A program made the position numbers and the translations under genes. The notes below the pieces were generated by a model that worked only from the letters and a program-made list of their open reading frames with translations, did no database searches and had not been told where the DNA came from. Positions 1-64,000 of a stretch of 64,000 bases of DNA are shown in pieces. Each line of letters begins with the position of its first letter. Positions within the stretch are counted from its first letter, which is position 1. Source of the DNA: Syntrophaceae bacterium UBA2210 (GTDB taxonomy: Bacteria > Desulfobacterota > Syntrophia > Syntrophales > UBA2210); NCBI GenBank assembly GCA_002327865.1, contig DCUQ01000029.1, positions 1 through 64,000 on the forward strand. Direction: 5' to 3'.

Positions 1-130
1 TAACACTGGATTCCATGTCGTGTTTCGCGTGCACGGAATGACAAAAAGGCATGTTTTATGAGGTTATGCAGATCTCTTTAATTACCGTAGTAATAATCAA
101 AAATTAAACATTCAACATTAAACATTAAGC

Positions 131-248
131 ATTGAATCTCCCCGCAACAAGTTGCGGGGAATCTCCGACTGTTAAGGATTTTTTCATTTTTTATTCGCTC
201 GCTAACCCCGCCGCAAGCAGCGGGGAATGCGCTCGCTGTTCAGTTCAA
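131..248. repeat. Dispersed 118-bp double-hairpin repeat, copy 1
   Basis: This is the first of three nearly identical 118-bp copies; the others are at 19734-19851 and 50546-50663, all in the same orientation. Copies differ at only a few positions. The element holds two hairpins. The first has arms CCCCGCAAC/GTTGCGGGG. The second has arms CCCCGC/GCGGGG with one internal mismatch. Each hairpin is followed by a related GAAT...CTGTT tail, so the element looks like a duplicated 40-nt unit. The outer ends are TTGAA and TTCAA. This copy lies just past the 3' end of the minus-strand K+ channel gene. It could be a REP/MITE-like element or a small structured RNA; it encodes no recognisable protein. Confidence 0.85.
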
Positions 249-258
249 CAGGGTCTCG

Positions 259-1257
259 TCACACCCGTTGTAACTTGGCAAATTCAGCCAGTTTCTCCTC
301 TTCACCAAGGGCGATCAATTTATCTCCCAATTCTATTACATAAGACGCTACGGGGTTAAATACCATCTTTCCGGATTTTTTCGCGACGGCAACCACGATC
401 AGATTATGTTCTTTCCGCAACCCCGATTCTTCCAGCTTCTTGCCGAGCACAGGCGATTCCCTGGAAATCTCCAGTTCTTCCATCCGGAGCGTGAGGCTCT
501 GCCGCATCGTAGTAATCTCTATGAAATCAAGCATTGCGGGTCTCAGTATGGCCTGAGACATTCTCATTCCGCCGGCCCTGTGAGGCGACATTACCCTGTT
601 AGCTCCCGCATTCATCAACCTGCGTTCCGAGGTATTGTCTTCGAATCTGGAAAGTATGTATATTTGAGGATTCAACTCCTTGGACGTCAGGACAACATAG
701 AGGTTATCAGCATCCTTGGGAAGCGCGCAAACAATACCTTTTGCCCTCTTAATACCGGCATCCAACAGGGTTTTATCATCCGTAGCGGTACCCTTTATGT
801 AGGCAAAACCGTTTTCCTCGACGTTCCGTATCACCTCCGGGTCGTTGTCCACGACAACAAACTCTACATTTTCACGGGCCAGCTCGGCACAGATAAGGTT
901 TCCTATTTTTCCGTAACCACAAATAATATAGTGGCTTCCCATCTTCCTGATTCGCTTTTCCAATTTGCCCCTCCCCAGGAGTTCCTTCAAACGTCCTTCC
1001 ATAAAGGTATCCATCATCATTGCAAACGTATAGGCCATAGTGCCTACACCAAAGATAATGATGAAAATCGCAAAAGCCTTTCCCGCCGGGGTTACCGGAT
1101 AAAAATCCCCAAAACCCACAGTGGCAATGGTCACTATTGTCGCGTAAAAGGAATTGGCCGGGGACCACCCTTCCAGAAAATGATACCCCGCAGTTCCCAC
1201 AGCGGTTATCAATATCAAAAGGGACAAGGCTACCCCGACCTTGCGCGTCAGCAACAC
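259..1257 (-). CDS. Two-TM potassium channel with cytoplasmic RCK (TrkA-N/TrkA-C) domain
   Basis: The 332-residue protein has a first membrane helix at about residues 8-25, a pore loop with the K+ selectivity filter TVGFGD (46-51) and a second helix at about 60-83. A Rossmann-fold RCK domain follows (GYGKIG, 114-119), then a TrkA-C-like domain from about residue 245. This is the MthK-like order: the pore sits in the inner membrane and the RCK ring gates it in response to a bound ligand such as Ca2+ or a nucleotide. The start is GTG, supported by AGGAGG about six bases upstream. It is the last gene of a minus-strand run hpt - zinc-ribbon protein - channel, 41 bases after its neighbour. The family call is firm; the gating ligand is unknown. 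Confidence 0.93.
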   Translation of the reverse strand: MLLTRKVGVALSLLILITAVGTAGYHFLEGWSPANSFYATIVTIATVGFGDFYPVTPAGKAFAIFIIIFGVGTMAYTFAMMMDTFMEGRLKELLGRGKLEKRIRKMGSHYIICGYGKIGNLICAELARENVEFVVVDNDPEVIRNVEENGFAYIKGTATDDKTLLDAGIKRAKGIVCALPKDADNLYVVLTSKELNPQIYILSRFEDNTSERRLMNAGANRVMSPHRAGGMRMSQAILRPAMLDFIEITTMRQSLTLRMEELEISRESPVLGKKLEESGLRKEHNLIVVAVAKKSGKMVFNPVASYVIELGDKLIALGEEEKLAEFAKLQRV

Positions 1258-1298
1258 GTAAATCCTCCTACCTACATTCTTAAAAAACCTGTCAAAAT

Positions 1299-2183
1299 CT
1301 ACTTGCCGTTAGCCATCTTTACATCGGCAAGTTCGACAACAAATTCATTGGCCTCGCCGGCGGGCATTATAAACACCAGCATAAATGGAATATCCGCACC
1401 CGGTTCTATGTATGCGTTGGAAAATTCTCCTCCGTTAGGGTCGGAAAGTTCTTTCATGATTTCTTCCTCCGTCAACCCTTTCAGTTCATCATCCGTAAGA
1501 ATATTACCGCAGCCGGATTCTTCCTCGCCAAGAATCTCTCCCGCCGCATCAAGTATTTTACCCCTGACCTTTATGCCTGTAATCGAGTACTTATTGTTAT
1601 TAACGGCCAGACCTTCAACCACCATAATATCACCGACAAGCCAGTTTTTTAGAAATCGCTCCCTTACCTTCACAAGGTCGACAGCCAGTTCCTGTGGATT
1701 AATATCCGAAACATCACCACTACCTGTCCCGAAAAGCTTTTCCACCCCGGGCAAAATCCCTATTAATTTTTCAACATGCGGCAACACCCTGTTCCCGATT
1801 AACTCCTTAGCGTGAGGTGAAAACCAAAGATATGCCCCTCCCGACAAAAAGATAACCAATATGAGAAAAAACAGGGTTTTTACGCCGAGCAACCGGGGAC
1901 GCCGGGAACTTATCTTTTCCCGGGTTTTCGCGTCATCCGTGATCTCAATGTCACCGCCATATAATTCTTTCTGTTCCGCATCTTCCGGATTCTCCCGGCA
2001 TATTTCCTCCCCGATCGTTTTTCCCGGCCGTACCGCATCTTTTGGCACATCGATTTCCGCCGTGGGATTTTCCTGGAAGAAAACCGTCTTGCAGTGGCTG
2101 CATCTGACCCATATACCATCACCGTCTATCTGAGATGCGTCAAACCTGTATTTTAACCCGCACTTTTTACAAAGGATAATCAC
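1299..2183 (-). CDS. MJ0042-type zinc-ribbon, single-TM protein (DUF3426-like)
   Basis: The protein begins with a zinc ribbon (Cys5, Cys8, Cys28, Cys31). An acidic linker, one membrane helix at about residues 99-121 and a C-terminal domain resembling DUF3426 follow. This architecture is common in delta-proteobacteria, and its function is not established. The chosen start is a GTG preceded by GAGGAG at seven bases, giving 294 residues and putting the zinc ribbon at the extreme N-terminus as usual for the family. A longer reading frame starts 15 bases earlier but lacks this ribosome site. The gene overlaps the end of hpt by 17 bases, which suggests translational coupling. Confidence 0.82.
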   Translation of the reverse strand: MIILCKKCGLKYRFDASQIDGDGIWVRCSHCKTVFFQENPTAEIDVPKDAVRPGKTIGEEICRENPEDAEQKELYGGDIEITDDAKTREKISSRRPRLLGVKTLFFLILVIFLSGGAYLWFSPHAKELIGNRVLPHVEKLIGILPGVEKLFGTGSGDVSDINPQELAVDLVKVRERFLKNWLVGDIMVVEGLAVNNNKYSITGIKVRGKILDAAGEILGEEESGCGNILTDDELKGLTEEEIMKELSDPNGGEFSNAYIEPGADIPFMLVFIMPAGEANEFVVELADVKMANGK

Positions 2184-2706
2184 TATCGTGCTCCTCAATC
2201 ACGTATATGTCCGGCAGACACCGGAATTGCTCGTTAAAATCAAGTCCGTACCCCACAATAAATCCTTCATCCACGGCAAACCCGACATAGTCCGCATCAA
2301 TTGATATTTCTCTTCTCTGTTTCTTATCCATCAATGCACATATCTTCAGAGAAGCCGGTTTTTTCTTTTTAAGCCGCTCCATTAGAAATGCCATCGTTAT
2401 CCCGGTATCTATTATATCTTCCAGAACAATCACGTCTTTACCTTCTATATCCGTTTCCATGTCCGTAGTAATCGTTATCTTTCCCGAGCTTACCGAACCG
2501 GAGCCATAACTTGCCAGTTTTACGAAATCAACACTGTGAGGCATCTTCATGCACCGTAGCAGGTCCGCCATGAAGATAAAACTCCCCTTGAGAACACCGA
2601 TGAACACAACTTCCTTCCCTTCGTAATCACGCGAAATCTCATCAGCCAGATCTTTCACACGGTGACAGATAACATCCCTTGAATACAGAAGCTTTTTTTT
2701 CAACAC
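2167..2706 (-). CDS. hpt: Hypoxanthine phosphoribosyltransferase
   Basis: This 179-residue type I phosphoribosyltransferase transfers phosphoribose from PRPP to hypoxanthine (and usually guanine) in cytoplasmic purine salvage. The PRPP-binding loop is clear (EDIIDTG, residues 96-102), the length is typical of Hpt, and the C-terminal region YVGFAVDEGFIVGYGLDF matches the family's purine-binding part. The start is GTG followed directly by TTG, so either could be used; the upstream ribosome site is weak. It is the first gene of the hpt - zinc-ribbon - K+ channel run, and its stop overlaps the next gene. Confidence 0.95.
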   Translation of the reverse strand: MLKKKLLYSRDVICHRVKDLADEISRDYEGKEVVFIGVLKGSFIFMADLLRCMKMPHSVDFVKLASYGSGSVSSGKITITTDMETDIEGKDVIVLEDIIDTGITMAFLMERLKKKKPASLKICALMDKKQRREISIDADYVGFAVDEGFIVGYGLDFNEQFRCLPDIYVIEEHDSDYPL

Positions 2707-2848
2707 TTTAACAGACCGTCCTTTTTACAAAAAATCGTAAACACAAGGCGTATGACTCCCTGCAACGAACTACTGAAATTTCCTGCTGTTATGTCCTTCA
2801 GAAATCTTCCGGTAGAATATAAATACGTTAACAAACATATTACTTACA

Positions 2849-3667
2849 TCACAAGATGGCATCCGTTTTATAGCAGGATATGAATTCTTCTATATTTTTC
2901 CTGATTATTTCTTCCCCCTCCCTGAGTTCATCCGGTGTCCTGAAACTAGAAGTGAGACTCAGGAATATCTTATCGAATCTGGACCGCTCGTATCCCAGGT
3001 GGTCATAATCGATGTGACTTATCATATACTGAGAGCCGTCAAAATAGTATTTCCCGAAGCGGTTCGCATCCGTCGACCGGAACGGCCAGGAAATCTTCAG
3101 AGAAAAAAAATCAAGTGCGATATCCTTCAGCCTGCCTTCAAACCTTTCGTAACGCGGCACCTCGCAAATACCCTCGCTTATAAAACGAAAGTACTCCTTT
3201 ACCAGGTCTATATCGGTAATACACAGGCCGTACAGATACCAGTCATCGACTATCCTGGTTAAAGAAAGCTTTTCATCCCTGGATATGAAGTGGTAGCTGG
3301 GACAAATGTGCCCGGCACACAATTCCCTTCCATAAAATGACAGATCTCTCATATCTTCCCCGTCGTTCTGAAGGGGATGCAGCAGGCAACCGACTCTCTT
3401 TTCCTCGTCGTCAAGAAATCCCAGGTACTCGCAACAATGTATTGTGTCATAAATCCGTTCCGGCGATTCGATGCTCCGTATTCTGTTTAAAAAAACCTTT
3501 GGGTCATTCGCTTTTTTAACCGTCTCGCGAAATATCCTCGTTCTGTTGCGCAGTCTATCGACCAGGGATTCTCTCGTACTGTCGGCATAATTATACAGAC
3601 CGCAACAGGCCCCGCATGATTTACCCGAATCAGGCTGACACAGGTGAATAAAGCCTTCTTCCTTCAT
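2849..3667 (-). CDS. Cysteine-cluster protein, probably YkgJ-like metal-chelating family
   Basis: This 272-residue soluble protein carries a CGACC cluster near the N-terminus, then CC, GCLLHP and CAGHICP motifs over the first 125 residues. The spacing resembles the YkgJ/UPF0153 (CxxCxxCC) families, thought to bind zinc or an iron-sulfur centre. The C-terminal half (from about residue 140) is not recognised. There is no signal peptide or membrane helix. The gene stands alone, divergent from gltX. An AT-rich stretch upstream contains TATATA with a weak -35, a possible promoter. The molecular role is unknown; the metal-binding assignment is by motif only. Confidence 0.6.
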   Translation of the reverse strand: MKEEGFIHLCQPDSGKSCGACCGLYNYADSTRESLVDRLRNRTRIFRETVKKANDPKVFLNRIRSIESPERIYDTIHCCEYLGFLDDEEKRVGCLLHPLQNDGEDMRDLSFYGRELCAGHICPSYHFISRDEKLSLTRIVDDWYLYGLCITDIDLVKEYFRFISEGICEVPRYERFEGRLKDIALDFFSLKISWPFRSTDANRFGKYYFDGSQYMISHIDYDHLGYERSRFDKIFLSLTSSFRTPDELREGEEIIRKNIEEFISCYKTDAIL

Positions 3668-3895
3668 TAAAAACCCGCTCTGTCTTTACGATCGATTTTC
3701 TTTATATAGTAGAGATGTTTAAAAAGGCAAGGGATATTCTGGTTGTAATCTTACACAAAACATTATAGTAAGTCGTTTGAAAAGAATCCTGGCAGGAAGA
3801 TGGGATAAAAACATGCAAAACGGTGCGCAGACACATTATTGATTCCGTTGCTTCTCTCCGATTCTTCACAAACTACAGACAACAGGAACGTTACA

Positions 3896-5341
3896 ATGAA
3901 TAAAGACGACAATCAGGTTCGGGTACGATTCGCCCCCAGTCCGACGGGATATCTTCATGTCGGGGGGTTGAGAACGGCATTATTCAACTATCTGTTCGCA
4001 CGCAAGCACGGAGGAAAATTTATCCTACGGATAGAAGATACCGATCAGAAAAGATCCATCTCCGATGCCCTGAAAAACCTCATATCCACGATGAAAGAAG
4101 TCGGGCTCCGGTATGATGAAGGTCCCGATATCGGGGGTTGTTACGGGCCTTACATACAATCCGAACGTATGGACATCTACAGGGAGCATATTCATAAACT
4201 GCTGGATTCCGGAAATGCTTATTATTGTTTCTGCTCCGAGGAACGGCTGACAAAGCTCAGGGAAGAGCAGCGAAAGAGAAAACGGCCGCCGATGTACGAC
4301 GGCAAATGCAAGAACCTCTCGAATGATGAGGTGAAAGACAGACTGGATCAGGGAATGCCCTTCGTCATACGTCTTAAATATCCGAAAGAAGGGAAAACCG
4401 TTTTCGACGATGTCGTGCGCGAAAGGGTCGCCGTCGACAACTCGATCATCGACGACCAGATCCTTATAAAATCGGATGGATTTCCAACCTATCACCTCGC
4501 AAGCGTGGTGGACGATCATCTTATGAAGATAACTCATGTTATACGCGGGGAAGAATGGCTCTCCAGCGTACCGAAACACATCTTTCTTTACAAGGCCTTC
4601 GGGTGGAAACCGCCTGTGTTCGTTCATCTTCCCCTGTTGCTGAATTCGGACAGGAGCAAATTGAGCAAAAGACAGGGAGACGTCTCCGTCGAAAGCTACC
4701 TTCAGAGGGGATACCTTCCCGAAGCGATATTGAATTTTATAGCGCTTCTAGGATGGCATTCGGCAGACGACAGGGAAATATACACTCTGAAGGAACTGGA
4801 AGACGTATTCTCACTGGACAGGATTAACAAGGCCGGAGCCGTATTCGACATAGAAAAGCTGAACTGGATGGGAGGACAGTATATAAGGAGTCTCGACATC
4901 GAATATATCGCCGATCAATCCAGACGCTTCTTTGAAGAAGCCGGTATAGATACAAGTAACCAAGACAAATACATGAAAGCGATCAACACCGCTCGCGATT
5001 ATGTCTATCGTCTTTCCGATATCGTGGAGCATGCGAAGATGTTCTATGGAGAACTTATCTTCACGGAAGAAGACATTCGACTGATCGAAGAAGAAAATTC
5101 TCAGAAAATCTATGCTTACTGGATCGATGAGCTGAGCAGAAAAACCGAGTGGGAATCCGAAGAGCTATCTTCTTTGACAAAACAATCGATTGCCGAGCTC
5201 GGCATCAAAGGGAAACAGTTTTATTTCCCCCTGCGTCTGGCTCTTTTCGGAAATTGTCACGGACCCGATATTCCGACGCTTATAGGCATACTTGGAAGGG
5301 ACGATTCCATAAGAAGGCTCAAGGCCTGCCTGACTCGATAA
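3896..5341 (+). CDS. gltX: Glutamyl-tRNA synthetase
   Basis: This class I aminoacyl-tRNA synthetase charges tRNA(Glu) with glutamate. The HIGH-equivalent HVGG is at residues 21-24 and the KMSKS-equivalent KLSKR at 255-259. A CFC...C zinc-site pattern lies at about 111-138, and the C-terminal part is the helical anticodon-binding domain. The ATG at 3896 gives the usual 481 residues with the PSPTGYLHVGG block near the N-terminus. The open frame extends 19 codons upstream, but that part has no family match and AGGA precedes this ATG. It is a single gene divergent from the cysteine-cluster protein. Whether it is discriminating, or also charges tRNA(Gln) for amidation, cannot be told here; no gatCAB is present in the window. 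Confidence 0.96.
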   Translation: MNKDDNQVRVRFAPSPTGYLHVGGLRTALFNYLFARKHGGKFILRIEDTDQKRSISDALKNLISTMKEVGLRYDEGPDIGGCYGPYIQSERMDIYREHIHKLLDSGNAYYCFCSEERLTKLREEQRKRKRPPMYDGKCKNLSNDEVKDRLDQGMPFVIRLKYPKEGKTVFDDVVRERVAVDNSIIDDQILIKSDGFPTYHLASVVDDHLMKITHVIRGEEWLSSVPKHIFLYKAFGWKPPVFVHLPLLLNSDRSKLSKRQGDVSVESYLQRGYLPEAILNFIALLGWHSADDREIYTLKELEDVFSLDRINKAGAVFDIEKLNWMGGQYIRSLDIEYIADQSRRFFEEAGIDTSNQDKYMKAINTARDYVYRLSDIVEHAKMFYGELIFTEEDIRLIEEENSQKIYAYWIDELSRKTEWESEELSSLTKQSIAELGIKGKQFYFPLRLALFGNCHGPDIPTLIGILGRDDSIRRLKACLTR

Positions 5342-5389
5342 ATATTAAGGCGGGATAAAGAAGCTACGGGTTCATCTCGACAACGAACG

Positions 5390-5587
5390 TTATCTCTTTA
5401 CGCGGGCTTTCTTACCGGCGACGCTGTTTTTCTTTGTCTCTTTGTCTTTCTGGATGATAGAAATAACAACGACAATGATTACTCCCCCTATCACCACGCT
5501 TATTCTGTCACCCGACCAGAGACCATAGATAAGATCCCCTATACCAAGAACTATAAAAAAGTTGAGAAAAGATCTGTTCATGTTCAT
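5390..5587 (-). CDS. Small two-helix membrane protein
   Basis: This 65-residue protein has two predicted membrane helices (about residues 7-23 and 29-46) and a very basic C-terminal tail rich in Lys and Arg. A short AAGGTAG stretch precedes the ATG. It follows the giant GlmS-like gene on the minus strand, separated by 109 bases, and converges with gltX. No family is recognised. The hydrophobic pattern and start signal make it a plausible real gene. Confidence 0.55.
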   Translation of the reverse strand: MNMNRSFLNFFIVLGIGDLIYGLWSGDRISVVIGGVIIVVVISIIQKDKETKKNSVAGKKARVKR

Positions 5588-5696
5588 ATCTTTACACTAC
5601 CTTTCTAATATTCTCCTCCGCTAACCGCGTCTATTCCACCGATATTCATCACTGCGATCCTTTCGCAGCAATTGGGACGGGTATACCGGGTCTATT

Positions 5697-8600
5697 TCAT
5701 GGACCGTTTTCCCCGGGTGATTTCATGATTTTCCCCGCTATTACGTCAACTCCTTCACCGAGAAGCGATTCCACGGGAATTGTATCCAGGAACTTGTCAT
5801 CCCATGCGATATTGTATTCGTTCACAAGATTGTTTATCTTGCTGAACTTATCTCCGAGGACTTCTTTCTTTTCGGACGCCGTCAGATCATTTTTGAAAAT
5901 CACATGAATAAGGAGTATATGTCTTATGCCGTGGTCTTTCCCAAGGAGAGGAACAATAACGACCGGCGCCTTGTCGGTCTTTCCAAGCCCGGCGTAAACT
6001 TCTCCGGTACCGACGATATTCTTTTTTGTCCCTTTCAGGGGGCCGGGTTTCTTTACACGTGATTTCATTCCGCGGGAAATACCCCCTTTTTTACTTATGC
6101 AGATCGTGGTAAATTCCGAAGGTCTCCCGTCGTAATCAAGGTTTGCTATATCATATAGCGTGTATCCTCTTATGAAAGAAAGGGCTTTTTGAAGCCGCTT
6201 CAAAGTAAAGCCTTCGCGACTTGTCAGATTTTCAATGGAGAACCCGATCTCTCTCATAAAGTCGAAAAGTATACCCCGTTGAATCTCGCTTTTCCTGCTC
6301 GTTCCGACGGTAACCGTTTTAGCCTGATGCCTTATGGCGTCTACCGGACGTAAAAGCTCATCTACCGCCCTCCCGAGAGATATATCAAGCATGTCGAACG
6401 GCGATGAAGATGGCCTTTTCCCTTCATACTCCTGCCAGAAATCTTCGATGGGAAGCTTGCCGACTACATACTTCAACAGGAGAATGATATCGGACACAAC
6501 CTCGACACTCATCGAGGAGAAAAACCCCCTGTTCCTGAATTTACGAAATTCCGTATGAAAATTCTCTACGATCCTGTGAACATCGAGGTCCGCAATCTTC
6601 TCGAAAAGAGACTTGGAATCCCTGTCCAGATCCATGGTTCTTTCGGAGAGATCATTCCTGAACCTGCGGAAAAACTCGCCTTCCTCATTGATGCTGCAGG
6701 CTGCATAATAGCCCCACAGGTGGCCTGCCATCGTATTGAGAATTACCGAAGCAGGAAACGATGAGGAAGGAACGGATATCACGTAATCCGCTATGTTGTT
6801 GAATCTCCTTTCTTTTTCGTCCGCTATTACCACCACCGACGCCTGATGGGCTTTGAATATGGCTATGTCTTTTGCGATATCCTGAATAACAGGCTCCGGA
6901 TTCCCAGCCGCACAAGCGATAATAAGCGGCTCCGATGAAAGATCTATATGTTTCTTATCCTCGACGACATCCGATGAAATGGTTTTATAACAGAGTTCGC
7001 TCAGTTTTATTCGTATCTCGTCGGCTGCAACCTTGTTAGGCCCGCTTCCTACAATCGCCCAATATCTCTTTTTCTTTGCCATATCCCGGGCCGATTCCTG
7101 TATGGCATTTCTCGTTTCGATTACCCGTTCCATCTTTTTCGGTGCGGACTCAATGGATAAAAGCTCTTCGGCAATCCGGTCGCCCGGCATTGTGCCGAGG
7201 ATACCGGCAAAATCGAGCGCAAGGATAAAACCCGCAACTATCTGAGCGTAGAAGGCCTTGGTCGAAGCAACCGACATCTCTATATCGCGACCGTCACTTG
7301 TATAAAAGACACCATCTGTCACATGGGTAATATCCGACTGCCTCCGGTTTACAATCGAGATGAGATGGGCATTCCTTTCTTTTGCCATAGCCACGGCGCG
7401 GTTCGTGTCCGTTGTTGTTCCCGACTGAGTAACGGCGATTACAAGCGTGTCGGCTAGATTGTCTCTCATAAGAAAACCGCTCAGTTCGGATGACGCTTTC
7501 GCCTTAATGTTGATGTTAGCTCCGCCCAGGTATGCGGCCAACGCCTCCGAAACAGCCGCGCCCGCCACCGCTGCGGTGCCCTGTCCAACAACAAAGATGT
7601 TTTTTATAAGACCTTTTCCGAACGCGTCCCGCAATCGCGGCGAAATGACATCCTCTCCGAGATTGAATGTAACATCGCGGTAACCTTTCCTCCCGGTTAT
7701 AGTGTATTTACCTCTAAGGGTCTTCTTTACCGAAATCGGCGCTTCCATTATTTCTTTCAAAAGGAAATGAGGATAATCTCTCCTATCTATGTCGCGGGTT
7801 GTAATCTCCGCGTTTTGAATAACATCGTCCGACAATTCAAGGGGGTGCCCGTCGTAATAGAGCGCGTCTATACCCGAAACCCCGTTTCCATCGTTGCGGA
7901 GAACGAAAATCTGCCCCCTGGTTTCCGGGTTTCCCGCAATTCTTTCGGTTTCGCCATCCATCTTGATGAAGCGGGGCGTCAACTCCACCAAACCGTATAG
8001 CTCCGACGCGAACATATACTGGCTGTCGAAAAGCCCTACATACAGTGATTGCCCGCTCCCTCTGAGTGCGAGAAACACCGCTCCCGGTTCCAGATTGCTT
8101 TCCATGGCAATGGCATGCGAACCTTCGAAGTCGCGCAGGGCAAGCCGAAACGCCTCTTTCAGGCTGTGACCTTCAAACAGATATTTTTCAATTCTAAGGG
8201 GGATTATCTTGGTATCCGTCGTAACACCCGTGTCGATAAGCTCTTCCCCCTCGGGTTCCATTTCTTCCCTGAGCAGGCGGTAATTGTCTATATCTCCGTT
8301 GAGTGCAACATTTATGAACCATTCGCCTTTTCCGTAGAAAGGGTATTCCTTACCGTATTCATCTTCATCTTTCGCATTAAGGGTATAATTATTAACGGGA
8401 TGGCAGTTTTTCTCGGTTATCGACCCGACTGAAGCCCATCTGGTGTGAGCAAGATATATATCGGATTCAATCACCTCACCGGCGACTGTGTGAAACAATT
8501 CATCCGATTCTATTCTGTGTCTCAGATACCTCCCGTTCTCTCCCAGCCTGCCGGTGACAGACGCCTTTTTATAGGTAAATGAGATCAACACGCGACCGTT

Positions 8601-9446
8601 TCCCCCGGCTCCCCGGGAAATCTGGATGCAACCGTCCATGAGATCACCGGGTTTCGTCCTGTACAGCCAGTCATCGTAGAGGCCTTTATTCCTTATGGTA
8701 CTTATTACCTTGTCCAGAGAACTATCCTTTTCAAGTTCAAGACTTATCTGCATACCGGCCGAATCTCTTCCCCGTACCTCCAACCGGTCGAGAGAATTCA
8801 GGATCAGATTGATATTCCTGTACTTTCTGAACGCTTCTCTCAACAAGTTCACCGACCTCCCTGTTCTCGAAAGGGATTTGATTTTCTCGATATTCGAAAG
8901 AACATCATTCTCGACACCCCACACGATATCTTTAAAGAGAGTGAGGTGATTATTGATATATTCCATATCCCCCGTAGAGAAATAACCTGCCCGTTTCTCT
9001 AACAGTTTTTCTTCCTTCTCCAGAAAAGATTTCATCTTCCGGCTAAGTGTTTCCAGCTTTCTGCCCTTTCTGATCCCGAAAAAAATATCCTCCATGTATG
9101 AATCCTGCTTAAGTTCATGGAGATTTTTTCTCATGGCCTCGAGCGTATCGCTGCCACCGAGGTAGTACTCGCTCGAATCATAGACAGATCCCAAACTTTT
9201 CAGATTATTCCTTGATCCCTCCCGGAAACTGTTCGAAAGCGCTTCGATAACGTCCTCTTGTCCGTGATCGGTATTTTTTCTAATCGCCAGGATTCCGGCA
9301 AGACCGCAGAAAAGCCTGTCGGGGAAAAGAGGGAATATGACGAGCGCGCCGGGAATAACATGGCGGGGATCTTTTCCGACAAACAGTTTCCAATTGTTAA
9401 GATAGTTCAGCGTCTTCAGTATGATATCTATGATTCGATTTGTCAT
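5697..9446 (-). CDS. Giant GlmS-like protein: class II amidotransferase plus double SIS domain with long insertions
   Basis: The 1249-residue product is twice the size of normal GlmS (about 610). Class II glutaminase motifs are present: FCGLAGILA with Cys47, RLEVRGRDSAG (221-231), HTRWASVG (334-341), NGD (383-385) and TTDT near 410. Two SIS domains follow (about 603-745 with TQSGTTTDT and VASTKAF, and 788-920). Three things are odd. Cys47 is internal, with no start codon just before it, so activity would need removal of a 46-residue propeptide. About 175 residues lie between Cys47 and the RLE block, where GlmS has about 20. A C-terminal region of about 320 residues has no recognised fold. ATG 9446 is chosen because it follows the pyrG stop by 16 bases; a longer frame would overlap pyrG. 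It may use fructose-6-phosphate, but the substrate is unproven. Confidence 0.8.
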   Translation of the reverse strand: MTNRIIDIILKTLNYLNNWKLFVGKDPRHVIPGALVIFPLFPDRLFCGLAGILAIRKNTDHGQEDVIEALSNSFREGSRNNLKSLGSVYDSSEYYLGGSDTLEAMRKNLHELKQDSYMEDIFFGIRKGRKLETLSRKMKSFLEKEEKLLEKRAGYFSTGDMEYINNHLTLFKDIVWGVENDVLSNIEKIKSLSRTGRSVNLLREAFRKYRNINLILNSLDRLEVRGRDSAGMQISLELEKDSSLDKVISTIRNKGLYDDWLYRTKPGDLMDGCIQISRGAGGNGRVLISFTYKKASVTGRLGENGRYLRHRIESDELFHTVAGEVIESDIYLAHTRWASVGSITEKNCHPVNNYTLNAKDEDEYGKEYPFYGKGEWFINVALNGDIDNYRLLREEMEPEGEELIDTGVTTDTKIIPLRIEKYLFEGHSLKEAFRLALRDFEGSHAIAMESNLEPGAVFLALRGSGQSLYVGLFDSQYMFASELYGLVELTPRFIKMDGETERIAGNPETRGQIFVLRNDGNGVSGIDALYYDGHPLELSDDVIQNAEITTRDIDRRDYPHFLLKEIMEAPISVKKTLRGKYTITGRKGYRDVTFNLGEDVISPRLRDAFGKGLIKNIFVVGQGTAAVAGAAVSEALAAYLGGANINIKAKASSELSGFLMRDNLADTLVIAVTQSGTTTDTNRAVAMAKERNAHLISIVNRRQSDITHVTDGVFYTSDGRDIEMSVASTKAFYAQIVAGFILALDFAGILGTMPGDRIAEELLSIESAPKKMERVIETRNAIQESARDMAKKKRYWAIVGSGPNKVAADEIRIKLSELCYKTISSDVVEDKKHIDLSSEPLIIACAAGNPEPVIQDIAKDIAIFKAHQASVVVIADEKERRFNNIADYVISVPSSSFPASVILNTMAGHLWGYYAACSINEEGEFFRRFRNDLSERTMDLDRDSKSLFEKIADLDVHRIVENFHTEFRKFRNRGFFSSMSVEVVSDIILLLKYVVGKLPIEDFWQEYEGKRPSSSPFDMLDISLGRAVDELLRPVDAIRHQAKTVTVGTSRKSEIQRGILFDFMREIGFSIENLTSREGFTLKRLQKALSFIRGYTLYDIANLDYDGRPSEFTTICISKKGGISRGMKSRVKKPGPLKGTKKNIVGTGEVYAGLGKTDKAPVVIVPLLGKDHGIRHILLIHVIFKNDLTASEKKEVLGDKFSKINNLVNEYNIAWDDKFLDTIPVESLLGEGVDVIAGKIMKSPGENGP

Positions 9447-9462
9447 TATTATGAAATCCCGA

Positions 9463-11073
9463 CTACTTTCCTTTGGAATATCTAAAAGATGCCTCAATAA
9501 ACCTGCAAAAAAGGGGGTGCGGCTTTATCGGCTTTGATTTGAATTCAGGATGAAACTGACACCCCAGAAACCAGGGATTATCATCGAGTTCCACTATCTC
9601 CACAAGGTTTCCGTCCGGCGACGTACCACTGATACGCAGTCCGTTGTCAATCAGCACCTTTCTGTACTCGTTGTTCAACTCATAACGGTGCCTGTGGCGT
9701 TCGTTTATCTTTCCCATACCATATGCTTCAAACGCAAAGGTATGCGCGTCGGTATTCAGGATGCATTCGCAGGCCCCCAATCTCATGGTGCCCCCTTTGT
9801 CGGTAACATCTTTCTGCTCCGGAAGCAGATCGATGACAGGATAAGCAGTGCTGCTATCAAACTCGGAACTGTTGGCGGCTTTCAGGCCGCATACATTTCT
9901 CGCAAATTCCACAACGGCCATCTGCATGCCGAGACAAATGCCGAAATAGGGTATTTTATGAAGACGGACATATGTTACGGTATCGATCATACCCTCGATT
10001 CCCCGTATCCCGAATCCCCCGGGCACCAGTATTCCATCAACGCCCTCAAGTTGATTATTGATCCCTTCATGCTCTATCTGTTCCGAATCCACGAAACGGA
10101 GGGTTACCCTGCAATCGTTCGGAATACCGCCATGTACGAGAGCTTCGTTCAGACTTTTGTATGAATCTGCCCAGTCGGTATACTTACCTACAATGGCTAT
10201 ACAGACTTCATTAGACGGAACCTTTATCTTGCTTACCACTTTGTTCCAGTCATCCAACTGCGGCTGCCCCGTCCATATATTCAAAAGCTCCACGATTTTC
10301 TGATCGACACCCTCGTTGTGGAAAACAAGCGGAACCTCATAAATACAGTCGACATCCTTTGCTGTAAAAACCGCTCCTATTTCCACATTACAGAAAAGAG
10401 AGATTTTTGCTTTTATATTATTCGACAGGAGTTCATTTGTCCGGCACAGAAGAATATCGGGTTGAATACCTATTTCCCGAAGAGCTTTTACACTGTGCTG
10501 CGTCGGTTTTGTTTTCACCTCCCCCGCCGATTTGATATAGGGAACCCACGTCAAGTGGATGAAGATCGCGTTTCCCCTTCCCACTTCGTTCCGAAACTGC
10601 CGTATCGCTTCCAGAAAGGGGAGGCTCTCAATATCTCCGACTGTTCCTCCGATCTCCACAATTGCGACATCGGACCCGGAGGCCGCGTTTCTGATATAAT
10701 CTTTTATCTCGTTGGTAATATGGGGTATGATTTGAACTGTTCCACCCAGATATTCTCCCCGTCTTTCTTTTGAAATTACCGAGAAGTATACCTGCCCTGC
10801 CGTAAGATTGTTCTTTTTACCGAGATCAGCGCTCGTAAAACGCTCATAATGACCTAGGTCAAGATCGGTTTCCGCCCCGTCGTCGGTAACGAAGACTTCA
10901 CCATGCTGAAAGGGACTCATTGTCCCCGGATCGACATTAATGTACGGATCCAGTTTCTGGTTGGTTACTTTCAACCCTCTGCACTCAAGAAGGGAGCCTA
11001 TGGAAGCGGCGGCCAGTCCTTTACCGAGCGAAGAGAGAACTCCCCCGGTAATAAAAATAAATTTTGTTCTCAT
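9463..11073 (-). CDS. pyrG: CTP synthase
   Basis: This 536-residue enzyme aminates UTP to CTP with glutamine and ATP. The N-terminal synthetase domain begins with [13 protein letters not shown]. The C-terminal class I glutamine amidotransferase domain has GFGIRG, the nucleophile motif GICLGMQ and the His-Glu part HPEFKSKP. The length and both domains are complete. The GlmS-like gene follows 16 bases after the stop, so the two are likely co-transcribed. About 100 bases upstream on the minus strand is a fair -35/-10 pair (TTGCCC, 17 bases, TATAAG at 11171-11176). It is one of several glutamine-dependent enzymes gathered here. Confidence 0.97.
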
Positions 11074-11353
11074 ATTCCGTGCCTTCTCGATCTCATGCCT
11101 GTTATCATGTCAATAATTGATTTTATCGGCGTATCAATTGGCTTTTCTACATGACTGGTAAAAATGTCTCCTTATACTATCTTAAATCTTTCCGGGCAAA
11201 TCTCAGATCGGCAAACAGAGGAGCTGCCCGGGTATTTCCAAATTATCTGCAACGACAGAAATCGAACTTTCCTAACTCATATTCTTACTGCGACATTACA
11301 TCTTTTAATTCCGGATCATTTCCTGTCCGGCAAGCAAAATCGGTTGACTTACA

Positions 11354-13516
11354 TTAATTACCGGGCTTGTCCGAGGCAAGATCGCTTATGAACTCGGCCT
11401 GGATCGCACCGCGCGGGCATACATTTACACAGGTATAGCATAAAACACATTTTTGTGAATCGATCGTAAAAATCTCCCCGTTGCGGCTGATGGCTTCCTG
11501 AGGACAGTTTTCTATGCACTTGTCGCAAAAGATACAGGTACCGCAACTCATGCATCTGTCTATCTCATCCTCTTCATTGCCGAAATAGAGGGTGTTTATC
11601 CGTCTTTTCGGTACGAGGGTTTTTTCCGGATAAATAAATTCTCTCCCCGTTAGAATCGCATTAACCTCAAGTGCCGCAAGCCTCCCCGACCCAACGGCAT
11701 CGGTAATAAGTCCGGGTTTACGTATGTCACCACACCCGTAAACTTTTAAATCACTGCTCCGGAAGGATTTCTCCGCCGTAGCGATATATCCCCTCTCGTC
11801 TATCAAGACGGATTCTGGGAGAAAAGAAATATCCGGGATTTCCCCTATGCTGGAAAACACTACATCAGCTTTCAGTTCCGTTCCATCCCTGAATAAAACT
11901 TTTTTATTATCAACGGCTTCTATGAATTTAGGCCATACAATATTCGTTCCCTTCGCTACCGCCGTATCCAGTTCATGACCGAAGGCGAGAGGTTTCTGAA
12001 CATCGACGGCTGTTACCTTTTTCGCTCCAAGTCTCCAGGATTCACACGCAATATCCATACCCACGTTACCGGCACCGATAATCACGACCTCTTTTCCCGA
12101 AAGGTCGATTTCCTTCCCTTCGGTGATATCCATAAGAAACTTGAGGCCGGATTGTATTCTTTCTCCACCCGTACATTCGATTCTCCTGCTTATATGGGCC
12201 CCCGTGGCAACGATAACGATATCCGATCCCTTATAGAGCTTGTCGAACGTACCCCGATCGATCGTAACGCCCGTGTTAAATTCGATCGGTAACGATCTGA
12301 TCCTTCCCATATCCCTGTCGAGGAGCTTGTCTGAAAGTCTTTCGCGGGGTATAGCCCTTCTCACTTTACCGCCGAGATCATCCAGTGCATCGTAGACTTT
12401 TACTCTATATCCCCGTCTCGCAAGCTGCCAGGCGGCCGAGAGACCTGCGGGTCCTGCTCCTATTATAGATATAATCTGCGCCTTCTCTTTTTCCTGAATA
12501 TCGGGATTGAAATCGGGATAGTACTTCTTGGCCATCTCCTGTAAATGGAGAGGTTCGTCGACCATACCCCGGTTACACGCATCCATGCAGGGTGCCGGAC
12601 AGGCAGTCCCGCACACGGACATTCTGAAAGGTGTATATTCATCCATTAACTGCTGGGCTTCGCGAACCTTTCCGTTCTTAATGAGATTGAAAAAAACCGG
12701 CGTAGGTATCCCTGTAGGACACGCGTATGTACAGGGAGGCGTAAGGTTAAAGTGAACCGGAGCGTCCGTTTTGATATTCATCCCGGGCGTATAGAGTTTA
12801 GCAAAGGGCCTGCGTCCCTTCCTCGTGATCTTCACAAAATCGCCCGGCACCATGCCGCTTGTATCGACATCAAAGTTTCCTGAATATTCTTCAAAAACCT
12901 CTCTTAAAAACTTTTCGTCCGCTTCATCGAATTCAGCAAAGATAGCGCCTGTTCCGAGCTGATATTGCTTGATATCACCCCTTACGAATATGGCACCACC
13001 ATGGATACCTGTCCCCACACTGTATCCGACAGGCGATGTTTTCCTGTTCTCCATATTCAATACCACTATCCTGCCTCCTGCCATATACTCGCCGCAGTAA
13101 TCCTTGGCCGTTCCGCCTATTATCAGCCACGGCACGGATTTGAGGTATTCTTTCATGTGTATACCGGCGCGGTATTCCACATCGCCTTTAATGAATAATT
13201 TCCCCCCACGCATCGAATGACCCGGAATTTCACCCGCTTTGCCGTGGACGATGATTTTTCCTTCATTCATTGTATTGCCCACGCCATCCTGGGCGTTGCC
13301 GTAAACGACTATCTCGGGACCGTTCATAAAAGCCCCGAGATCCTGTCCGGGCGTACCGTAAATATTAAAGCGGGCCTTACCCTCGAGGCCGCCTCCTATA
13401 TAACGCTGTCCGAGGACATCCTTGAGGACAATCTCTTTTTCCCCACGTGAAAGTGACTTCCTGATTTGTCTGTTTAGAGCCTTGTAGTAAAGACCCTTCG
13501 CTTCTATCGTAAGCAT
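11354..13516 (-). CDS. Glutamate synthase: GXGXG domain fused to FAD oxidoreductase (GltD-like) with ferredoxin tail
   Basis: Residues 1-235 form the right-handed beta-helix (GXGXG) domain normally found at the C-terminus of GltB. Residues about 255-640 form a GltD-like flavoprotein with an N-terminal cysteine block (CTYACPTG, CGTACPAPC), an FAD site (GAGPAG) and an NAD(P) site (GAGNVG). The C-terminus carries two 4Fe-4S ferredoxin motifs (CGTCIFCDKC, CVLCYTCVNVCP). Such split glutamate synthases are known from archaea and anaerobic bacteria; together with the two genes upstream this supplies every GltBD part. It starts one base after the previous stop with GGAG upstream, so it is the third cistron of the unit. 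The electron donor, NAD(P)H or ferredoxin, is not decided by sequence. Confidence 0.92.
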   Translation of the reverse strand: MLTIEAKGLYYKALNRQIRKSLSRGEKEIVLKDVLGQRYIGGGLEGKARFNIYGTPGQDLGAFMNGPEIVVYGNAQDGVGNTMNEGKIIVHGKAGEIPGHSMRGGKLFIKGDVEYRAGIHMKEYLKSVPWLIIGGTAKDYCGEYMAGGRIVVLNMENRKTSPVGYSVGTGIHGGAIFVRGDIKQYQLGTGAIFAEFDEADEKFLREVFEEYSGNFDVDTSGMVPGDFVKITRKGRRPFAKLYTPGMNIKTDAPVHFNLTPPCTYACPTGIPTPVFFNLIKNGKVREAQQLMDEYTPFRMSVCGTACPAPCMDACNRGMVDEPLHLQEMAKKYYPDFNPDIQEKEKAQIISIIGAGPAGLSAAWQLARRGYRVKVYDALDDLGGKVRRAIPRERLSDKLLDRDMGRIRSLPIEFNTGVTIDRGTFDKLYKGSDIVIVATGAHISRRIECTGGERIQSGLKFLMDITEGKEIDLSGKEVVIIGAGNVGMDIACESWRLGAKKVTAVDVQKPLAFGHELDTAVAKGTNIVWPKFIEAVDNKKVLFRDGTELKADVVFSSIGEIPDISFLPESVLIDERGYIATAEKSFRSSDLKVYGCGDIRKPGLITDAVGSGRLAALEVNAILTGREFIYPEKTLVPKRRINTLYFGNEEDEIDRCMSCGTCIFCDKCIENCPQEAISRNGEIFTIDSQKCVLCYTCVNVCPRGAIQAEFISDLASDKPGN

Positions 13517-13517
13517 A

Positions 13518-15050
13518 TCAAGCTCCGGCGTGTTTGATTTCGAGAATTCTCAGTTCTTCTTCATTAAGACCCACACCACGCAATCTGTCTCTGTTCCCTC
13601 TTAAAGCTTCGATAGCGCTTATTCCCATGGATCCCATAAGTTCTTTTATCTCTTCTCCCCAGGCATGAAGAAGGTTGACGAGAGCCCTGGTTGCCTCACC
13701 CACATCTATTCTCTCCGCCAGAGAGGGTTTGTTCGTGGTGATGCCGTAGGGACACCGGCCTGTGAAACAGCGCTGGCATACATTACACCCCAGGGCTATA
13801 AGCACCGGTGTTCCCAAATAAACAGCATCGGCGCCAAGACATATACACTTCAGAACATCGGAAGAAGTCTGTATCCCGCCCGATGCCACGAGACTGACCG
13901 TGTTTCTTATCCCCTCTTCCGTGAGTCGCCTGTCCGCGGCGGATATGGCAAGTTCTATAGGAATACCTGTGTTCTGACGTATCTGAAGGGGTGTCGCTCC
14001 GGTGCCTCCGCGAAAACCGTCAATGGCGATAATATCGGCTCCGGCCCGCGCGATGCCGCTGACAATCGGGGCAACATTATTAACGGCAGAGATCTTCACC
14101 GATACGGGAACTTTATAATCGGTCGCCTCTTTTATGGCATAAATGAGCTGTCTCAGATCCTCGATGGAATAGATATCGTGGTGAGGAGCCGGTGAAAGAG
14201 CGTCGGAACCTTCCGGAATCATCCTCGTCTTTGAAATGCCTTCCGTGACTTTTTCGCCCGGAAGATGACCTCCGATTCCGGGCTTGGCTCCCTGCCCGAT
14301 CTTAATCTCTACGGCCGCGGCGGATTTCATATAATCCTCGCTGACACCGAATCTTCCCGAAGCGACTTGAACGATCGTATTTCTGCCGTAATTTCTCAGT
14401 TTTTCGTGAAACCCGCCTTCTCCCGTATTCCAGTAAGTTCCTATCTGTCGTGTGGCTATTGCCTCCGCCTCCTGAACCCTCAGATTCAAGGCACCGAAAC
14501 TCATGGCACCGAACATAATCGGTACTTCCAGCTTCAGTTGCGGGCCGACTTCGCCGCCATACCGGTCCGCCTTACGACCCAGATATCGCCTGATTTCCAT
14601 CGGTTCACGCAGGGGATCGATGGAAGGATTAGTGACCTGACAGGCATCAAACATAATATAATCGAAATACCGTTTCTGGGGACCCGTCGCGCCTGTGCCT
14701 ACCAGTAAGACACCTCCTTCTGAACCGGCCTGACGCCATATATTGCTTACCGGCTCCCTTCCCCAGTAGCCGTGAGAAGTATGCATGGGCTGCATCGCGA
14801 TACTGATGGCACTCTGGGGACACATCTTGACGCAACGCTGGCACGAATTGCACGCCCGCATGTTCGCCCAGGGTCGATAGACAATCTTACCGCTCTCTTC
14901 CTTAACCGGTTTGAGTGAAATTTCTCCAAACGAACACTCCTTTACGCATATTTGACAGCCGTTCTTATAATCACATCTCTGGAGATCGAATTCCGGGTGA
15001 AAGGGAGGTATTATTTTCCAATTATTTTTCATGGTTGTCTTATCGCTCAT
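13518..15050 (-). CDS. Glutamate synthase FMN-binding domain subunit (archaeal type) with N-terminal ferredoxin
   Basis: This subunit holds the central FMN/Fe-S (alpha/beta) barrel of glutamate synthase, where 2-oxoglutarate and ammonia become glutamate. The N-terminus has two ferredoxin-type cysteine motifs (CQICVKEC, CNSCQRCVKMCP). Barrel signatures follow: GAMSFGALN, the GQGAKPGIGG loop, GADIIAIDGFRGGTGATP and the Cys-rich GCNVCQRCFTGRCPYG. The ATG at 15050 (511 residues) overlaps the end of the amidotransferase subunit gene by 11 bases and has a G-rich ribosome site. A TTG-started frame six codons longer is possible. It is the middle cistron of the three-gene glutamate synthase unit. Confidence 0.94.
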   Translation of the reverse strand: MSDKTTMKNNWKIIPPFHPEFDLQRCDYKNGCQICVKECSFGEISLKPVKEESGKIVYRPWANMRACNSCQRCVKMCPQSAISIAMQPMHTSHGYWGREPVSNIWRQAGSEGGVLLVGTGATGPQKRYFDYIMFDACQVTNPSIDPLREPMEIRRYLGRKADRYGGEVGPQLKLEVPIMFGAMSFGALNLRVQEAEAIATRQIGTYWNTGEGGFHEKLRNYGRNTIVQVASGRFGVSEDYMKSAAAVEIKIGQGAKPGIGGHLPGEKVTEGISKTRMIPEGSDALSPAPHHDIYSIEDLRQLIYAIKEATDYKVPVSVKISAVNNVAPIVSGIARAGADIIAIDGFRGGTGATPLQIRQNTGIPIELAISAADRRLTEEGIRNTVSLVASGGIQTSSDVLKCICLGADAVYLGTPVLIALGCNVCQRCFTGRCPYGITTNKPSLAERIDVGEATRALVNLLHAWGEEIKELMGSMGISAIEALRGNRDRLRGVGLNEEELRILEIKHAGA

Positions 15051-16101
15051 CACTGCCCCCCCCTGCAAAATCTATGATAACAGGTTCACCGCCTTTGGGC
15101 GACCACATGCGATCTACATCCGGTTCGAGAAGCCTGATACTGCACTCCTCTGATGACGCATAATATGTATCTCCTTTTTTTGCACAGACTACGGGACGAA
15201 GCTTATTCCTGTCATTGAGGACAATGGCACCTTTACTGTGGGTCAAGACAATTCCGAAAGGGCCGTTTATTATGGCAGATGCGTAAATCTGCCTTAGATA
15301 CCGTTTTTTCATATCATTCGTTCGGTCGATTTCTTCCCACAGCGAGGGAGCCATTACATAACAGGCATCTTCTTTCGCAAGGTTGTCTAACCGTGTCAGT
15401 TTATCATATGTGTAGCATATGACCTCGGTGTCCGTCTTAAGCATGCAGTAATAACCGTACATCTCTAGCCATCGCGTGTTGGTTCCGTAACTGGTAATTT
15501 CCCCGTTATGTACCACCGCCTTGTCCAGAAGAGTAAAGGGATGAGCCCCCCCCCACCAGCCCGGGGTATTAGTAGGAAAGCGATTATGGGCGATCCACGT
15601 ATGTCCTTTATAGTCCTCTATTCTGAAAAAATCGGCTATATCTTCCGGATAGCCCACACCTTTGAAAACTCCCATATTTTTCCCCGAAGACAGGACAAAG
15701 ACTCCTTCCATCTTGTTGATGGTCATCACCACCTCGACGATATAGTCTTCCTCCGTCTGTTCCATTCTTATGAACTCTTCGATCGGTTTCAGAAAATACC
15801 GTTTGAAATAAGGGCTTTTGTTTATACGATCATTCGGATATACGGGTATCTGTTCAGACTGGTAGATATTTGCCTTGGTCTTAAGATAATCCTCGACGAT
15901 GGAGATAACAGGACTGTTTCGGCCTCCTTCATACATGATATGGAAAGCATATCTGTCTTTATTTTCGGGATACGAACCATAGACGGCGAATCCGCCTCCC
16001 AGTCCGTTCCCTCGCTCACGCTGAATCCTTATAGCTTCTCTTACATAACTCCCGTCGATAACTTTCCCGTCAGTATTTATTATCCCGACGATTCCGCACA
16101 T
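15040..16101 (-). CDS. Glutamate synthase glutaminase (class II amidotransferase) subunit
   Basis: The 353-residue protein is a stand-alone class II glutamine amidotransferase matching the N-terminal glutaminase domain of GltB in split glutamate synthases. It begins Met-Cys-Gly-Ile-Val-Gly, so removal of Met exposes the catalytic Cys. HNRFPTNTPGWWGGAHPF, VVHNGEI and KTDTEV are the expected glutamine-site motifs. It releases ammonia from glutamine for the barrel subunit, whose gene overlaps its end by 11 bases. It is the first cistron of the unit. The nearest upstream complete gene is glnA, so readthrough from the glnA promoter is possible; I saw no sigma-54 site directly in front of this gene. 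Confidence 0.94.
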   Translation of the reverse strand: MCGIVGIINTDGKVIDGSYVREAIRIQRERGNGLGGGFAVYGSYPENKDRYAFHIMYEGGRNSPVISIVEDYLKTKANIYQSEQIPVYPNDRINKSPYFKRYFLKPIEEFIRMEQTEEDYIVEVVMTINKMEGVFVLSSGKNMGVFKGVGYPEDIADFFRIEDYKGHTWIAHNRFPTNTPGWWGGAHPFTLLDKAVVHNGEITSYGTNTRWLEMYGYYCMLKTDTEVICYTYDKLTRLDNLAKEDACYVMAPSLWEEIDRTNDMKKRYLRQIYASAIINGPFGIVLTHSKGAIVLNDRNKLRPVVCAKKGDTYYASSEECSIRLLEPDVDRMWSPKGGEPVIIDFAGGGSDER

Positions 16102-16118
16102 ACTGTACCTCCATAAAG

Positions 16119-16433
16119 TTACTCCTGCCGGTAAATCTTTTCGCAGATTTTCCGGTCATTCCTTCCGATATCAGAAGACCATAAAAAGTTCGGGTCAAGT
16201 GTCCTGGTCCAAGTTATCGAGCCAAGTTTAATACCGCTAAAATATTTCAATCTCGCCTCTCCAGACCATCGACGGATCATCCCCCTCACCCGAAAACACG
16301 CCCCCCGAGTAATCCCGGGGAGCGTATCCTGCGCGTCAAGATATATTACGGTTAGAAGGATGTCACCATCTTTTGCCTTCTTTAAAATCCGATATCCTCT
16401 CTCCAAAAAGGCCCCGGGACTCATCAACGACAC
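16119..16433 (-). pseudogene. Possible GGDEF-domain remnant (N-terminal part)
   Basis: This 104-codon frame sits between glnA and the glutamate synthase genes. Its first 35 residues (GAFLERGYRILKKAK, then VIYLDAQD) resemble the start of a GGDEF diguanylate cyclase domain (DxLTGLxNRxAFLE... then LDxDxFK), but the catalytic GGDEF loop and the rest are missing. The remainder is unrecognised. The most likely reading is a decayed fragment. A translated small protein cannot be excluded, since the frame is intact and has a GTG start. A complementary C-terminal GGDEF relic lies at about 51931-52127. Confidence 0.4.
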
Positions 16434-16585
16434 TCATGGGTGCTTTTATGATATCACGCGCCTGCTGTGATAACCTTTCACTGAAAAAACTTTACTCTTC
16501 CCGCATTACAATGTGATGTAAGAAATCTCTCAAGGCACCGGGGCCCGGGGTTTACATGGGTGACGATGAGCGTTTTTCAGCATAA

Positions 16586-17917
16586 TCAAAGGACGGGCAA
16601 GTATTTGCACAGTTCATAATTACTCACGTGCATGCGGTATTGATCCCATTCGAGCTTCTTGTTTTCAATAAACTTGTTGAAGATATGATCTCCCAGGGTC
16701 TCTCTTACCAGTTCACTTCTTTCCGTCATGTGTATTGCCTGTCCGAGACTTCCCGGCAGGGATTCGATACCCCTTGCGTCCCGCTCTTTTTCCGTCATTT
16801 TGAAGATATCCTCTTCAACCGGATCGGGCAGAGCATAACCTTCCTCCATGCCTTTCATACCCGCCGCCAGCATGACTGCAAAAGCGAGATATGGGTTACA
16901 GGCTGGATCGGGACAGCGAAACTCCATCCGCGTAGCGTTTGCTTTCCCCGGTTTGTACATGGGAACACGAATGAGCGCCGAACGGTTTCTCCGCGCCCAT
17001 GAAATGTATACAGGAGCTTCGTAGCCAGGAACCAGTCTTTTGTAAGAATTGACCCACTGTGCTACTACAGACGACAGCTCTTTCGCATGCTTGAGCAAAC
17101 CCGCAATATAGCTCTTACCTTCCTTCGACAGGAAATATTCATCTTTCTCATCGAAAAAAGCATTGCTTCCATCTTTAAAGAGGGATTGGTGTACGTGCAT
17201 ACCGCTTCCGTTTTCCCCGAAGATGGGTTTCGGCATGAAAGTGGCATAAACACCGTGCTGCATGGCAACTTCTTTAACCGTCAGACGATATGTCATTGCC
17301 GCGTCGGCCATCGCAAGAGCTTCCGTGTAGCGCAAATCTATCTCATGCTGGCTCGGAGCAACCTCGTGGTGACTGTACTCCACTGGAATCCCCATAAATT
17401 CGAGTGTCCTGATCGTATCACGCCTGAGATCACTGGCAACGTCCAGGGGTGTCAAATCGAAATATCCTCCCCGATCCAGGATTTCGGTCCCTCCGGAATC
17501 TTTGAAATAAAAGAATTCAAGCTCCGGGCCTACATTCATGATATAACCCAGGTCAGCCGCCTTCTTCAGATTTCTCTTGAGTGCCCAGCGGGGATCTCCT
17601 TCGTACGGAGTCCCGTCCGGTTTTACGATATCGCAAAACATACGGGCGACGTTTTCATTACCACTTGCCCGCCAGGGCAGTATGGTAAAGGTATTCGGAT
17701 CAGGCTTCGCCACCATGTCGCTTTCTTCGATCCTCGCAAACCCTTCTATGGAAGAACCGTCGAACCCCATACCCTCTTCGAAGGCCAGCTCCAATTCCCT
17801 GGGAGATATGGAGAAACTCTTAAGAAAACCAAGTACATCCGTGAACCACAGGCGGATAAACTCTATGTTCTTATCTCTTACCTCTTTTAAAATGTACTCG
17901 CTGTTTTTAGTTGACAT
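16586..17917 (-). CDS. glnA: Glutamine synthetase type I (alpha subgroup)
   Basis: The enzyme condenses glutamate and ammonia to glutamine with ATP. The 443-residue length and features such as GFDGSSIEGFARIEESDM and GSGMHVHQS mark GSI. The region that holds the adenylylated Tyr of GSI-beta (NLYDLP) reads DIFKMTEKE here, with Phe instead. So this is the alpha subgroup and adenylylation is unlikely. ATG 17917 has GGGAG upstream and lies about 43 bases past a perfect sigma-54 promoter. The longer open frame to 17992 would begin upstream of that promoter and is rejected. The sigma-54 activator gene ends 201 bases upstream; glutamate synthase genes follow downstream. Confidence 0.97.
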   Translation of the reverse strand: MSTKNSEYILKEVRDKNIEFIRLWFTDVLGFLKSFSISPRELELAFEEGMGFDGSSIEGFARIEESDMVAKPDPNTFTILPWRASGNENVARMFCDIVKPDGTPYEGDPRWALKRNLKKAADLGYIMNVGPELEFFYFKDSGGTEILDRGGYFDLTPLDVASDLRRDTIRTLEFMGIPVEYSHHEVAPSQHEIDLRYTEALAMADAAMTYRLTVKEVAMQHGVYATFMPKPIFGENGSGMHVHQSLFKDGSNAFFDEKDEYFLSKEGKSYIAGLLKHAKELSSVVAQWVNSYKRLVPGYEAPVYISWARRNRSALIRVPMYKPGKANATRMEFRCPDPACNPYLAFAVMLAAGMKGMEEGYALPDPVEEDIFKMTEKERDARGIESLPGSLGQAIHMTERSELVRETLGDHIFNKFIENKKLEWDQYRMHVSNYELCKYLPVL

Positions 17918-17970
17918 TGTATTTTCTCCCATCTCCCGTTTTTTAAACGCAATCAGGCAACTTATATCAG

Positions 17971-17986
17971 GCAACTCCCGTGCCAA
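17971..17986 (-). promoter_or_regulatory. Sigma-54 promoter of glnA
   Basis: The minus strand reads TTGGCACGGGAGTTGC: TGGCAC, five bases, TTGC, with the invariant GG and GC ten bases apart. This is an exact match to the -24/-12 consensus for RNA polymerase with sigma-54. Initiation would fall near 17960, giving a leader of about 43 bases before the glnA ATG. Sigma-54 promoters need an AAA+ activator; one is encoded immediately upstream. Confidence 0.88.
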
Positions 17987-18080
17987 ACCCATTAACTCAC
18001 GAGAACATAATCTATTATAAGGACTTAGTTGACTTTACACCGATACCACAAGAAAAAAACGGCAGAAACGGCATAAAATT

Positions 18081-18096
18081 CCTACCATTATGTGGG
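18081..18096. promoter_or_regulatory. Candidate activator site upstream of the glnA sigma-54 promoter
   Basis: The sequence is CCTAC, six bases, GTGGG: an imperfect inverted repeat centred about 105 bp upstream of the -24 element, the usual place for a sigma-54 activator site. The purF sigma-54 promoter has the same motif (CCTAC-N6-GTAGG) at 31528-31543. The match of sequence and position at two independent promoters is the evidence; binding is inferred. Confidence 0.5.
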
Positions 18097-18117
18097 ATCA
18101 CACTTATATAGTTACCT

Positions 18118-19680
18118 TTATGTCCGAAATCGCTTAAAATCAATATTGTATTTCTGAACCCGCAATCCAATGATTCTTTCCGTGGTACCGAGAATTATCG
18201 CCGCCTGCGCCATGTTTCCCTGGGAGGTTTTGAGCGCATCTATGATCAGATCGCGCTCATACCTGTCCAATTCCCCCTGCAGCGTCCCATATTGAATCGT
18301 ACCCGAATATGAGGGGGTCTGTAACGTGAGAGGGAGGTGATATCCGTATATTACACCCTGATTGCTGAGAAGCACCGCCCTTTCAATGCAGTTTTCCAAT
18401 TCCCTTACATTACCCGGCCAGTGATAACTCATAAGCATATCTATGGCATGGGTACAGATTCTCTGAATCATCTTATTGTTTGCCAGGGCATATCTCTCCA
18501 CGAAGAAATCACTTAGAAGCATGATGTCCGACTTCCGTTCCCGGAGCGGGGGCACATAAATGGGAAACACGTTAAGCCGGTAATATAGATCTTCTCTGAA
18601 TTTTCCCTGGGTCATCAACTCCTCAAGGTTCCTGTTAGTGGCGGCAATTACTCTAACATCGATTTTCATCGTCTGCGTTCCGCCTACCCGTTCAAATTCG
18701 CGTTCCTGTAAGACTCTCAACAGGCGAATCTGTACCATGGGGGGAAGATCGCCCACCTCGTCGAGAAATATAGTCCCTCCGTTAGATAACTCGAAACGAC
18801 CCTTTCTCATGGAAGTAGCTCCCGTAAATGCGCCTTTTTCGTGACCGAACAGTTCGCTTTCGAGCACTGTTTCGGGAAGAGCGGCACAATTCACTTTAAC
18901 AAGCGGTTTACTTGCCCGCTGACTGTTAAAATGAATAGCATTCGCTATAAGCTCTTTACCTGTCCCGCTCTCACCACGGATCAATACATTGGCTGTACTG
19001 TTGGACACTTGGGCAATAAGTTGATACACTTCCCGCATCCCTTTGGACTTGCCTATTATATTCGCCGGCTGGAATTTCTCTTTTAATTCAGTCTGTAAAC
19101 GCAGATTTTCCTGTATCAGGAGTTCGCGTTCTTCCTGGGTCTGTTGGCGAAGCCGAACCGCCTGGGCTACCATGGACGCGATAATAGAAAGGAGGCGTAC
19201 ATCTTCCTTCAACGATACGGTCTCATCAAAAAGTCTGTCGGCACTTAGCGCGCCGATGATTTCCCTCCCGAGCTTTATGGGAACACACAGGTAAGAAATA
19301 TCCGTTTTGTGAAGATCCTTTCGTGATCCTGTTCTGTCCAGGAAAAGGGGTTCGTCCGAGATATGGGGAACAATGGCGGGTTTTCCCGTTTTAACGACTT
19401 TGCCGGTGACTCCTTCACCTATCTGGTATCGTCCTTTTTTTCTCTGTGACTCGGACAAACCATGCGCGACTTCGATATACATTTCCCCGCTCTTTCGATT
19501 GAGGAGTGTCAATGTCCCGCGCGTCATGCCCATTTTCTCCGCCAGTGCATTTAATACGGGGCCTACCACTTCTCGAATATTCAGGCTTCGACCCAGAGCC
19601 TGACTTACTTCGTAAAGCAAAGAAAGTTCACGCATTTCCCTGCTTTTAAGGGTTGCTTCCTGCTGTTCCCTTTTCTCCAT
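18118..19680 (-). CDS. Sigma-54-dependent transcriptional activator, GAF - AAA+ - Fis HTH (NifA-like)
   Basis: The 520-residue protein has an N-terminal GAF sensor domain (about 15-185), a short coiled linker and a sigma-54 AAA+ domain. It ends in a Fis-type helix-turn-helix (about 480-515). The AAA+ domain shows Walker A GESGTGKE, the sigma-54 contact loop GAFTGA, Walker B GGTIFLDEVGD and arginine-finger region FREDLYYRL. There is no receiver domain, so the signal probably enters through GAF, as 2-oxoglutarate does in Azotobacter NifA. The GAF domain is closely similar to that of the protein encoded next upstream, suggesting a shared signal. The ATG has AGGTGA upstream. It lies directly upstream of glnA and its sigma-54 promoter, so nitrogen control is the natural inference. 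Confidence 0.93.
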   Translation of the reverse strand: MEKREQQEATLKSREMRELSLLYEVSQALGRSLNIREVVGPVLNALAEKMGMTRGTLTLLNRKSGEMYIEVAHGLSESQRKKGRYQIGEGVTGKVVKTGKPAIVPHISDEPLFLDRTGSRKDLHKTDISYLCVPIKLGREIIGALSADRLFDETVSLKEDVRLLSIIASMVAQAVRLRQQTQEERELLIQENLRLQTELKEKFQPANIIGKSKGMREVYQLIAQVSNSTANVLIRGESGTGKELIANAIHFNSQRASKPLVKVNCAALPETVLESELFGHEKGAFTGATSMRKGRFELSNGGTIFLDEVGDLPPMVQIRLLRVLQEREFERVGGTQTMKIDVRVIAATNRNLEELMTQGKFREDLYYRLNVFPIYVPPLRERKSDIMLLSDFFVERYALANNKMIQRICTHAIDMLMSYHWPGNVRELENCIERAVLLSNQGVIYGYHLPLTLQTPSYSGTIQYGTLQGELDRYERDLIIDALKTSQGNMAQAAIILGTTERIIGLRVQKYNIDFKRFRT

Positions 19681-19733
19681 TTCTTATCACCTTTTATTGC
19701 TGTTCTCCCTGCCATTTAGCAGCTTTTTATCCG

Positions 19734-19851
19734 ATTGAATCTCCCCGCAACAAGTTGCGGGGAATCTCCGACTGTTAAGGAATTTTTCATTTTTTATTCG
19801 CTCGCTGACCCCGCCGCAAGCAGCGGGGAATGCGCTCGCTGTTCAGTTCAA
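19734..19851. repeat. Dispersed 118-bp double-hairpin repeat, copy 2
   Basis: This copy matches that at 131-248 with two differences. It lies 54 bases upstream of the sigma-54 activator gene, so any transcript entering from the upstream gene would carry both hairpins in its leader. It is an intergenic insertion with no obvious target duplication. Confidence 0.85.
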
Positions 19852-20230
19852 AAGGCTGCTTCAACTCAGCAGTAATCATCCTTTAATGCTATCTTATATC
19901 CAATTTCTGCCCGTTACTTTGATGTAGAAAGACAATAACACATAATTGTCGTTTTTTTAACATCGATCATGGCAATATTTAAGGGTTGGGGTAAAAAACT
20001 CGCAATCCGGGATATGACAGGCAGGTCAGTAATATATTCTGAAAGGGCGGGTAACACACATAAAAGTAAACAGAGCGATACCCGTACTGACTTTCATCGA
20101 TCATTTTATGCCTGATCTCTGGGCGGAGTATTAATTCCCGGAGCCGCCACCCCCCTCAGCAGCCGAATACTGCGTTTATGGCATTTCTTGACTTTCCCGA
20201 TCGGGTCTTTTTTTATATGAAAACAGGTAT
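19852..20230. other. Intergenic stretch, no gene recognised
   Basis: About 380 bases between the repeat and the GAF/PPDK_N gene. There is a 10-bp palindrome CCCGATCGGG near 20193-20202 followed on plus by a T-run, which could end plus-strand transcripts, but no plus gene is present. A weak CGGGTA/TACCCG pair lies further left. No open frame, sigma-54 element or tRNA was seen. Confidence 0.5.
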
Positions 20231-23200
20231 TCAGTGATAACAAATCACTTTCCTGTGAACAACATCCGCCAGTATTTTCAGGTCTTTTTTGCCGACATCA
20301 AATATCTTCACAACATCCTGGTATTTAACAGAATGAGGTGCTAATTTCTCCAGTTTATTGGGAAATCTTTTCAGCCATTGAAGGCTAAAGATAACATTTT
20401 TCTGACCCGGGAAAATAGCTATATAAAAAATACCTGTCTCGACAAGATCCTGAAAAAAATGGGTTCCATATGACAGTTCCGGCATAAGATTGCCGTCTGA
20501 ATACGCGATTTCACCCAGTACCGAGATATTGTTTATCTCGGAAAATCCTACGGGAACTCCCAGCGAAGGTGTCGTTGAACCCCACCTCCCAGGGCCGAGT
20601 AACATAACATGGGTCTCGTCCCTGTTCTCAATCTGCCGGTTTAATCTACCCACGAGCCTGGCAACCTCATATTTCTTCTGCAGTGGTAATGCCGTGTAGT
20701 GTGCCGGATCGATATAGATAATCCTGTCCACGGATTCTTTAATGCTCCCACCGAAGAAATTCCCTTCAAATTGAAACAGTATGTTACTTTCATCGACATT
20801 CTTCGGGAACTCAACCCGTTTCCCTTCTCCCTGTGTTTGAAGAGGTCTGCACTGTACCAGATTGATCCTGAAATCATCTTTATCTGTAAAATTTACTGTA
20901 AATTCTATATCAACGGGATATTCATAAATAGTTTCAAGCTTCCTGAGCATTTTCTGCATAATATCTGTAAATTGCGTTCCCGAAAGAAAATCATCCAGGG
21001 TAATTATCCATGCCTCCTGGCCTTTTATTCCGAGTTTGCGTATCTTCTGGTCGGTCTCGTGATCTCTGGTGGCAATTCTATCCATCCTGATGCCAAGCTC
21101 TTCACTCGGCAGATTGAGAACCGATTGTGTTTTCAGGCTGTTCTGTTCAAGATCAAGAAGGTCGACATCGCGTTGAGAAAATCTCCTCGTATCCTCCATT
21201 CCGGCATGAGGCTTCAGTAGGGGAAGATTCAATGCAACGATTCTGGGATAATCTCCCTCAACCCTGTTCACCGCCCTCGTTCCAAGCCCGAATACCATAC
21301 GCAGCATGCCCGCCTTGGGATCGATGCCCTTATTCCATGCAAAGGTATTGTAGGAGATACCGACCCCCGCGAGATCGGGGAAATAATAGTGCCCATGGTG
21401 TGATCCCGACACCCGCTGCACGAGAAGAGCCATTTGTTCGTCGGCCCTTTCAAGCCCTCTTTGCATACGATAGGTAAGGGCATCCTCATTCATGGCGCTG
21501 GCATATATTGTGCGGATAGCGTTCTCGAACTGGGCATATCGCTCATCGGGGGTTCCCTGATTTACTAAAAATATGCTTTCATATTTACCGGCAAAAGCAT
21601 TCCCGAAGGAATCTTCCAATAGACTGCTTGATCGCACGATAATGGGCGATTGTCCGAAATATTCAAGCATTCTGTAGAACTGTTCCCTGACTTCATCAGG
21701 AAAGAGACCGTGCTTCATTCTGTTCCGGAGAATGCGGGCCGCCTTGAAATAACCCTCTTTCGTTTTCTGTTCCATTCGCAAACGCCACCAGTTATTCTGA
21801 ACCAGGTAGGTATAGAACACGTCGGAACCTATATAAAAAGAATCATGTTCCTCTAGAATCTGATTCCAGTCAAAGCTCTTGTCAAGTTCCAGAATTTTCC
21901 TGGCAAGCAGCATACCTCCTGCCTTACCCCCAAGAAACCCCGTACCTATCAATCTCTCCCTTACCCTCAAGAGATCTTCGAGAGAAAATTTGTCCTTAAC
22001 GAGAATAGACATCCTGGGTTCTCTGCTGATCATGATACTGCATATACGCTCAATCATGTCTTCTTCTTTTTCCGACTCCCAGGGCTTGTCGAGAAGCCCC
22101 TCGGCCTCGATGAACAATCTGTCCCAATAGTCTAGACTTCGTTCACTGCTTTCTTTCCGCTTCTTCGACATGTCGGAAAATAATTTCGCCGCATCTACGC
22201 TGTCTATAATGGGAACGAATTCATTACCCTCTTTTTTGTGCGGAAGGAACATGGTGGGAGAATAGCGCTTCCATACCTTAAGGGGATGAATATATATATC
22301 CCCCTTATCGTCATGAACGTCGAGTAGAACCTGCGTTGTTTCACGAATCCGGGCGATGGTCTGGAAGGAATGACTCCCACGTATGACCGCGAAATATGCG
22401 ATGGTATCCAGTTCAAACAGGTAGGGACACGTTATGATAAAGAAATTTCCTACCATTAAATCGGTAGACCATTCCGAAAGAAGATTGGAGAGACAATCGA
22501 AAACATAGAATACCCCTTCCCCTTCTTTTGTAATTATATCATATACTTCCGTTGAGAAGGCCTCGAAGCCGCTTGCGGGATTAAGGTGATAGGTAACTAC
22601 CTCTTTATCGGGTTTTATAAGTGACTCATGATCGGCGAATCTCATATAAACAAGTTTCTTTTTGTCTTTGAGAGCTCTTTCGACGAAGAGATCGACGACC
22701 TGCCTGTAATCATCGAGATTATCTACCTGCCAGACCACGTTATCGCCGATTCTAAGTCCACTTATAATATTATCGAGGGATTCGTGACCGGTACTCATGG
22801 GCTGGGAGCTTCTGTAAGGTTTCCTCTGGAGTCGAGCCCCCTCTTGGAGAATAATTTGATGCCCCTCTTCCTCCTGCTGCAGGATACGGACTGCTTGAGC
22901 GATCATTGAGGCTATAATCGTGAGAAGACGGAGATCTTCCTCCAATGAAACCGATTCATCGAAAACCTTGTCTGCGCTGATGGTGCCTATTATTTCGTTC
23001 TGGTTTCTTATAGGAACACAGATGAACGAGATCTTATCCTTAGGAAGATTTTTACGTGCTTCCGTCCTGTCCAGGAATAAGGGTTCGTCGGAAATTCTGG
23101 GCACGATCATGGGTCTCCCCGTTTCAACCACTCTGCCGACGACACCTTCACCTATCTTGTACCTTCCCCTCTCTTTTTGTGCCTTTGAAAGGCCATGGGA

Positions 23201-23398
23201 GGCCTCGATAGCGATCTCTCCCGTCTGCCTGTTAAGCAGGGTAATGAAGCCTCTTGACATACCCATAAATTTTTCAAGGCCACGAAGTATAGGTGCCCCT
23301 ATTTTCTTAACATCGGTATCCTGCTCTAAAATCTGGCTTATTTCCCACAAAAGCGATATCTCTCTTGCTCCTTTTGTGGCAGTTGATTTCTGACTCAC
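20231..23398 (-). CDS. GAF - KaiC-like - PPDK N-terminal (PEP/pyruvate-binding) domain protein
   Basis: The 1055-residue protein starts with a GAF domain (about 10-185) very similar to that of the downstream sigma-54 activator; both contain ISDEPLFLDRT and IIASM(I/V)AQAVR. Residues about 205-400 resemble a KaiC/RecA-like fold (GHESLDNIISGLRIGD), but the P-loop is not recognisable. Residues about 460-900 form a PPDK_N ATP-grasp domain (IIVRSSSLLEDSFGNAFAGKYES, then NLVQCRPLQ). The phosphohistidine domain and PEP barrel of PEP synthase or pyruvate phosphate dikinase are absent, so it is not a complete dikinase. The GTG start has GGGAGG upstream. It follows carB by 68 bases. Its role is unknown; a ligand-regulated phosphotransfer partner is possible. 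Confidence 0.8.
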   Translation of the reverse strand: MSQKSTATKGAREISLLWEISQILEQDTDVKKIGAPILRGLEKFMGMSRGFITLLNRQTGEIAIEASHGLSKAQKERGRYKIGEGVVGRVVETGRPMIVPRISDEPLFLDRTEARKNLPKDKISFICVPIRNQNEIIGTISADKVFDESVSLEEDLRLLTIIASMIAQAVRILQQEEEGHQIILQEGARLQRKPYRSSQPMSTGHESLDNIISGLRIGDNVVWQVDNLDDYRQVVDLFVERALKDKKKLVYMRFADHESLIKPDKEVVTYHLNPASGFEAFSTEVYDIITKEGEGVFYVFDCLSNLLSEWSTDLMVGNFFIITCPYLFELDTIAYFAVIRGSHSFQTIARIRETTQVLLDVHDDKGDIYIHPLKVWKRYSPTMFLPHKKEGNEFVPIIDSVDAAKLFSDMSKKRKESSERSLDYWDRLFIEAEGLLDKPWESEKEEDMIERICSIMISREPRMSILVKDKFSLEDLLRVRERLIGTGFLGGKAGGMLLARKILELDKSFDWNQILEEHDSFYIGSDVFYTYLVQNNWWRLRMEQKTKEGYFKAARILRNRMKHGLFPDEVREQFYRMLEYFGQSPIIVRSSSLLEDSFGNAFAGKYESIFLVNQGTPDERYAQFENAIRTIYASAMNEDALTYRMQRGLERADEQMALLVQRVSGSHHGHYYFPDLAGVGISYNTFAWNKGIDPKAGMLRMVFGLGTRAVNRVEGDYPRIVALNLPLLKPHAGMEDTRRFSQRDVDLLDLEQNSLKTQSVLNLPSEELGIRMDRIATRDHETDQKIRKLGIKGQEAWIITLDDFLSGTQFTDIMQKMLRKLETIYEYPVDIEFTVNFTDKDDFRINLVQCRPLQTQGEGKRVEFPKNVDESNILFQFEGNFFGGSIKESVDRIIYIDPAHYTALPLQKKYEVARLVGRLNRQIENRDETHVMLLGPGRWGSTTPSLGVPVGFSEINNISVLGEIAYSDGNLMPELSYGTHFFQDLVETGIFYIAIFPGQKNVIFSLQWLKRFPNKLEKLAPHSVKYQDVVKIFDVGKKDLKILADVVHRKVICYH

Positions 23399-23466
23399 TA
23401 CTAACCGCCTCCCTTTTAAAAATATAACCTAATTAATCCGGTCGCGATGTATATGGCAGTTCGGTA

Positions 23467-26400
23467 TCATCTCTTTTCGTTATATCTATCCTGCAGAGAC
23501 CGAACCGTCAAGCCGTGACGCCTGATGGCATTGATGGCGTTAACCATTGCTCTGGCACCGGAAATCGTCGTTACAACAGGTATGTTATGCGAAACCGCCA
23601 CACTCCGGATCCTTACTTCATCCTGTCTCGGTTTCGGACCGCTCGGTGTATTGACGAGAAGTTCAACATCCCTGTTCTTCATGTAATCCATGAGATTGGG
23701 CCGCCCTTCGTCAAGCCGGGGTAACTGTCTTACACTCACACCGTTATTCATGAGCGTTTTTGCCGTGCCTGGTGTCGATAATATTTCGAATCCCAGATCG
23801 GCAAACTGTTTTCCAATATCTATGATTGCCTTTTTATCATAATCTTTAACACTTATAAATACCTTACCGGAGTCCGGAACCATTTGTCCCGCCGCGATCT
23901 GACTTTTCGCGAAGGCTATCCCCAGATCGGAATCGACTCCCATTACCTCGCCCGTGGACTTCATCTCCGGGCCTAAAAGAATATCGGCACCATAAAATCT
24001 GTTAAAGGGGAAAACGGATTCCTTCACCGAAAAATAACCGGGTTTGGGGTCTTTTTCTACACCCTGCTCTTTCAGGGTCTGACCAATCATTACCCTCGTA
24101 GCGATTTTTGCCAGCGGCATCCCGGTGGCCTTGGAAACAAAAGGAACCGTCCTGGATGCCCTCGGATTTACTTCCAGGATATAGAGTTCATTTTCTTTGA
24201 CGACGAACTGGATATTGAGCAATCCCTTAACACCCAGTTCCAGAGCCAGCTTTTTAGTTTTTTCCTGTATCTTAGAAAGCATGTCCTCACTCAGCGAGTA
24301 AGTGGGAAGCACCATCGCGCTGTCCCCCGAATGGATACCGGCATGTTCGATATGCTCCATAATCCCGCCGATTATAACATCTTTGCCGTCCGAAACAGCA
24401 TCGACATCAACTTCGATGGAATCTTCAAGAAACTTGTCCACCAGTACGGGATGATTTGGTGAAGCATCAAACGCTTCTTTAACGAATCCCCTGAGGTCCT
24501 CCCTGTTCCATACCACTACCATGGCTCGTCCGCCTAGAACATATGACGGCCGGATAAGAACGGGATAACCGATTCTATCGGCTATCTCTTCCGCTTCTTC
24601 GAAGGAAAGCGCCGTACCATTGTCGGGCTGTTTTATGTCGAGCATGTCGGCCATATCTTTAAAAAGCTGCCGGTCCTCGGCCCGGTCGATAGCTTCCGGC
24701 GGAGTACCAAGAATCTTTACACCGTTTCGCGCGAGGGGCAGGGCCAGATTAAGCGGCGTCTGACCCCCGAGTTGCACGATAACACCTTCAGGCTTTTCGA
24801 CTTTGACAATATTCAAGACATCTTCGAGGGTCAACGGTTCAAAATAGAGACTGTCGGATATATCATAATCCGTCGATACCGTCTCCGGATTGGAATTTAC
24901 CATTATCGTCTTATATCCGTGCTCTCGAAGAACCATTGAAGCGTGTACGCAGCAGTAATCAAATTCTATGCCCTGGCCTATTCTGTTCGGACCTCCTCCG
25001 ATTATCATAATCTTGCCTGTTTCCACGTCGCGACTTTCATCCTTCTGTCCCCCATACGTGGAGTAATAATATGGCGTATACGCTTCGAATTCAGCCGCGC
25101 AGGTGTCGACCAGGTTGTAAACAGGTGTGATTCCGGCCTGTTCACGAATGGCGCGGACCTCGTGCTCGGTCATCTTGACAATTTCACCGATCTGCAAGTC
25201 GGAAAAACCGAACCGTTTCGACTGCCGCAGGATACTCTCGGAAATATTCCCGATCCGTCCACAGTTCCTCAACTCCCGCTCCATAACTACGATCTCCCGG
25301 ATGTTGCTCAAAAACCAGGGATCAATACGAGTGAGTTCGGAGATATGATCCATCGACATTCCCATTTGAATTGCCTGTTTTATATAAAACAGGCGTTCCG
25401 GTGTCGGACGAACAAGCATCGCGTTAACACGCTCCGGTTCCATGCTCCCATCATATTCGTAATCGAACCCGTTAAGACCTGTTTCCAGCCCTCGTAAACC
25501 TTTCTGGAATGCCTCCTTGAATGTACGGCCGATCGCCATCGTCTCACCCACCGATTTCATGGAGATAGTGAGAGTATTTTCCACACCCGGAAATTTTTCA
25601 AAGGCGAACCGGGGAATCTTGACCACACAATAATCTATGGCAGGTTCAAAGGACGCGGGTGTTCGTCTTGTAATATCATTTGGAATTTCATCAAGACTGT
25701 ATCCTATGGCGAGTTTGGCGGCAATTTTTGCTATCGGGAACCCTGTCGCCTTTGACGCAAGAGCAGAGGACCGGGAAACACGAGGATTCATCTCTATAAC
25801 AACAACGCGGCCATTCTCAGGGTTCACCGCAAACTGAATATTCGATCCTCCCGTTGCAACACCGATCTTTCGAATCACCGCGATCGACGCGTTTCGCATA
25901 TACTGATATTCCCTGTCGGTCAGCGTCTGTGCCGGCGCGACAGTAATCGAATCACCCGTGTGCACTCCCATGGCGTCGAAATTCTCAATGGAGCAGATAA
26001 TAACGGCGTTGTCCTGCTGATCGCGCATCACCTCCATCTCGTATTCCTTCCACCCGAGAACGGATTCCTCGATCAGTATCTCCCCTATCATACTCTGCTC
26101 TATACCATTAGAGGCAAGCCCCTCAAATTCCTCGGCATTATAGACCAGGGCACCACCGGTACCCCCGAGAGTGAAACTGGGACGTATAACAAGAGGGAAA
26201 CCCAGTTCCCCGGCGATCCTCCGCGCTTCTTCCATGGAATTGGCGATAGCGCTTCTCGGCACTTCGAGACCTATCTCCTTCATCGCCGCTTTGAACTCAT
26301 CCCTGTCCTCCGCACGTTTTATCGCGGCAAGGTCGGCACCGATCATTTCAACATTATATTTCTCGAATACGCCTCTTTCGGCCGCCTCAACGGCTGTATT

Positions 26401-26688
26401 CAAGGCCGTCTGGCCTCCTATCGTGGCGAGTACCGCCTGCGGACGTTCTTTTTCTACTATCTTCTCAACCGTATCCGCAGTTATCGGCTCTATATATGTC
26501 CTGTCGGCCATCTCGGGGTCGGTCATTATAGTAGCCGGGTTTGAATTCAGCAAAACTATCTCGTAGCCCTCTTCCACCAGGGCCTTACAAGCCTGTGTAC
26601 CTGAATAGTCGAACTCGCAAGCCTGCCCTATAACTATAGGACCCGAGCCGATAATCAGTATCTTTTTCAAATCAGTACGTTTAGGCAT
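23467..26688 (-). CDS. carB: Carbamoyl-phosphate synthase large subunit
   Basis: At 1073 residues this is full length: two ATP-grasp carbamoyl-phosphate synthase halves, each with its [15 protein letters not shown] or [15 protein letters not shown] block, an oligomerisation domain between, and a C-terminal MGS-like allosteric domain (from about 935). It makes carbamoyl phosphate from bicarbonate, ammonia from CarA and two ATP, for pyrimidines and arginine. It retains [16 protein letters not shown], the normal bacterial sequence, unlike the second CarB in this window. It follows carA by 100 bases in the purF-aspS-carA-carB group. Confidence 0.97.
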
Positions 26689-26788
26689 ATATTTTTATCT
26701 TATTATTCCAATCCGATTGTGTCCGGTGGTTTTAAACGCATATCATGGGCAAAACGATGAAAATACTTTCGTTCATTTCTTGCCTCTG

Positions 26789-27871
26789 CTACGACTTCTT
26801 TATCATTTCGGTAAAACGCTCGAAGAGATATCGCGCGTCGTGCGGCCCCGGGCCCGCTTCCGGGTGAAACTGTACCGAACATACGGGAAGTTTCCGGTGC
26901 CGGAAACCTTCCAGAGTGTTGTCGTTCAGATTTACATGTGTAACCTCGATATCCCTCCTGTCAAGGGAATCCATGTCTACACAAAACCCGTGATTTTGGA
27001 CGGTGATATCGATCTTGCCTGTTTCGAGATCTTTCACCGGGTGATTCGATCCGTGATGACCGAATTTCAGCTTGAACGTCTTGCCGCCCAGTGCAAGACC
27101 CAGAATTTGCTGACCCAGGCAGATTCCGAATATCGGAATATCTCCCCTCCCTACAAGTTTTCTGGTGTTTTCGATCGCATATGTCACTGCGTCGGGATCA
27201 CCGGGTCCGTTCGAAAGCAGAATCCCCTCCGGCTCGTAAGCCATAATATCATCGATCGAAGTCTCTGCCGGCAGGACCGTAACGTTGCAGCACGCGTTAT
27301 AAAGCTGATTCAGTATACTCTGTTTAACGCCGAAATCCATTACAACAACCCTCGGACCATCCTGTTCGCTTAGGGAATAGGGTTCATCACATGTCACATC
27401 CGTCACAAGATCCCGTCCTTTCAATCCGGGCGACGCGACGGCTTTGGCAATCAGCGAATCCGTATCGTTATCCACAGTCGATATGACAGCCCTCATGGCG
27501 CCCCTGGTCCTGATATGCATGGTCAACGCCCGTGTATCGATGCCCTGAATTCCTATAACCCCGTTTTCCCTGAGATAAGACCCAAGATCTTTTTGTGATC
27601 GCCAGTTACTCGTTATCCTGCTCAGTTCACCGATAACAAACCCTTCGAGCCATAGAGATCTCGATTCCGAATCCTCTTCATTTATACCGTAATTACCGAT
27701 AAGAGGATAGGTCATTGCCACTATCTGTCCCTTGTAAGAGGGATCGGTAAGTACCTCCTGATAACCGGTCATCCCGGTATTGAATACTACTTCTCCACAA
27801 CGCTCGCCAGGCGCACCACATGACACACCTTCAAATATCTTCCCATCTTCCAGCGCAAGAAATGCCTTCAT
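26789..27871 (-). CDS. carA: Carbamoyl-phosphate synthase small (glutaminase) subunit
   Basis: The 360-residue protein hydrolyses glutamine and channels ammonia to CarB. The N-terminal CPSase small-chain domain begins with ALEDGKIFEG; the class I amidotransferase half has the nucleophile motif IFGICLGQQ, LKFGHHGSNHPV and HPEAGPGPHD. The length is normal. aspS ends 26 bases upstream and carB follows 100 bases on, so one transcript is likely. The ribosome site in front of the ATG is weak. Confidence 0.97.
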   Translation of the reverse strand: MKAFLALEDGKIFEGVSCGAPGERCGEVVFNTGMTGYQEVLTDPSYKGQIVAMTYPLIGNYGINEEDSESRSLWLEGFVIGELSRITSNWRSQKDLGSYLRENGVIGIQGIDTRALTMHIRTRGAMRAVISTVDNDTDSLIAKAVASPGLKGRDLVTDVTCDEPYSLSEQDGPRVVVMDFGVKQSILNQLYNACCNVTVLPAETSIDDIMAYEPEGILLSNGPGDPDAVTYAIENTRKLVGRGDIPIFGICLGQQILGLALGGKTFKLKFGHHGSNHPVKDLETGKIDITVQNHGFCVDMDSLDRRDIEVTHVNLNDNTLEGFRHRKLPVCSVQFHPEAGPGPHDARYLFERFTEMIKKS

Positions 27872-27897
27872 TGTTTCAAATCGCTCTCTGCTTCGTT

Positions 27898-29742
27898 TTA
27901 CTCTGCAATGACCTTTTTACCGTTAACCCATTTCCCCTTGTCGCGATCAAGCAGACCAAGTTCCAGGAGTTGTTTCTCCGTAACGGGAGAGGGTGCCTCG
28001 CTCAGCGGGCAGTAAGCACTACGATTCTTGGGGAAAGCCATAACTTCACGGATGGATTCCTCCTTCAGTATCATGGCTATAACCCTGTCCATTCCCAGGG
28101 CGATACCTCCGTGAGGAGGAGTTCCGTATTCAAGAGCCCTGAGGAAGAATCCGAATTTTTCGGCTACTTCATCATCCGACAGATTCAGAATCTTGAAAAT
28201 CTTTTTTTGAAGACTTCTCTCGTGAATTCTGATGCTGCCACCGCCCAGTTCTTCACCGTTGACAACCAGATCATAGGCACGGGATTTGAGCGTAAGAAGA
28301 TCTTCCCGGCTTTCCGGGTCAAAATCTATTCGGTCTGGTGCGGTAAAGGGATGATGATTCGATGTGATACGCCTGCCTGTCAGAGAAAAGAGCGGAAATT
28401 CTACAATCCAGACGGGACAATATACGTCTTCATTTATAAGGTCAAGTCTTTTCGCGAGGTGCAGCCGCAACTGCCCCAGAACCGATACGACCGTATTCCA
28501 GGAAATGTCGGCAATCAGGATGATGACGTCACCGTCCTCAGCCCTGAATCGCTCAATTATCCCCTTCTTTTCTTCTTCGCTGAAAAACTGGACTATATTG
28601 GATTCAATCGTTCCTTCGGCCACTCTCATCCAGGTCATTCCTTTTGCTCCGAAAGAGGGAACTATTTTCTTCGCGTATTCGTTCTGCAGCACATTCTTGC
28701 TCAATTTGCTCGACTGACCCCTGATATTTATCCCCTTTATCACCCCTCCTTTGTCCAGAATCGTTTTAAAAATTCCGTACGATGTTTCTCCGAATATATC
28801 CGTGGCATCCGTAAAACGCAGGTCAAAGCGGGTATCGGGGCGATCGCTCCCCATTGTATCCATCGCCTCATGCCAGGTCATTTTCGGGAAAGGAGATTCG
28901 AGAGAGACGCCTCCCAGCGCAAACATGCGGGTGACAAGCTTTTCAACCAATCCATAGATAAATTCTTCATCGATAAAGGATGCTTCCATGTCGAGTTGTG
29001 TAAATTCGGGCTGCCTGTTAGGACGGAGATCCTCATCACGAAAACAACGCGCTATCTGGAAATAGCGTTCGAGCCCGCTCACCATGAGAAGTTGCTTGAA
29101 AAGTTGGGGCGACTGCGGAAGCGCGTAGAATCGTTTCCGGTGTATGCGGCTGGGCACCAGATAGTCTCTCGCTCCCTCGGGGGTGCTTTTCGTCAGCATT
29201 GGTGTCTCTATCTCTATAAAGTTTTCTTCATCCAGATAGTCGCGAACACATTTAATGATGCGATGCCGCATAATTAAATTGTTCTGCATACTGGGACGTC
29301 TGAGATCCAGATATCGGTACCTCAGTCTCCTGTCTTCCGCCACCGAGCTTTTTTCGTTAATGTTCGCACCTGCAACCATTGCCTTTTCAGATATGGAGAA
29401 AGGGAGCGTTCTTGATCTGTTCAGGATCTCCAGCCCGGAAGCTATTACCTCAACCATACCCGTCTTAATGTTGGAGTTTTCCGTACCTTGTTTCCTCTTA
29501 ACAACAGTGCCTTTAATAAAAATACAGTATTCGTTTCTAAGTGTTGCCGCCTGCTGGCATATATCGGCCGGGGTATTGTCCGGGTTAAACACAACCTGTA
29601 TGATACCGCTTCTGTCACGCAGGTGGATAAAAAGCACCTCTCCGTGATCACGCAGCGCATCCACCCATCCGGCAAGTTCGACCTCCTGGCCTGCAGTGAA
29701 AATATCGTGTTTCCCACAATCTGTACGTTTAGCAAATCTCAT
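27898..29742 (-). CDS. aspS: Aspartyl-tRNA synthetase
   Basis: This class II synthetase of bacterial type (614 residues) has an N-terminal OB-fold anticodon-binding domain (ELAGWVDALRDHGEVLFIHL) and catalytic motif 2 (FRDEDLRPNRQPEFTQLD). A GAD insertion domain follows, then motif 3 (GIALGMDRVIAMIL). The start is the second of two adjacent ATGs, six bases from AAGG. The much longer frame overlaps purF and has no family match upstream. It follows purF by 25 bases. tRNA(Asn) misacylation by a non-discriminating form cannot be judged here. Confidence 0.96.
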   Translation of the reverse strand: MRFAKRTDCGKHDIFTAGQEVELAGWVDALRDHGEVLFIHLRDRSGIIQVVFNPDNTPADICQQAATLRNEYCIFIKGTVVKRKQGTENSNIKTGMVEVIASGLEILNRSRTLPFSISEKAMVAGANINEKSSVAEDRRLRYRYLDLRRPSMQNNLIMRHRIIKCVRDYLDEENFIEIETPMLTKSTPEGARDYLVPSRIHRKRFYALPQSPQLFKQLLMVSGLERYFQIARCFRDEDLRPNRQPEFTQLDMEASFIDEEFIYGLVEKLVTRMFALGGVSLESPFPKMTWHEAMDTMGSDRPDTRFDLRFTDATDIFGETSYGIFKTILDKGGVIKGINIRGQSSKLSKNVLQNEYAKKIVPSFGAKGMTWMRVAEGTIESNIVQFFSEEEKKGIIERFRAEDGDVIILIADISWNTVVSVLGQLRLHLAKRLDLINEDVYCPVWIVEFPLFSLTGRRITSNHHPFTAPDRIDFDPESREDLLTLKSRAYDLVVNGEELGGGSIRIHERSLQKKIFKILNLSDDEVAEKFGFFLRALEYGTPPHGGIALGMDRVIAMILKEESIREVMAFPKNRSAYCPLSEAPSPVTEKQLLELGLLDRDKGKWVNGKKVIAE

Positions 29743-29767
29743 CATATACCTTCTTCTGTTTCTTGTA

Positions 29768-31201
29768 TTATTCACCGCGACTTTGTGCAAATATCTCCTT
29801 GCTGAAGTTTTCGGGAACCTTTGTCGGATAATTCCCGGTAAAGCATGCCGTGCATTGCAGATTACCTTTGGGAACGACACTCAGCATCCCCGCAACCGAC
29901 AGATATGCCAGTGAATCGGCTTCTATATGCCGGCATGTATCTTCCACACGGTGGGACGACGCAATCAGCTCACCCCGGCTCGATATATCAATTCCGTAGA
30001 AACAGGGGGATACGACCGGGGGGGAGCTTACCCGTACATGGACTTCGGAAGCGCCGGCACTGCGTATGAGATGTATCAACTGTTTCAGTGTGGTTCCCCG
30101 AACAATCGAATCCTCAACAACGACAACACGTTTTCCTCTCAACACCCCAGTAACCGGATTGAACTTTATACGAACATCGAGGTCTCTTGCATTCTGGTGA
30201 GGTGCAATAAAAGTCCTGCCTACGTAATGATTCCTTATAAGGCCTATTTCAAAACGTATGCCCGATGCCTGAGAATATCCGATAGCGGCTGTATTCGCGG
30301 AATCGGGAATCGCTATAACGATATCGGCCTCGCAGGGAGCCTCCTCTGCAAGTTTTTTGCCCAGAAGTCTCCTTACCTTGTCGACTTTCTCGTCGAATAT
30401 AATGCTGTCCGGTCGTGAAAAATATATGTATTCAAAAACGCAGAAAGCCTTCGGATCCCTTGGAGGCATAAACCTCGAAGAGATACCTCTTTCGTCGATC
30501 ACGACAATTTCCCCAGGTTTTACACTTCGGATATAATCCGCAGCTATAATATCGCAGGCACATGATTCGGAGGCAACGACAAAGGCATCTCCCGCTCTTC
30601 CTATACACAGAGGCCTGAAACCTTGCGGGTCACGAGCCGCGATCAGCTTTGAAGGCGTAAGGAAGACAAAACAGTATGCGCCCGACAGTTGTATCAGAGA
30701 ATCTTCTATTTTTTCGTCTATCGAGGCTTTCTTAGACCGCGCGATAAGATGGAGTACTATTTCGCTGTCCGATGTAGTTTGAAATATGGCACCTTTATTC
30801 TCCAGCATATTGCGGAGTTCGGAAGCATTTACCAGGTTTCCGTTATGAGCGGCGGCAATCTGACTGCCCCGGGACCTTATAAGTATAGGTTGCGAATTCA
30901 TCAGATCCGACGACCCGGTCGTTGAATATCTGTTGTGACCTATCGCGGCTTTTCCCGACAGCCTCGGCATTATGTACGGATCCTGGAAAACCGACCAGAC
31001 GAGACCCATCCCCCTGTGAAGAGATATCTCCTTTCCATCGGTTGCAGCTATTCCCGAACTTTCCTGTCCCCTGTGCTGAAGAGCGTACAGCCCGAGATAG
31101 GTTTTCTCTGCGGCTTCCTGATCACCGAAAATGCCGAAGATGCCGCAAAATTCCCGAGGGCAATCATCCGATTCTCTTATAATCGCTTCATTGCACGACA
31201 C
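29768..31201 (-). CDS. purF: Amidophosphoribosyltransferase
   Basis: PurF makes phosphoribosylamine from PRPP and glutamine, the first step of purine synthesis. The class II nucleophile is Cys19 (FCGIFGIFGD) after an 18-residue propeptide, as in Bacillus-type PurF. GHNRYSTTGSS and AAHNGNL are the glutamine-site motifs and VVVVEDSIVRGTT binds PRPP. Cysteines in CVFEYIYF and CTACF fit the 4Fe-4S ligands of this type. The start is GTG with AGAGGTGG upstream. It is the first gene of a minus-strand series (aspS, carA, carB and onward) and has a perfect sigma-54 promoter about 235-250 bases upstream. Confidence 0.97.
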   Translation of the reverse strand: MSCNEAIIRESDDCPREFCGIFGIFGDQEAAEKTYLGLYALQHRGQESSGIAATDGKEISLHRGMGLVWSVFQDPYIMPRLSGKAAIGHNRYSTTGSSDLMNSQPILIRSRGSQIAAAHNGNLVNASELRNMLENKGAIFQTTSDSEIVLHLIARSKKASIDEKIEDSLIQLSGAYCFVFLTPSKLIAARDPQGFRPLCIGRAGDAFVVASESCACDIIAADYIRSVKPGEIVVIDERGISSRFMPPRDPKAFCVFEYIYFSRPDSIIFDEKVDKVRRLLGKKLAEEAPCEADIVIAIPDSANTAAIGYSQASGIRFEIGLIRNHYVGRTFIAPHQNARDLDVRIKFNPVTGVLRGKRVVVVEDSIVRGTTLKQLIHLIRSAGASEVHVRVSSPPVVSPCFYGIDISSRGELIASSHRVEDTCRHIEADSLAYLSVAGMLSVVPKGNLQCTACFTGNYPTKVPENFSKEIFAQSRGE

Positions 31202-31435
31202 GTGGCCACCTCTTTCATTTAACTCTGTATGAGCACCGTTTAAGGATCGACTGCTCTTTTCGCCCGACTATAGGACATATCCGTGATAAAATCACTCTAA
31301 TACATGAATATTCAGTAAAAATCCTCAAAGGTGAACATATTAGATTCATAATCCCTTGCCACGTTCGTATCGACTGTTTCACAGGAGAACAGACACTTCG
31401 GCAACAATCGGGCGCTCGAATCCTCCCACTCCCCT

Positions 31436-31452
31436 AGCAATTACGGTGCCAA
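31436..31452 (-). promoter_or_regulatory. Sigma-54 promoter of the purF-aspS-carAB unit
   Basis: The minus strand reads TTGGCACCGTAATTGCT: TGGCAC, five bases, TTGC, with GG and GC ten bases apart, an exact -24/-12 element. Initiation near 31425 would give a leader of about 220 bases to the purF GTG. Purine and pyrimidine genes are not usually sigma-54 dependent; here the control would tie glutamine-consuming pathways to nitrogen status. Confidence 0.82.
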
Positions 31453-31527
31453 CCGGGCCAACAACGCTTTTAATCCATACCAGCCGCCGAAAAGAAGCGC
31501 CGGGGAAACATAAAACGCCTCGATTAA

Positions 31528-31543
31528 CCTACATTTCCGTAGG
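31528..31543. promoter_or_regulatory. Candidate activator site upstream of the purF sigma-54 promoter
   Basis: This is a perfect inverted repeat, CCTAC-N6-GTAGG, centred about 85 bp upstream of the purF -24 element. It matches the site at 18081-18096 before glnA. Its right half also contains TTTCCGTAGGA, which recurs at 31617-31627 on the nrpR side 83 bp away, about eight helical turns. Binding by the activator encoded at 18118-19680 is inferred. Confidence 0.5.
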
Positions 31544-31581
31544 ACCAGCTTCTTAAAACTACAGATATGTATAAAAAATTA

Positions 31582-31610
31582 TTGACAAGTTATTATTCAG
31601 GTGTTACTCA
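31582..31610 (+). promoter_or_regulatory. Candidate sigma-70 promoter of nrpR-gdhA
   Basis: A perfect -35 TTGACA (31582-31587), a 17-base spacer and a moderate -10 TACTCA (31605-31610). Initiation near 31617 would give a leader of about 30 bases to the ATG at 31648 and places the palindrome at 31616-31630 over the start point. Confidence 0.5.
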
Positions 31611-31615
31611 TGGCA

Positions 31616-31630
31616 CTTTCCGTAGGAAAG
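31616..31630. promoter_or_regulatory. Palindrome over the nrpR start site, possible operator
   Basis: A perfect 15-bp palindrome, CTTTCC-GTA-GGAAAG, immediately downstream of the nrpR -10 element. Archaeal NrpR binds GGAA-N6-TTCC repeats; this one has the half-sites inverted, so it resembles but does not equal that operator. Autorepression by NrpR is a reasonable guess. Confidence 0.4.
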
Positions 31631-31647
31631 AGGTTGCCGATTGCCAT

Positions 31648-32703
31648 ATGAATGCTTTATTCCATAAAGATGATGATATAGAAAAAAAAACCATCCTGAT
31701 CTTAAAGATTCTGAATAACGAACAGAAACCGGTGGGTTCTCGTCTAATTTCAAGGTTTTTAAAGGACTACGGCATTTTATTGAGCGAAAGATCCGTCAGA
31801 TATCATCTGAAGTTGATGGATGAACGAGGGCTAACAAAGCTTGTAGACAGGCGTGACGGAAGAATCATAACGGAAAAGGGTGTCGAGGAAATAGGCAGCG
31901 CCAGGGTTCATGATAAGGTCGGTCTGGCAATCTCCAGAATAGAGAACCTTGCGTTCAGAACAACATTCGATCCGAAAAAGAAAAAGGGGCTTGTTCCTGT
32001 CAACATCTCTTTCATACCAAAAAAATATTTTATCGATGCTCTGCATGCTATGGTCCCTGCCTTTGATGCGGGACTTTGCTCCAGCAACCTTGTATCGTTT
32101 GCCGGAGAGGGCGGAAAACTCGGCGAAATTCTGGTTCCGAAAGGCAAGATAGGATTTGCCACTGTCTGCAGTGTAGCAATTAACGGTGTTCTATTAAAAA
32201 ACGGGATCCCCATGGATTCCAAATTCGGCGGGATTCTGCAAATACAGAAAGAAACCCCTCTGCGTTTCGTAGAGCTCATTTACTATTCGGGATCTTCTCT
32301 CGACCCCTCTGAGGCTTTTATCCTGGGGAAAATGACGTCCGTACTTCGGACCGCCAAAGAGGGCGAGGGAAAAATACTTGCCAACTTCAGAGAAATACCG
32401 GCAATCAGCCGCGGTATTGTTGAAAAGCTTGTATCAAGTCTTCAGGAAACCGGGATAAAAGGTGTCCTTTCGATCGGGAAAATGAGCGAGCCAATCTGCC
32501 AGATACCCGTAGACGTCAACAAAATAGGAATTATTCTTGTCGGAGGTTTGAACCCCGTAGCATGTGTTCAGGAGATGGATATAGAGATAGAAAATCACAC
32601 CATGTCGACTGTCATGGACTACAGGGACCTCGTGAATTTTTATGAATTGCTTAAAAAGAGCAACAGGGAATTGTGCAACACAGAGGTTATATCTGGAATA
32701 TAA
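31648..32703 (+). CDS. nrpR: NrpR-type nitrogen regulator (winged helix + NrpR/DUF128 domain)
   Basis: Residues 1-75 form a winged helix (ILKILNNEQKPVGSRLISR, then SERSVRYHL). The remaining 275 residues form one NrpR regulatory domain (VPVNISFIPKK, SFAGEGGKLGEILVPKGK, GLNPVACVQEMDI). In methanogens NrpR represses nitrogen genes and is released by 2-oxoglutarate. This form has a single regulatory domain and would act as an oligomer. The ATG at 31648 is preferred because the likely promoter lies inside the longer frame that begins at 31567, though the ribosome site is poor (AGAGG about 14 bases off). gdhA follows 22 bases downstream with a strong ribosome site, so NrpR probably controls its own operon. 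Confidence 0.85.
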   Translation: MNALFHKDDDIEKKTILILKILNNEQKPVGSRLISRFLKDYGILLSERSVRYHLKLMDERGLTKLVDRRDGRIITEKGVEEIGSARVHDKVGLAISRIENLAFRTTFDPKKKKGLVPVNISFIPKKYFIDALHAMVPAFDAGLCSSNLVSFAGEGGKLGEILVPKGKIGFATVCSVAINGVLLKNGIPMDSKFGGILQIQKETPLRFVELIYYSGSSLDPSEAFILGKMTSVLRTAKEGEGKILANFREIPAISRGIVEKLVSSLQETGIKGVLSIGKMSEPICQIPVDVNKIGIILVGGLNPVACVQEMDIEIENHTMSTVMDYRDLVNFYELLKKSNRELCNTEVISGI

Positions 32704-32725
32704 AACAAAAAAAGGAGTAGAGCGT

Positions 32726-34075
32726 ATGCAGGAATTTATTAACATGTGTGAGGCTTGCAACCCGGGTGAGACGGAATTTTTACAGGCCATCAGCGAGGTT
32801 GCCGAATCGATCAAGCCGGTATTAGAGAAACATCCTGAATATCGAAAGGCCAAGATACTTGAGCGTATCGTAGAACCCGAACGTATTATAATATTCAGGG
32901 TTCCCTGGGTAGACGACAAAGGTGAGGTTCAGGTTAACAGGGGGTATAGAGTTCAAGCAAACAGCGCAATCGGACCTTATAAAGGGGGGCTGCGTTTTCA
33001 TCCATCCGTCAACCTGAGTATATTGAAATTTCTGGGCTTCGAGCAGATTTTCAAAAACGCACTGACAACGCTTCCCATGGGTGGCGGCAAGGGCGGATCG
33101 AACTTCAACCCCAAGGGCAAGTCGGATAACGAGGTAATGCGATTTTGTCATAGTTTCATGTCAGAGTTGTTCAGGCATATCGGAGCCGATACGGATGTTC
33201 CTGCCGGTGATATAGGTGTCGGCGGTAGAGAGATCGGATATCTGTTTGGAATGTATAAAAAGTTGAAGGGTGAGTTTACAGGCGTACTTACCGGAAAAGG
33301 TCTGGATTGGGGTGGCAGTTTAATACGTCCCGAAGCTACCGGCTATGGCTGTGTCTATTTTGCCTCCGAGATGCTGGGCACAAAAAATAAAAGTCTGGAA
33401 GGCAAAACATGCCTCGTATCCGGTTCGGGAAACGTCGCCCAGTATACAGTAGAAAAGATTATCGAGCTCGGCGGAAAAGCCGTGACACTCTCCGATTCCT
33501 CGGGCTATATCTATGATGAAAGCGGTATCGACCGCGAGAAGCTTGATTATGTCATGCATCTCAAGAACATCGTTCGTGGACGTATCAAGGAATATACTGA
33601 AAAATATCCTGAAGCAGTATATACGCCCCTTGATGCGGACCTCGCATATAATCCTCTCTGGAACCATAAAGCCGATTGCGCGTTCCCATCTGCAACACAG
33701 AACGAGATTAATGAAAAGGATGCTCAGAACCTCGTGAACAACGGTATTCAGTTGGTAGCTGAAGGGGCGAATATGCCCACAACGCCTGAAGGTGTTGAAA
33801 TATTCCTGGATGCAAAAATCCTCTATGGACCGGGCAAAGCGGCTAACGCAGGCGGTGTCTCGGTTTCCGGCCTGGAAATGACCCAGAACAGCATGCGCCT
33901 GAAGTGGACGCAGGAGGAAGTCGACAGTTATCTCCTCAGAATCATGAAAAGTATCCACAGTGCCTGCCTGGCTGCTTCGGAGGAATACGGCGCTGTCGGC
34001 AACTATGTAATGGGTGCGAATATAGCAGGGTTCACCAAGGTGGCGAATTCCATGCTGGCCCAAGGTATTGTTTAA
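32726..34075 (+). CDS. gdhA: NADP-type glutamate dehydrogenase
   Basis: The 449-residue enzyme interconverts 2-oxoglutarate plus ammonia and glutamate. The glutamate-site Lys lies in GPYKGGLRFHPSVN, a second Lys in LPMGGGKGGSNFNPKG, and the nucleotide fold shows VSGSGNVAQY. The length and sequence match the hexameric, usually NADP-linked biosynthetic class. The ATG has AAGGAG upstream. The open frame continues 28 codons into nrpR without family match. A strong stem-loop follows. With GlnA and glutamate synthase in the same window the cell has both ammonia assimilation routes. Confidence 0.96.
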   Translation: MQEFINMCEACNPGETEFLQAISEVAESIKPVLEKHPEYRKAKILERIVEPERIIIFRVPWVDDKGEVQVNRGYRVQANSAIGPYKGGLRFHPSVNLSILKFLGFEQIFKNALTTLPMGGGKGGSNFNPKGKSDNEVMRFCHSFMSELFRHIGADTDVPAGDIGVGGREIGYLFGMYKKLKGEFTGVLTGKGLDWGGSLIRPEATGYGCVYFASEMLGTKNKSLEGKTCLVSGSGNVAQYTVEKIIELGGKAVTLSDSSGYIYDESGIDREKLDYVMHLKNIVRGRIKEYTEKYPEAVYTPLDADLAYNPLWNHKADCAFPSATQNEINEKDAQNLVNNGIQLVAEGANMPTTPEGVEIFLDAKILYGPGKAANAGGVSVSGLEMTQNSMRLKWTQEEVDSYLLRIMKSIHSACLAASEEYGAVGNYVMGANIAGFTKVANSMLAQGIV

Positions 34076-34127
34076 TTTTTATTTGTCACAAGCAGCAAAT
34101 AATTAATATGATATAAAAATACCGATC

Positions 34128-34170
34128 AGGAAGGGTGGCTGTTTATCGCCGATAAACTGCCACCCTTCCT
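34128..34170 (+). terminator. Stem-loop after gdhA
   Basis: Arms AGGAAGGGTGGC and GCCACCCTTCCT pair perfectly over 12 bp. After one mismatch another 7 bp (GTTTATC/GATAAAC) close a 3-base loop. There is no T-run after it, so it may stabilise the 3' end of the mRNA or act as an atypical terminator. Confidence 0.65.
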
Positions 34171-34615
34171 GTTTACGGCAACATATCAGGGGGTGTGCAA
34201 AACCACAGGACCATTTTTCCCGAGACCGGTTGGTTCTTGCCCGGAATTTTAAACAAAGAATCTCTTCCACACATTAGACCGGAGTGATTATACTTTGAAA
34301 AATGTGAAGACAGAATGAATGCACGTCAGAACGTCTTTCAAATACAACAGGACGGCTACAGTTATGCAAGGATGCATTCTTATTGAATGGCGCCCGTTTT
34401 TGAGGAAGACAACCTAGACCTCAAAAAACAATTGACATCAAACTGGTAGCATGATATCGGTGTCTGCCGACTTGAGAAGCATAATATCAGGTGTGTAGTT
34501 GTGGCAATTGATAGTCGGCGGAAACAAAGACCTCATGCTCAAAAATCAATGAAAGTATGGGTGATGTGGTGATAAGTCGCTTCAAAATAGGCGCTTATCA
34601 TAATATATGGATATG
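34171..34615. other. Intergenic stretch, no gene recognised
   Basis: About 445 bases between the gdhA stem-loop and the biotin carrier promoter. It has an isolated TTGACA (34432) with a poor -10 and a small stem-loop GATAAG...CTTATC at about 34571-34600. No open frame with a ribosome site was seen. Confidence 0.4.
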
Positions 34616-34645
34616 TTAACAGGACATTCTGTTGCAGCATATAAT
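34616..34645 (+). promoter_or_regulatory. Candidate sigma-70 promoter of the biotin carrier gene
   Basis: -35 TTAACA (34616-34621), an 18-base spacer and a perfect -10 TATAAT (34640-34645). Initiation near 34652 leaves a leader of about 22 bases that includes AGGAGG. Confidence 0.6.
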
Positions 34646-34674
34646 TTATAATAAAAATATCAGGAGGTATGAGA

Positions 34675-34884
34675 ATGGAAGTATTAGCACCTATGCCGGG
34701 AAGCGTTACTGAAATTTTAGTTAAAGTTGGAGATCAAGTTAAAGAAAACGATGAATTGGTAGTCCTTGAAGCGATGAAAATGGAAAATCCCATCTTTGCT
34801 CCGGTTGACGGGACAATTAAAGAAATAAAAGTGAAAGAAAAAGATACCGTGGAAGCCGAGCAGGTATTGGTGATCATGGAATAA
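34675..34884 (+). CDS. Biotin carboxyl carrier protein
   Basis: This 69-residue single-domain biotinyl protein has the biotinylation motif EAMKMEN with the target Lys. It would shuttle CO2 between a carboxyltransferase and the membrane decarboxylase beta subunit encoded just downstream, as in sodium-pumping decarboxylases. The second ATG (34675) is chosen because AGGAGG lies seven bases before it; the first ATG is only one base from that site. A 13-bp perfect stem-loop follows the stop. No carboxyltransferase (alpha) or biotin carboxylase is present in the window, so the substrate (oxaloacetate, methylmalonyl-CoA or glutaconyl-CoA) is undetermined. Confidence 0.9.
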   Translation: MEVLAPMPGSVTEILVKVGDQVKENDELVVLEAMKMENPIFAPVDGTIKEIKVKEKDTVEAEQVLVIME

Positions 34885-34908
34885 GTGAAGTTTTAGAGTT
34901 GTGTATAA

Positions 34909-34943
34909 CCCGAGTTGAAACATTTTGGACGTTTCAACTCGGG
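34909..34943 (+). terminator. Stem-loop between biotin carrier and oadG
   Basis: Perfect 13-bp arms, CCCGAGTTGAAAC and GTTTCAACTCGGG, with a 9-base loop and no T-run. Standing 25 bases after the biotin carrier stop, it may protect a carrier-only transcript or reduce readthrough to the membrane subunits. Confidence 0.6.
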
Positions 34944-35132
34944 AGAACGCTATTTGTTCTGCCTATCGTTTCCTTATGATATTAAAGGCTGACAGATGTA
35001 CAGCTTCCACATAGAGAAACCTGATAGTACTGAGTAATGTAGCGTGCGCTTTCGGGTCTTGTTTATTTACATTTTTATCGGTTTAGTTTTACCGAAAGTA
35101 TAATAATTACGTGAAGGGGGTCTTGTATTTAC

Positions 35133-35267
35133 ATGGTTGATTGGGGTCTGGCTATAAAGATTGCAGGTGGCGGTTTCGGCATGGTATTTTTGATATTGAT
35201 AATATTGGAAGTGGCGATAGATCTGGTGAAAGTGGCCACCCAAAAATTTACCGGTATCAAAGGATAA
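35133..35267 (+). CDS. Short OadG-like gamma subunit of sodium-pump decarboxylase
   Basis: This 44-codon gene starts at the ATG at 35133 and ends with TAA at 35265. The product has one membrane helix (about residues 11-32, with GGGFGMVFLILIILEVAIDL) and a short polar tail ending KFTGIKG. This is the pattern of OadG/MmdD-type gamma subunits, which stabilise the alpha-beta complex. Position supports the call: it lies between the biotin carrier and the beta subunit, the usual order. The upstream GAAGGGGG is rather far, about 13 bases. It is shorter than typical OadG, so the assignment rests on context plus hydrophobicity. Confidence 0.6.
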   Translation: MVDWGLAIKIAGGGFGMVFLILIILEVAIDLVKVATQKFTGIKG

Positions 35268-35510
35268 CGTTCCGTCTTTGTTTGACATCATCTGATTCCA
35301 TCCAGGAACCGACTGTTTTCCGCATTTACATGTCATCAGGATTTTATCCAATAGCGTTCATACTGATCATATGTTGTCGTGTGGTTTCTTGGTTTTCCGG
35401 ACTGCGGGAGGTTTTCTTTTCTGGACTAAGGATAAGCTGATAGTCTTTTTTTAAAATTCATTTTTGCAGAGAGAAATATCTAAAACGCTGTTATCGGAGG
35501 TATAATAATA

Positions 35511-36854
35511 ATGTTCGGATTAATGGAAAGTGGCTTCGGCCTGTTCTACTGGGGCAATGCCCTCATGATTGTTATAGGCCTGGTATTGATTTACCTGGCA
35601 ATTGCCAAAGATATGGAACCTCTTCTCCTGATACCCATAGGGTTCGGTATGATGCTGGTTAATCTGCCGCTCGGAGGCATGATGGACTACGAAATGGTTC
35701 TGAAAGCCCCGCAGGCCGGTACAGTAATGGAAGTGCAGATGCAAAAGGGTGACTCTTTCGACAAAGACGAGCTAATATGCAAGCTGGATACGGGAGAAAT
35801 TAAAACCCCCGTTTTCGGCAGGGTTGATTCTCTGAAGGTATCCAAAGGGCAACAGCTTAACAAGGGAGACGTTATCGGCAAATTTATAACGATGCAGCAA
35901 ACCGACCAGGATGTCTTGCCTACAAGACCTGTAGGACTGCTCTCCAGGGTTTTTCAATACGGGGTCATGTGGCAGATGCTGCCTCCGCTTATGTTTCTTT
36001 GTCTGGGAGCGCTTACGGATTTTGGGCCCATGCTCGCCAATCCCAAAACCCTGCTCCTTGGCGCTGCCGCACAGTTCGGAGTTTACCTGGCATTCTTTAT
36101 GGCTTTGATGGTCGGTTTTACCCCCCAGGAGGCATCTTCGATCGGAATAATCGGTGGTGCTGAGGGACCCACCACCATATACGTTACTTCACTGCTTGCC
36201 CCGCACATAATAGGCGCTACCGCCGTCGCGTGCTATTCCTATATGGCACTTGTCCCTATTATTCTGCCGCCGGTTATATATCTTCTAACCTCAAAAAAGG
36301 AACGTGGGATATACATGAAACCGTCGCTCAGGAAAGTATCTAAAATGGAAAAAGTTATCTTCCCTTTGATCACGACGATTATTGTTATATTGCTAGTCCC
36401 CTCATCCGCTCCCCTTATCGGGTGTTTTATGGTCGGGAATCTTTTCAGGGAATCCGGTGTTACCGAACGGCTGAACAAAACAGCCCAGACAACCTTTGTT
36501 GATATCATAACCATATTCCTGACACTCGCTATCGGCGCATCCATGCCGGCACAGAATTTCCTGCAGCCCGCGACTCTGTTGATCCTGGTACTCGGCGTCG
36601 TGGCCTTTGCCAGTGCGGCAGCCGCAGGCGTAATACTTGCCAAGTTCATGAATCTTTTCCTGAAGGTAAAGATAAATCCCATGATCGGAGCAGCAGGTGT
36701 ATCCGCCGTTCCCATGTCCGCGAGGGTCGTACAGGTCTTGGGCCAGAAAGAAAACAGGCAGAATTTCCTCCTGATGCATGCTATGGGACCGAACGTGGCA
36801 GGTGCCATCGGCGCGGCTATCGCGGGTGGCGTGTTCCTGGGTATGTTGCGTTAG
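35511..36854 (+). CDS. Sodium-pumping decarboxylase beta subunit (OadB/GcdB family) with inserted biotinyl-like domain
   Basis: This polytopic membrane protein has the OadB signatures (GALTDFGPMLANPK, GIIGGAEGPTTIY, NPMIGAAGVSAVPMSARV, HAMGPNVAGAIGAAIAGG). It decarboxylates carboxybiotin and exports Na+. Unusually, residues about 62-127, between the second and third membrane segments, form a biotinyl/lipoyl-like beta domain (APQAGTVMEVQMQKGDSF, then TPVFGRVDSLKVSKGQQL). The biotinylation MKM motif is replaced by DTGEIKT, so this domain cannot carry biotin. It may dock the separate carrier protein. CGGAGG precedes the ATG. A 12-bp perfect stem-loop follows. Confidence 0.9.
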   Translation: MFGLMESGFGLFYWGNALMIVIGLVLIYLAIAKDMEPLLLIPIGFGMMLVNLPLGGMMDYEMVLKAPQAGTVMEVQMQKGDSFDKDELICKLDTGEIKTPVFGRVDSLKVSKGQQLNKGDVIGKFITMQQTDQDVLPTRPVGLLSRVFQYGVMWQMLPPLMFLCLGALTDFGPMLANPKTLLLGAAAQFGVYLAFFMALMVGFTPQEASSIGIIGGAEGPTTIYVTSLLAPHIIGATAVACYSYMALVPIILPPVIYLLTSKKERGIYMKPSLRKVSKMEKVIFPLITTIIVILLVPSSAPLIGCFMVGNLFRESGVTERLNKTAQTTFVDIITIFLTLAIGASMPAQNFLQPATLLILVLGVVAFASAAAAGVILAKFMNLFLKVKINPMIGAAGVSAVPMSARVVQVLGQKENRQNFLLMHAMGPNVAGAIGAAIAGGVFLGMLR

Positions 36855-36912
36855 AGTTTTGAACATCAGACATGCACTGTAAGTTTTAAACTCTTAATTC
36901 AGAGATAGTAAT

Positions 36913-36945
36913 CGGGGCCACCGGCAGATAATACCGGTGGCCCCG
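36913..36945 (+). terminator. Stem-loop after the decarboxylase beta subunit gene
   Basis: Perfect 12-bp arms, CGGGGCCACCGG and CCGGTGGCCCCG, with a 9-base loop, 58 bases after the stop. As with the stems after gdhA and the biotin carrier there is no T-run. Confidence 0.65.
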
Positions 36946-37366
36946 ACAGTTTGTGGTGCAGATTTTATCCGGGGCCTGCGACACCGCTATAACTGTCTGA
37001 CATGTTCTCCGAAGAGATAACGCAGAACGCCGTTTGAATCCCCAGGTAACATAAAAGCCGGTTTTCTCTTTACCCTCTTCGGTATTTACTTACTCCTCAC
37101 CACTCATTCCGTTTATTCACTCGACTGTCTGCCGTTACAAAAGTAATTCACTCAATCCCGGATCGGAGGCCCAAGGCCAGACAACGATACTCGTTGCCGG
37201 AACTCACGGGCATTGATATGTTTAGCGATATTTATCATGCCGCTTCTCATTTCAAACATTTACCTCGTCCAGGAAGATATCCTGAAAATTGCCGGAAGGA
37301 TTATATCCCGGGATTAGGGTCCGACTTGGAGTGTCAGTATTACTACGGCAATTAAACATATCAAAT
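36946..37366. other. Intergenic stretch, no gene recognised
   Basis: About 420 bases with no convincing open frame, promoter or RNA fold. It is part of an 890-base gap before the second carB; the right part holds a REP-like element and the carB2 promoter. Confidence 0.4.
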
Positions 37367-37457
37367 GTCATGCCGGACCCCTATAAGCCTGCCCCGTACT
37401 AGATACGGGGCATCCAGACCCGTTACCCCGGCGAAAGCCGGGGCGTGGCGGAATGAC
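37367..37457. repeat. REP-like palindromic element
   Basis: The element begins GTCATGCCGG and ends GGAATGAC. It contains two tight hairpins: CCCCGTA/TACGGGG with a 5-base loop, and CCCCGGC-GAAA-GCCGGGG, a GNRA tetraloop. The layout (GTCAT...GGCATCCAG...GGAATGAC) is typical of short intergenic palindromic elements in many proteobacterial genomes. It differs from the 118-bp repeat. Only one full copy is seen here; a partial look-alike lies at 1-45. Confidence 0.6.
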
Positions 37458-37653
37458 GGCTTTGACATATATTGTTGCCGGAGTAATAACTGTTTAAAGA
37501 ATCAACTCAAGTAATGATCTACAGCTCAAACTTTTCGGGCAACAGTTAAAAATAGAGCAACATAATCGACAGCTTCAATCACTACATCCGTCATTAAAAA
37601 CCGCGAATCAACAGCCTCAAAAAATTACCCGGACATTGCGTGGATTTTATACC

Positions 37654-37682
37654 TTGACACACCAGTATGACTTTTCTATACT
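37654..37682 (+). promoter_or_regulatory. Strong sigma-70 promoter of carB2-purF2
   Basis: Perfect -35 TTGACA (37654-37659), a 17-base spacer and -10 TATACT (37677-37682). Initiation near 37689 gives a leader of about 55 bases. Unlike purF-carAB, this pair has no sigma-54 element. Confidence 0.75.
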
Positions 37683-37743
37683 TCCGCCGCTTTAAAAAAT
37701 TTTCATCAAATATATTCCATTATACCGGAAAGGACAAAATCGT

Positions 37744-40700
37744 ATGCCGGCACGCAGAGACATAAAAAAAGTAATGATCATAGGTTCCGGACCCATTATC
37801 ATAGGTCAGGCCTGTGAATTTGATTATTCCGGAACTCAGGCATGTAAAGCCCTGAAGAAACTGGGCTATGAAATTGTCCTTGTAAATTCCAATCCTGCTA
37901 CAATAATGACCGATCCCGGAACAGCGGATGTCACCTACATCGAACCGTTAAATTTTCAATATCTAAAGGAAATTATAAAAAAAGAACGTCCTGATGCCAT
38001 CCTTCCCAATCTTGGCGGACAGTCGGGCCTCAACCTGACCTCCGAATTATCGAAGGAAGGGATTCTCGATAAATACAACGTAAAAATTATCGGAGTGAAT
38101 GTCGACGCTATCGAACGTGGCGAAGACCGTATCGCATTCAAGGAGACAATGGACCGGCTGGGAATCGAAATGCCGAAAAGCGAGCCGGCCTATACCGTAG
38201 AAGAAGCGGAAAAGATCGCCGAGCGACTGGGATATCCCGTAGTTATTCGACCGGCATACACCATGGGCGGGACAGGGGGCGGTCTGGTTTATAATAAGGA
38301 AGAGCTTCAAACCATTGCCGGAAGGGGTATAGCGGCGAGCCTTATCGGTCAGATACTTGTCGAAGAATCCGTACTGGGGTGGGAGGAACTGGAGCTCGAA
38401 GTCGTCCGGGACGCGAAAAACCAGATGATCACCGTCTGTTTCATAGAAAATGTAGACGCCATGGGTGTGCATACCGGAGATTCGTTCTGCACGGCGCCTA
38501 TGATGACGATAACCCCTGAACTGCAGGCGTGTCTCCAGAAGTATTCTTACGATATTGTGGAAGCCATCCAAGTAATCGGCGGCACAAATGTTCAATTCGC
38601 CCATGATCCTAAAACAGGACGGGTAGTGGTAATAGAAATTAATCCCAGAACTTCAAGGTCTTCCGCTCTGGCATCAAAAGCGACCGGATTCCCGATCGCT
38701 TTGATCTCGTCCATGCTGGCAGCCGGTCTTACGCTGGATGAAATACCTTACTGGAGAGACGGAACCCTCGACAAATATACCCCTTCAGGCGATTACGTTG
38801 TTGTGAAGTTCGCCAGATGGGCATTTGAGAAATTTGAGGGAGCAGTTGATGAACTCGGAACCCAGATGCGTGCCGTCGGAGAAGTGATGAGCATCGGCAG
38901 AAACTATAAAGAGGCCCTACAGAAGGCAATCAGGTCGCTAGAGATAAACCGCTACGGACTCGGATTTGCGGCTGATTTTCACGAAAGATCTCTCGAAGAC
39001 CTGATGGGACTCCTTGCAAAACCGACAAGCGAACGGCAGTTTATCATGTATGAGGCGCTGCGCAAGGGAGCAACCGTGGAAAAACTATGCGAAAAAACTT
39101 TCATCAAACCATGGTTCATCGAGCAAATGAAGGAACTTGTCGAGATGGAAGAGAATATACTCCGACACAGGGGCAGCGAACTGCCTGACGAACTGTTGGT
39201 GCAGGCAAAGAAGGACGGATTCGCAGACCGCTATCTGTCGCAATTACTCGCTGTTCCGGAGAAAGAAATACGGGAGCGGCGCAAAGCCATGGGCATTGTG
39301 CAGGGATGGGAACCAGTGCCTGTCAGCGGAGTGGAAAACGCCGCATATTACTTTTCAACGTACAATTCACCGGGAAAGGTCTCAACAACCGACAGGAAAA
39401 AAATCATCGTCCTCGGAGGAGGCCCAAATCGTATCGGGCAGGGAATCGAATTTGATTACTGCTGTGTTCACGCTGCCTTCGCCATCAAGGATGAAGGGTT
39501 CGAGGCTATCATGATAAACTGTAACCCTGAAACAGTCTCCACGGATTACGACACATCAGACAAGCTCTATTTCGAACCTCTTACTATGGAAGATGTACTC
39601 AGTATTTATGAACACGAGAAACCTGAAGGGGTTATAGTACAATTCGGCGGACAAACACCCCTTAATCTCGCTAACGAACTGGCCGAAGCCGGGGTAAAGA
39701 TTATCGGCACCTCCCCGGAAATGATAGATCTGGCGGAAGACAGGGATCGATTCCGGAATATGATGAAAAAGCTGGGGATACCCGAACCGGAATCGGGGAT
39801 GGCAAGCACCTTACAGGAAGCTCTCGATATCGCAGAGGAAATAGACTATCCGTTAATGGTCAGACCTTCGTACGTTCTGGGAGGACGAGGCATGGAGATA
39901 GTTCACGATGAGGAAATGCTGAAACGCTATCTCATGGCGGCTGTCGACGTAACTCCTGAAAGACCCGTTCTTATCGACAAATTCCTGGAAAACGCGACAG
40001 AAGTAGAAGCAGATGCTATATCCGATGGAACGGATGTGTTCATACCGTCGGTCATGGAACATATCGAGCTTGCCGGTGTTCATTCCGGCGATTCCGCGTG
40101 CACTATTCCACCTGTCAGTCTGTCGGCCGATTCCATAAACACTATCTGTGAATATACACAAAAAATTGCAAAAGAATTGAACGTAGTGGGACTGATGAAT
40201 ATACAGTATGCCATAATGAACGATGTCGTTTACATCCTTGAAGCGAATCCGCGCGCATCCCGGACGGTTCCCCTGGTTTCCAAGATCTGCAATATCTCCA
40301 TGGCGAGTATAGCCACGCAACTGATGCTCGGGAAAAAACTGGCCGATCTGCATCTAAGACCCAGGGTTATAAAGCACTTCGGCGTTAAAGAAGCGGTATT
40401 TCCGTTCAATATGTTTCAAGAGGTCGACCCGCTCCTGGGCCCGGAAATGAGATCGACGGGAGAAGTTCTTGGAATAGCCGACTCTTTCGGCACCGCGTTT
40501 TTCAAGGCCCAGGCAGCCACGGGTCAAATGCTTCCCGAAGAAGGAACAGTATTGATCACCGTGTACGATGATGATAAAGATGCCATACTCGAGGTGGCGA
40601 AAGAATTCGAACGGCTCGGCTTTAAACTGAAGGCCACAAAGGGAAGCAATCGCTTCCTGGCGGAGCACGGTGTCATGTCGGAACCCATACTCAAGATGCA

Positions 40701-40947
40701 CGAGGGGCGGCCTAATATAGTCGACGGTATAAAAAATCGTGAGATTCAACTTGTAATCAACACGCCGAGCGGTAAAATGAGCATGTATGACGATTCTTAT
40801 ATAAGAAAAGCTGCTATTAGGTACAAGATTCCTTATATAACGACGGCTGCCGCAGCCCTTGCAACCGTTAAGGGAATTTCCGCCATACAAAAGAAAAATC
40901 ATAACCGTGTAAGATCTCTCCAGAGTTATCACGCAGATATTGTTTGA
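37744..40947 (+). CDS. Second carbamoyl-phosphate synthase large-subunit homologue (distinct clade)
   Basis: The 1067-residue protein has the full CarB layout: two ATP-grasp halves ([17 protein letters not shown] and [15 protein letters not shown]) and a C-terminal MGS-like domain. It differs from the first CarB at several conserved places. After GVHTGDS it reads FCTAPMMTITPE where CarB has [11 protein letters not shown]. It has NVQFAHDP, and an insertion YWRDGTLDKY after LDEIP. From memory this matches a recognised alternative CarB clade, but no carA accompanies it; a PurF-like gene follows 131 bases on. It may make carbamoyl phosphate with CarA from elsewhere, use free ammonia, or serve a different carboxyphosphate reaction. 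The spread of substitutions argues against a recent duplication. Confidence 0.85.
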   Translation: MPARRDIKKVMIIGSGPIIIGQACEFDYSGTQACKALKKLGYEIVLVNSNPATIMTDPGTADVTYIEPLNFQYLKEIIKKERPDAILPNLGGQSGLNLTSELSKEGILDKYNVKIIGVNVDAIERGEDRIAFKETMDRLGIEMPKSEPAYTVEEAEKIAERLGYPVVIRPAYTMGGTGGGLVYNKEELQTIAGRGIAASLIGQILVEESVLGWEELELEVVRDAKNQMITVCFIENVDAMGVHTGDSFCTAPMMTITPELQACLQKYSYDIVEAIQVIGGTNVQFAHDPKTGRVVVIEINPRTSRSSALASKATGFPIALISSMLAAGLTLDEIPYWRDGTLDKYTPSGDYVVVKFARWAFEKFEGAVDELGTQMRAVGEVMSIGRNYKEALQKAIRSLEINRYGLGFAADFHERSLEDLMGLLAKPTSERQFIMYEALRKGATVEKLCEKTFIKPWFIEQMKELVEMEENILRHRGSELPDELLVQAKKDGFADRYLSQLLAVPEKEIRERRKAMGIVQGWEPVPVSGVENAAYYFSTYNSPGKVSTTDRKKIIVLGGGPNRIGQGIEFDYCCVHAAFAIKDEGFEAIMINCNPETVSTDYDTSDKLYFEPLTMEDVLSIYEHEKPEGVIVQFGGQTPLNLANELAEAGVKIIGTSPEMIDLAEDRDRFRNMMKKLGIPEPESGMASTLQEALDIAEEIDYPLMVRPSYVLGGRGMEIVHDEEMLKRYLMAAVDVTPERPVLIDKFLENATEVEADAISDGTDVFIPSVMEHIELAGVHSGDSACTIPPVSLSADSINTICEYTQKIAKELNVVGLMNIQYAIMNDVVYILEANPRASRTVPLVSKICNISMASIATQLMLGKKLADLHLRPRVIKHFGVKEAVFPFNMFQEVDPLLGPEMRSTGEVLGIADSFGTAFFKAQAATGQMLPEEGTVLITVYDDDKDAILEVAKEFERLGFKLKATKGSNRFLAEHGVMSEPILKMHEGRPNIVDGIKNREIQLVINTPSGKMSMYDDSYIRKAAIRYKIPYITTAAAALATVKGISAIQKKNHNRVRSLQSYHADIV

Positions 40948-41078
40948 TAAAACGATATCTGCCGGTCTTAAATACCTGGCGGCTATGATGTAAGATGAAT
41001 AACGGGGACATCTCCACACCAATGTCCTTATCCTTTAATGATATCAACCATCCCGGGAAAAGCGGAAAGGACCGAACC

Positions 41079-42449
41079 ATGAGATTCATAGAGGAAAATT
41101 GCGGCATCTTCGGCATATATTCAAATGCACAATGCGTGGATTATATTTACCAGGGGCTGGATTTCCTGCAGCACAGAGGACAGGAATACTGCGGCATCTC
41201 GACTTTTGATGATGGGAATGGAATCAACCATATAACCCATCACGGCAGGGTCACTAACAGGTTCACTTCCGAAGAACTGCGAAGCCTGGAGGGAACATGG
41301 GGAATAGGTCATGTAAGCCTGCGGGACCGGCAGCCTATGAAATGGCAGACCAAGGTTGGAGAAATTTCGGTCGCCTTCAGCGGCAATGTGATTAATGCGG
41401 GCGAACTCATGGAAGACATGATGAACAGGGGCAAGTCTTTCTATAAGGGTTACGACATCGAGATAATCTCCAAAATCATAATAGAAAACGGCGACATAAT
41501 AAGCGGAATATCGGCTCTCTCAGAAAAGGTCAAAGGTTCTTATTCACTGGTGGTATTGACCGGAGAGGGCATCTACGCTTCCAGAGATATCTACGGATTC
41601 AGGCCTCTAATTCTCGGGAAAAACTCTGAAGGTTACGCTGTAAGCTCGGAATCAAGGGCACTGCAAAACATGGATATGGAAATATTCCGGGATGTTGTTC
41701 CCGGAGAAATAGTCCTCATCAATTACAAGGGATTTCAAACTGTCAAACAAATCGATTCTCCGCGTAAAGCGCACTGCGCGTTTGAATGGGCATATACCGC
41801 GAGTATCGATTCCATAATAGACGGAGTTTCCGTCCAGGAAGCACGTAACAATCTGGGAGAAAGCCTGGCCCAGAGAGATATTGACGAAACAGACATTGCC
41901 GCGGATATCGTCGCTCCGGTCCCCATGTCGGGGGTCGGGCACGCGCTTGGATATCACAAACGTTCGGGGATTAACTACCAGGATGTCTTCCTATACAACC
42001 GGTACGCCGATCGCAGTTATACCCAGATAACCCAGACTGCCCGTGAAAAAATGGCCAAGCGCAAATTGTCTGTTCTTCCATACGTCAAAGGCAAGCGGGT
42101 CATCCTATGTGATGATTCAATCGTTCGGGGCACACAGATCTTCAACAAGGTTCGAGACCTTAAAAAAGCAGGGGCGAAAGAAATTCATGTCAGGGTTGCC
42201 TGCCCTCCCCTCATGCATCCCTGTGCCTTCGGCATTTCTACCCGGTCCGAAGGGGAATTGCTGGCAAGAAAGTTTTTTAAAACAGGCGATATTACTTCCA
42301 TTAAACAGTTGAGAGACCTGGAAGCATGGATTGCTAAAAAGATAGACGCGGACTCTGTTAAGTTTAATACAATGGACGCTTTCGTGGAATCCCTTAAAAT
42401 TCCCAGAGGAAACCTTTGCCTGCAGTGCTTCGACGGAATTTTGCCCTGA
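41079..42449 (+). CDS. PurF-like protein with altered glutaminase pocket
   Basis: The 456-residue protein aligns with PurF along its length. Cys8 (ENCGIFGIY) follows a 7-residue propeptide, the PRPP loop is VILCDDSIVRGTQ, and all four cysteines of the 4Fe-4S type are kept (HCAFEW, HPCAFG, CLQC). The glutamine pocket is changed. The motif that carries the carboxylate-binding Arg (GHVRY/GHNRYST) reads GHVSLRDRQ, and the oxyanion motif HNGN reads FSGN. Glutamine hydrolysis may therefore be lost or retargeted while PRPP binding remains. ATG 41079 has AAAGGA upstream. It follows carB2 and is the second PurF homologue in the window; the canonical one is at 29768-31201. Confidence 0.8.
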   Translation: MRFIEENCGIFGIYSNAQCVDYIYQGLDFLQHRGQEYCGISTFDDGNGINHITHHGRVTNRFTSEELRSLEGTWGIGHVSLRDRQPMKWQTKVGEISVAFSGNVINAGELMEDMMNRGKSFYKGYDIEIISKIIIENGDIISGISALSEKVKGSYSLVVLTGEGIYASRDIYGFRPLILGKNSEGYAVSSESRALQNMDMEIFRDVVPGEIVLINYKGFQTVKQIDSPRKAHCAFEWAYTASIDSIIDGVSVQEARNNLGESLAQRDIDETDIAADIVAPVPMSGVGHALGYHKRSGINYQDVFLYNRYADRSYTQITQTAREKMAKRKLSVLPYVKGKRVILCDDSIVRGTQIFNKVRDLKKAGAKEIHVRVACPPLMHPCAFGISTRSEGELLARKFFKTGDITSIKQLRDLEAWIAKKIDADSVKFNTMDAFVESLKIPRGNLCLQCFDGILP

Positions 42450-42836
42450 CCAGCATAAAATTCGAACATTAACTGAAGTCAAAGCGTACTATTGAGAGGA
42501 ATCGGTAATACCTTCCTGACAAAAGATGCGATGTTCCGGGACTAGAGTAACGTTCCCTCTCACCTGTCGAACCGGGTACCAAAGCAGCATTTGGGCTCAC
42601 ACGGTACGGCATCAGCAATATAGGACAGATTATCAGGAAACGTACGCGTGTTTTTATTCGCAAGACGTATATCGGAAATTCACGAATTTCAAATAACAGA
42701 CATGGCCTGTTATTCCGATACACCGCTTCCGGAAAATCCTGGAAATTTCTTTTAATAAATATCATCAAAAATCGATGTATGACCGATCAACCACTCAATC
42801 TTTCCAATGTTCTTGTCTGATAAGTCAAGATTAGGT
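42450..42836. other. Intergenic stretch, no gene recognised
   Basis: About 390 bases. Open frames exist on both strands, including about 60 codons on plus ending in TGA near 42820, but none has a ribosome site or a recognisable family match. Confidence 0.35.
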
Positions 42837-42864
42837 TTGACAATTATGAGAATAATGGTATAGT
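42837..42864 (+). promoter_or_regulatory. Strong sigma-70 promoter positioned for a leaderless transcript
   Basis: Perfect -35 TTGACA (42837-42842), a 16-base spacer and -10 TATAGT (42859-42864). Initiation seven bases past the -10 falls on or next to the A of the ATG at 42872, so the mRNA would have no leader. Confidence 0.65.
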
Positions 42865-42871
42865 TCCCACC

Positions 42872-43297
42872 ATGGCAGCGAGAAAAAAAGAGACAGATTT
42901 TAATGATTATTTTGATTTTCTGTGGGGATATGCCCAGTCTAAAAAGATAAGCAAGGGCAAGTTCATGAAGGATTCCGGTCTCTCTCCCCAGAGATTCAGC
43001 GAGTTCTCACAGCAAACCAGAAATATAACCGGTGAATACTTCATCAAAATGCTTGGCGGTGTCGGACTCTCTCCCGAAGAACTGGAAAATCTCAGTGGAA
43101 TGCCCTTCTCCGAAGAACAGTCTGTACAGTTGAAGTTCGACAGTTTTGTCAAGAGCCAAAAACCCTTTCTTGAAGAGTTGATGAAAGATCCGGCAAAATT
43201 ACAACTTTGTAAGGCAGTCATCAGATCGAGAGGCGTCTGGAACAACCCCGGCATACAAAAGCTGTTTATGAGATTATCACAGACATTCAAGAAATAA
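42872..43297 (+). CDS. HTH (Cro/C1-like) domain protein
   Basis: The 141-residue protein has a Cro/C1-type helix-turn-helix at about residues 22-72 (GKFMKDSGLSPQRFSEFSQQ). The C-terminal half is helical and unrecognised. It has no Shine-Dalgarno sequence, and the promoter places transcription start at the ATG, so it may be translated leaderless. Starting instead at an internal Met would cut into the HTH. It precedes ybaK by 43 bases. A regulator role for the group downstream is possible but unproven. Confidence 0.65.
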   Translation: MAARKKETDFNDYFDFLWGYAQSKKISKGKFMKDSGLSPQRFSEFSQQTRNITGEYFIKMLGGVGLSPEELENLSGMPFSEEQSVQLKFDSFVKSQKPFLEELMKDPAKLQLCKAVIRSRGVWNNPGIQKLFMRLSQTFKK

Positions 43298-43340
43298 CCT
43301 GCCATTTTTTCGCCAATCAATCTCAACAAAAACCAAAGTA

Positions 43341-43823
43341 ATGACGAAAGAAAAAATCCCTTCAACCCCGGCTATCCGCGTTTTAAGAAAAAACGGCGTT
43401 AATTTCACTTTTCGCCCTTACAAATATGAAGACAGAGGCGGCACAAGGGTGGCTTCAAAATCGCTGGAATGCGACGAGCATCAAACTGTCAAGACGCTCG
43501 TTATGGAAGATGAACGTAAAAGCCCCCTTATCCTGCTCATGCATGGTGATATGCATGCATCAACAAAAACCCTGGCCAGGTTGATAAAGGCAAAATCGGT
43601 AACCCCCTGCAAACCCGAAACCGCTCAGAAACACACCGGATACATGGTGGGAGGAACTTCTCCCTTTGGTACAAAGAAGGATATGCCGATATATATGGAA
43701 GAGAGCATCGCCGATCTTCCAACCATATTAATCAACGCCGGACGCAGAGGTCTTCTTGTCGAAATATCGCCGGCGGAACTTGTAAGAATTCTTGATCCCG
43801 TACCGGTAAGGGTGGGGATATGA
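43341..43823 (+). CDS. ybaK: YbaK/EbsC-family aminoacyl-tRNA deacylase
   Basis: The 160-residue protein matches the YbaK/ProX editing family (TPAIRVLRKNGVNFTF near the N-terminus, GGTSPFGTKK in the core, RRGLLVEISPAEL at the end). These hydrolyse mischarged Cys-tRNA(Pro). The core Lys and the GG(T/V)SPFG loop are present. Its stop overlaps the next start as ATGA, so the aldolase-family gene is translationally coupled. Length and motifs are complete. Confidence 0.9.
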   Translation: MTKEKIPSTPAIRVLRKNGVNFTFRPYKYEDRGGTRVASKSLECDEHQTVKTLVMEDERKSPLILLMHGDMHASTKTLARLIKAKSVTPCKPETAQKHTGYMVGGTSPFGTKKDMPIYMEESIADLPTILINAGRRGLLVEISPAELVRILDPVPVRVGI

Positions 43824-44410
43824 GAGTCAGCTTTAAAACCATATTTACGGACAGACATCCTCCGACGGAACCGGCGATTGCGGAGTTAAAAAGCTGGTGT
43901 GGAAGTTTCCACGACCTGGGGCTTACCCCAGTCTACGAGGGAAGTTCTCTTGGCAACCTGAGTTTCAGACCTGAAGAGGGAAACGATTCTTTTATCATAA
44001 CCGCCTCCCAACTGAAGTTTAAAAACGACCTTACCGAAGACGCGTTTGTAAAAGTTCACCTGTGTGATCCGGACAGGGCGATAGTCCACGCGAGCGGTAC
44101 ACTGGAGCCTTCTTCCGAAAGCATGCTCCACTTCGAGATATACCGGGAAAGACCGGAGATCAACGCGATTTTCCACGGCCATTGCGATGCCATCCTGGAG
44201 CGTGCGGAAGCACTGAATATTCCCGTCACGCGCGAAGAGGCGCCTTTCGGATCGGCAGCTCTCGTGCGACGAGTTCTGGAAATTCTGGATGATAACATCT
44301 TTATCATCATGAGAAACCACGGTTTTATAGCACTGGGCCACGATATGAAATCCGCAGGAAAGCTTGCCATCCGCATGCATGAGAAATGCCGCATCGATAA
44401 ACGGCGTTGA
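43820..44410 (+). CDS. Class II aldolase/adducin family protein
   Basis: This 196-residue family member has the fold's phosphate/backbone loop (GNLSFRP), a metal-site motif FHGH preceded by INAI, and a third ligand candidate in MRNHGF. Relatives include fuculose-phosphate aldolase and methylthioribulose-phosphate dehydratase. The expected residues are present, but the ASGTLEPSSES stretch and N-terminus do not fix a substrate. It overlaps ybaK by four bases and is followed 64 bases on by nadE. The real substrate is unknown. Confidence 0.8.
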   Translation: MRVSFKTIFTDRHPPTEPAIAELKSWCGSFHDLGLTPVYEGSSLGNLSFRPEEGNDSFIITASQLKFKNDLTEDAFVKVHLCDPDRAIVHASGTLEPSSESMLHFEIYRERPEINAIFHGHCDAILERAEALNIPVTREEAPFGSAALVRRVLEILDDNIFIIMRNHGFIALGHDMKSAGKLAIRMHEKCRIDKRR

Positions 44411-44474
44411 CAAAATTCCACTTACATATTATTGATAGCCTTGCAGCGGTAGCGACACGCACGGACGATACGAT

Positions 44475-46529
44475 ATGGAACAATTTTTCAATCTATACAA
44501 CCAGGGTTTCATAAGAACCGCCGTATGCATACCGGAAGTACGGGTGGCGGACCCTTCTTTCAACGCAACACGTACGATTGTACTGGCACAGGAAGCAGCA
44601 GATAAAGATGCTGTCTTCGCGCTTTTCCCCGAACTGGGCATATCGGCCTACTCCAACGAAGACCTCTTTCATCAGGATGCGCTTCTGGAAGGCACGCTCG
44701 CGGCGCTTGAAATAATTCTCGATGCCACAAAAGACCTCAATATGATAATGGCGGTCGGAGCGCCGCTGCGGTTTGATTCTCTCCTCTTCAACTGCGGACT
44801 GATACTATACAAGGGAAAGATTATGGGAGCAGCGGTAAAATCCTATCTTCCCAACTACCGTGAATTCTACGAGGGGCGTCAGTTCAGCCCTGCCGAAGAA
44901 GCCATATCCGAAACGGTCTCTCTCTGCGGTCAGCGTGACATTCCCTTCGGTGCCGACCTTATTTTTGAAGTGGAGAACATAAAACATTTCAAACTGTTTA
45001 TCGAAATATGCGAGGATGTATGGGTATCAATACCGCCATCAAGTTTCGCGGCCCTCGCGGGCGCTACCGTCATCGGTAACCTTTCCGCCTCCAACATTAC
45101 GGTGGGAAAAGCAGAATATAGAAACAGCCTCATTATGAACCAATCGGCCCGGCTGTTGAGCGCCTATCTGTACGCCGGGGCGGGCCCCGGTGAATCCACA
45201 ACCGATCTGGCATGGGACGGACACGCCATGATATGTGAAAACGGTAACCTCCTCGCCGAATCGGAAAGATTTTCGCAAAAACCTCAGGTAATCTTCGCAG
45301 ACATCGATCTTGACCGTCTCGTTCAGGACAGGATGAGAATGAACGGTTTCGGACAGAACGCGAGAACTCACAGAGATATCATATCCCGGTTCCGCACTGT
45401 TCCCTTCTCCGTCGAAACTCCAAAAAAAAAACTGTACCTGAATAGAGAATACCCTAGATACCCCTACATTCCATCGGATCGAACCAAAAGAGATGAGCGA
45501 TGCTACGAGGCCTATAACATCCAGGTCGGCGGCCTGTCCAAGCGACTGGAATCATCGGGCCTGCAAAACCTTGTTATCGGTGTGTCCGGAGGTCTCGATT
45601 CGACACACGCACTGATCGTGGCCGCGCGCACCATGGACCTGCTGAAACGTCCCCGCACCAATATCAAGGCCTATACCATGCCCGGTTTCGCAACATCTGA
45701 CAAAACCTACAGGAACGCCACAGCGTTAATGAAATCTCTCGGTGTGGAGACCAATGAAATCGATATCAGGCCAAGCTGCCTGCAAATGTTCAAAGATATC
45801 GGGCATCCTTTCGCGCAGGAAGAAAAAATCTACGACATAACCTTTGAGAATGTGCAAGCCGGGGAACGGACATCTCACCTGTTCCGCATCGCCAACCTGC
45901 GAGATGCCCTGGTCGTAGGAACTGGAGATTTGAGCGAACTGGCCCTAGGCTGGTGTACATACGGGGTGGGTGACCATATGTCACATTACAATGTCAACGC
46001 CAGCGTCCCAAAGACATTGATACAACATCTGATCCGCTGGGTGGCTCAATCGACGCAATTCGATTCCGAGACATCGGATATACTGATCAATATCCTCGAA
46101 ACCGAGATAAGCCCCGAACTGATCCCCGGGCAGAACGGAGAACAGCCGGCGCAGGTTACGGAAGCGACCATAGGCCCTTACGAGCTCCAGGACTTCAACA
46201 ACTTTTACACGACGCGATTCGGATATGCTCCCACCAAGATCGCGTTCATGGAATACTGCGCATGGCGAGACAAAGAAAAAGGAGACTGGCCCGACATTCC
46301 AGAACGTGGAAAGAACCAGTACACGATCGGCGAGATCAAACACTGGCTGCAGGTATACCTGTACCGTTTTTTCAAGACCAGCCAGTTCAAGCGATCCTGC
46401 ATACCGAACAGCCCGAAGGTCGGATCGGGGGGATCGCTGTCTCCCAGAGGGGACTACCGGGCACCCAGCGACAGTGAAGCCACAGTATGGCTTGAAAACT
46501 CCGGAAAAATACCAGACAAGGATGATTGA
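44475..46529 (+). CDS. nadE: Glutamine-dependent NAD+ synthetase
   Basis: The 684-residue enzyme amidates deamido-NAD+ to NAD+. The N-terminal nitrilase-type glutaminase domain has the triad Glu53 (FPELGIS), Lys122 ([12 protein letters not shown]) and Cys179 (IEICEDVW). The C-terminal synthetase domain has the ATP loop [12 protein letters not shown]. Size and sequence match the long, octameric type known from Mycobacterium. A 66-residue zinc-ribbon gene follows after six bases. It adds another glutamine-using enzyme to the region. Confidence 0.96.
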
Positions 46530-46535
46530 CCTAAG

Positions 46536-46736
46536 ATGCCAGGAAGATCTTATAACGATTTTGATGCCACAGAATTGTACTGCCCCAAATGCAAACGATC
46601 GGTACCGGTAAGGAAAAGACTGCTCCTCGTTCTGACCGGCGGGGATCGATATGACTACACATGCGTTTACTGCGGAACATCGGTCGGTGACAAGACCGAC
46701 TCAAACGCAGGCGGTTCCGGGATACTGACAGTGTAA
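46536..46736 (+). CDS. Small double-CxxC zinc-ribbon protein
   Basis: The 66-residue protein has CPKC and CVYC pairs separated by about 27 residues, forming one zinc ribbon with a basic segment RKRLLL between them. It begins six bases after nadE, so it is co-transcribed. No partner is known. Small ribbons of this kind often bind nucleic acid or a protein partner, but nothing here decides. Confidence 0.7.
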   Translation: MPGRSYNDFDATELYCPKCKRSVPVRKRLLLVLTGGDRYDYTCVYCGTSVGDKTDSNAGGSGILTV

Positions 46737-46758
46737 GAACGGTATCGCTTTCGCCCCA

Positions 46759-47058
46759 TTATGCGGGCAATTTCGATTCGACGGATTTTATCTTACTTTC
46801 GATACGCCCCTGCCTGCCTTTCCGGTAATCTGCGGTAAGAGTTACATAGACACGCTCGCAATCCCTGTTCATCTCCTCGAAGCAGCGTGTTACGACCTCC
46901 ATGACTTCGTCCCATTCCCCCTCGACGGTGGTCCCCATCGAATTAAGCGCATAAGGCAACCCGCTGTCTCTGATAATTTTGAGCGCCCCGGCCACATAAA
47001 CGCTTACGCTTTCACCCTTGTCCAGAGGAAATATGGAAAAATTAATCAGTGTACTCAT
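46759..47058 (-). CDS. MTH1187-family thiamine-binding protein
   Basis: This 99-residue ferredoxin-like-fold protein belongs to the MTH1187/YkoF group (INFSIFPLDKGESVS, YALNSMGTTVEGEWDEV, RVYVTLTADYRKGR). Members bind thiamine or its HMP precursor; the physiological role is not settled. A G-rich ribosome site (GGGGGGGT) lies before the ATG. It converges with the nadE group and follows the cyclodeaminase-family gene by about 60 bases. Confidence 0.88.
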   Translation of the reverse strand: MSTLINFSIFPLDKGESVSVYVAGALKIIRDSGLPYALNSMGTTVEGEWDEVMEVVTRCFEEMNRDCERVYVTLTADYRKGRQGRIESKIKSVESKLPA

Positions 47059-47119
47059 AATACCCCCCCCTTTCGGCGATACAAAAAATCGCTTACGAAA
47101 ACAATCATGCCATACCGAT

Positions 47120-48103
47120 TCAGAACAACCTTACTGATTTCGTACTTTTCTCATCCTTCAGAGCCTCGTACACCACGGCGGCACAGGAAACATCCTGAAT
47201 TGCAAGACCTGTTGAATCGAAAACGGTGATCGCCACTGCGTCCGTCCGCCCTTTTTTCTTTTGCGCTACGATCTCCCCCAGTTCCCCGTAAATATTTTTT
47301 TTCGAGATGTACCTTTTTCGCAGAGGCACATTGATTTCACCACTGTGTGACGCCTGTGCCCAGTTATCGATCACCACTATCGCCCTTTTGAAAATTTTCG
47401 GATCGATTTCCTGTTTCCCCGGGGCATCGGCACCGATGGCATTTATATGGGTACCCGGCGAGACAGTTTTGACAAGAGGTGTTCTGGACGATGTTGTCGT
47501 AATTAGTATATCTACGCCTGTCGTAACATCATCGACAGACCCTGACAGTACTGTCTGCAGGTTATAGGTTCGCCGTGCCCATCCCGCAAATTTACGGGCC
47601 AGCGTTTCATCCGGTCCCGTCCATACTTTTATGGTTTTCAGTTTTCTTATCTCCATGGAACATGCGAGCTGTGTCCGTGCCTGGACACCGCATCCCACGA
47701 ATCCGGCGATTGCTGCGTCTTTTCTGCTCAAAAATTTAAGCGCCGTAGCTCCGGCGGCACCGGTCCGCATGCCGGTCAGGTAGGTTCCGTCTATAACAGC
47801 AAGGGGAAACCCTGTTTTAGGATCGATCAGCATGACGACCGCCATCACCGTCGGAAGACCGTACTTTCTGCAGTTCTCGGGATGAACATTCACGCATTTG
47901 ATGCCCGCGACGTCAAAGCCCTGCCCGTGGATGTAGGCTGGCATGGAACGCATATCCCCTTTCGGGAAAAACACATAGCACTTGGCCGGCATATCGGTCT
48001 GTCCCATTCCGTAGGCCCTGAAGGCCTTTTCGACCGTTGCGTTAGCCAGGGCGGGAGTTAACACCTTCGCAACATCTTTCTTAGCGATAACAAGCGTTTT
48101 CAT
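47120..48103 (-). CDS. Ornithine cyclodeaminase / alanine dehydrogenase (mu-crystallin) family
   Basis: The 327-residue protein has the family's N-terminal substrate region (GQTDMPAKCYVFFP, then KCVNVHPENCRKYGLPTVMA) and an NAD(P) fold (GFVGCGVQARTQL). DGTYLTGMRTGAAGATA is the catalytic segment. Members reduce or deaminate amino acids: archaeal alanine dehydrogenase, ornithine cyclodeaminase, or 1-pyrroline-2-carboxylate reductase. Sequence alone does not fix the substrate; the similarity is nearest the alanine-dehydrogenase-like branch by general appearance. Confidence 0.85.
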   Translation of the reverse strand: MKTLVIAKKDVAKVLTPALANATVEKAFRAYGMGQTDMPAKCYVFFPKGDMRSMPAYIHGQGFDVAGIKCVNVHPENCRKYGLPTVMAVVMLIDPKTGFPLAVIDGTYLTGMRTGAAGATALKFLSRKDAAIAGFVGCGVQARTQLACSMEIRKLKTIKVWTGPDETLARKFAGWARRTYNLQTVLSGSVDDVTTGVDILITTTSSRTPLVKTVSPGTHINAIGADAPGKQEIDPKIFKRAIVVIDNWAQASHSGEINVPLRKRYISKKNIYGELGEIVAQKKKGRTDAVAITVFDSTGLAIQDVSCAAVVYEALKDEKSTKSVRLF

Positions 48104-48260
48104 TCAGTTTCTCCTCGAGACATGAAAGCATGGGGTCCGATTATACCGGATAAAGGCAATTTATCAAACGGCTATGATCAGATCCATGCCGACAGGTATG
48201 TCCATTCCTGAAACCATTGCGGAACAGGAAAGAAAAAAAGACAGAGAAAATTTTTGTTCC

Positions 48261-48710
48261 TTATCTTATTCCTTTACCTTTGACCTTGTTTTTAACCTTA
48301 TTTTTTTCTTTATCATCCCTGTCTTCATCATTGTAAAGATCCTGCTCCTGCTTCAAGGCATGAAACTCTTTCGATCCGGGTTTTATTCCCAGACTTTCCG
48401 CAAGCACTCCCCATCCCTTGTTCTTACCGTCTTTATACTTACTGATAACATGGTCCATGGGCTGGTTGGACATTTCCCCAAGCCTGAACAATACGTAAGC
48501 TTCCGCCGGTCTTTCAACATTGCCGAGTACCGTCTTTATCATCGTTTCACCTACCTTAAAACGGGCTTCGAGTCTCGCCTGCAATCCTGACGGGTCCGCC
48601 TCGGCTCTTATGTTGAAATCCCTCATCCAGTCGAAGTCGCCCGCGGCGGCCGTCAACGGAATTACCAGAAACACTGTCAGGATTACAAATAATAATCTGA
48701 TTGCCTTCAT
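48261..48710 (-). CDS. Secreted protein of unknown function
   Basis: The 149-residue product has an N-terminal signal peptide (MKAIRLLFVILTVFLVIP, cleavage likely after TAAA near residue 22). It ends in a strongly charged tail (DDKEKNKVKNKVKGKGIR). The body includes GWGVLAESLGIKPGSKEFHAL, a pattern I associate with small periplasmic proteins of delta-proteobacteria but cannot name. GGAG lies seven bases before the chosen ATG; a longer frame of 11 codons lacks that signal. Confidence 0.65.
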   Translation of the reverse strand: MKAIRLLFVILTVFLVIPLTAAAGDFDWMRDFNIRAEADPSGLQARLEARFKVGETMIKTVLGNVERPAEAYVLFRLGEMSNQPMDHVISKYKDGKNKGWGVLAESLGIKPGSKEFHALKQEQDLYNDEDRDDKEKNKVKNKVKGKGIR

Positions 48711-48855
48711 TACATACTCCTTTCCAACTAAGCGGCAAAACAATCATTAAAAAGAGTTGCAGCAATTACATGTCGCAACAGACAACAGAAATAGCACGAT
48801 TCGTCTTCCACTCGTATAAGGACCGGCAGCCGGGAAAATATATCCTTCTTACCTG

Positions 48856-49260
48856 TCAGTCCAGGAGACGTTTCTCTCCGGAGAGGGACTGAATCTTCGT
48901 TATTTTCTGGCTGCATTCCATGCAACCGAGATAATTGCCGTTTTTATCCCTCAACGCAAAGTATTGAATAAGGACTTTTTCTTTTTTCCCCCCTTCACCG
49001 ATGGGAAGATCGATCCAGAAGCTCGCGATATCCCGTGTACCCGCTTTCATCTCGCTGAGAATAGCTTCCACCTTCCCCAGACTTTTTTTCGGGTGACATT
49101 TCCGCACGTTGAGACCGACAGCGGCTTCAGGCCTTTTGAATATTCGGGATTCATGCCTGTTCCACGCCAGAATCTCATCTTTTGCGTTCACGATCGAAAA
49201 CTCGAAGGGAATTGTCTCCAGCATGGTATCGAGAATCTCTTTCGATACAAAACCTATCAT
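48856..49260 (-). CDS. PAS-domain protein (DUF438 C-terminal-like)
   Basis: The 134-residue single-domain PAS protein (EFSIVNAKDEILAWNRHESRIFKRPEAAVG...CHPKKSL...YFALRDKNGNYLGCMECSQ) resembles the PAS module at the end of DUF438 proteins. It has no output domain. The ATG has AGGAGGTG upstream at five bases, which settles the start over a frame 11 codons longer. A sensor or adaptor role is possible; any ligand is unknown. Confidence 0.75.
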   Translation of the reverse strand: MIGFVSKEILDTMLETIPFEFSIVNAKDEILAWNRHESRIFKRPEAAVGLNVRKCHPKKSLGKVEAILSEMKAGTRDIASFWIDLPIGEGGKKEKVLIQYFALRDKNGNYLGCMECSQKITKIQSLSGEKRLLD

Positions 49261-49446
49261 GGCAGCACCTCCTTTTATTGAAGGAGCGAACACCGCCCCT
49301 TCGGGAAAATACTTTTATGTATCGACTACAGGCGGAATTATTACCTCAGACCGCCTGCAGTACGGAATACGGGACAATAAGTCTGTATATACAGTCAAAC
49401 TACCGCGTCCTTTCCTGTTCTTCAGATTCTGCACCAGGCGGCTTTT

Positions 49447-50388
49447 TTACTTAACCTGTTTCGTTAGAATCATATCGATCGCTTTATCCAGTGCGCGATT
49501 GAAATCTTCCGGACGATTTATCATCAGGAAATGATCCGCCTCTTTCAGCACAATTGCATCGAAGAAAAACATGTGCCGCCGGTTTGCTTCATAATTTACG
49601 GGCCACAAACCTCCGTTCACCGTTACGACGGGAATGCGTATCTCTTCGAATATTCTGGCTGCTTCTCCCGTGATATACTGCGACATCATCTCGTTCATCG
49701 CGCTTAATGCAACGGCAGGCGGCGCGGCGGCCATGTCTGAAAGGATCCACTCACGAAGCCGCGGATCAGTTTCAGGTGAGATCATCTCCTCAACAAACCT
49801 CCGGCTTCCGATCCGAAAGTTTTCCCTCAGAGGAGCGATTATATTTTCAAGCTCTTCGCGAGTCAGCGGGTATTCTACGTTTTCAAGTGTATCTACGCCT
49901 ATCAGTCCTATAACGCGATCCGGCATGAGCCGGGCAGCTTCCGCTATTACCGAGCCGCCCATGGAATGCCCTATAAGAATTACGCCTCTACCGTCTATCG
50001 CTTCGGTCACCGCCCGCACATCCTCCCCGAACGTCTTCATGGTATAACGAGAACGTGACATACCCGAGTGGCCGTGGCCCGCAAGGTCGAGCAAGACAAT
50101 GCGATGACTTTCGGAAAAATGCGACATCTGGGCACGCCAATAGCGGGCATCACAACTCCAACCGTGTACAAACACAAGAGTAGTTTCCCCGGCTCCAAAA
50201 ACCTCATATGAAACAGGAGTGCCATCCTTGGAAGGGACAAGCCGCGGCAGCTCCGCTTGAACACGCATTACTCCGAAAGTAAAAAATAGAATAACAAAAC
50301 AGACAGCTAAGCTTACCGTATATCGTTTGAATGTTTTGTAACGATTTTTTTGTTCTACACTGACCGCCCTTCTCACGAGTTTTATCAT
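49447..50388 (-). CDS. Alpha/beta-hydrolase, membrane-anchored or exported
   Basis: The 313-residue protein has a hydrophobic segment near the N-terminus (about residues 23-43), then an alpha/beta-hydrolase fold: HGWSCDARYW (oxyanion), GHSMGG (nucleophile Ser) and EADHFLM (catalytic His). The substrate is unknown. The ATG at 50388 follows AGGGG by eight bases. The open frame runs 59 codons further upstream towards the repeat at 50546-50663, but has no family match there. The N-terminal segment could be an uncleaved anchor or a signal peptide. Confidence 0.85.
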   Translation of the reverse strand: MIKLVRRAVSVEQKNRYKTFKRYTVSLAVCFVILFFTFGVMRVQAELPRLVPSKDGTPVSYEVFGAGETTLVFVHGWSCDARYWRAQMSHFSESHRIVLLDLAGHGHSGMSRSRYTMKTFGEDVRAVTEAIDGRGVILIGHSMGGSVIAEAARLMPDRVIGLIGVDTLENVEYPLTREELENIIAPLRENFRIGSRRFVEEMISPETDPRLREWILSDMAAAPPAVALSAMNEMMSQYITGEAARIFEEIRIPVVTVNGGLWPVNYEANRRHMFFFDAIVLKEADHFLMINRPEDFNRALDKAIDMILTKQVK

Positions 50389-50545
50389 TTGTCTTCCCCT
50401 GCTCATGACATTTTCCGAATGAACAGCTGTTTTGGATAGGGTATATCGCGTTCCTGTAACACACCTTGAAAGGAACCGTACAAATTCCGAGGAAATCCGG
50501 TCCGATTTAGCCTGAAAAAGCAGCGCCCCGTGCAAATCCGTAGTA

Positions 50546-50663
50546 ATTGAATCTCCCCGCAACAAGTTGCGGAGAATCTCCGACTGTTAAGGAATTTTTC
50601 ATTTTTTATTCGCTCGCTAACCCCGCCGCAAGCAGCGGGGAATGCGCTCGCTGTTCAGTTCAA
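50546..50663. repeat. Dispersed 118-bp double-hairpin repeat, copy 3
   Basis: This third copy differs from copy 2 at two positions, one of which (GCGGAGA for GCGGGGA) breaks the first hairpin by one pair. It lies in the divergent gap between the hydrolase and DMT transporter genes. Confidence 0.85.
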
Positions 50664-50946
50664 TCAAACACTCGTCCTGTCGGTGTTAATTAATGCGATA
50701 TGTCGCATGGTATCACCTTTATGACTGGAAGTAAATTTCGTCCGTTCCTGTAGTACCGGGATATAAGAGAATACAGCTTATCTATTTTTTTACCTTATCA
50801 TATACAGTGCAATCAATTATCTTCGGATTAAAGGCATACATGCCTGGCCCAGGACTGATGAGGCGATTTCCATTAAAGATCCCATATACAAACAAATATC
50901 GATATGATAGGAATCCGGTTATCTTTCAACCGGGCGGAACGGGTTC
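50664..50946. other. Intergenic stretch before the DMT transporter
   Basis: About 280 bases with an AT-rich section near 50785 but no clear -35/-10 pair and no convincing frame. Confidence 0.3.
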
Positions 50947-51861
50947 ATGCCTGAACAGGAACAGTTAAAAACATACGGTGCTTTGATGGCGACAACTATC
51001 TTCTGGGGCCTCTCCTTCGTGGCAACAAAAGTTGCCCTTGAAAGCATCCCCACTTTTACGCTCATCTTTGCCAGGTTCGCGCTGGCATCCTTCTTTTTTG
51101 CCGTCTTGATGATACGCCGCGGCTTCCCATCCTTCACTTCGAAAGACCATGCCAGGCTCTTCCTGATGGCGATTTTCGAACCGGGGCTCTATTTTTTCTG
51201 CGAAACCCAGGGACTTTTGTACACTTCGGCGGCAAAGGTGTCACTTATCATTGCGACCATCCCCGTTGCGGTTATGATTCTCTCGGCGATCATATTAAAA
51301 GAAAAAACGAACTTTCTTGGTATCATCGGAGTTTTTCTCTCGATAACGGGTATTGCCATTCTTGTTATCGGCGATCCCGATTTTATCTGGAGTGTGGAGG
51401 GGTCTCTGAAGGGCGATCTGATCGTCTTCGGAGCTGTGCTCTCGGCAGCTATTTACATTGTCAGCGCGCGAAACCTCGGCAAACGGTATTCCGCACGGGA
51501 GATCACCAGCATGCAGTGTTTCTACGGGGTTGTCTTCTTCGCCCCCTTCCTGTTTACGAATGTCGCGACCTTTTCCTGGACGGCGTTCAGCCCGCGATCG
51601 ATTACTGCTCTGTTATATCTGGCGGTTTTTGCGACTGTCGCCGCGTTCCTTTTCTATAACTACGCCCTCACTCAGATACCGGCTTCGCGGGCATCTGTCT
51701 TTATAAACGGCATTCCCGTGGTAACCGCCCTGGGCGCATGGGTAATTCTGGATGAGCACTTGACGCTGCTCCAGTTAGCGGGTGGCGCACTGGTAATCGC
51801 CGCTGTTTTTATAACCAATGTAATGAGTAGAAACAGGGTTGTTCTTTCTGCCGATATATAG
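50947..51861 (+). CDS. DMT-superfamily (EamA) transporter
   Basis: The 304-residue protein has ten predicted membrane helices in two EamA repeats (first about residues 10-140, second about 155-290). Typical segments are TTIFWGLSFVATKVALESIP and ASRASVFINGIPVVTALGAWVILDE. Members export metabolites or drugs; the substrate cannot be told. It stands alone on plus, divergent from the hydrolase. The start is assigned by frame; the G-rich bases upstream are only a fair ribosome site. Confidence 0.9.
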   Translation: MPEQEQLKTYGALMATTIFWGLSFVATKVALESIPTFTLIFARFALASFFFAVLMIRRGFPSFTSKDHARLFLMAIFEPGLYFFCETQGLLYTSAAKVSLIIATIPVAVMILSAIILKEKTNFLGIIGVFLSITGIAILVIGDPDFIWSVEGSLKGDLIVFGAVLSAAIYIVSARNLGKRYSAREITSMQCFYGVVFFAPFLFTNVATFSWTAFSPRSITALLYLAVFATVAAFLFYNYALTQIPASRASVFINGIPVVTALGAWVILDEHLTLLQLAGGALVIAAVFITNVMSRNRVVLSADI

Positions 51862-51930
51862 GAAACTTCCCGGGCGGTTCTCTGTAGGGCTGTAGAGATA
51901 TTTAATTCTCAGGAGAATTTCCCCCTCCCC

Positions 51931-52127
51931 CCCCCCACGCTACCATTCTGTTCCTGCCGTTTCTCTTGGTCTGGTACAGCACGGCATCCACCTGCTCGAA
52001 TAATTCTTTCGCCGATGCAAGATGCTCGCTGTACGTGGCTGCGACACTTCCGTTTACGGCAAAACGTATCTTTTTATTTCCGCTTCCTAGAACACATTTC
52101 AGACATTCTTCCGGGTTACCGTTTAAG
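51931..52127 (-). pseudogene. GGDEF-domain remnant (C-terminal part)
   Basis: Translating the minus strand gives FAVNGSVAATYSE, then LFEQVDAVLYQTKRNGRNRM, the unmistakable end of a GGDEF domain (SxGxA...xxxADxALYxAKxxGRNR). An in-frame stop bounds it upstream near 52127, and neither the GGDEF loop nor any start is present. It is a decayed fragment between the DMT transporter and an HNH gene. A run of C residues at 51921-51936 sits at its 3' edge. Confidence 0.65.
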
Positions 52128-52284
52128 GATCACAAGATTTATATCAATATCAGTAAAATCGACGTCCTTAAACATGGGATCACTCTCCCTGCAATTTTAA
52201 AGGTTCTTCACGTGATATTTTTCTCAAGACGATACATGAGAATAAAGCCTGTTATTGGTAACAGTGTACAAAAATTTTCAATTC

Positions 52285-52746
52285 TTACCTTTTTTTATTC
52301 TTCATGGCTTCCTGAAGCTTGTCACCCAGGGATCCCAGCCCGCTGCCAGGTTTACTGTCGCTAAAAACCACAATATCTTCCCGACCGCCCCCGGCACCAC
52401 CAAAATATTCGCCCAGGATCTCCCTGCTGTGGACATCCTCGTGGCAATACGCGCACAGGTTCTCCCAGTTGCTGCCATCCGGGGGATTGTTATGATGGTC
52501 ACCGTCTTTGTGATGGATTGTCAGAAGATGCCGGTCGGTATGATCGAATTCCCTGCCGCACCGCGCACATACCAGGCCATGAAGGGCGAGCGAGCGTTCC
52601 CGGTAATCTTCACCTGCCGGTTTTTTCATGCTTCTTTTCATTTCCCGTACAACATCGCCGACAGGTCTTTCTGGTTTTGTTTTATCGTTACTGATGGTTG
52701 AACGTACACGTCCTCCTATCTTGCCGTCAAAAGAAATCTTTGCCAA
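52285..52746 (-). CDS. YajD-like HNH nuclease
   Basis: The 153-residue protein has a CARCG...H and HHKDGDHHNN...NLCAYCHEDVH arrangement: an HNH (His-Asn-His) metal site plus two CxxC zinc pairs. This matches the YajD family, conserved small HNH nucleases of unclear role. The C-terminal Gly-rich tail is not conserved. The gene stands alone between the GGDEF remnant and the DnaJ-like gene. Confidence 0.88.
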   Translation of the reverse strand: MAKISFDGKIGGRVRSTISNDKTKPERPVGDVVREMKRSMKKPAGEDYRERSLALHGLVCARCGREFDHTDRHLLTIHHKDGDHHNNPPDGSNWENLCAYCHEDVHSREILGEYFGGAGGGREDIVVFSDSKPGSGLGSLGDKLQEAMKNKKR

Positions 52747-52937
52747 CGCCTGTTAACCTCCTTTTTCAATCTAACGCGATATAAAGTTTTGTGGGATGGT
52801 TTTCTTATAAACAAGGAAAAGACGATTGTCAATCAAAGAGCTAGTCCGGGAAAAATAATGCTTGGACAAGTCAGACCCGGCGCTGTTCTTTCCCTGAATC
52901 CGAATTCCCACGGTCACGTACGATTGAAACAACGGGT

Positions 52938-53753
52938 TTATCTGTTTATCAACTTATTTATAAAACCTTTGATCTCATGCAAGACAGGTTTCTTGATATG
53001 GACTTTAAGGTAGAGATCGCCGGGGTTCGCGCCTCCCCACCCTTCTTCTCCCATTCCGGCAAGTCTGATTTTCTGACCTTCGCTTACACCCGCGGGGACT
53101 TTGATAGTTATTTTCTTTCCTCTTCTCCAGTTCCAATCGGTATATTCATGTCGCCCGCCTTCATGTGCCTTCTCCGGACTCAAACGGATAGTGCCGTTAA
53201 TATCCCTCCCCTTTTCCGGCAATTCGACTCCGCTTATCTTTTTAAAGGCATACCGTGCTACCTTCCCCAATCCTCCTTCAAGATGAGGAAACTCGACGGC
53301 ATTCCGTCCGTCGCTGCCGGGATTACCGGTAAAGATATATCCCATTCCATTAACGCCGTGATTACCGAACCTGAAGGTGTTGTATCCGTTCCCGTAGGTT
53401 TCTTTGAAGATATCGTCAAAACCGCGAAGGCCGAATGACCGGGCAAATTCCTCGAAAATCTCATTTATATCGGACCCCTTGAATATGTCCTGATCGCTGT
53501 AGCTCTGTCTGAATTGATTGTAAGCAGATGAACCGTAACGTTCTCTCATCATGTCATAATCCCGTCGTTTTACAGGATCGGAGAGAACCGCATAGGCTTC
53601 ATTAATGGATTTCATCTCTTCGGCCGCTTCCGGGTCTCCGTTATTTCTGTCGGGATGATATCTGAGGGCCTGTTTACGGTATGCCTCTTTTATTCTTTCC
53701 GCCGGTTCATCTTTTTCGATTCCAAGTATCTGGTAATAATCACTTTGTTTCAT
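52938..53753 (-). CDS. DnaJ-domain co-chaperone (CbpA-like, no zinc finger)
   Basis: The J domain spans about residues 5-68 with the HPD motif at 33-35. A less conserved Phe/Gly-containing region and one DnaJ C-terminal beta domain follow (about 195-265, with ISLPAGV-like KITIKVPAGVSEGQKIRLAGMGEEG). There is no Cys-rich zinc finger, so it is a type II (CbpA-like) co-chaperone stimulating DnaK. At 271 residues it is shorter than CbpA and has a single C-terminal domain. The gene stands alone, divergent from the MFS gene. Confidence 0.9.
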   Translation of the reverse strand: MKQSDYYQILGIEKDEPAERIKEAYRKQALRYHPDRNNGDPEAAEEMKSINEAYAVLSDPVKRRDYDMMRERYGSSAYNQFRQSYSDQDIFKGSDINEIFEEFARSFGLRGFDDIFKETYGNGYNTFRFGNHGVNGMGYIFTGNPGSDGRNAVEFPHLEGGLGKVARYAFKKISGVELPEKGRDINGTIRLSPEKAHEGGRHEYTDWNWRRGKKITIKVPAGVSEGQKIRLAGMGEEGWGGANPGDLYLKVHIKKPVLHEIKGFINKLINR

Positions 53754-53980
53754 TTTTATTTAATACTTCCAATGTGTTATTCTTTCAACGGCTCAGGATA
53801 AAGATGGGAACAAGGCAACCCCGAAGCAAAACCCGTCGCCACTCAATATAATAACGATTTACCCGGTGGCAACATATTAAACACACATGAGAAGTATGTG
53901 AATGTTTTTCCTTTGCGATTTTTGTAAGGAAGATATAGATATCATTCCCTGGTTTCGACGGACAAATACTGGAGGGGTAA

Positions 53981-55216
53981 GTGACGAGGATGAACGAACC
54001 TCTATCACGAAAAGGTGAAGAGGGCGGACAGATTGAAAAAGGGGCGATGTTGAGGACGCAATTTGTCCTCATTCTTTTTCTTACGGTGATTTTCTTCCTT
54101 AATTTTATTGCCAGGATTATTCTCTCTCCTCTGATTCCTACCATAGAAAAGGATGTCGGCATCAGTCACGGCGCTGCAGGTTCCTTTTTCCTGCTTATCA
54201 CAACCGGTTATTTCATCTCGCTGGTCGGATCCGGTTTTGTCTCCTCCCGCATTTCTCACCGATTGACCATTATCGTCTCCACTATCGCGGTCGGACTCGT
54301 TCTGTTGAGTACCTGTCTTACTACAACCGCATGGGGAATCGGTATGACAATGTTTGCCCTGGGACTCGCCACCGGGATATATCTTCCCTCCGGCATCGCA
54401 ACGATTACAAATCTGATTAACCCGCGCCAGTGGGGAAAAGCTCTCGCCATTCATGAACTTGCCCCTAACCTGGGGTTCGTGATGGCTCCGATTACGGCAG
54501 AAGCGCTCATGATATGGTTCCCATGGCGGGGTGTTATGGCGGTGATCGGTCTGGCCTCCATTCTTATCGGTGTTTTCTTTATAGTATCAGGCCGCGGTGG
54601 AGAAATGAAAGGTGAAAAACCGAATTTCGGTTCAATCAGATCTATTCTGACAAAACCATCCTTCTGGGTCATGACCGCTCTTTTCAGCCTTGGCATAAGC
54701 AGCTCTGTAGGGGTCTATTCCATGCTTCCCTTGTACCTTGTAACGGATCACGAAATATTGAGGGTTCATGCAAATACCCTTGTCGCCCTCTCAAGGATTT
54801 CAACCCTCATTACCGTTTTTCTCGGCGGCTGGGCCGCAGATCGTTTCGGCGCAACGCGGACATTGACTGTTGTCTTCATCCTTACCGGGATTACGACCAT
54901 TCTGCTCGGCCTCGCAAATACATCATGGATCAACCTTATTATCATCCTGCAGCCGCTTGTCGCCGTCTGTTTTTTCCCCATAGGATTTGCCATCCTCTCA
55001 GCAATCGCTCCTCCTCAGATCAGGAACCTGGCTGTATCGCTTACCATTCCGGTCGGATTCATGGTTGGAGCGGGCCTTGCCCCGACATGCATCGGTATTC
55101 TGGGAGATACGGGACATTTCTCTCTCGGGTTCGTTATTCTCGGGGCATCAATACTCTTGGGAAGTATACTGCTGAAGTTTGTAACATTACGGGATTACGA
55201 AGGTAAACCGCTGTAA
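53981..55216 (+). CDS. Major facilitator superfamily transporter
   Basis: The 411-residue protein has about twelve membrane helices and typical MFS loops (motif-A-like GGWAADRFGATRTL in the second half, SRISHRLTI in the first). The substrate is unknown. The start is taken as GTG at 53981, five bases after GGAGG; an ATG three codons on is the alternative. About 40 charged N-terminal residues precede the first helix. The Cys-rich membrane gene follows on the same strand. Confidence 0.88.
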   Translation: MTRMNEPLSRKGEEGGQIEKGAMLRTQFVLILFLTVIFFLNFIARIILSPLIPTIEKDVGISHGAAGSFFLLITTGYFISLVGSGFVSSRISHRLTIIVSTIAVGLVLLSTCLTTTAWGIGMTMFALGLATGIYLPSGIATITNLINPRQWGKALAIHELAPNLGFVMAPITAEALMIWFPWRGVMAVIGLASILIGVFFIVSGRGGEMKGEKPNFGSIRSILTKPSFWVMTALFSLGISSSVGVYSMLPLYLVTDHEILRVHANTLVALSRISTLITVFLGGWAADRFGATRTLTVVFILTGITTILLGLANTSWINLIIILQPLVAVCFFPIGFAILSAIAPPQIRNLAVSLTIPVGFMVGAGLAPTCIGILGDTGHFSLGFVILGASILLGSILLKFVTLRDYEGKPL

Positions 55217-55331
55217 AACCGGAAAGTATCGATACGGTCAAAAAAATCCCGTTGACAGGTTGATATTCCGGCAATTTTTTTATAGAAGCTGGTTGCATAT
55301 TTTAAACATGAAAGAACCGGAGGAAAGATAT

Positions 55332-55853
55332 ATGAAAGAAAACGAGACCGATCTGAAAAAGCATCATAGCTTTCAGGATTTTCTCTACTGGAACACGGTT
55401 GTCGCTGTTCCGATATTCACCGCATTTGTGGCCATTTTTGAGATTTCTGTCGGCTGGTTTATTGTCTACCTCCTGATATGCATCGGCACAGCCCTTATGG
55501 TGTACAAGTTTTACTGTTCACACTGCCCGTATTATGTGCATGGTGGAAAACACATTAAATGCATGTTTTTCTGGGGGGTTCCAAAGTTCTTTCCTCCCCG
55601 CCCGGGGTCATTGAGTTTCCTCGAAAAGTCGGTCTCGATCGCGGCACCGGTTATCCTTGTGCTGTTTCCCCTCTACTGGCTGATACAAGCACCTCAACTT
55701 CTCATAATTTTTGTTCTTTCCCTAGCGGTTCTTCTCGCGACTGCGAGGAGGTATGAATGCCGCCGATGTGTCTTCTTCGAATGCCCGTCAAATTGCGTAC
55801 CGGATGAACTGAAAGAGCAGTCAGAGCAAGAAAATGCCGGGAAAAATTTTTGA
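55332..55853 (+). CDS. Cysteine-rich membrane protein of unknown function
   Basis: The 173-residue protein has four hydrophobic segments in two pairs. Each pair is followed by a cysteine cluster: CSHCPYYVHGGKHIKC about 50 residues in and CRRCVFFECPSNC near the C-terminus. The near-duplicate layout suggests two metal or iron-sulfur sites at the membrane face. GGAGG lies upstream of the chosen ATG; a frame 24 codons longer is less likely. It follows the MFS gene by 115 bases. No family name can be given with confidence. Confidence 0.6.
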   Translation: MKENETDLKKHHSFQDFLYWNTVVAVPIFTAFVAIFEISVGWFIVYLLICIGTALMVYKFYCSHCPYYVHGGKHIKCMFFWGVPKFFPPRPGSLSFLEKSVSIAAPVILVLFPLYWLIQAPQLLIIFVLSLAVLLATARRYECRRCVFFECPSNCVPDELKEQSEQENAGKNF

Positions 55854-56150
55854 TCTGTCTGACAACTGAAACAGTCGCCGTACCACAGTATAATTTGAAA
55901 GCCAACCGGGTTACTGCAGAGCTCCGGCTCATCACAATATCCTGGTTCCGGATATCGCTTACCGGGAATTGGGCGACATAATAAATTACTCTTCACTTTC
56001 AAAGTTTAATGATATAGAAAACAGACTGTATTACGCGATATGCATGAGAATCTACGGCAATCCTTTTCCAAAGATACGACAGCGCCGGGTTCATTCGGAC
56101 TGTCGCCATGGTAACAGTGCAAAAAATCTTATGTATACAGGGGGTAAACC

Positions 56151-58295
56151 GTGAATGTAGAAAATTTGCTGGAAAAAATGAGAAGATCCGCGGATCTTCA
56201 GGAATATGGAATACCGATTATCAGCGAAAGGATAGCCCTCTGCGGAGATGAAGCCGCGGATGCAGCAAAAAAGACAGGTTTCCCGGTGGTACTTAAGGGG
56301 TTCGGCCCCACGCTGATGCATAAAACCGATAGAGGGCTTGTGCACCTTAATCTCACAGACACGGAAGCGGTCAAAAAAGCGGCTTTCCTGATCACTCAGG
56401 AAGCCGGGGATGAACTCGAAGGTTTCCTGATACAACCTCAAGTTCAGGGAAAGAGAGAATTCGTCGCCGGTATGTTCCGGGACGAGCAGTTCGGACCCGT
56501 GATTATGTTCGGTATCGGCGGTATCTTTACCGAAGCGTTTTCGGATGTTACCTTTCGCGTTGCTCCGCTGACCGAAACCGACGCGGCGGAGATGCTTGGG
56601 GAAATCAGGGCGAAATCACTCCTGGGAGATTTCAGAGGAGAGATGGCGGTCGATCGGGATAAACTGATAAAGACCCTGGTGGGATTGTCTCGTATAGGCA
56701 TGGAGATTCCGGAAATCTCGGAGATAGATATCAACCCTCTGGTGATAACATCAGACGGGGATGTAATAGCCGTCGATACACTGATCGTACCCGGGGAAAA
56801 ACCGGATGAAAAAAAATACCGCCCTCCAGTAGCCCCTAACCTTATACATAACTTATTCTATCCGAAATCTATTGCCTTCATAGGCGCTTCAGGGACCATC
56901 GGAAAATGGGGGCATATGCTTACCGTAAACACGATAAGCGGGGGATACAAGGGTGAAGTGTACCTGGTGAACCCGAAAGGAGGAACCATAGCTGGTCGAC
57001 ATGTCTATAAATCGGTTACCGAAATCCCGGGTAATGTCGATCTGGGAGTCGTTACAATACCTGCGAAGATGGTGCTGGATCTGATTCCTCAGTTCAAGAC
57101 GAAATCCATCAAAAACATGCTTCTCATTACCTCCGGCTTCGGCGAGACGGGCAATGAAGGGAAAACCATGGAAGAAAAACTCATCATGGAGGCAAAAAAG
57201 GCGGGCATACTGATCCTTGGTCCCAATACCATGGGTATATGCAACCCGTATGGTGAGCTTTCCTGCGTCAGCACTTCCGTGAATCCCATGAAAGGTTCGG
57301 CAGCCATCATTTCCCAGTCTGGAAACCTGGGCGTCCAGCTTCTGGCATTCGCGGAAGAACAGTCAATCGGAATCAGGGGATTCTGCGGGTCCGGGAACGA
57401 AGCCATGATTACGGTGGAAGATTTTATCGAAGGTCTTGAGATTGATTCTCTAACAAAGATAATAATTCTTTACATCGAAAGCGTTAAAAACGGTTACCGG
57501 TTTATCGAAGCCGCAAAAAGAACAGGCAAGAAAAAGCCTATCGTACTGCTTAAGGGAGGACAAAGCGGGGCAGGGAATCGCGCCGCTTCGAGTCATACGG
57601 GGGCGATGTCTTCCGATACCCGTGTTTTCGATGCCCTATGCAAACAGACAGGTATCGTAAAGGTGGAGCGTTCGATGGAGCTTCTCGATCTTGCCGCCGC
57701 GTTTTCTTCCCTGCCCCTGCCCAAAGGTAACCGTGTTGCTATCGTTACACTCGGCGGCGGATGGGGGGTCATAACCGCCGACATGTGCGCCAAGGAAGGA
57801 CTCGAAGTACCGGACCTCCCGGATGAGATGCTGGAGCGTATAGACAAAATACTTCCGTCCTTCTGGAGCAGATCCAATCCGGCAGATATTGTGGGTGAAA
57901 GTGATAACGCCATACCGTTGACAGTCATGGAGGAATTTCTGAAGTGGGATGGCTGCGACGCTATCATAAACCTCGGCATACTGGGAATGAGGATATTTGT
58001 GAAACGTCTTCTCGAATCAGTTCGTAAAGCAGACCCCGGCTATTCCGAAGAGTTCCTGCGTGAAGGCGCGAAATTCCTAGACAATAATGAAGAGAAGTAT
58101 ATTGTCAGTGTGGCAAGCCTCATGGAAAAGTATAAAAAACCGATACTGGGTGTAAGTCTTCTGGAAGACGAGAAGCATAAAACGGTATACCATGTCGAAA
58201 ATTGTGCATTCAAAAATGTATTCTACCCGAATCCGGAAAGAGCGGTAAAAGCCCTCGCCAAGATGTATGAGTACTACCGATTCCTGAACAAATAG
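56151..58295 (+). CDS. ADP-forming acyl-CoA synthetase (acetate-CoA ligase family), beta-alpha fusion
   Basis: The 714-residue protein begins with an ATP-grasp domain (about 5-215), then a CoA-binding Rossmann domain (about 236-330, IAFIGASGTIGKWG). A succinyl-CoA-ligase-like part carries the phosphohistidine His482 (SSHTGAMSSD). This enzyme class makes ATP from an acyl-CoA plus ADP and phosphate, typical of fermentative and syntrophic anaerobes. The order is beta-alpha, the reverse of many archaeal fusions. The GTG start has GGGGG upstream. It leads a compact operon with HyuA-like, HDAC-like and CMD-family genes; the acyl substrate is unknown. Confidence 0.9.
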   Translation: MNVENLLEKMRRSADLQEYGIPIISERIALCGDEAADAAKKTGFPVVLKGFGPTLMHKTDRGLVHLNLTDTEAVKKAAFLITQEAGDELEGFLIQPQVQGKREFVAGMFRDEQFGPVIMFGIGGIFTEAFSDVTFRVAPLTETDAAEMLGEIRAKSLLGDFRGEMAVDRDKLIKTLVGLSRIGMEIPEISEIDINPLVITSDGDVIAVDTLIVPGEKPDEKKYRPPVAPNLIHNLFYPKSIAFIGASGTIGKWGHMLTVNTISGGYKGEVYLVNPKGGTIAGRHVYKSVTEIPGNVDLGVVTIPAKMVLDLIPQFKTKSIKNMLLITSGFGETGNEGKTMEEKLIMEAKKAGILILGPNTMGICNPYGELSCVSTSVNPMKGSAAIISQSGNLGVQLLAFAEEQSIGIRGFCGSGNEAMITVEDFIEGLEIDSLTKIIILYIESVKNGYRFIEAAKRTGKKKPIVLLKGGQSGAGNRAASSHTGAMSSDTRVFDALCKQTGIVKVERSMELLDLAAAFSSLPLPKGNRVAIVTLGGGWGVITADMCAKEGLEVPDLPDEMLERIDKILPSFWSRSNPADIVGESDNAIPLTVMEEFLKWDGCDAIINLGILGMRIFVKRLLESVRKADPGYSEEFLREGAKFLDNNEEKYIVSVASLMEKYKKPILGVSLLEDEKHKTVYHVENCAFKNVFYPNPERAVKALAKMYEYYRFLNK

Positions 58296-58373
58296 GAGAA
58301 GGAAAAGCCGCAAACCGGCAGTTTAGGATCAGCAGTAGGCTAATCGCAGTAAAAGAGTATCCCGGGGGAAATT

Positions 58374-60059
58374 ATGATTATAGGAATTGATGTTGGCGGG
58401 ACACACACCGATGCGGTGTTGCTTGACAATTTTGAGGTAAAGAAAACGGCAAAAGTTGTGACAGACCAGGAAAACCTGATTAAGTCACTTATGGAAGTTA
58501 CTGAAAATATTTTCAGCGATGAGGATCCCGGCAAATTGGAAAAGATTGTTCTCAGTACGACGATATCAACCAATGCCATTGTCCAGGGAAAAACAGACAG
58601 AGTAGGAATGATTCTGGCCCCCGGGCCCGGTCTTTCATTCGAAATGCTAAGGATTAATGAAGACACTCATTTTATCTCCGGCTATGTGAACCACCGGGGG
58701 ATCAGGGTCGCCGGAACAGACAGCAGAGAAGTTTCCGACATCGGAGATATCATAAAGAAAAAGGGGATTAACCACGTAGGGGTTGCCGGAAAGTTTTCCA
58801 CACGAAATCCCCGGCTCGAAACGGAAATAGCAGATATCATCCATGACCGGTTCGGCCATATTTCCTTAGGGCATCGCATGTCCGGAAATCTGAACTTCCC
58901 AAGGCGCGTGGCAACCACCTATCTCAATGCCTCGATATGGGATACATACAATAATTTTGTAAGAAACGTCATGGAATACGTGGGGCATACGAATACAAAA
59001 GCACCCATATACATTCTGAAGGCGGACGGCGGCACCTCCGGTATCAGCCAGTCCGCCGACTATCCCGTAGGCTCGATACTCTCCGGACCCGCTGCCAGTA
59101 TAATGGGCATTCTGAGCCTGACAAACGGCAACAGAGATGCCGTAGCACTGGATATAGGCGGAACAACAACGGATATCGCGATCTTCGCAGGAGGTACACC
59201 GCTTCTGGAACCCCTTGGCGTAACAATAGGGGGACACAAGACACTCATCCGGGGACTTTTGACAAGATCGATAGGGATCGGCGGCGACAGCCGGGTCAGG
59301 TACGAAGACGGCCACATTGTCATAGGCCCCGAACGTGACGGACCGGCGGCGGCCTTTGGAGGTCCTTCCCCTACTCCGACAGATGCAATGATAGCGCTCG
59401 GCCTTACAGATATAGGGAACCGGGAAAAGGCTCTCAAAGCTATGGGAGAAATCGCGGATGTGAAGCACTGTTCCATCGAGGAAACGGCAAAGGAAATATT
59501 CGATCTCGCATGCCGGGAAATAATATCAGCGGTAACCGAAATGCTCAGAGAAATAAACAACAAACCCGTTTATACCATCCACGAAATACTGGAAGGGAAA
59601 AAGATACAGCCCGAAGTGGTATACGTCGTAGGGGGACCGGCCAGGCCGATGGCGCCTTACCTGGATAAAATACTCGGGTTCCCCTCTTTCATTCCCGAAC
59701 ACGCAGAGGTAGCCAACGCAATAGGCGCCGCCCTCGCGCGGACGACAACCGAACTGACCCTTCTCGCCGATACCGAAAAGGGGGAGTTGACTATCGCGGA
59801 AGAAGGCATACAGGCCGCCACGCCAAGAGGATTCACGCGGGAAGACGCGATAGAAATGTGCACGAACAAGCTGCGTGACAGGGCGCTTCGTATGGGGGCG
59901 CTGGAGGACGATCTCGATATAGAGATTATAGAAGACCAGGTATTTAACATGGTACGGGGCATGGGATATTCCACCGGCAAAAACATACGGATTAAGGCTC
60001 AGGTAAAACCGGGACTGATTGCGGGATTCAGGAAGGAGAGTTTCGATGCCGGAAAATAA
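58374..60059 (+). CDS. Hydantoinase/oxoprolinase-family protein (HyuA-like)
   Basis: The 561-residue protein has the actin-like ATPase features of HyuA/5-oxoprolinase: IGIDVGGTHTDAVLLDN at the start, STTISTNAIVQGK, ALDIGGTTTDIAIF in the middle and VVYVVGGPARPMAPYL. Relatives hydrolyse cyclic amides such as hydantoin or 5-oxoproline with ATP, or carboxylate acetone with a HyuB partner. No HyuB is here. The HDAC-like gene starts within its end (14-base overlap). The substrate is unknown. Confidence 0.85.
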   Translation: MIIGIDVGGTHTDAVLLDNFEVKKTAKVVTDQENLIKSLMEVTENIFSDEDPGKLEKIVLSTTISTNAIVQGKTDRVGMILAPGPGLSFEMLRINEDTHFISGYVNHRGIRVAGTDSREVSDIGDIIKKKGINHVGVAGKFSTRNPRLETEIADIIHDRFGHISLGHRMSGNLNFPRRVATTYLNASIWDTYNNFVRNVMEYVGHTNTKAPIYILKADGGTSGISQSADYPVGSILSGPAASIMGILSLTNGNRDAVALDIGGTTTDIAIFAGGTPLLEPLGVTIGGHKTLIRGLLTRSIGIGGDSRVRYEDGHIVIGPERDGPAAAFGGPSPTPTDAMIALGLTDIGNREKALKAMGEIADVKHCSIEETAKEIFDLACREIISAVTEMLREINNKPVYTIHEILEGKKIQPEVVYVVGGPARPMAPYLDKILGFPSFIPEHAEVANAIGAALARTTTELTLLADTEKGELTIAEEGIQAATPRGFTREDAIEMCTNKLRDRALRMGALEDDLDIEIIEDQVFNMVRGMGYSTGKNIRIKAQVKPGLIAGFRKESFDAGK

Positions 60060-61356
60060 GAGAAAAACGGGACTGATATTCTTCCCCGCCTTTGACTGGG
60101 CGATATCCCCGACCCATCCGGAAAGGGAAGAACGTCTACTTTACACACAGGATCAGGTATTTGAGGAAGGGCTGCTCGATCTGGATAATATTGTAGAATA
60201 CAAACCGGGACTTGCCACCATCGAAGATATAAACCGTATTCATATCTGCGTGCCGGACGTTGAAAGCGTTGTCACGGAATCTCACCTTATCTCCGCGGGG
60301 GGAGCCATAACCGCCGCCGAAAGGGTGATGCGGAAAGATGTCGATAACGCCTTCGCCCTTGTTCGCCCCCCCGGACACCACGCCATGCGGATCGTTCACG
60401 GTGCCAGAGGCTTTTGCAACATCAATATCGAGGCGGTAATGGTCGAATACATACGGCACAAATACGGCCACAGGAAAATCGCCATCGTCGATACCGACTG
60501 TCATCATGGCGACGGTTCTCAGGATATATTCTGGCATGATCCCAATACTCTCTACATATCGATACACCAGGACGGGAGAACGTTATATCCCGGTTCCGGA
60601 TTCCCTGACGAATTCGGGGGACCGAATGCCCTGGGATACACGATAAACATACCGCTTCCTCCCAAAACGTCCGACGAGGGTTTTCTTTTCGTGCTGGACA
60701 ATCTGATTCTTCCCGTGCTGGATGAATTCAAGCCGGATTTGATCATCAATTCGGCCGGGCAGGATAATCATTACAGCGATCCGATCACCAACATGTCTTT
60801 TTCCGCTCAGGGATATGCGATCCTGAACGACAGGCTGTCGCCCGACATAGCAGTGCTTGAGGGGGGATATTCGATCGAAAGCGCGCTTCCCTACGTCAAC
60901 GTGGGAATAATACTTGCCATGGCCGGCATGGATTACAGTAATGTAACCGAACCGGACTATAACCCTGCGGCCATAAAACAGACTCCTCAGACAAGCCGTT
61001 ACATAGAACAACAGGTTTCGGCTATATATAACCGCTGGAAAAATCGCGGTTCTCAAAAAGCAGCCGAGACAAAAGGCGGGGAGTATATGCGCCGCGACAA
61101 GAATATATTTTACGACACGGACATGATCAGCGAATATCAGGAAGAGACCGTACGTATATGCGATGAATGCGGAGGGCTGGTAACCATCGATTCTCAGGCA
61201 AGCACCGGGAACAGGGTCTTCGCTGTAATAATTCCCGGACAGAGCTGTCCTGTATGCCGCAGAAAGGGAGAAGAGCTGTTCGAATCGACAGAGGGCAACC
61301 GATACGATTTTATCTATTTTCAGGACAGGGACAGGAATATCTTTCTGAGAAAATGA
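60046..61356 (+). CDS. Histone-deacetylase-family amidohydrolase with C-terminal zinc ribbon
   Basis: The 436-residue protein has the arginase/deacetylase catalytic set: His111-His112 (RPPGHHAM), the zinc ligands Asp151 and His153 (DTDCHHGDG) and Asp245 (GQDNHYSDP), and the LEGGY tail. A domain ending about residue 310 is followed by a zinc-ribbon-like tail (CDECGG...CPVC). Bacterial members deacetylate polyamines or other amides. The ATG at 60046 has AGGAAGGAGAG upstream and overlaps the HyuA-like end, so both are coupled. The added zinc ribbon is unusual and may bind a partner or nucleic acid. The substrate is unknown. Confidence 0.87.
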   Translation: MPENKRKTGLIFFPAFDWAISPTHPEREERLLYTQDQVFEEGLLDLDNIVEYKPGLATIEDINRIHICVPDVESVVTESHLISAGGAITAAERVMRKDVDNAFALVRPPGHHAMRIVHGARGFCNINIEAVMVEYIRHKYGHRKIAIVDTDCHHGDGSQDIFWHDPNTLYISIHQDGRTLYPGSGFPDEFGGPNALGYTINIPLPPKTSDEGFLFVLDNLILPVLDEFKPDLIINSAGQDNHYSDPITNMSFSAQGYAILNDRLSPDIAVLEGGYSIESALPYVNVGIILAMAGMDYSNVTEPDYNPAAIKQTPQTSRYIEQQVSAIYNRWKNRGSQKAAETKGGEYMRRDKNIFYDTDMISEYQEETVRICDECGGLVTIDSQASTGNRVFAVIIPGQSCPVCRRKGEELFESTEGNRYDFIYFQDRDRNIFLRK

Positions 61357-61367
61357 GGAGGTGTATC

Positions 61368-61766
61368 GTGGGAAAGGCGGAAGACAAAACTCGTGAAACG
61401 GCGGAGAAGCTCTTCGGGTCCGGGATAAAAATAGATCCACCCTACCGTATGTGGAAGGAATTCGACAGGGATCTGGCCAACGACTTTTCCAGGTTCATAA
61501 CGGGTAACCTGTATTCCAGAACGATGCTCACGCTGCCCGAGAGACAGCTGGCTGCATGCGCCATGCTGGCCGCACTTCGTGCCGGTTACGAACTGCGGCT
61601 CCATATCAATGCCGCATTGAATGTCGGTTGCGCCCCCCGGAAACTGGCGGAGATATTCTTCCAGCTCGCCACGTACGCGGGAATGCCCGCCGTAAACGAA
61701 GCGCTCGCCGTCTACCGTGATGTCCTGAAGGAAAGGGGGCAATGGCCGATTGAACAATCAACATAA
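61368..61766 (+). CDS. Carboxymuconolactone-decarboxylase (AhpD-like) family protein
   Basis: This 133-residue CMD-fold protein (LPERQLAACAMLAALRAGYELRLHINAALNVGC, then LATYAGMPAVNEAL) has one Cys but no AhpD CxxC, so peroxidase function is unlikely. The GTG at 61368 has AGGAGGTG upstream. An ATG at 61354 overlapping the previous stop is the alternative. It sits between the HDAC-like and mazG genes, overlapping the latter by 17 bases. Confidence 0.82.
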   Translation: MGKAEDKTRETAEKLFGSGIKIDPPYRMWKEFDRDLANDFSRFITGNLYSRTMLTLPERQLAACAMLAALRAGYELRLHINAALNVGCAPRKLAEIFFQLATYAGMPAVNEALAVYRDVLKERGQWPIEQST

Positions 61767-62553
61767 TTACAGTTTCGGAAAAATCTCGGAGATAATTGAC
61801 AGGTTAAAGGCGCCTGACGGATGCCTGTGGGACCGGCAACAGAAAAAAGAAGATGTCGGAAGATACCTGATGGAAGAGGTATGCGAAGTCATCGACGCGA
61901 TAGATGAAGACTCTCCGGATGCCTTGAAAGAAGAGTTGGGGGATGTTCTTTTTCAGATATTATTCCTGGTAAAACTCTCGGAGGAGCGGGGAGAATTTTC
62001 CATATCCGATGTTGTGGATGGTGTATCGGAAAAGATGATACGCCGCCATCCCCATGTCTTCGGAAATGCAGAAGTAAATAATGTGGAAGACATCCTGTCC
62101 AACTGGAAGAAGATAAAAGGGCGCGAGGGAAAAAATGAACGCGAAGGCGGATCCCTTCTCCGGGGGATACCTCGCTCTTTGCCGCTCCTTATGACTGCAC
62201 ATAAAATAACGGGCAGAGCCGCTCGAGAGGGCTTCGACTGGAGAGACACGAACGGTGTCATTGAAAAGATCGGAGAAGAAATGGCGGAGCTCAGGGAGGC
62301 TGTTTCAGGGGGGAGAAAAGATTGTATAGAGAGCGAAATAGGCGATATGTTTTTATCCCTTGTAAATCTGTGCCGGTTTACTCAGACAGATCCCGAACAT
62401 GCCCTCAGATCTTCGTTGAAAAAGTTTGCCCGGAGATTTTTATTTATCGAGGAAACCTTGAGAAAAGCGGGACAGTCTCCACGCGATGTTTCTCCGGAGA
62501 CGCTGGATGATTTGTGGAATACGGCGAAAAGAATAGAGAAAGGTAATTCATAG
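61750..62553 (+). CDS. mazG: Nucleoside triphosphate pyrophosphohydrolase MazG
   Basis: The 267-residue protein has two MazG domains (LKAPDGCLWDRQQ...EEVCEVIDAI...EELGDVLFQILF and the C-terminal GEEMAELREAV...EIGDMFLSLVNL), each with the EExxE/ExxD metal ligands. It hydrolyses NTPs to NMP and pyrophosphate. The frame opens with TTG overlapping the CMD-family gene, with GGGGG about ten bases upstream; the product begins two residues before the conserved block. The length is normal. Confidence 0.94.
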   Translation: MNNQHNYSFGKISEIIDRLKAPDGCLWDRQQKKEDVGRYLMEEVCEVIDAIDEDSPDALKEELGDVLFQILFLVKLSEERGEFSISDVVDGVSEKMIRRHPHVFGNAEVNNVEDILSNWKKIKGREGKNEREGGSLLRGIPRSLPLLMTAHKITGRAAREGFDWRDTNGVIEKIGEEMAELREAVSGGRKDCIESEIGDMFLSLVNLCRFTQTDPEHALRSSLKKFARRFLFIEETLRKAGQSPRDVSPETLDDLWNTAKRIEKGNS

Positions 62554-62556
62554 GCA

Positions 62557-62742
62557 ATGAAATTTTTCCTCTGTGTTATAGGAATGGTTCTGATAATAGA
62601 AGGTCTCCCTTATTTCGTCTTCCCCGAGAAAATCAAGTCTTATCTGATTATGGTGTACGAAACTCCCGGCAGAACACTCAGAATACTGGGGCTGACGGTG
62701 GTTATCGTAGGACTGTTCCTCGTCTACCTGGGAAAAAGCTGA
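62557..62742 (+). CDS. Small DUF2065 (YjeT-like) membrane protein
   Basis: The 61-residue protein has two membrane helices (about 2-18 and 40-57) around the loop PEKIKSYLIMVYETPGRTLRILG, which is the DUF2065/YjeT pattern. Function is unknown. It starts three bases after mazG and ends the operon. Confidence 0.85.
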   Translation: MKFFLCVIGMVLIIEGLPYFVFPEKIKSYLIMVYETPGRTLRILGLTVVIVGLFLVYLGKS

Positions 62743-62893
62743 TATCCGGGTTACCTGTCAGCCCCGTCCAGGCGGATTTAACCGGCAAAATCCACCCTGC
62801 CCCTACGCCGTGAGATGCCGGAAAAACAATGACACATAACGTATTTATTTATTGACTTTGGGGAATTTTTCTGATTATTTCCCGTAGCTTGCC

Positions 62894-63922
62894 ATGAGAA
62901 CAGAGGATTTTTACTACAATTTACCGGAAGAATTAATCGCGCAGCATCCTTGTGAGTCAAGAGACCATTCGAGGATGATGGTGGTGGACAGGAACCGCGG
63001 GTCCTTCGAATGCAGACATTTTTATGAACTGCCGGAATTCCTGGAACAAAACGATCTTCTGGTTATAAATAATTCAAAAGTGATCCCGGCAAAACTTTCC
63101 GGGAGAAAGTCTACAGGCGCCACAATCGAGATGCTCCTGCTCGAAAAAACCGACTCGCTCATGACATGGAATGTCCTGCTGAGGCCCGCCAAGCGTGTCA
63201 GGGTGGGGACAAAGATATCTTTCGACGGCGGTTCATGGGCTGAAATAATAGAGAGGGTTTCCGACAAAAAGTGGATAATTGCATTTCACCCTGGAACCGA
63301 TTTCGATTCCTTTCTCGAAAAGCACGGAAGCGCACCACTTCCGCCTTATATAAAGAGAGACAGGGGACAGGCGAAAAGCATTCATGACCTGGCCCGCTAT
63401 CAAACGGTTTACGCGAAAAACCCGGGATCGGTCGCAGCACCTACCGCCGGTCTTCATTTTTCCGGAGAAACACTCGATACCCTGCACAGGAGAGGGATCG
63501 GGATCGCACAGATAACACTGCACGTAGGATACGGAACTTTCCTGCCCATCGAATCGGAGTTCGTTGCGGATCATAAGATGGAAAGTGAAGCATTTGAAAT
63601 AACCGAAGAAACTGCCGAGAAGATTAACCGGGCCGGGCGGATTGTAGCCGTCGGTACCACTTCCATCAGGACGCTGGAATCGGTCTCTGACGCCGACGGG
63701 AAGGTGTGTCCGGGAAAAGGCAGCACCGATATTTTCATATATCCGGGCTACCTCTTCAAGGTCGTAGACAGGGTATTGACAAACTTCCATCTTCCGGCAT
63801 CTTCACTCTTTATGCTTGTCTGTGCCTTCGCGGGGAAGGATTTGATGCACAGGGCATATGAAAAGGCCATCAGGGAGAAGTTCAGGTTTTACAGCTATGG
63901 CGATTGCATGCTGATACTGTAA
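62894..63922 (+). CDS. queA: S-adenosylmethionine:tRNA ribosyltransferase-isomerase
   Basis: The 342-residue enzyme builds epoxyqueuosine on tRNA from preQ1 and SAM. Signature blocks are present: DFYYNLPEELIAQHP at the start, VAAPTAGLHFS, ITLHVGYGTF, GTTSIRTLES and LPASSLFMLV. The length is normal. A weak TTGACT/TTATTT pair precedes it. The adjoining gene at the window edge could belong to the same unit. Confidence 0.97.
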   Translation: MRTEDFYYNLPEELIAQHPCESRDHSRMMVVDRNRGSFECRHFYELPEFLEQNDLLVINNSKVIPAKLSGRKSTGATIEMLLLEKTDSLMTWNVLLRPAKRVRVGTKISFDGGSWAEIIERVSDKKWIIAFHPGTDFDSFLEKHGSAPLPPYIKRDRGQAKSIHDLARYQTVYAKNPGSVAAPTAGLHFSGETLDTLHRRGIGIAQITLHVGYGTFLPIESEFVADHKMESEAFEITEETAEKINRAGRIVAVGTTSIRTLESVSDADGKVCPGKGSTDIFIYPGYLFKVVDRVLTNFHLPASSLFMLVCAFAGKDLMHRAYEKAIREKFRFYSYGDCMLIL

Positions 63923-63971
63923 GAACAATGTTGAATTCTTAATGGCGAATTTTTAATTGGAATCTGGACGC

Positions 63972-64000
63972 ATGAACACAGAGAGCAAATCTCAAAAACA
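63972..64000 (+). CDS. Possible start of the next gene (truncated by window end)
   Basis: An ATG 49 bases after queA opens a frame reading MNTESKSQK up to the edge, with a weak GGA upstream. Only nine codons are visible. tgt often follows queA, but these residues do not identify it. Confidence 0.2.

Follow-up and report, generated by a model that had tools for sequence, protein, structure and literature searches.

Two promoters of a probable sigma-54 nitrogen regulon, at glnA and at a purF operon, and their candidate NifA-like activator

Does a single sigma-54 activator govern both the production of glutamine and large uses of it? The question is raised by a 64,000 nt stretch of Syntrophaceae bacterium UBA2210 (contig DCUQ01000029.1, positions 1–64,000; hereafter the window), in which glnA and an operon beginning with purF are each preceded by a -24/-12 element and an inverted repeat, and in which the gene of a GAF-domain activator lies between the two units. 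An earlier note, made from the sequence alone, had proposed that this activator couples glutamine synthesis to purine, pyrimidine and Asp-tRNA synthesis. We consider it very likely that a sigma-54 nitrogen regulon, present across much of the class and in part of the phylum and run by a NifA-like activator at an upstream activator site (UAS), has two of its promoters in the window.

Promoters, upstream sites and activator in the window

The type I glutamine synthetase gene glnA (16586–17917, minus strand) was identified with TIGR00653 (537.6 bits, cut-off 429.15), and its start was set at 17917 from the ribosome-binding context, the longest ORF being longer. Its -24/-12 element, TTGGCACGGGAGTTGCC (17970–17986, minus strand; 17971–17986 reads TTGGCACGGGAGTTGC), differs only in the last base from the sigma-54 promoter pattern TGGCAC-N5-TTGCW, the two parts of which lie 24 and 12 bp before the transcription start, and 95 bases separate the TGG from the UAS, CCCACATAATGGTAGG (18081–18096, minus strand). 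A terminator-like stem at 18089–18058 could end the activator transcript above this promoter. A possible NrpR half-site was also noticed in the glnA leader, and an operator scan gave it no support.

The second promoter precedes a minus-strand operon of purF (29768–31201; TIGR01134, 518 bits, cut-off 350), aspS (27898–29880; TIGR00459, 708.7 bits), carA (26789–27871; TIGR01368, 507 bits), carB (23467–26688; PRK05294, 1691.5 bits) and, as its likely last gene, one for a GAF and PPDK_N protein (20231–23398), the GAF region of which resembles the GAF domain of the activator and matches activator genes of relatives at 47–62 %. Here the -24/-12 element, TTGGCACCGTAATTGCT (31436–31452, minus strand), fits the sigma-54 pattern with 0 mismatches, and 76 bases lie between the TGG and UAS 1, CCTACGGAAATGTAGG (31528–31543, minus strand). 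A further site, UAS 2 (TATACATATCTGTAGT; 31558–31573, minus strand), stands 30 bp above UAS 1 and is new, having been overlooked by the earlier note. Both -24/-12 elements and both repeats that the note had listed were found at their given positions, whilst its statement that the repeats lie 85–105 bp upstream holds when measured from the centre of the repeat but not as the gap to the TGG.

As matches to TGGCAC-N5-TTGCW with up to 2 mismatches are about as frequent in the window as expected (22 versus 20.3), the -24/-12 pattern alone proves little. The repeat CCTAC-N6-GTRGG, allowing 1 mismatch, gave 10 strand-matches at six places (3.8 matches expected) and was exact at three, the third of which (60890) is far from both promoters. 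With a UAS matrix trained on 41 sites from relatives, the window being excluded, UAS 1 of purF ranked first in the window (19.0), the glnA UAS second (16.1) and UAS 2 of purF third (13.3), and none of 15 random sequences of the window's length held a site as good as that of glnA. Scans for sigma-70 promoters (24 found, 21.4 expected) and terminators (21 found, 15.7 expected) were also run on the window, and an Rfam scan of it returned no match.

The gene between the two units (18118–19680, minus strand) specifies a NifA-like one-component sigma-54 activator, in which Pfam detected GAF, Sigma54_activat (249 bits) and HTH_8 (28 bits, over its cut-off) but no receiver domain (Response_reg); its AAA+ and HTH domains are accompanied by the sequences GESGTGKE and GAFTGA. 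A tblastn search with the AAA+ domain found no second such protein, bearing out the earlier view that this is the only sigma-54 activator in the window. The protein passes the NifA profile TIGR01817 (550.2 bits, cut-off 528.85), and nifH was over its cut-off in only one (G118) of 12 activator-bearing genomes, which are drafts and may be incomplete; in another, G148, nifH scored 363.6 bits, under the cut-off of 394.35.

Distribution of the upstream sites in related genomes

Within the class, glnA is preceded by a UAS and a sigma-54-like site in all 13 genomes where the activator orthologue reaches 71 % identity or more, namely 12 of the 12 with an activator at 71–89 % together with G110. The same pair precedes purF, or the first gene of its operon, in 10 of 12 activator-bearing class genomes; no clear purF element was found in G148, and in G113 the purF gap between UAS and promoter is 88. 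Lack of conservation of the repeat upstream of orthologous glnA and purF had been set beforehand as an observation that would refute the proposal, which survived this test. Within the purF operons of relatives, genes were named from profile matches in five loci (L225, L230, L237, L327 and L328) and elsewhere from order and length. The activator gene adjoins glnA in all 12 close orthologues, and amongst 23 more distant ones (66–73 %) the piece examined contained glnA in 12, nine with both elements and three without the pair.

A strict combined UAS and promoter pattern was present in nine of the 12 activator genomes versus seven of 143 others. A genome-wide pattern search gave 22 matches against one for its reversed control, with 17 at nitrogen or purF/dapF genes and five at other or unidentified genes, and the mirrored pattern gave 21 against one, divided 20 and one in the same way. 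Here as in the other counts, the related genomes are not independent. Further targets in the relatives were ammonium transporters, type III glutamine synthetase, guaA and dapF. The distances between UAS and promoter cluster near 75, 86, 97 and 107 bp, one helical turn apart, part of the distance list being drawn from a pattern restricted to 80–108 bp. Of 49 promoters, 19 had a second UAS at an upstream offset of exactly 30 bp, compared with an average of 0.35 per offset, the primary UAS in this count being the best-scoring one and therefore sometimes the farther of the two.

In 24 of 36 loci (random expectation 5 %) the CCTAC...GTAGG motif is also present upstream of the gene of the activator itself; none was found there in the window or its nearest relatives (L153–L156). 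In L158, the UAS upstream of the activator gene belongs to an ammonium transporter gene that runs divergently, and the matrix training set included one of the two copies of this site. Adjacency to glnA, co-occurrence and the sites before the activator's own gene support assignment of the UAS to the GAF activator, making the product of 18118–19680 the probable binding protein.

More distant homologues, at 46–50 %, adjoin PPDK genes (L011, L014, L016, L039, L054 and L070). In the 350 bp upstream of these the best matrix score was 7.9 and no good sigma-54 site was seen, so they probably represent another regulator. From 13 class homologues at 54–61 % four regions (L165–L168) were examined, none of which contained glnA; downstream of the activator stop, L167 has a site scoring 13.0 at about 50 bp and L168 one scoring 15.9 at about 64 bp.

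NrpR beside purF and the reader of the repeat

Divergent from purF, and overlooked by the earlier note, is a gene for NrpR, a homologue of the archaeal-type nitrogen repressor (31648–32703, plus strand; PF01995, 282 bits, with HTH_12), its start being inferred with homologue lengths amongst the grounds. Both PF01995 and PF08461 were found, giving the NRD1/NRD2 and winged-helix composition of the family. A predicted operator, GTAGGAAAGAGGTTGCCGAT (31622–31641, plus strand), agrees at 13 of 16 letters with ATCGGCAA-N4-TTGCCGAT; in 71 of 80 loci this motif, at 12 or more of 16 letters, is found no more than 100 bp from nrpR (random expectation 1.8 %). Adjoining UAS 2 of purF, a TTGACA read from the sequence (31582–31587, plus strand) is a possible -35 element of nrpR, and is similarly placed in the closest NrpR relatives (L001, L002, L024 and L044); in these four, no UAS repeat was seen before nrpR, and purF was not found divergent from it. 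Downstream lies gdhA, for an NADP-type glutamate dehydrogenase (32723–34075, plus strand; NF006929, 748 bits), and a gdhA-like gene follows nrpR within 1.5 kb in 53 of 80 loci.

The repeat might on this basis be taken for the operator of NrpR, with the GAF activator working elsewhere: the distance between nrpR and the repeat of purF is 75–105 bp, and in methanogens glnA is repressed by NrpR. Against this, the relatives of NrpR have the different motif just described, the repeat in the forms searched occurs in none of 78 nrpR upstream pieces, and of the 14 class genomes in which glnA or purF has the repeat (the 12 activator genomes, G110 and G116), 12 lack NrpR at E ≤ 1e-30. Moreover, amongst 16 NrpR-bearing genomes (G001–G016) the strict pattern is present in only G005, G006 and G007. 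With a separate NrpR motif, and with repeat-bearing genomes mostly lacking the protein, we set this reading aside as very improbable; the NrpR of the window is not a likely binder of the repeat. Least credible of all is that common short motifs without function have coincided. The frequency of -24/-12 matches at 2 mismatches and the number of repeat matches at 1 mismatch would fit such an origin, but it does not account for the conservation across genomes, the outcome of the controls or the spacing and tandem arrangement of the sites, and reversed-pattern controls, with one, one and three matches, speak against forced site selection in the relatives.

Somewhat more probable, although still unlikely in our view, is a real enhancer read mainly by some other sigma-54 activator, for example an NtrC-type response regulator, with the GAF protein as an accessory or neighbour. 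In six genomes, all drafts that may be incomplete, a UAS was found without a detectable GAF activator (G002 and G004 at glnA, G005 and G006 at purF/dapF, G116 at purF and G029 at guaA), and another activator might read it there; G004 has a receiver-type activator that is 52–53 % alike in the central region, but its HTH differs. The adjacency of the GAF gene to glnA in every close orthologue, the sites before that gene in two-thirds of loci and the concentration of the strict pattern in activator genomes all argue against such a reader, as does the absence of NtrC-type sites from both promoters.

The proposed regulon and its relation to known systems

We propose that the binding site of the NifA-like activator would be the palindrome CCTACAATATTGTAGG (consensus, with outer CCTAC...GTAGG), frequently present twice at a 30 bp interval, and that the bound protein would reach sigma-54 polymerase at the -24/-12 element through looping, in response to nitrogen status sensed through its GAF domain. 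Sigma-54 dependence of the glnA and purF promoters is predicted from their elements, and the direction of the nitrogen response at both is likewise our inference. Glutamine supply would be raised through glnA, and in relatives also through ammonium transporters and type III glutamine synthetase, together with glutamine-using enzymes through purF-aspS-carA-carB and, in relatives, dapF, an aminotransferase and guaA. In the window's lineage a second nitrogen input beside purF would come from NrpR, which has a separate predicted operator.

The coupling originally suggested is thus supported by co-occurrence and by conservation of the UAS at glnA and the purF operon, but was too narrow in scope, since the additional targets (ammonium transporter, type III glutamine synthetase, guaA and dapF) point to a general nitrogen regulon beyond a link from glutamine to nucleotides. 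On balance, we favour the broader view that a NifA-like one-component activator, untied from nitrogen fixation, serves as a general nitrogen regulator across much of the phylum. It would have its own enhancer code: CCTAC...GTAGG palindromes, often in pairs 30 bp apart, would stand an integral number of helical turns from the promoter, and beside glnA the upper site would overlap the last codons of the activator gene; its regulon would include purine, pyrimidine, diaminopimelate and Asp-tRNA synthesis, and it would meet archaeal-type NrpR in one intergenic region in the window's lineage. If so, sigma-54 control extends to a core nucleotide operon, increases in glutamine synthesis go hand in hand with increases in its large uses, and many proteins now labelled NifA would have that label corrected. 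For Syntrophales-like and related lineages, in which most sigma-54 activators still have no known targets, this provides an enhancer code open to testing and a list of nitrogen-control targets, and the adjacent NrpR, with its clear predicted operator, offers a bacterial test case for a repressor known from methanogens.

Like methanogen NrpR, that of the window combines regulatory domains with a winged helix and is linked to nitrogen genes; unlike it, it is bacterial, adjoins gdhA and has the conserved ATCGGCAA-N4-TTGCCGAT upstream. Relief of NrpR repression by 2-oxoglutarate is, to our knowledge, known from archaea only. The NtrC regulon of enteric bacteria likewise has a sigma-54 glnA promoter, glnAp2, whose two enhancer sites are separated by about three helical turns, whereas the activator of the window has no receiver domain and its targets include a purF operon; the NtrC-type consensus, TGCACC-N5-GGTGCA, was not found at the glnA and purF promoters with up to 3 mismatches. 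NifA shares the TIGR01817 match and the order of GAF, AAA+ and HTH, but the window's activator adjoins glnA rather than nif genes and its carriers mostly lack a nifH over cut-off; the NifA upstream site, TGT-N10-ACA, was absent from both promoters.

A counterpart is DVU1949 of Desulfovibrio vulgaris, a one-component sigma-54 activator from a related bacterial group, assigned to nitrogen metabolism and transport with nine operons (PMC4641369). Its regulon, proposed from a site preceding an operon that includes DVU1952 (and iorAB in four genomes), may be a relative of the one described here; the terms purF, carbamoyl and glutamine do not occur in that main text (PMC4641369). In the RpoN regulon of Geobacter sulfurreducens, a glnB-glnA sigma-54 promoter is supported by primer extension, and the main text contains no purF, carA, purine or pyrimidine (PMC2725144). 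Sigma-54 near purF nevertheless has some precedent, as an E. coli gSELEX study places an RpoN site by cvpA-purF-ubiX (PMC8743547).

Predicted sigma-54 elements at glnA and purF

In the window we found both minus-strand -24/-12 elements that an earlier note had described (17971-17986 at glnA, 31436-31452 at the purF operon) and both of its inverted repeats, CCTAC-N6-GTRGG (here termed UAS; 18081-18096 and 31528-31543). As sigma-54-like matches at two mismatches occur there at chance frequency (22 versus 20.3 expected), these elements taken alone are weak evidence, and conservation would be the real test. The gene order on the minus strand is purF, aspS, carA, carB, a GAF-PPDK protein gene, the NifA-like activator gene (18118-19680), glnA, glutamate-synthase-like genes (11354-16101) and pyrG (9463-11073). 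The elements described for the purF region stood, and what had been overlooked was a homologue of the archaeal-type nitrogen repressor NrpR (PF01995; ORF 31567-32703, likelier start 31648), encoded divergently from purF and directly followed by gdhA. The glutamate synthase appears to be split into separate genes downstream of glnA (one GltD-like, one for an FMN-domain protein, plus a third ORF), and this block stays beside glnA in activator-bearing relatives.

Searching 155 class genomes for the activator (E ≤ 1e-180) gave 25 matches, 12 at 71-89% and 13 at 54-61% identity, and regions were fetched for all of the former and four of the latter. The earlier note had made its reading depend on conservation of the repeat at orthologous glnA and purF. 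In all 12 genomes with the activator at 71-89%, glnA follows it on the same strand and is preceded by the repeat (8-10 of 10 letters) and a sigma-54-like site, with one departure in the -24/-12 element in genomes G105 and G107; in a thirteenth, G110, the activator is cut by the contig end, with repeat and layout unchanged. In 11 of the 12, activator and glnA are 184-292 bp apart; G115 differs, with 3.5 kb that hold genes for an ammonium transporter and an amidotransferase. A similar repeat also occurs at the glnA orthologues (81-82%) of G002 and G004, placed 84-86 bp upstream of TGGTAY-N5-TTGC. In locus L169 (G004:C66), purF-like pieces in different frames lie between a gdhA end and glnA (~315-1095), reflecting either gene disruption or a misassembly.

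A phylum sample of 395 genomes added 23 activator orthologues (66-73%, E ≤ 1e-220), all of whose regions were fetched. The fetched piece included glnA in 12. Nine of these carry the repeat together with a sigma-54-like site that usually shows one or two departures; at the other three glnA loci (L307, L315 and L321) the pair was absent. A repeat of at least 12 bits lies within 350 bp of the activator stop in 12 of the 23, and for L304 and L318 the large gene that comes next in the same direction is an ammonium transporter.

Orthologues of purF (68-88%) were found, and their regions fetched, in all 12 class genomes. Repeat and sigma-54 site lie upstream of purF, or of a short operon starting with dapF, in nine, and a near-perfect repeat with TGGCGC-N5-TTGC in G105 brings the total to 10 of 12. 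The purF repeat matches at 7 of 10 letters in G117 and G118, and G148 has a weak repeat only, with no clear promoter at purF. Outside this count, G146 carries the pair upstream of dapF at a contig end, with purF on another contig. The fullest dapF-led operon (L225) comprises dapF, an aminotransferase gene, purF, aspS, carA, guaA and carB; purF leads the operon in the window, G113, G115 and G116, and in the window nrpR lies beyond it.

Genome-wide specificity and enhancer geometry

A search for the repeat, with one half kept strict and N80-108 between it and TGGYAY-N5-TTGC, hit 22 sites across 14 genomes versus one for the reversed control. Of these sites, 17 belong to glnA, the purF/dapF operon or an ammonium transporter. 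The other five lie elsewhere (contigs G105:C165, G108:C23, G113:C132, G115:C83 and G148:C47), that in G113:C132 upstream of another activator-type gene. The mirrored pattern gave 21 matches versus one for its control, 20 of them at glnA, purF/dapF, ammonium transporter or type III glutamine synthetase genes. Across the 155 class genomes, a stricter pattern occurred in 9 of 12 activator genomes versus 7 of 143 others (control, 3), the seven being G110 (activator present, cut), G116 (purF), G005 (purF operon), G006 (dapF), G029 (guaA), G007 (a match without a Pfam match) and G084.

A UAS matrix from 41 sites of relatives, with the window left out, has the consensus CCTACAATATTGTAGG. Its three best window sites lie at 31528, 18081 and 31558; no site scoring as high as the glnA UAS turned up among 15 random sequences of window length. 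Repeat-to-promoter gaps cluster at ~74-76, 84-88, 92-99 and 103-108 bp, with one gap of 71, and the best period is 10.45-10.7 bp. Since the genomes share ancestry, and some of the gaps were collected with a pattern that allowed 80-108 bp only, we gave the empty intervals more weight than p-values.

A second site of at least 5 bits lies exactly 30 bp upstream at 19 of 49 promoters (13 of 24 non-glnA, 6 of 25 glnA), versus a mean of 0.35 over 110 offsets. Where a promoter follows the activator gene this site overlaps the activator's last codons, making those cases less independent; 11 of the 13 non-glnA pairs belong to promoters that do not follow it, and the window purF promoter carries such a pair (31528-31543 and 31558-31573). 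The pairs resemble the paired enhancers, three turns apart, of NtrC at glnA. The upper UAS overlaps codons around the activator stop in L153, L155, L157, L159, L304 and L318, so that bases at the gene's 3' end seem to serve both as coding and as enhancer sequence.

Candidate binders of the repeat

With its gene divergent from purF, NrpR was the first rival considered as binder of the repeat. In the best 80 of 355 confirmed nrpR loci (L001-L080; records named Deltaproteobacteria, Syntrophales-type, Chloroflexi, Dehalococcoidia and others), however, a different palindrome is conserved: GGCAA-N4-TTGCC was the commonest in 78 upstream pieces (38), and the CCTAC-type repeat, unlike it in sequence, was found in none of them in the forms looked for. 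The predicted NrpR operator, ATCGGCAA-N4-TTGCCGAT, occurs at 12 or more of 16 letters within 100 bp of the nrpR start in 71 of these 80 loci, versus 1.8% of random 120-bp pieces, and in the window at 31622-31641 (13 of 16). NrpR itself (E ≤ 1e-30) was found in two of the 14 class genomes examined, and all nine genomes examined from elsewhere in the phylum had it, at 35-39% identity in these nine. In 53 of the 80 best loci nrpR is followed within 1.5 kb by the start of a gdhA-like gene, with 60% identity or more in 45 (short contigs scored as misses), and this arrangement with its conserved predicted operator spans Syntrophales-type to Dehalococcoidia records. Among the titles and opening lines of abstracts covered, which include few subscription journals, none dealt with a bacterial NrpR regulon (NrpR or DUF128).

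Adjacency, together with the motif near the activator's own start, points to the activator as the probable UAS binder. At 24 of 36 loci (the window plus 35 relatives) a motif of at least 10 bits is found in the 200 bp ahead of the activator start or just beyond it, compared with 5% of random pieces from the same loci; no matrix training site was chosen for this position, although the L158 site serves an ammonium transporter gene in the opposite direction too, and one of its two copies had gone into the training set. No such site was found at the activator's own start in the window or L153-L156. The main result against a one-to-one UAS-activator link is that the activator was not found in six UAS-bearing genomes, G002, G004, G005, G006, G116 and G029, which are drafts of uncertain completeness, the last two searched by the HTH part only. 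NtrC-type and NifA-type consensus sites are absent at both window promoters. A NifA-type TGT-N10-ACA match lies in the intergenic stretch upstream of the activator gene (19947-19962), and this motif occurs 17 times in the window versus 8.7 expected; nifH was above the cut-off in 1 of 16 genomes, G118, one of the 12 activator carriers.

A proposed nitrogen regulon and related genes

The reading of these genes as one sigma-54 regulon for glutamine supply and use was borne out and extended. Most likely, the GAF domain would report nitrogen status, the signal being our supposition, and activator dimers would occupy a single UAS or a pair, assembling on sigma-54 polymerase via a loop, a contact that would account for the whole-turn UAS-promoter spacing. 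The targets would, if the presumed sign of the response is right, raise ammonium uptake and glutamine synthesis alongside the glutamine-using enzymes PurF, CarAB and GuaA; raising nucleotide synthesis along with glutamine supply may help to sustain flux at times of glutamine scarcity.

A sigma-54 nitrogen regulon is of a known kind, and what is unusual here is the activator and the targets; no description of the enhancer code was found in the literature searched. DVU1949 of D. vulgaris, possibly a relative, is a one-component nitrogen regulator according to the available text of PMC4641369, the accessible main text of which does not contain purF, carbamoyl or glutamine. Likewise, purF, carA, aspS and glnA are absent from the main text of PMC12316311 as available. 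For Geobacter, the accessible part of PMC2725144 supports a sigma-54 glnB-glnA promoter and does not name purF or carA, and gSELEX in E. coli placed an RpoN site by cvpA-purF-ubiX (PMC8743547, in the portion available).

The GAF and PPDK_N protein (20231-23398) has a GAF domain similar to that of the activator and could be its partner; a PPDK-like gene is also close to activator-like genes in several Syntrophales loci, and the GAF-phosphotransferase layout is reminiscent of PtsP. Across gdhA from these operon genes, the window also contains further copies of two of them, which are co-directional: a second purF-like gene (40995-42449; 34% identity to the first, 319 bits where the cut-off is 350) and a second carB (37744-40947; 51% identity).
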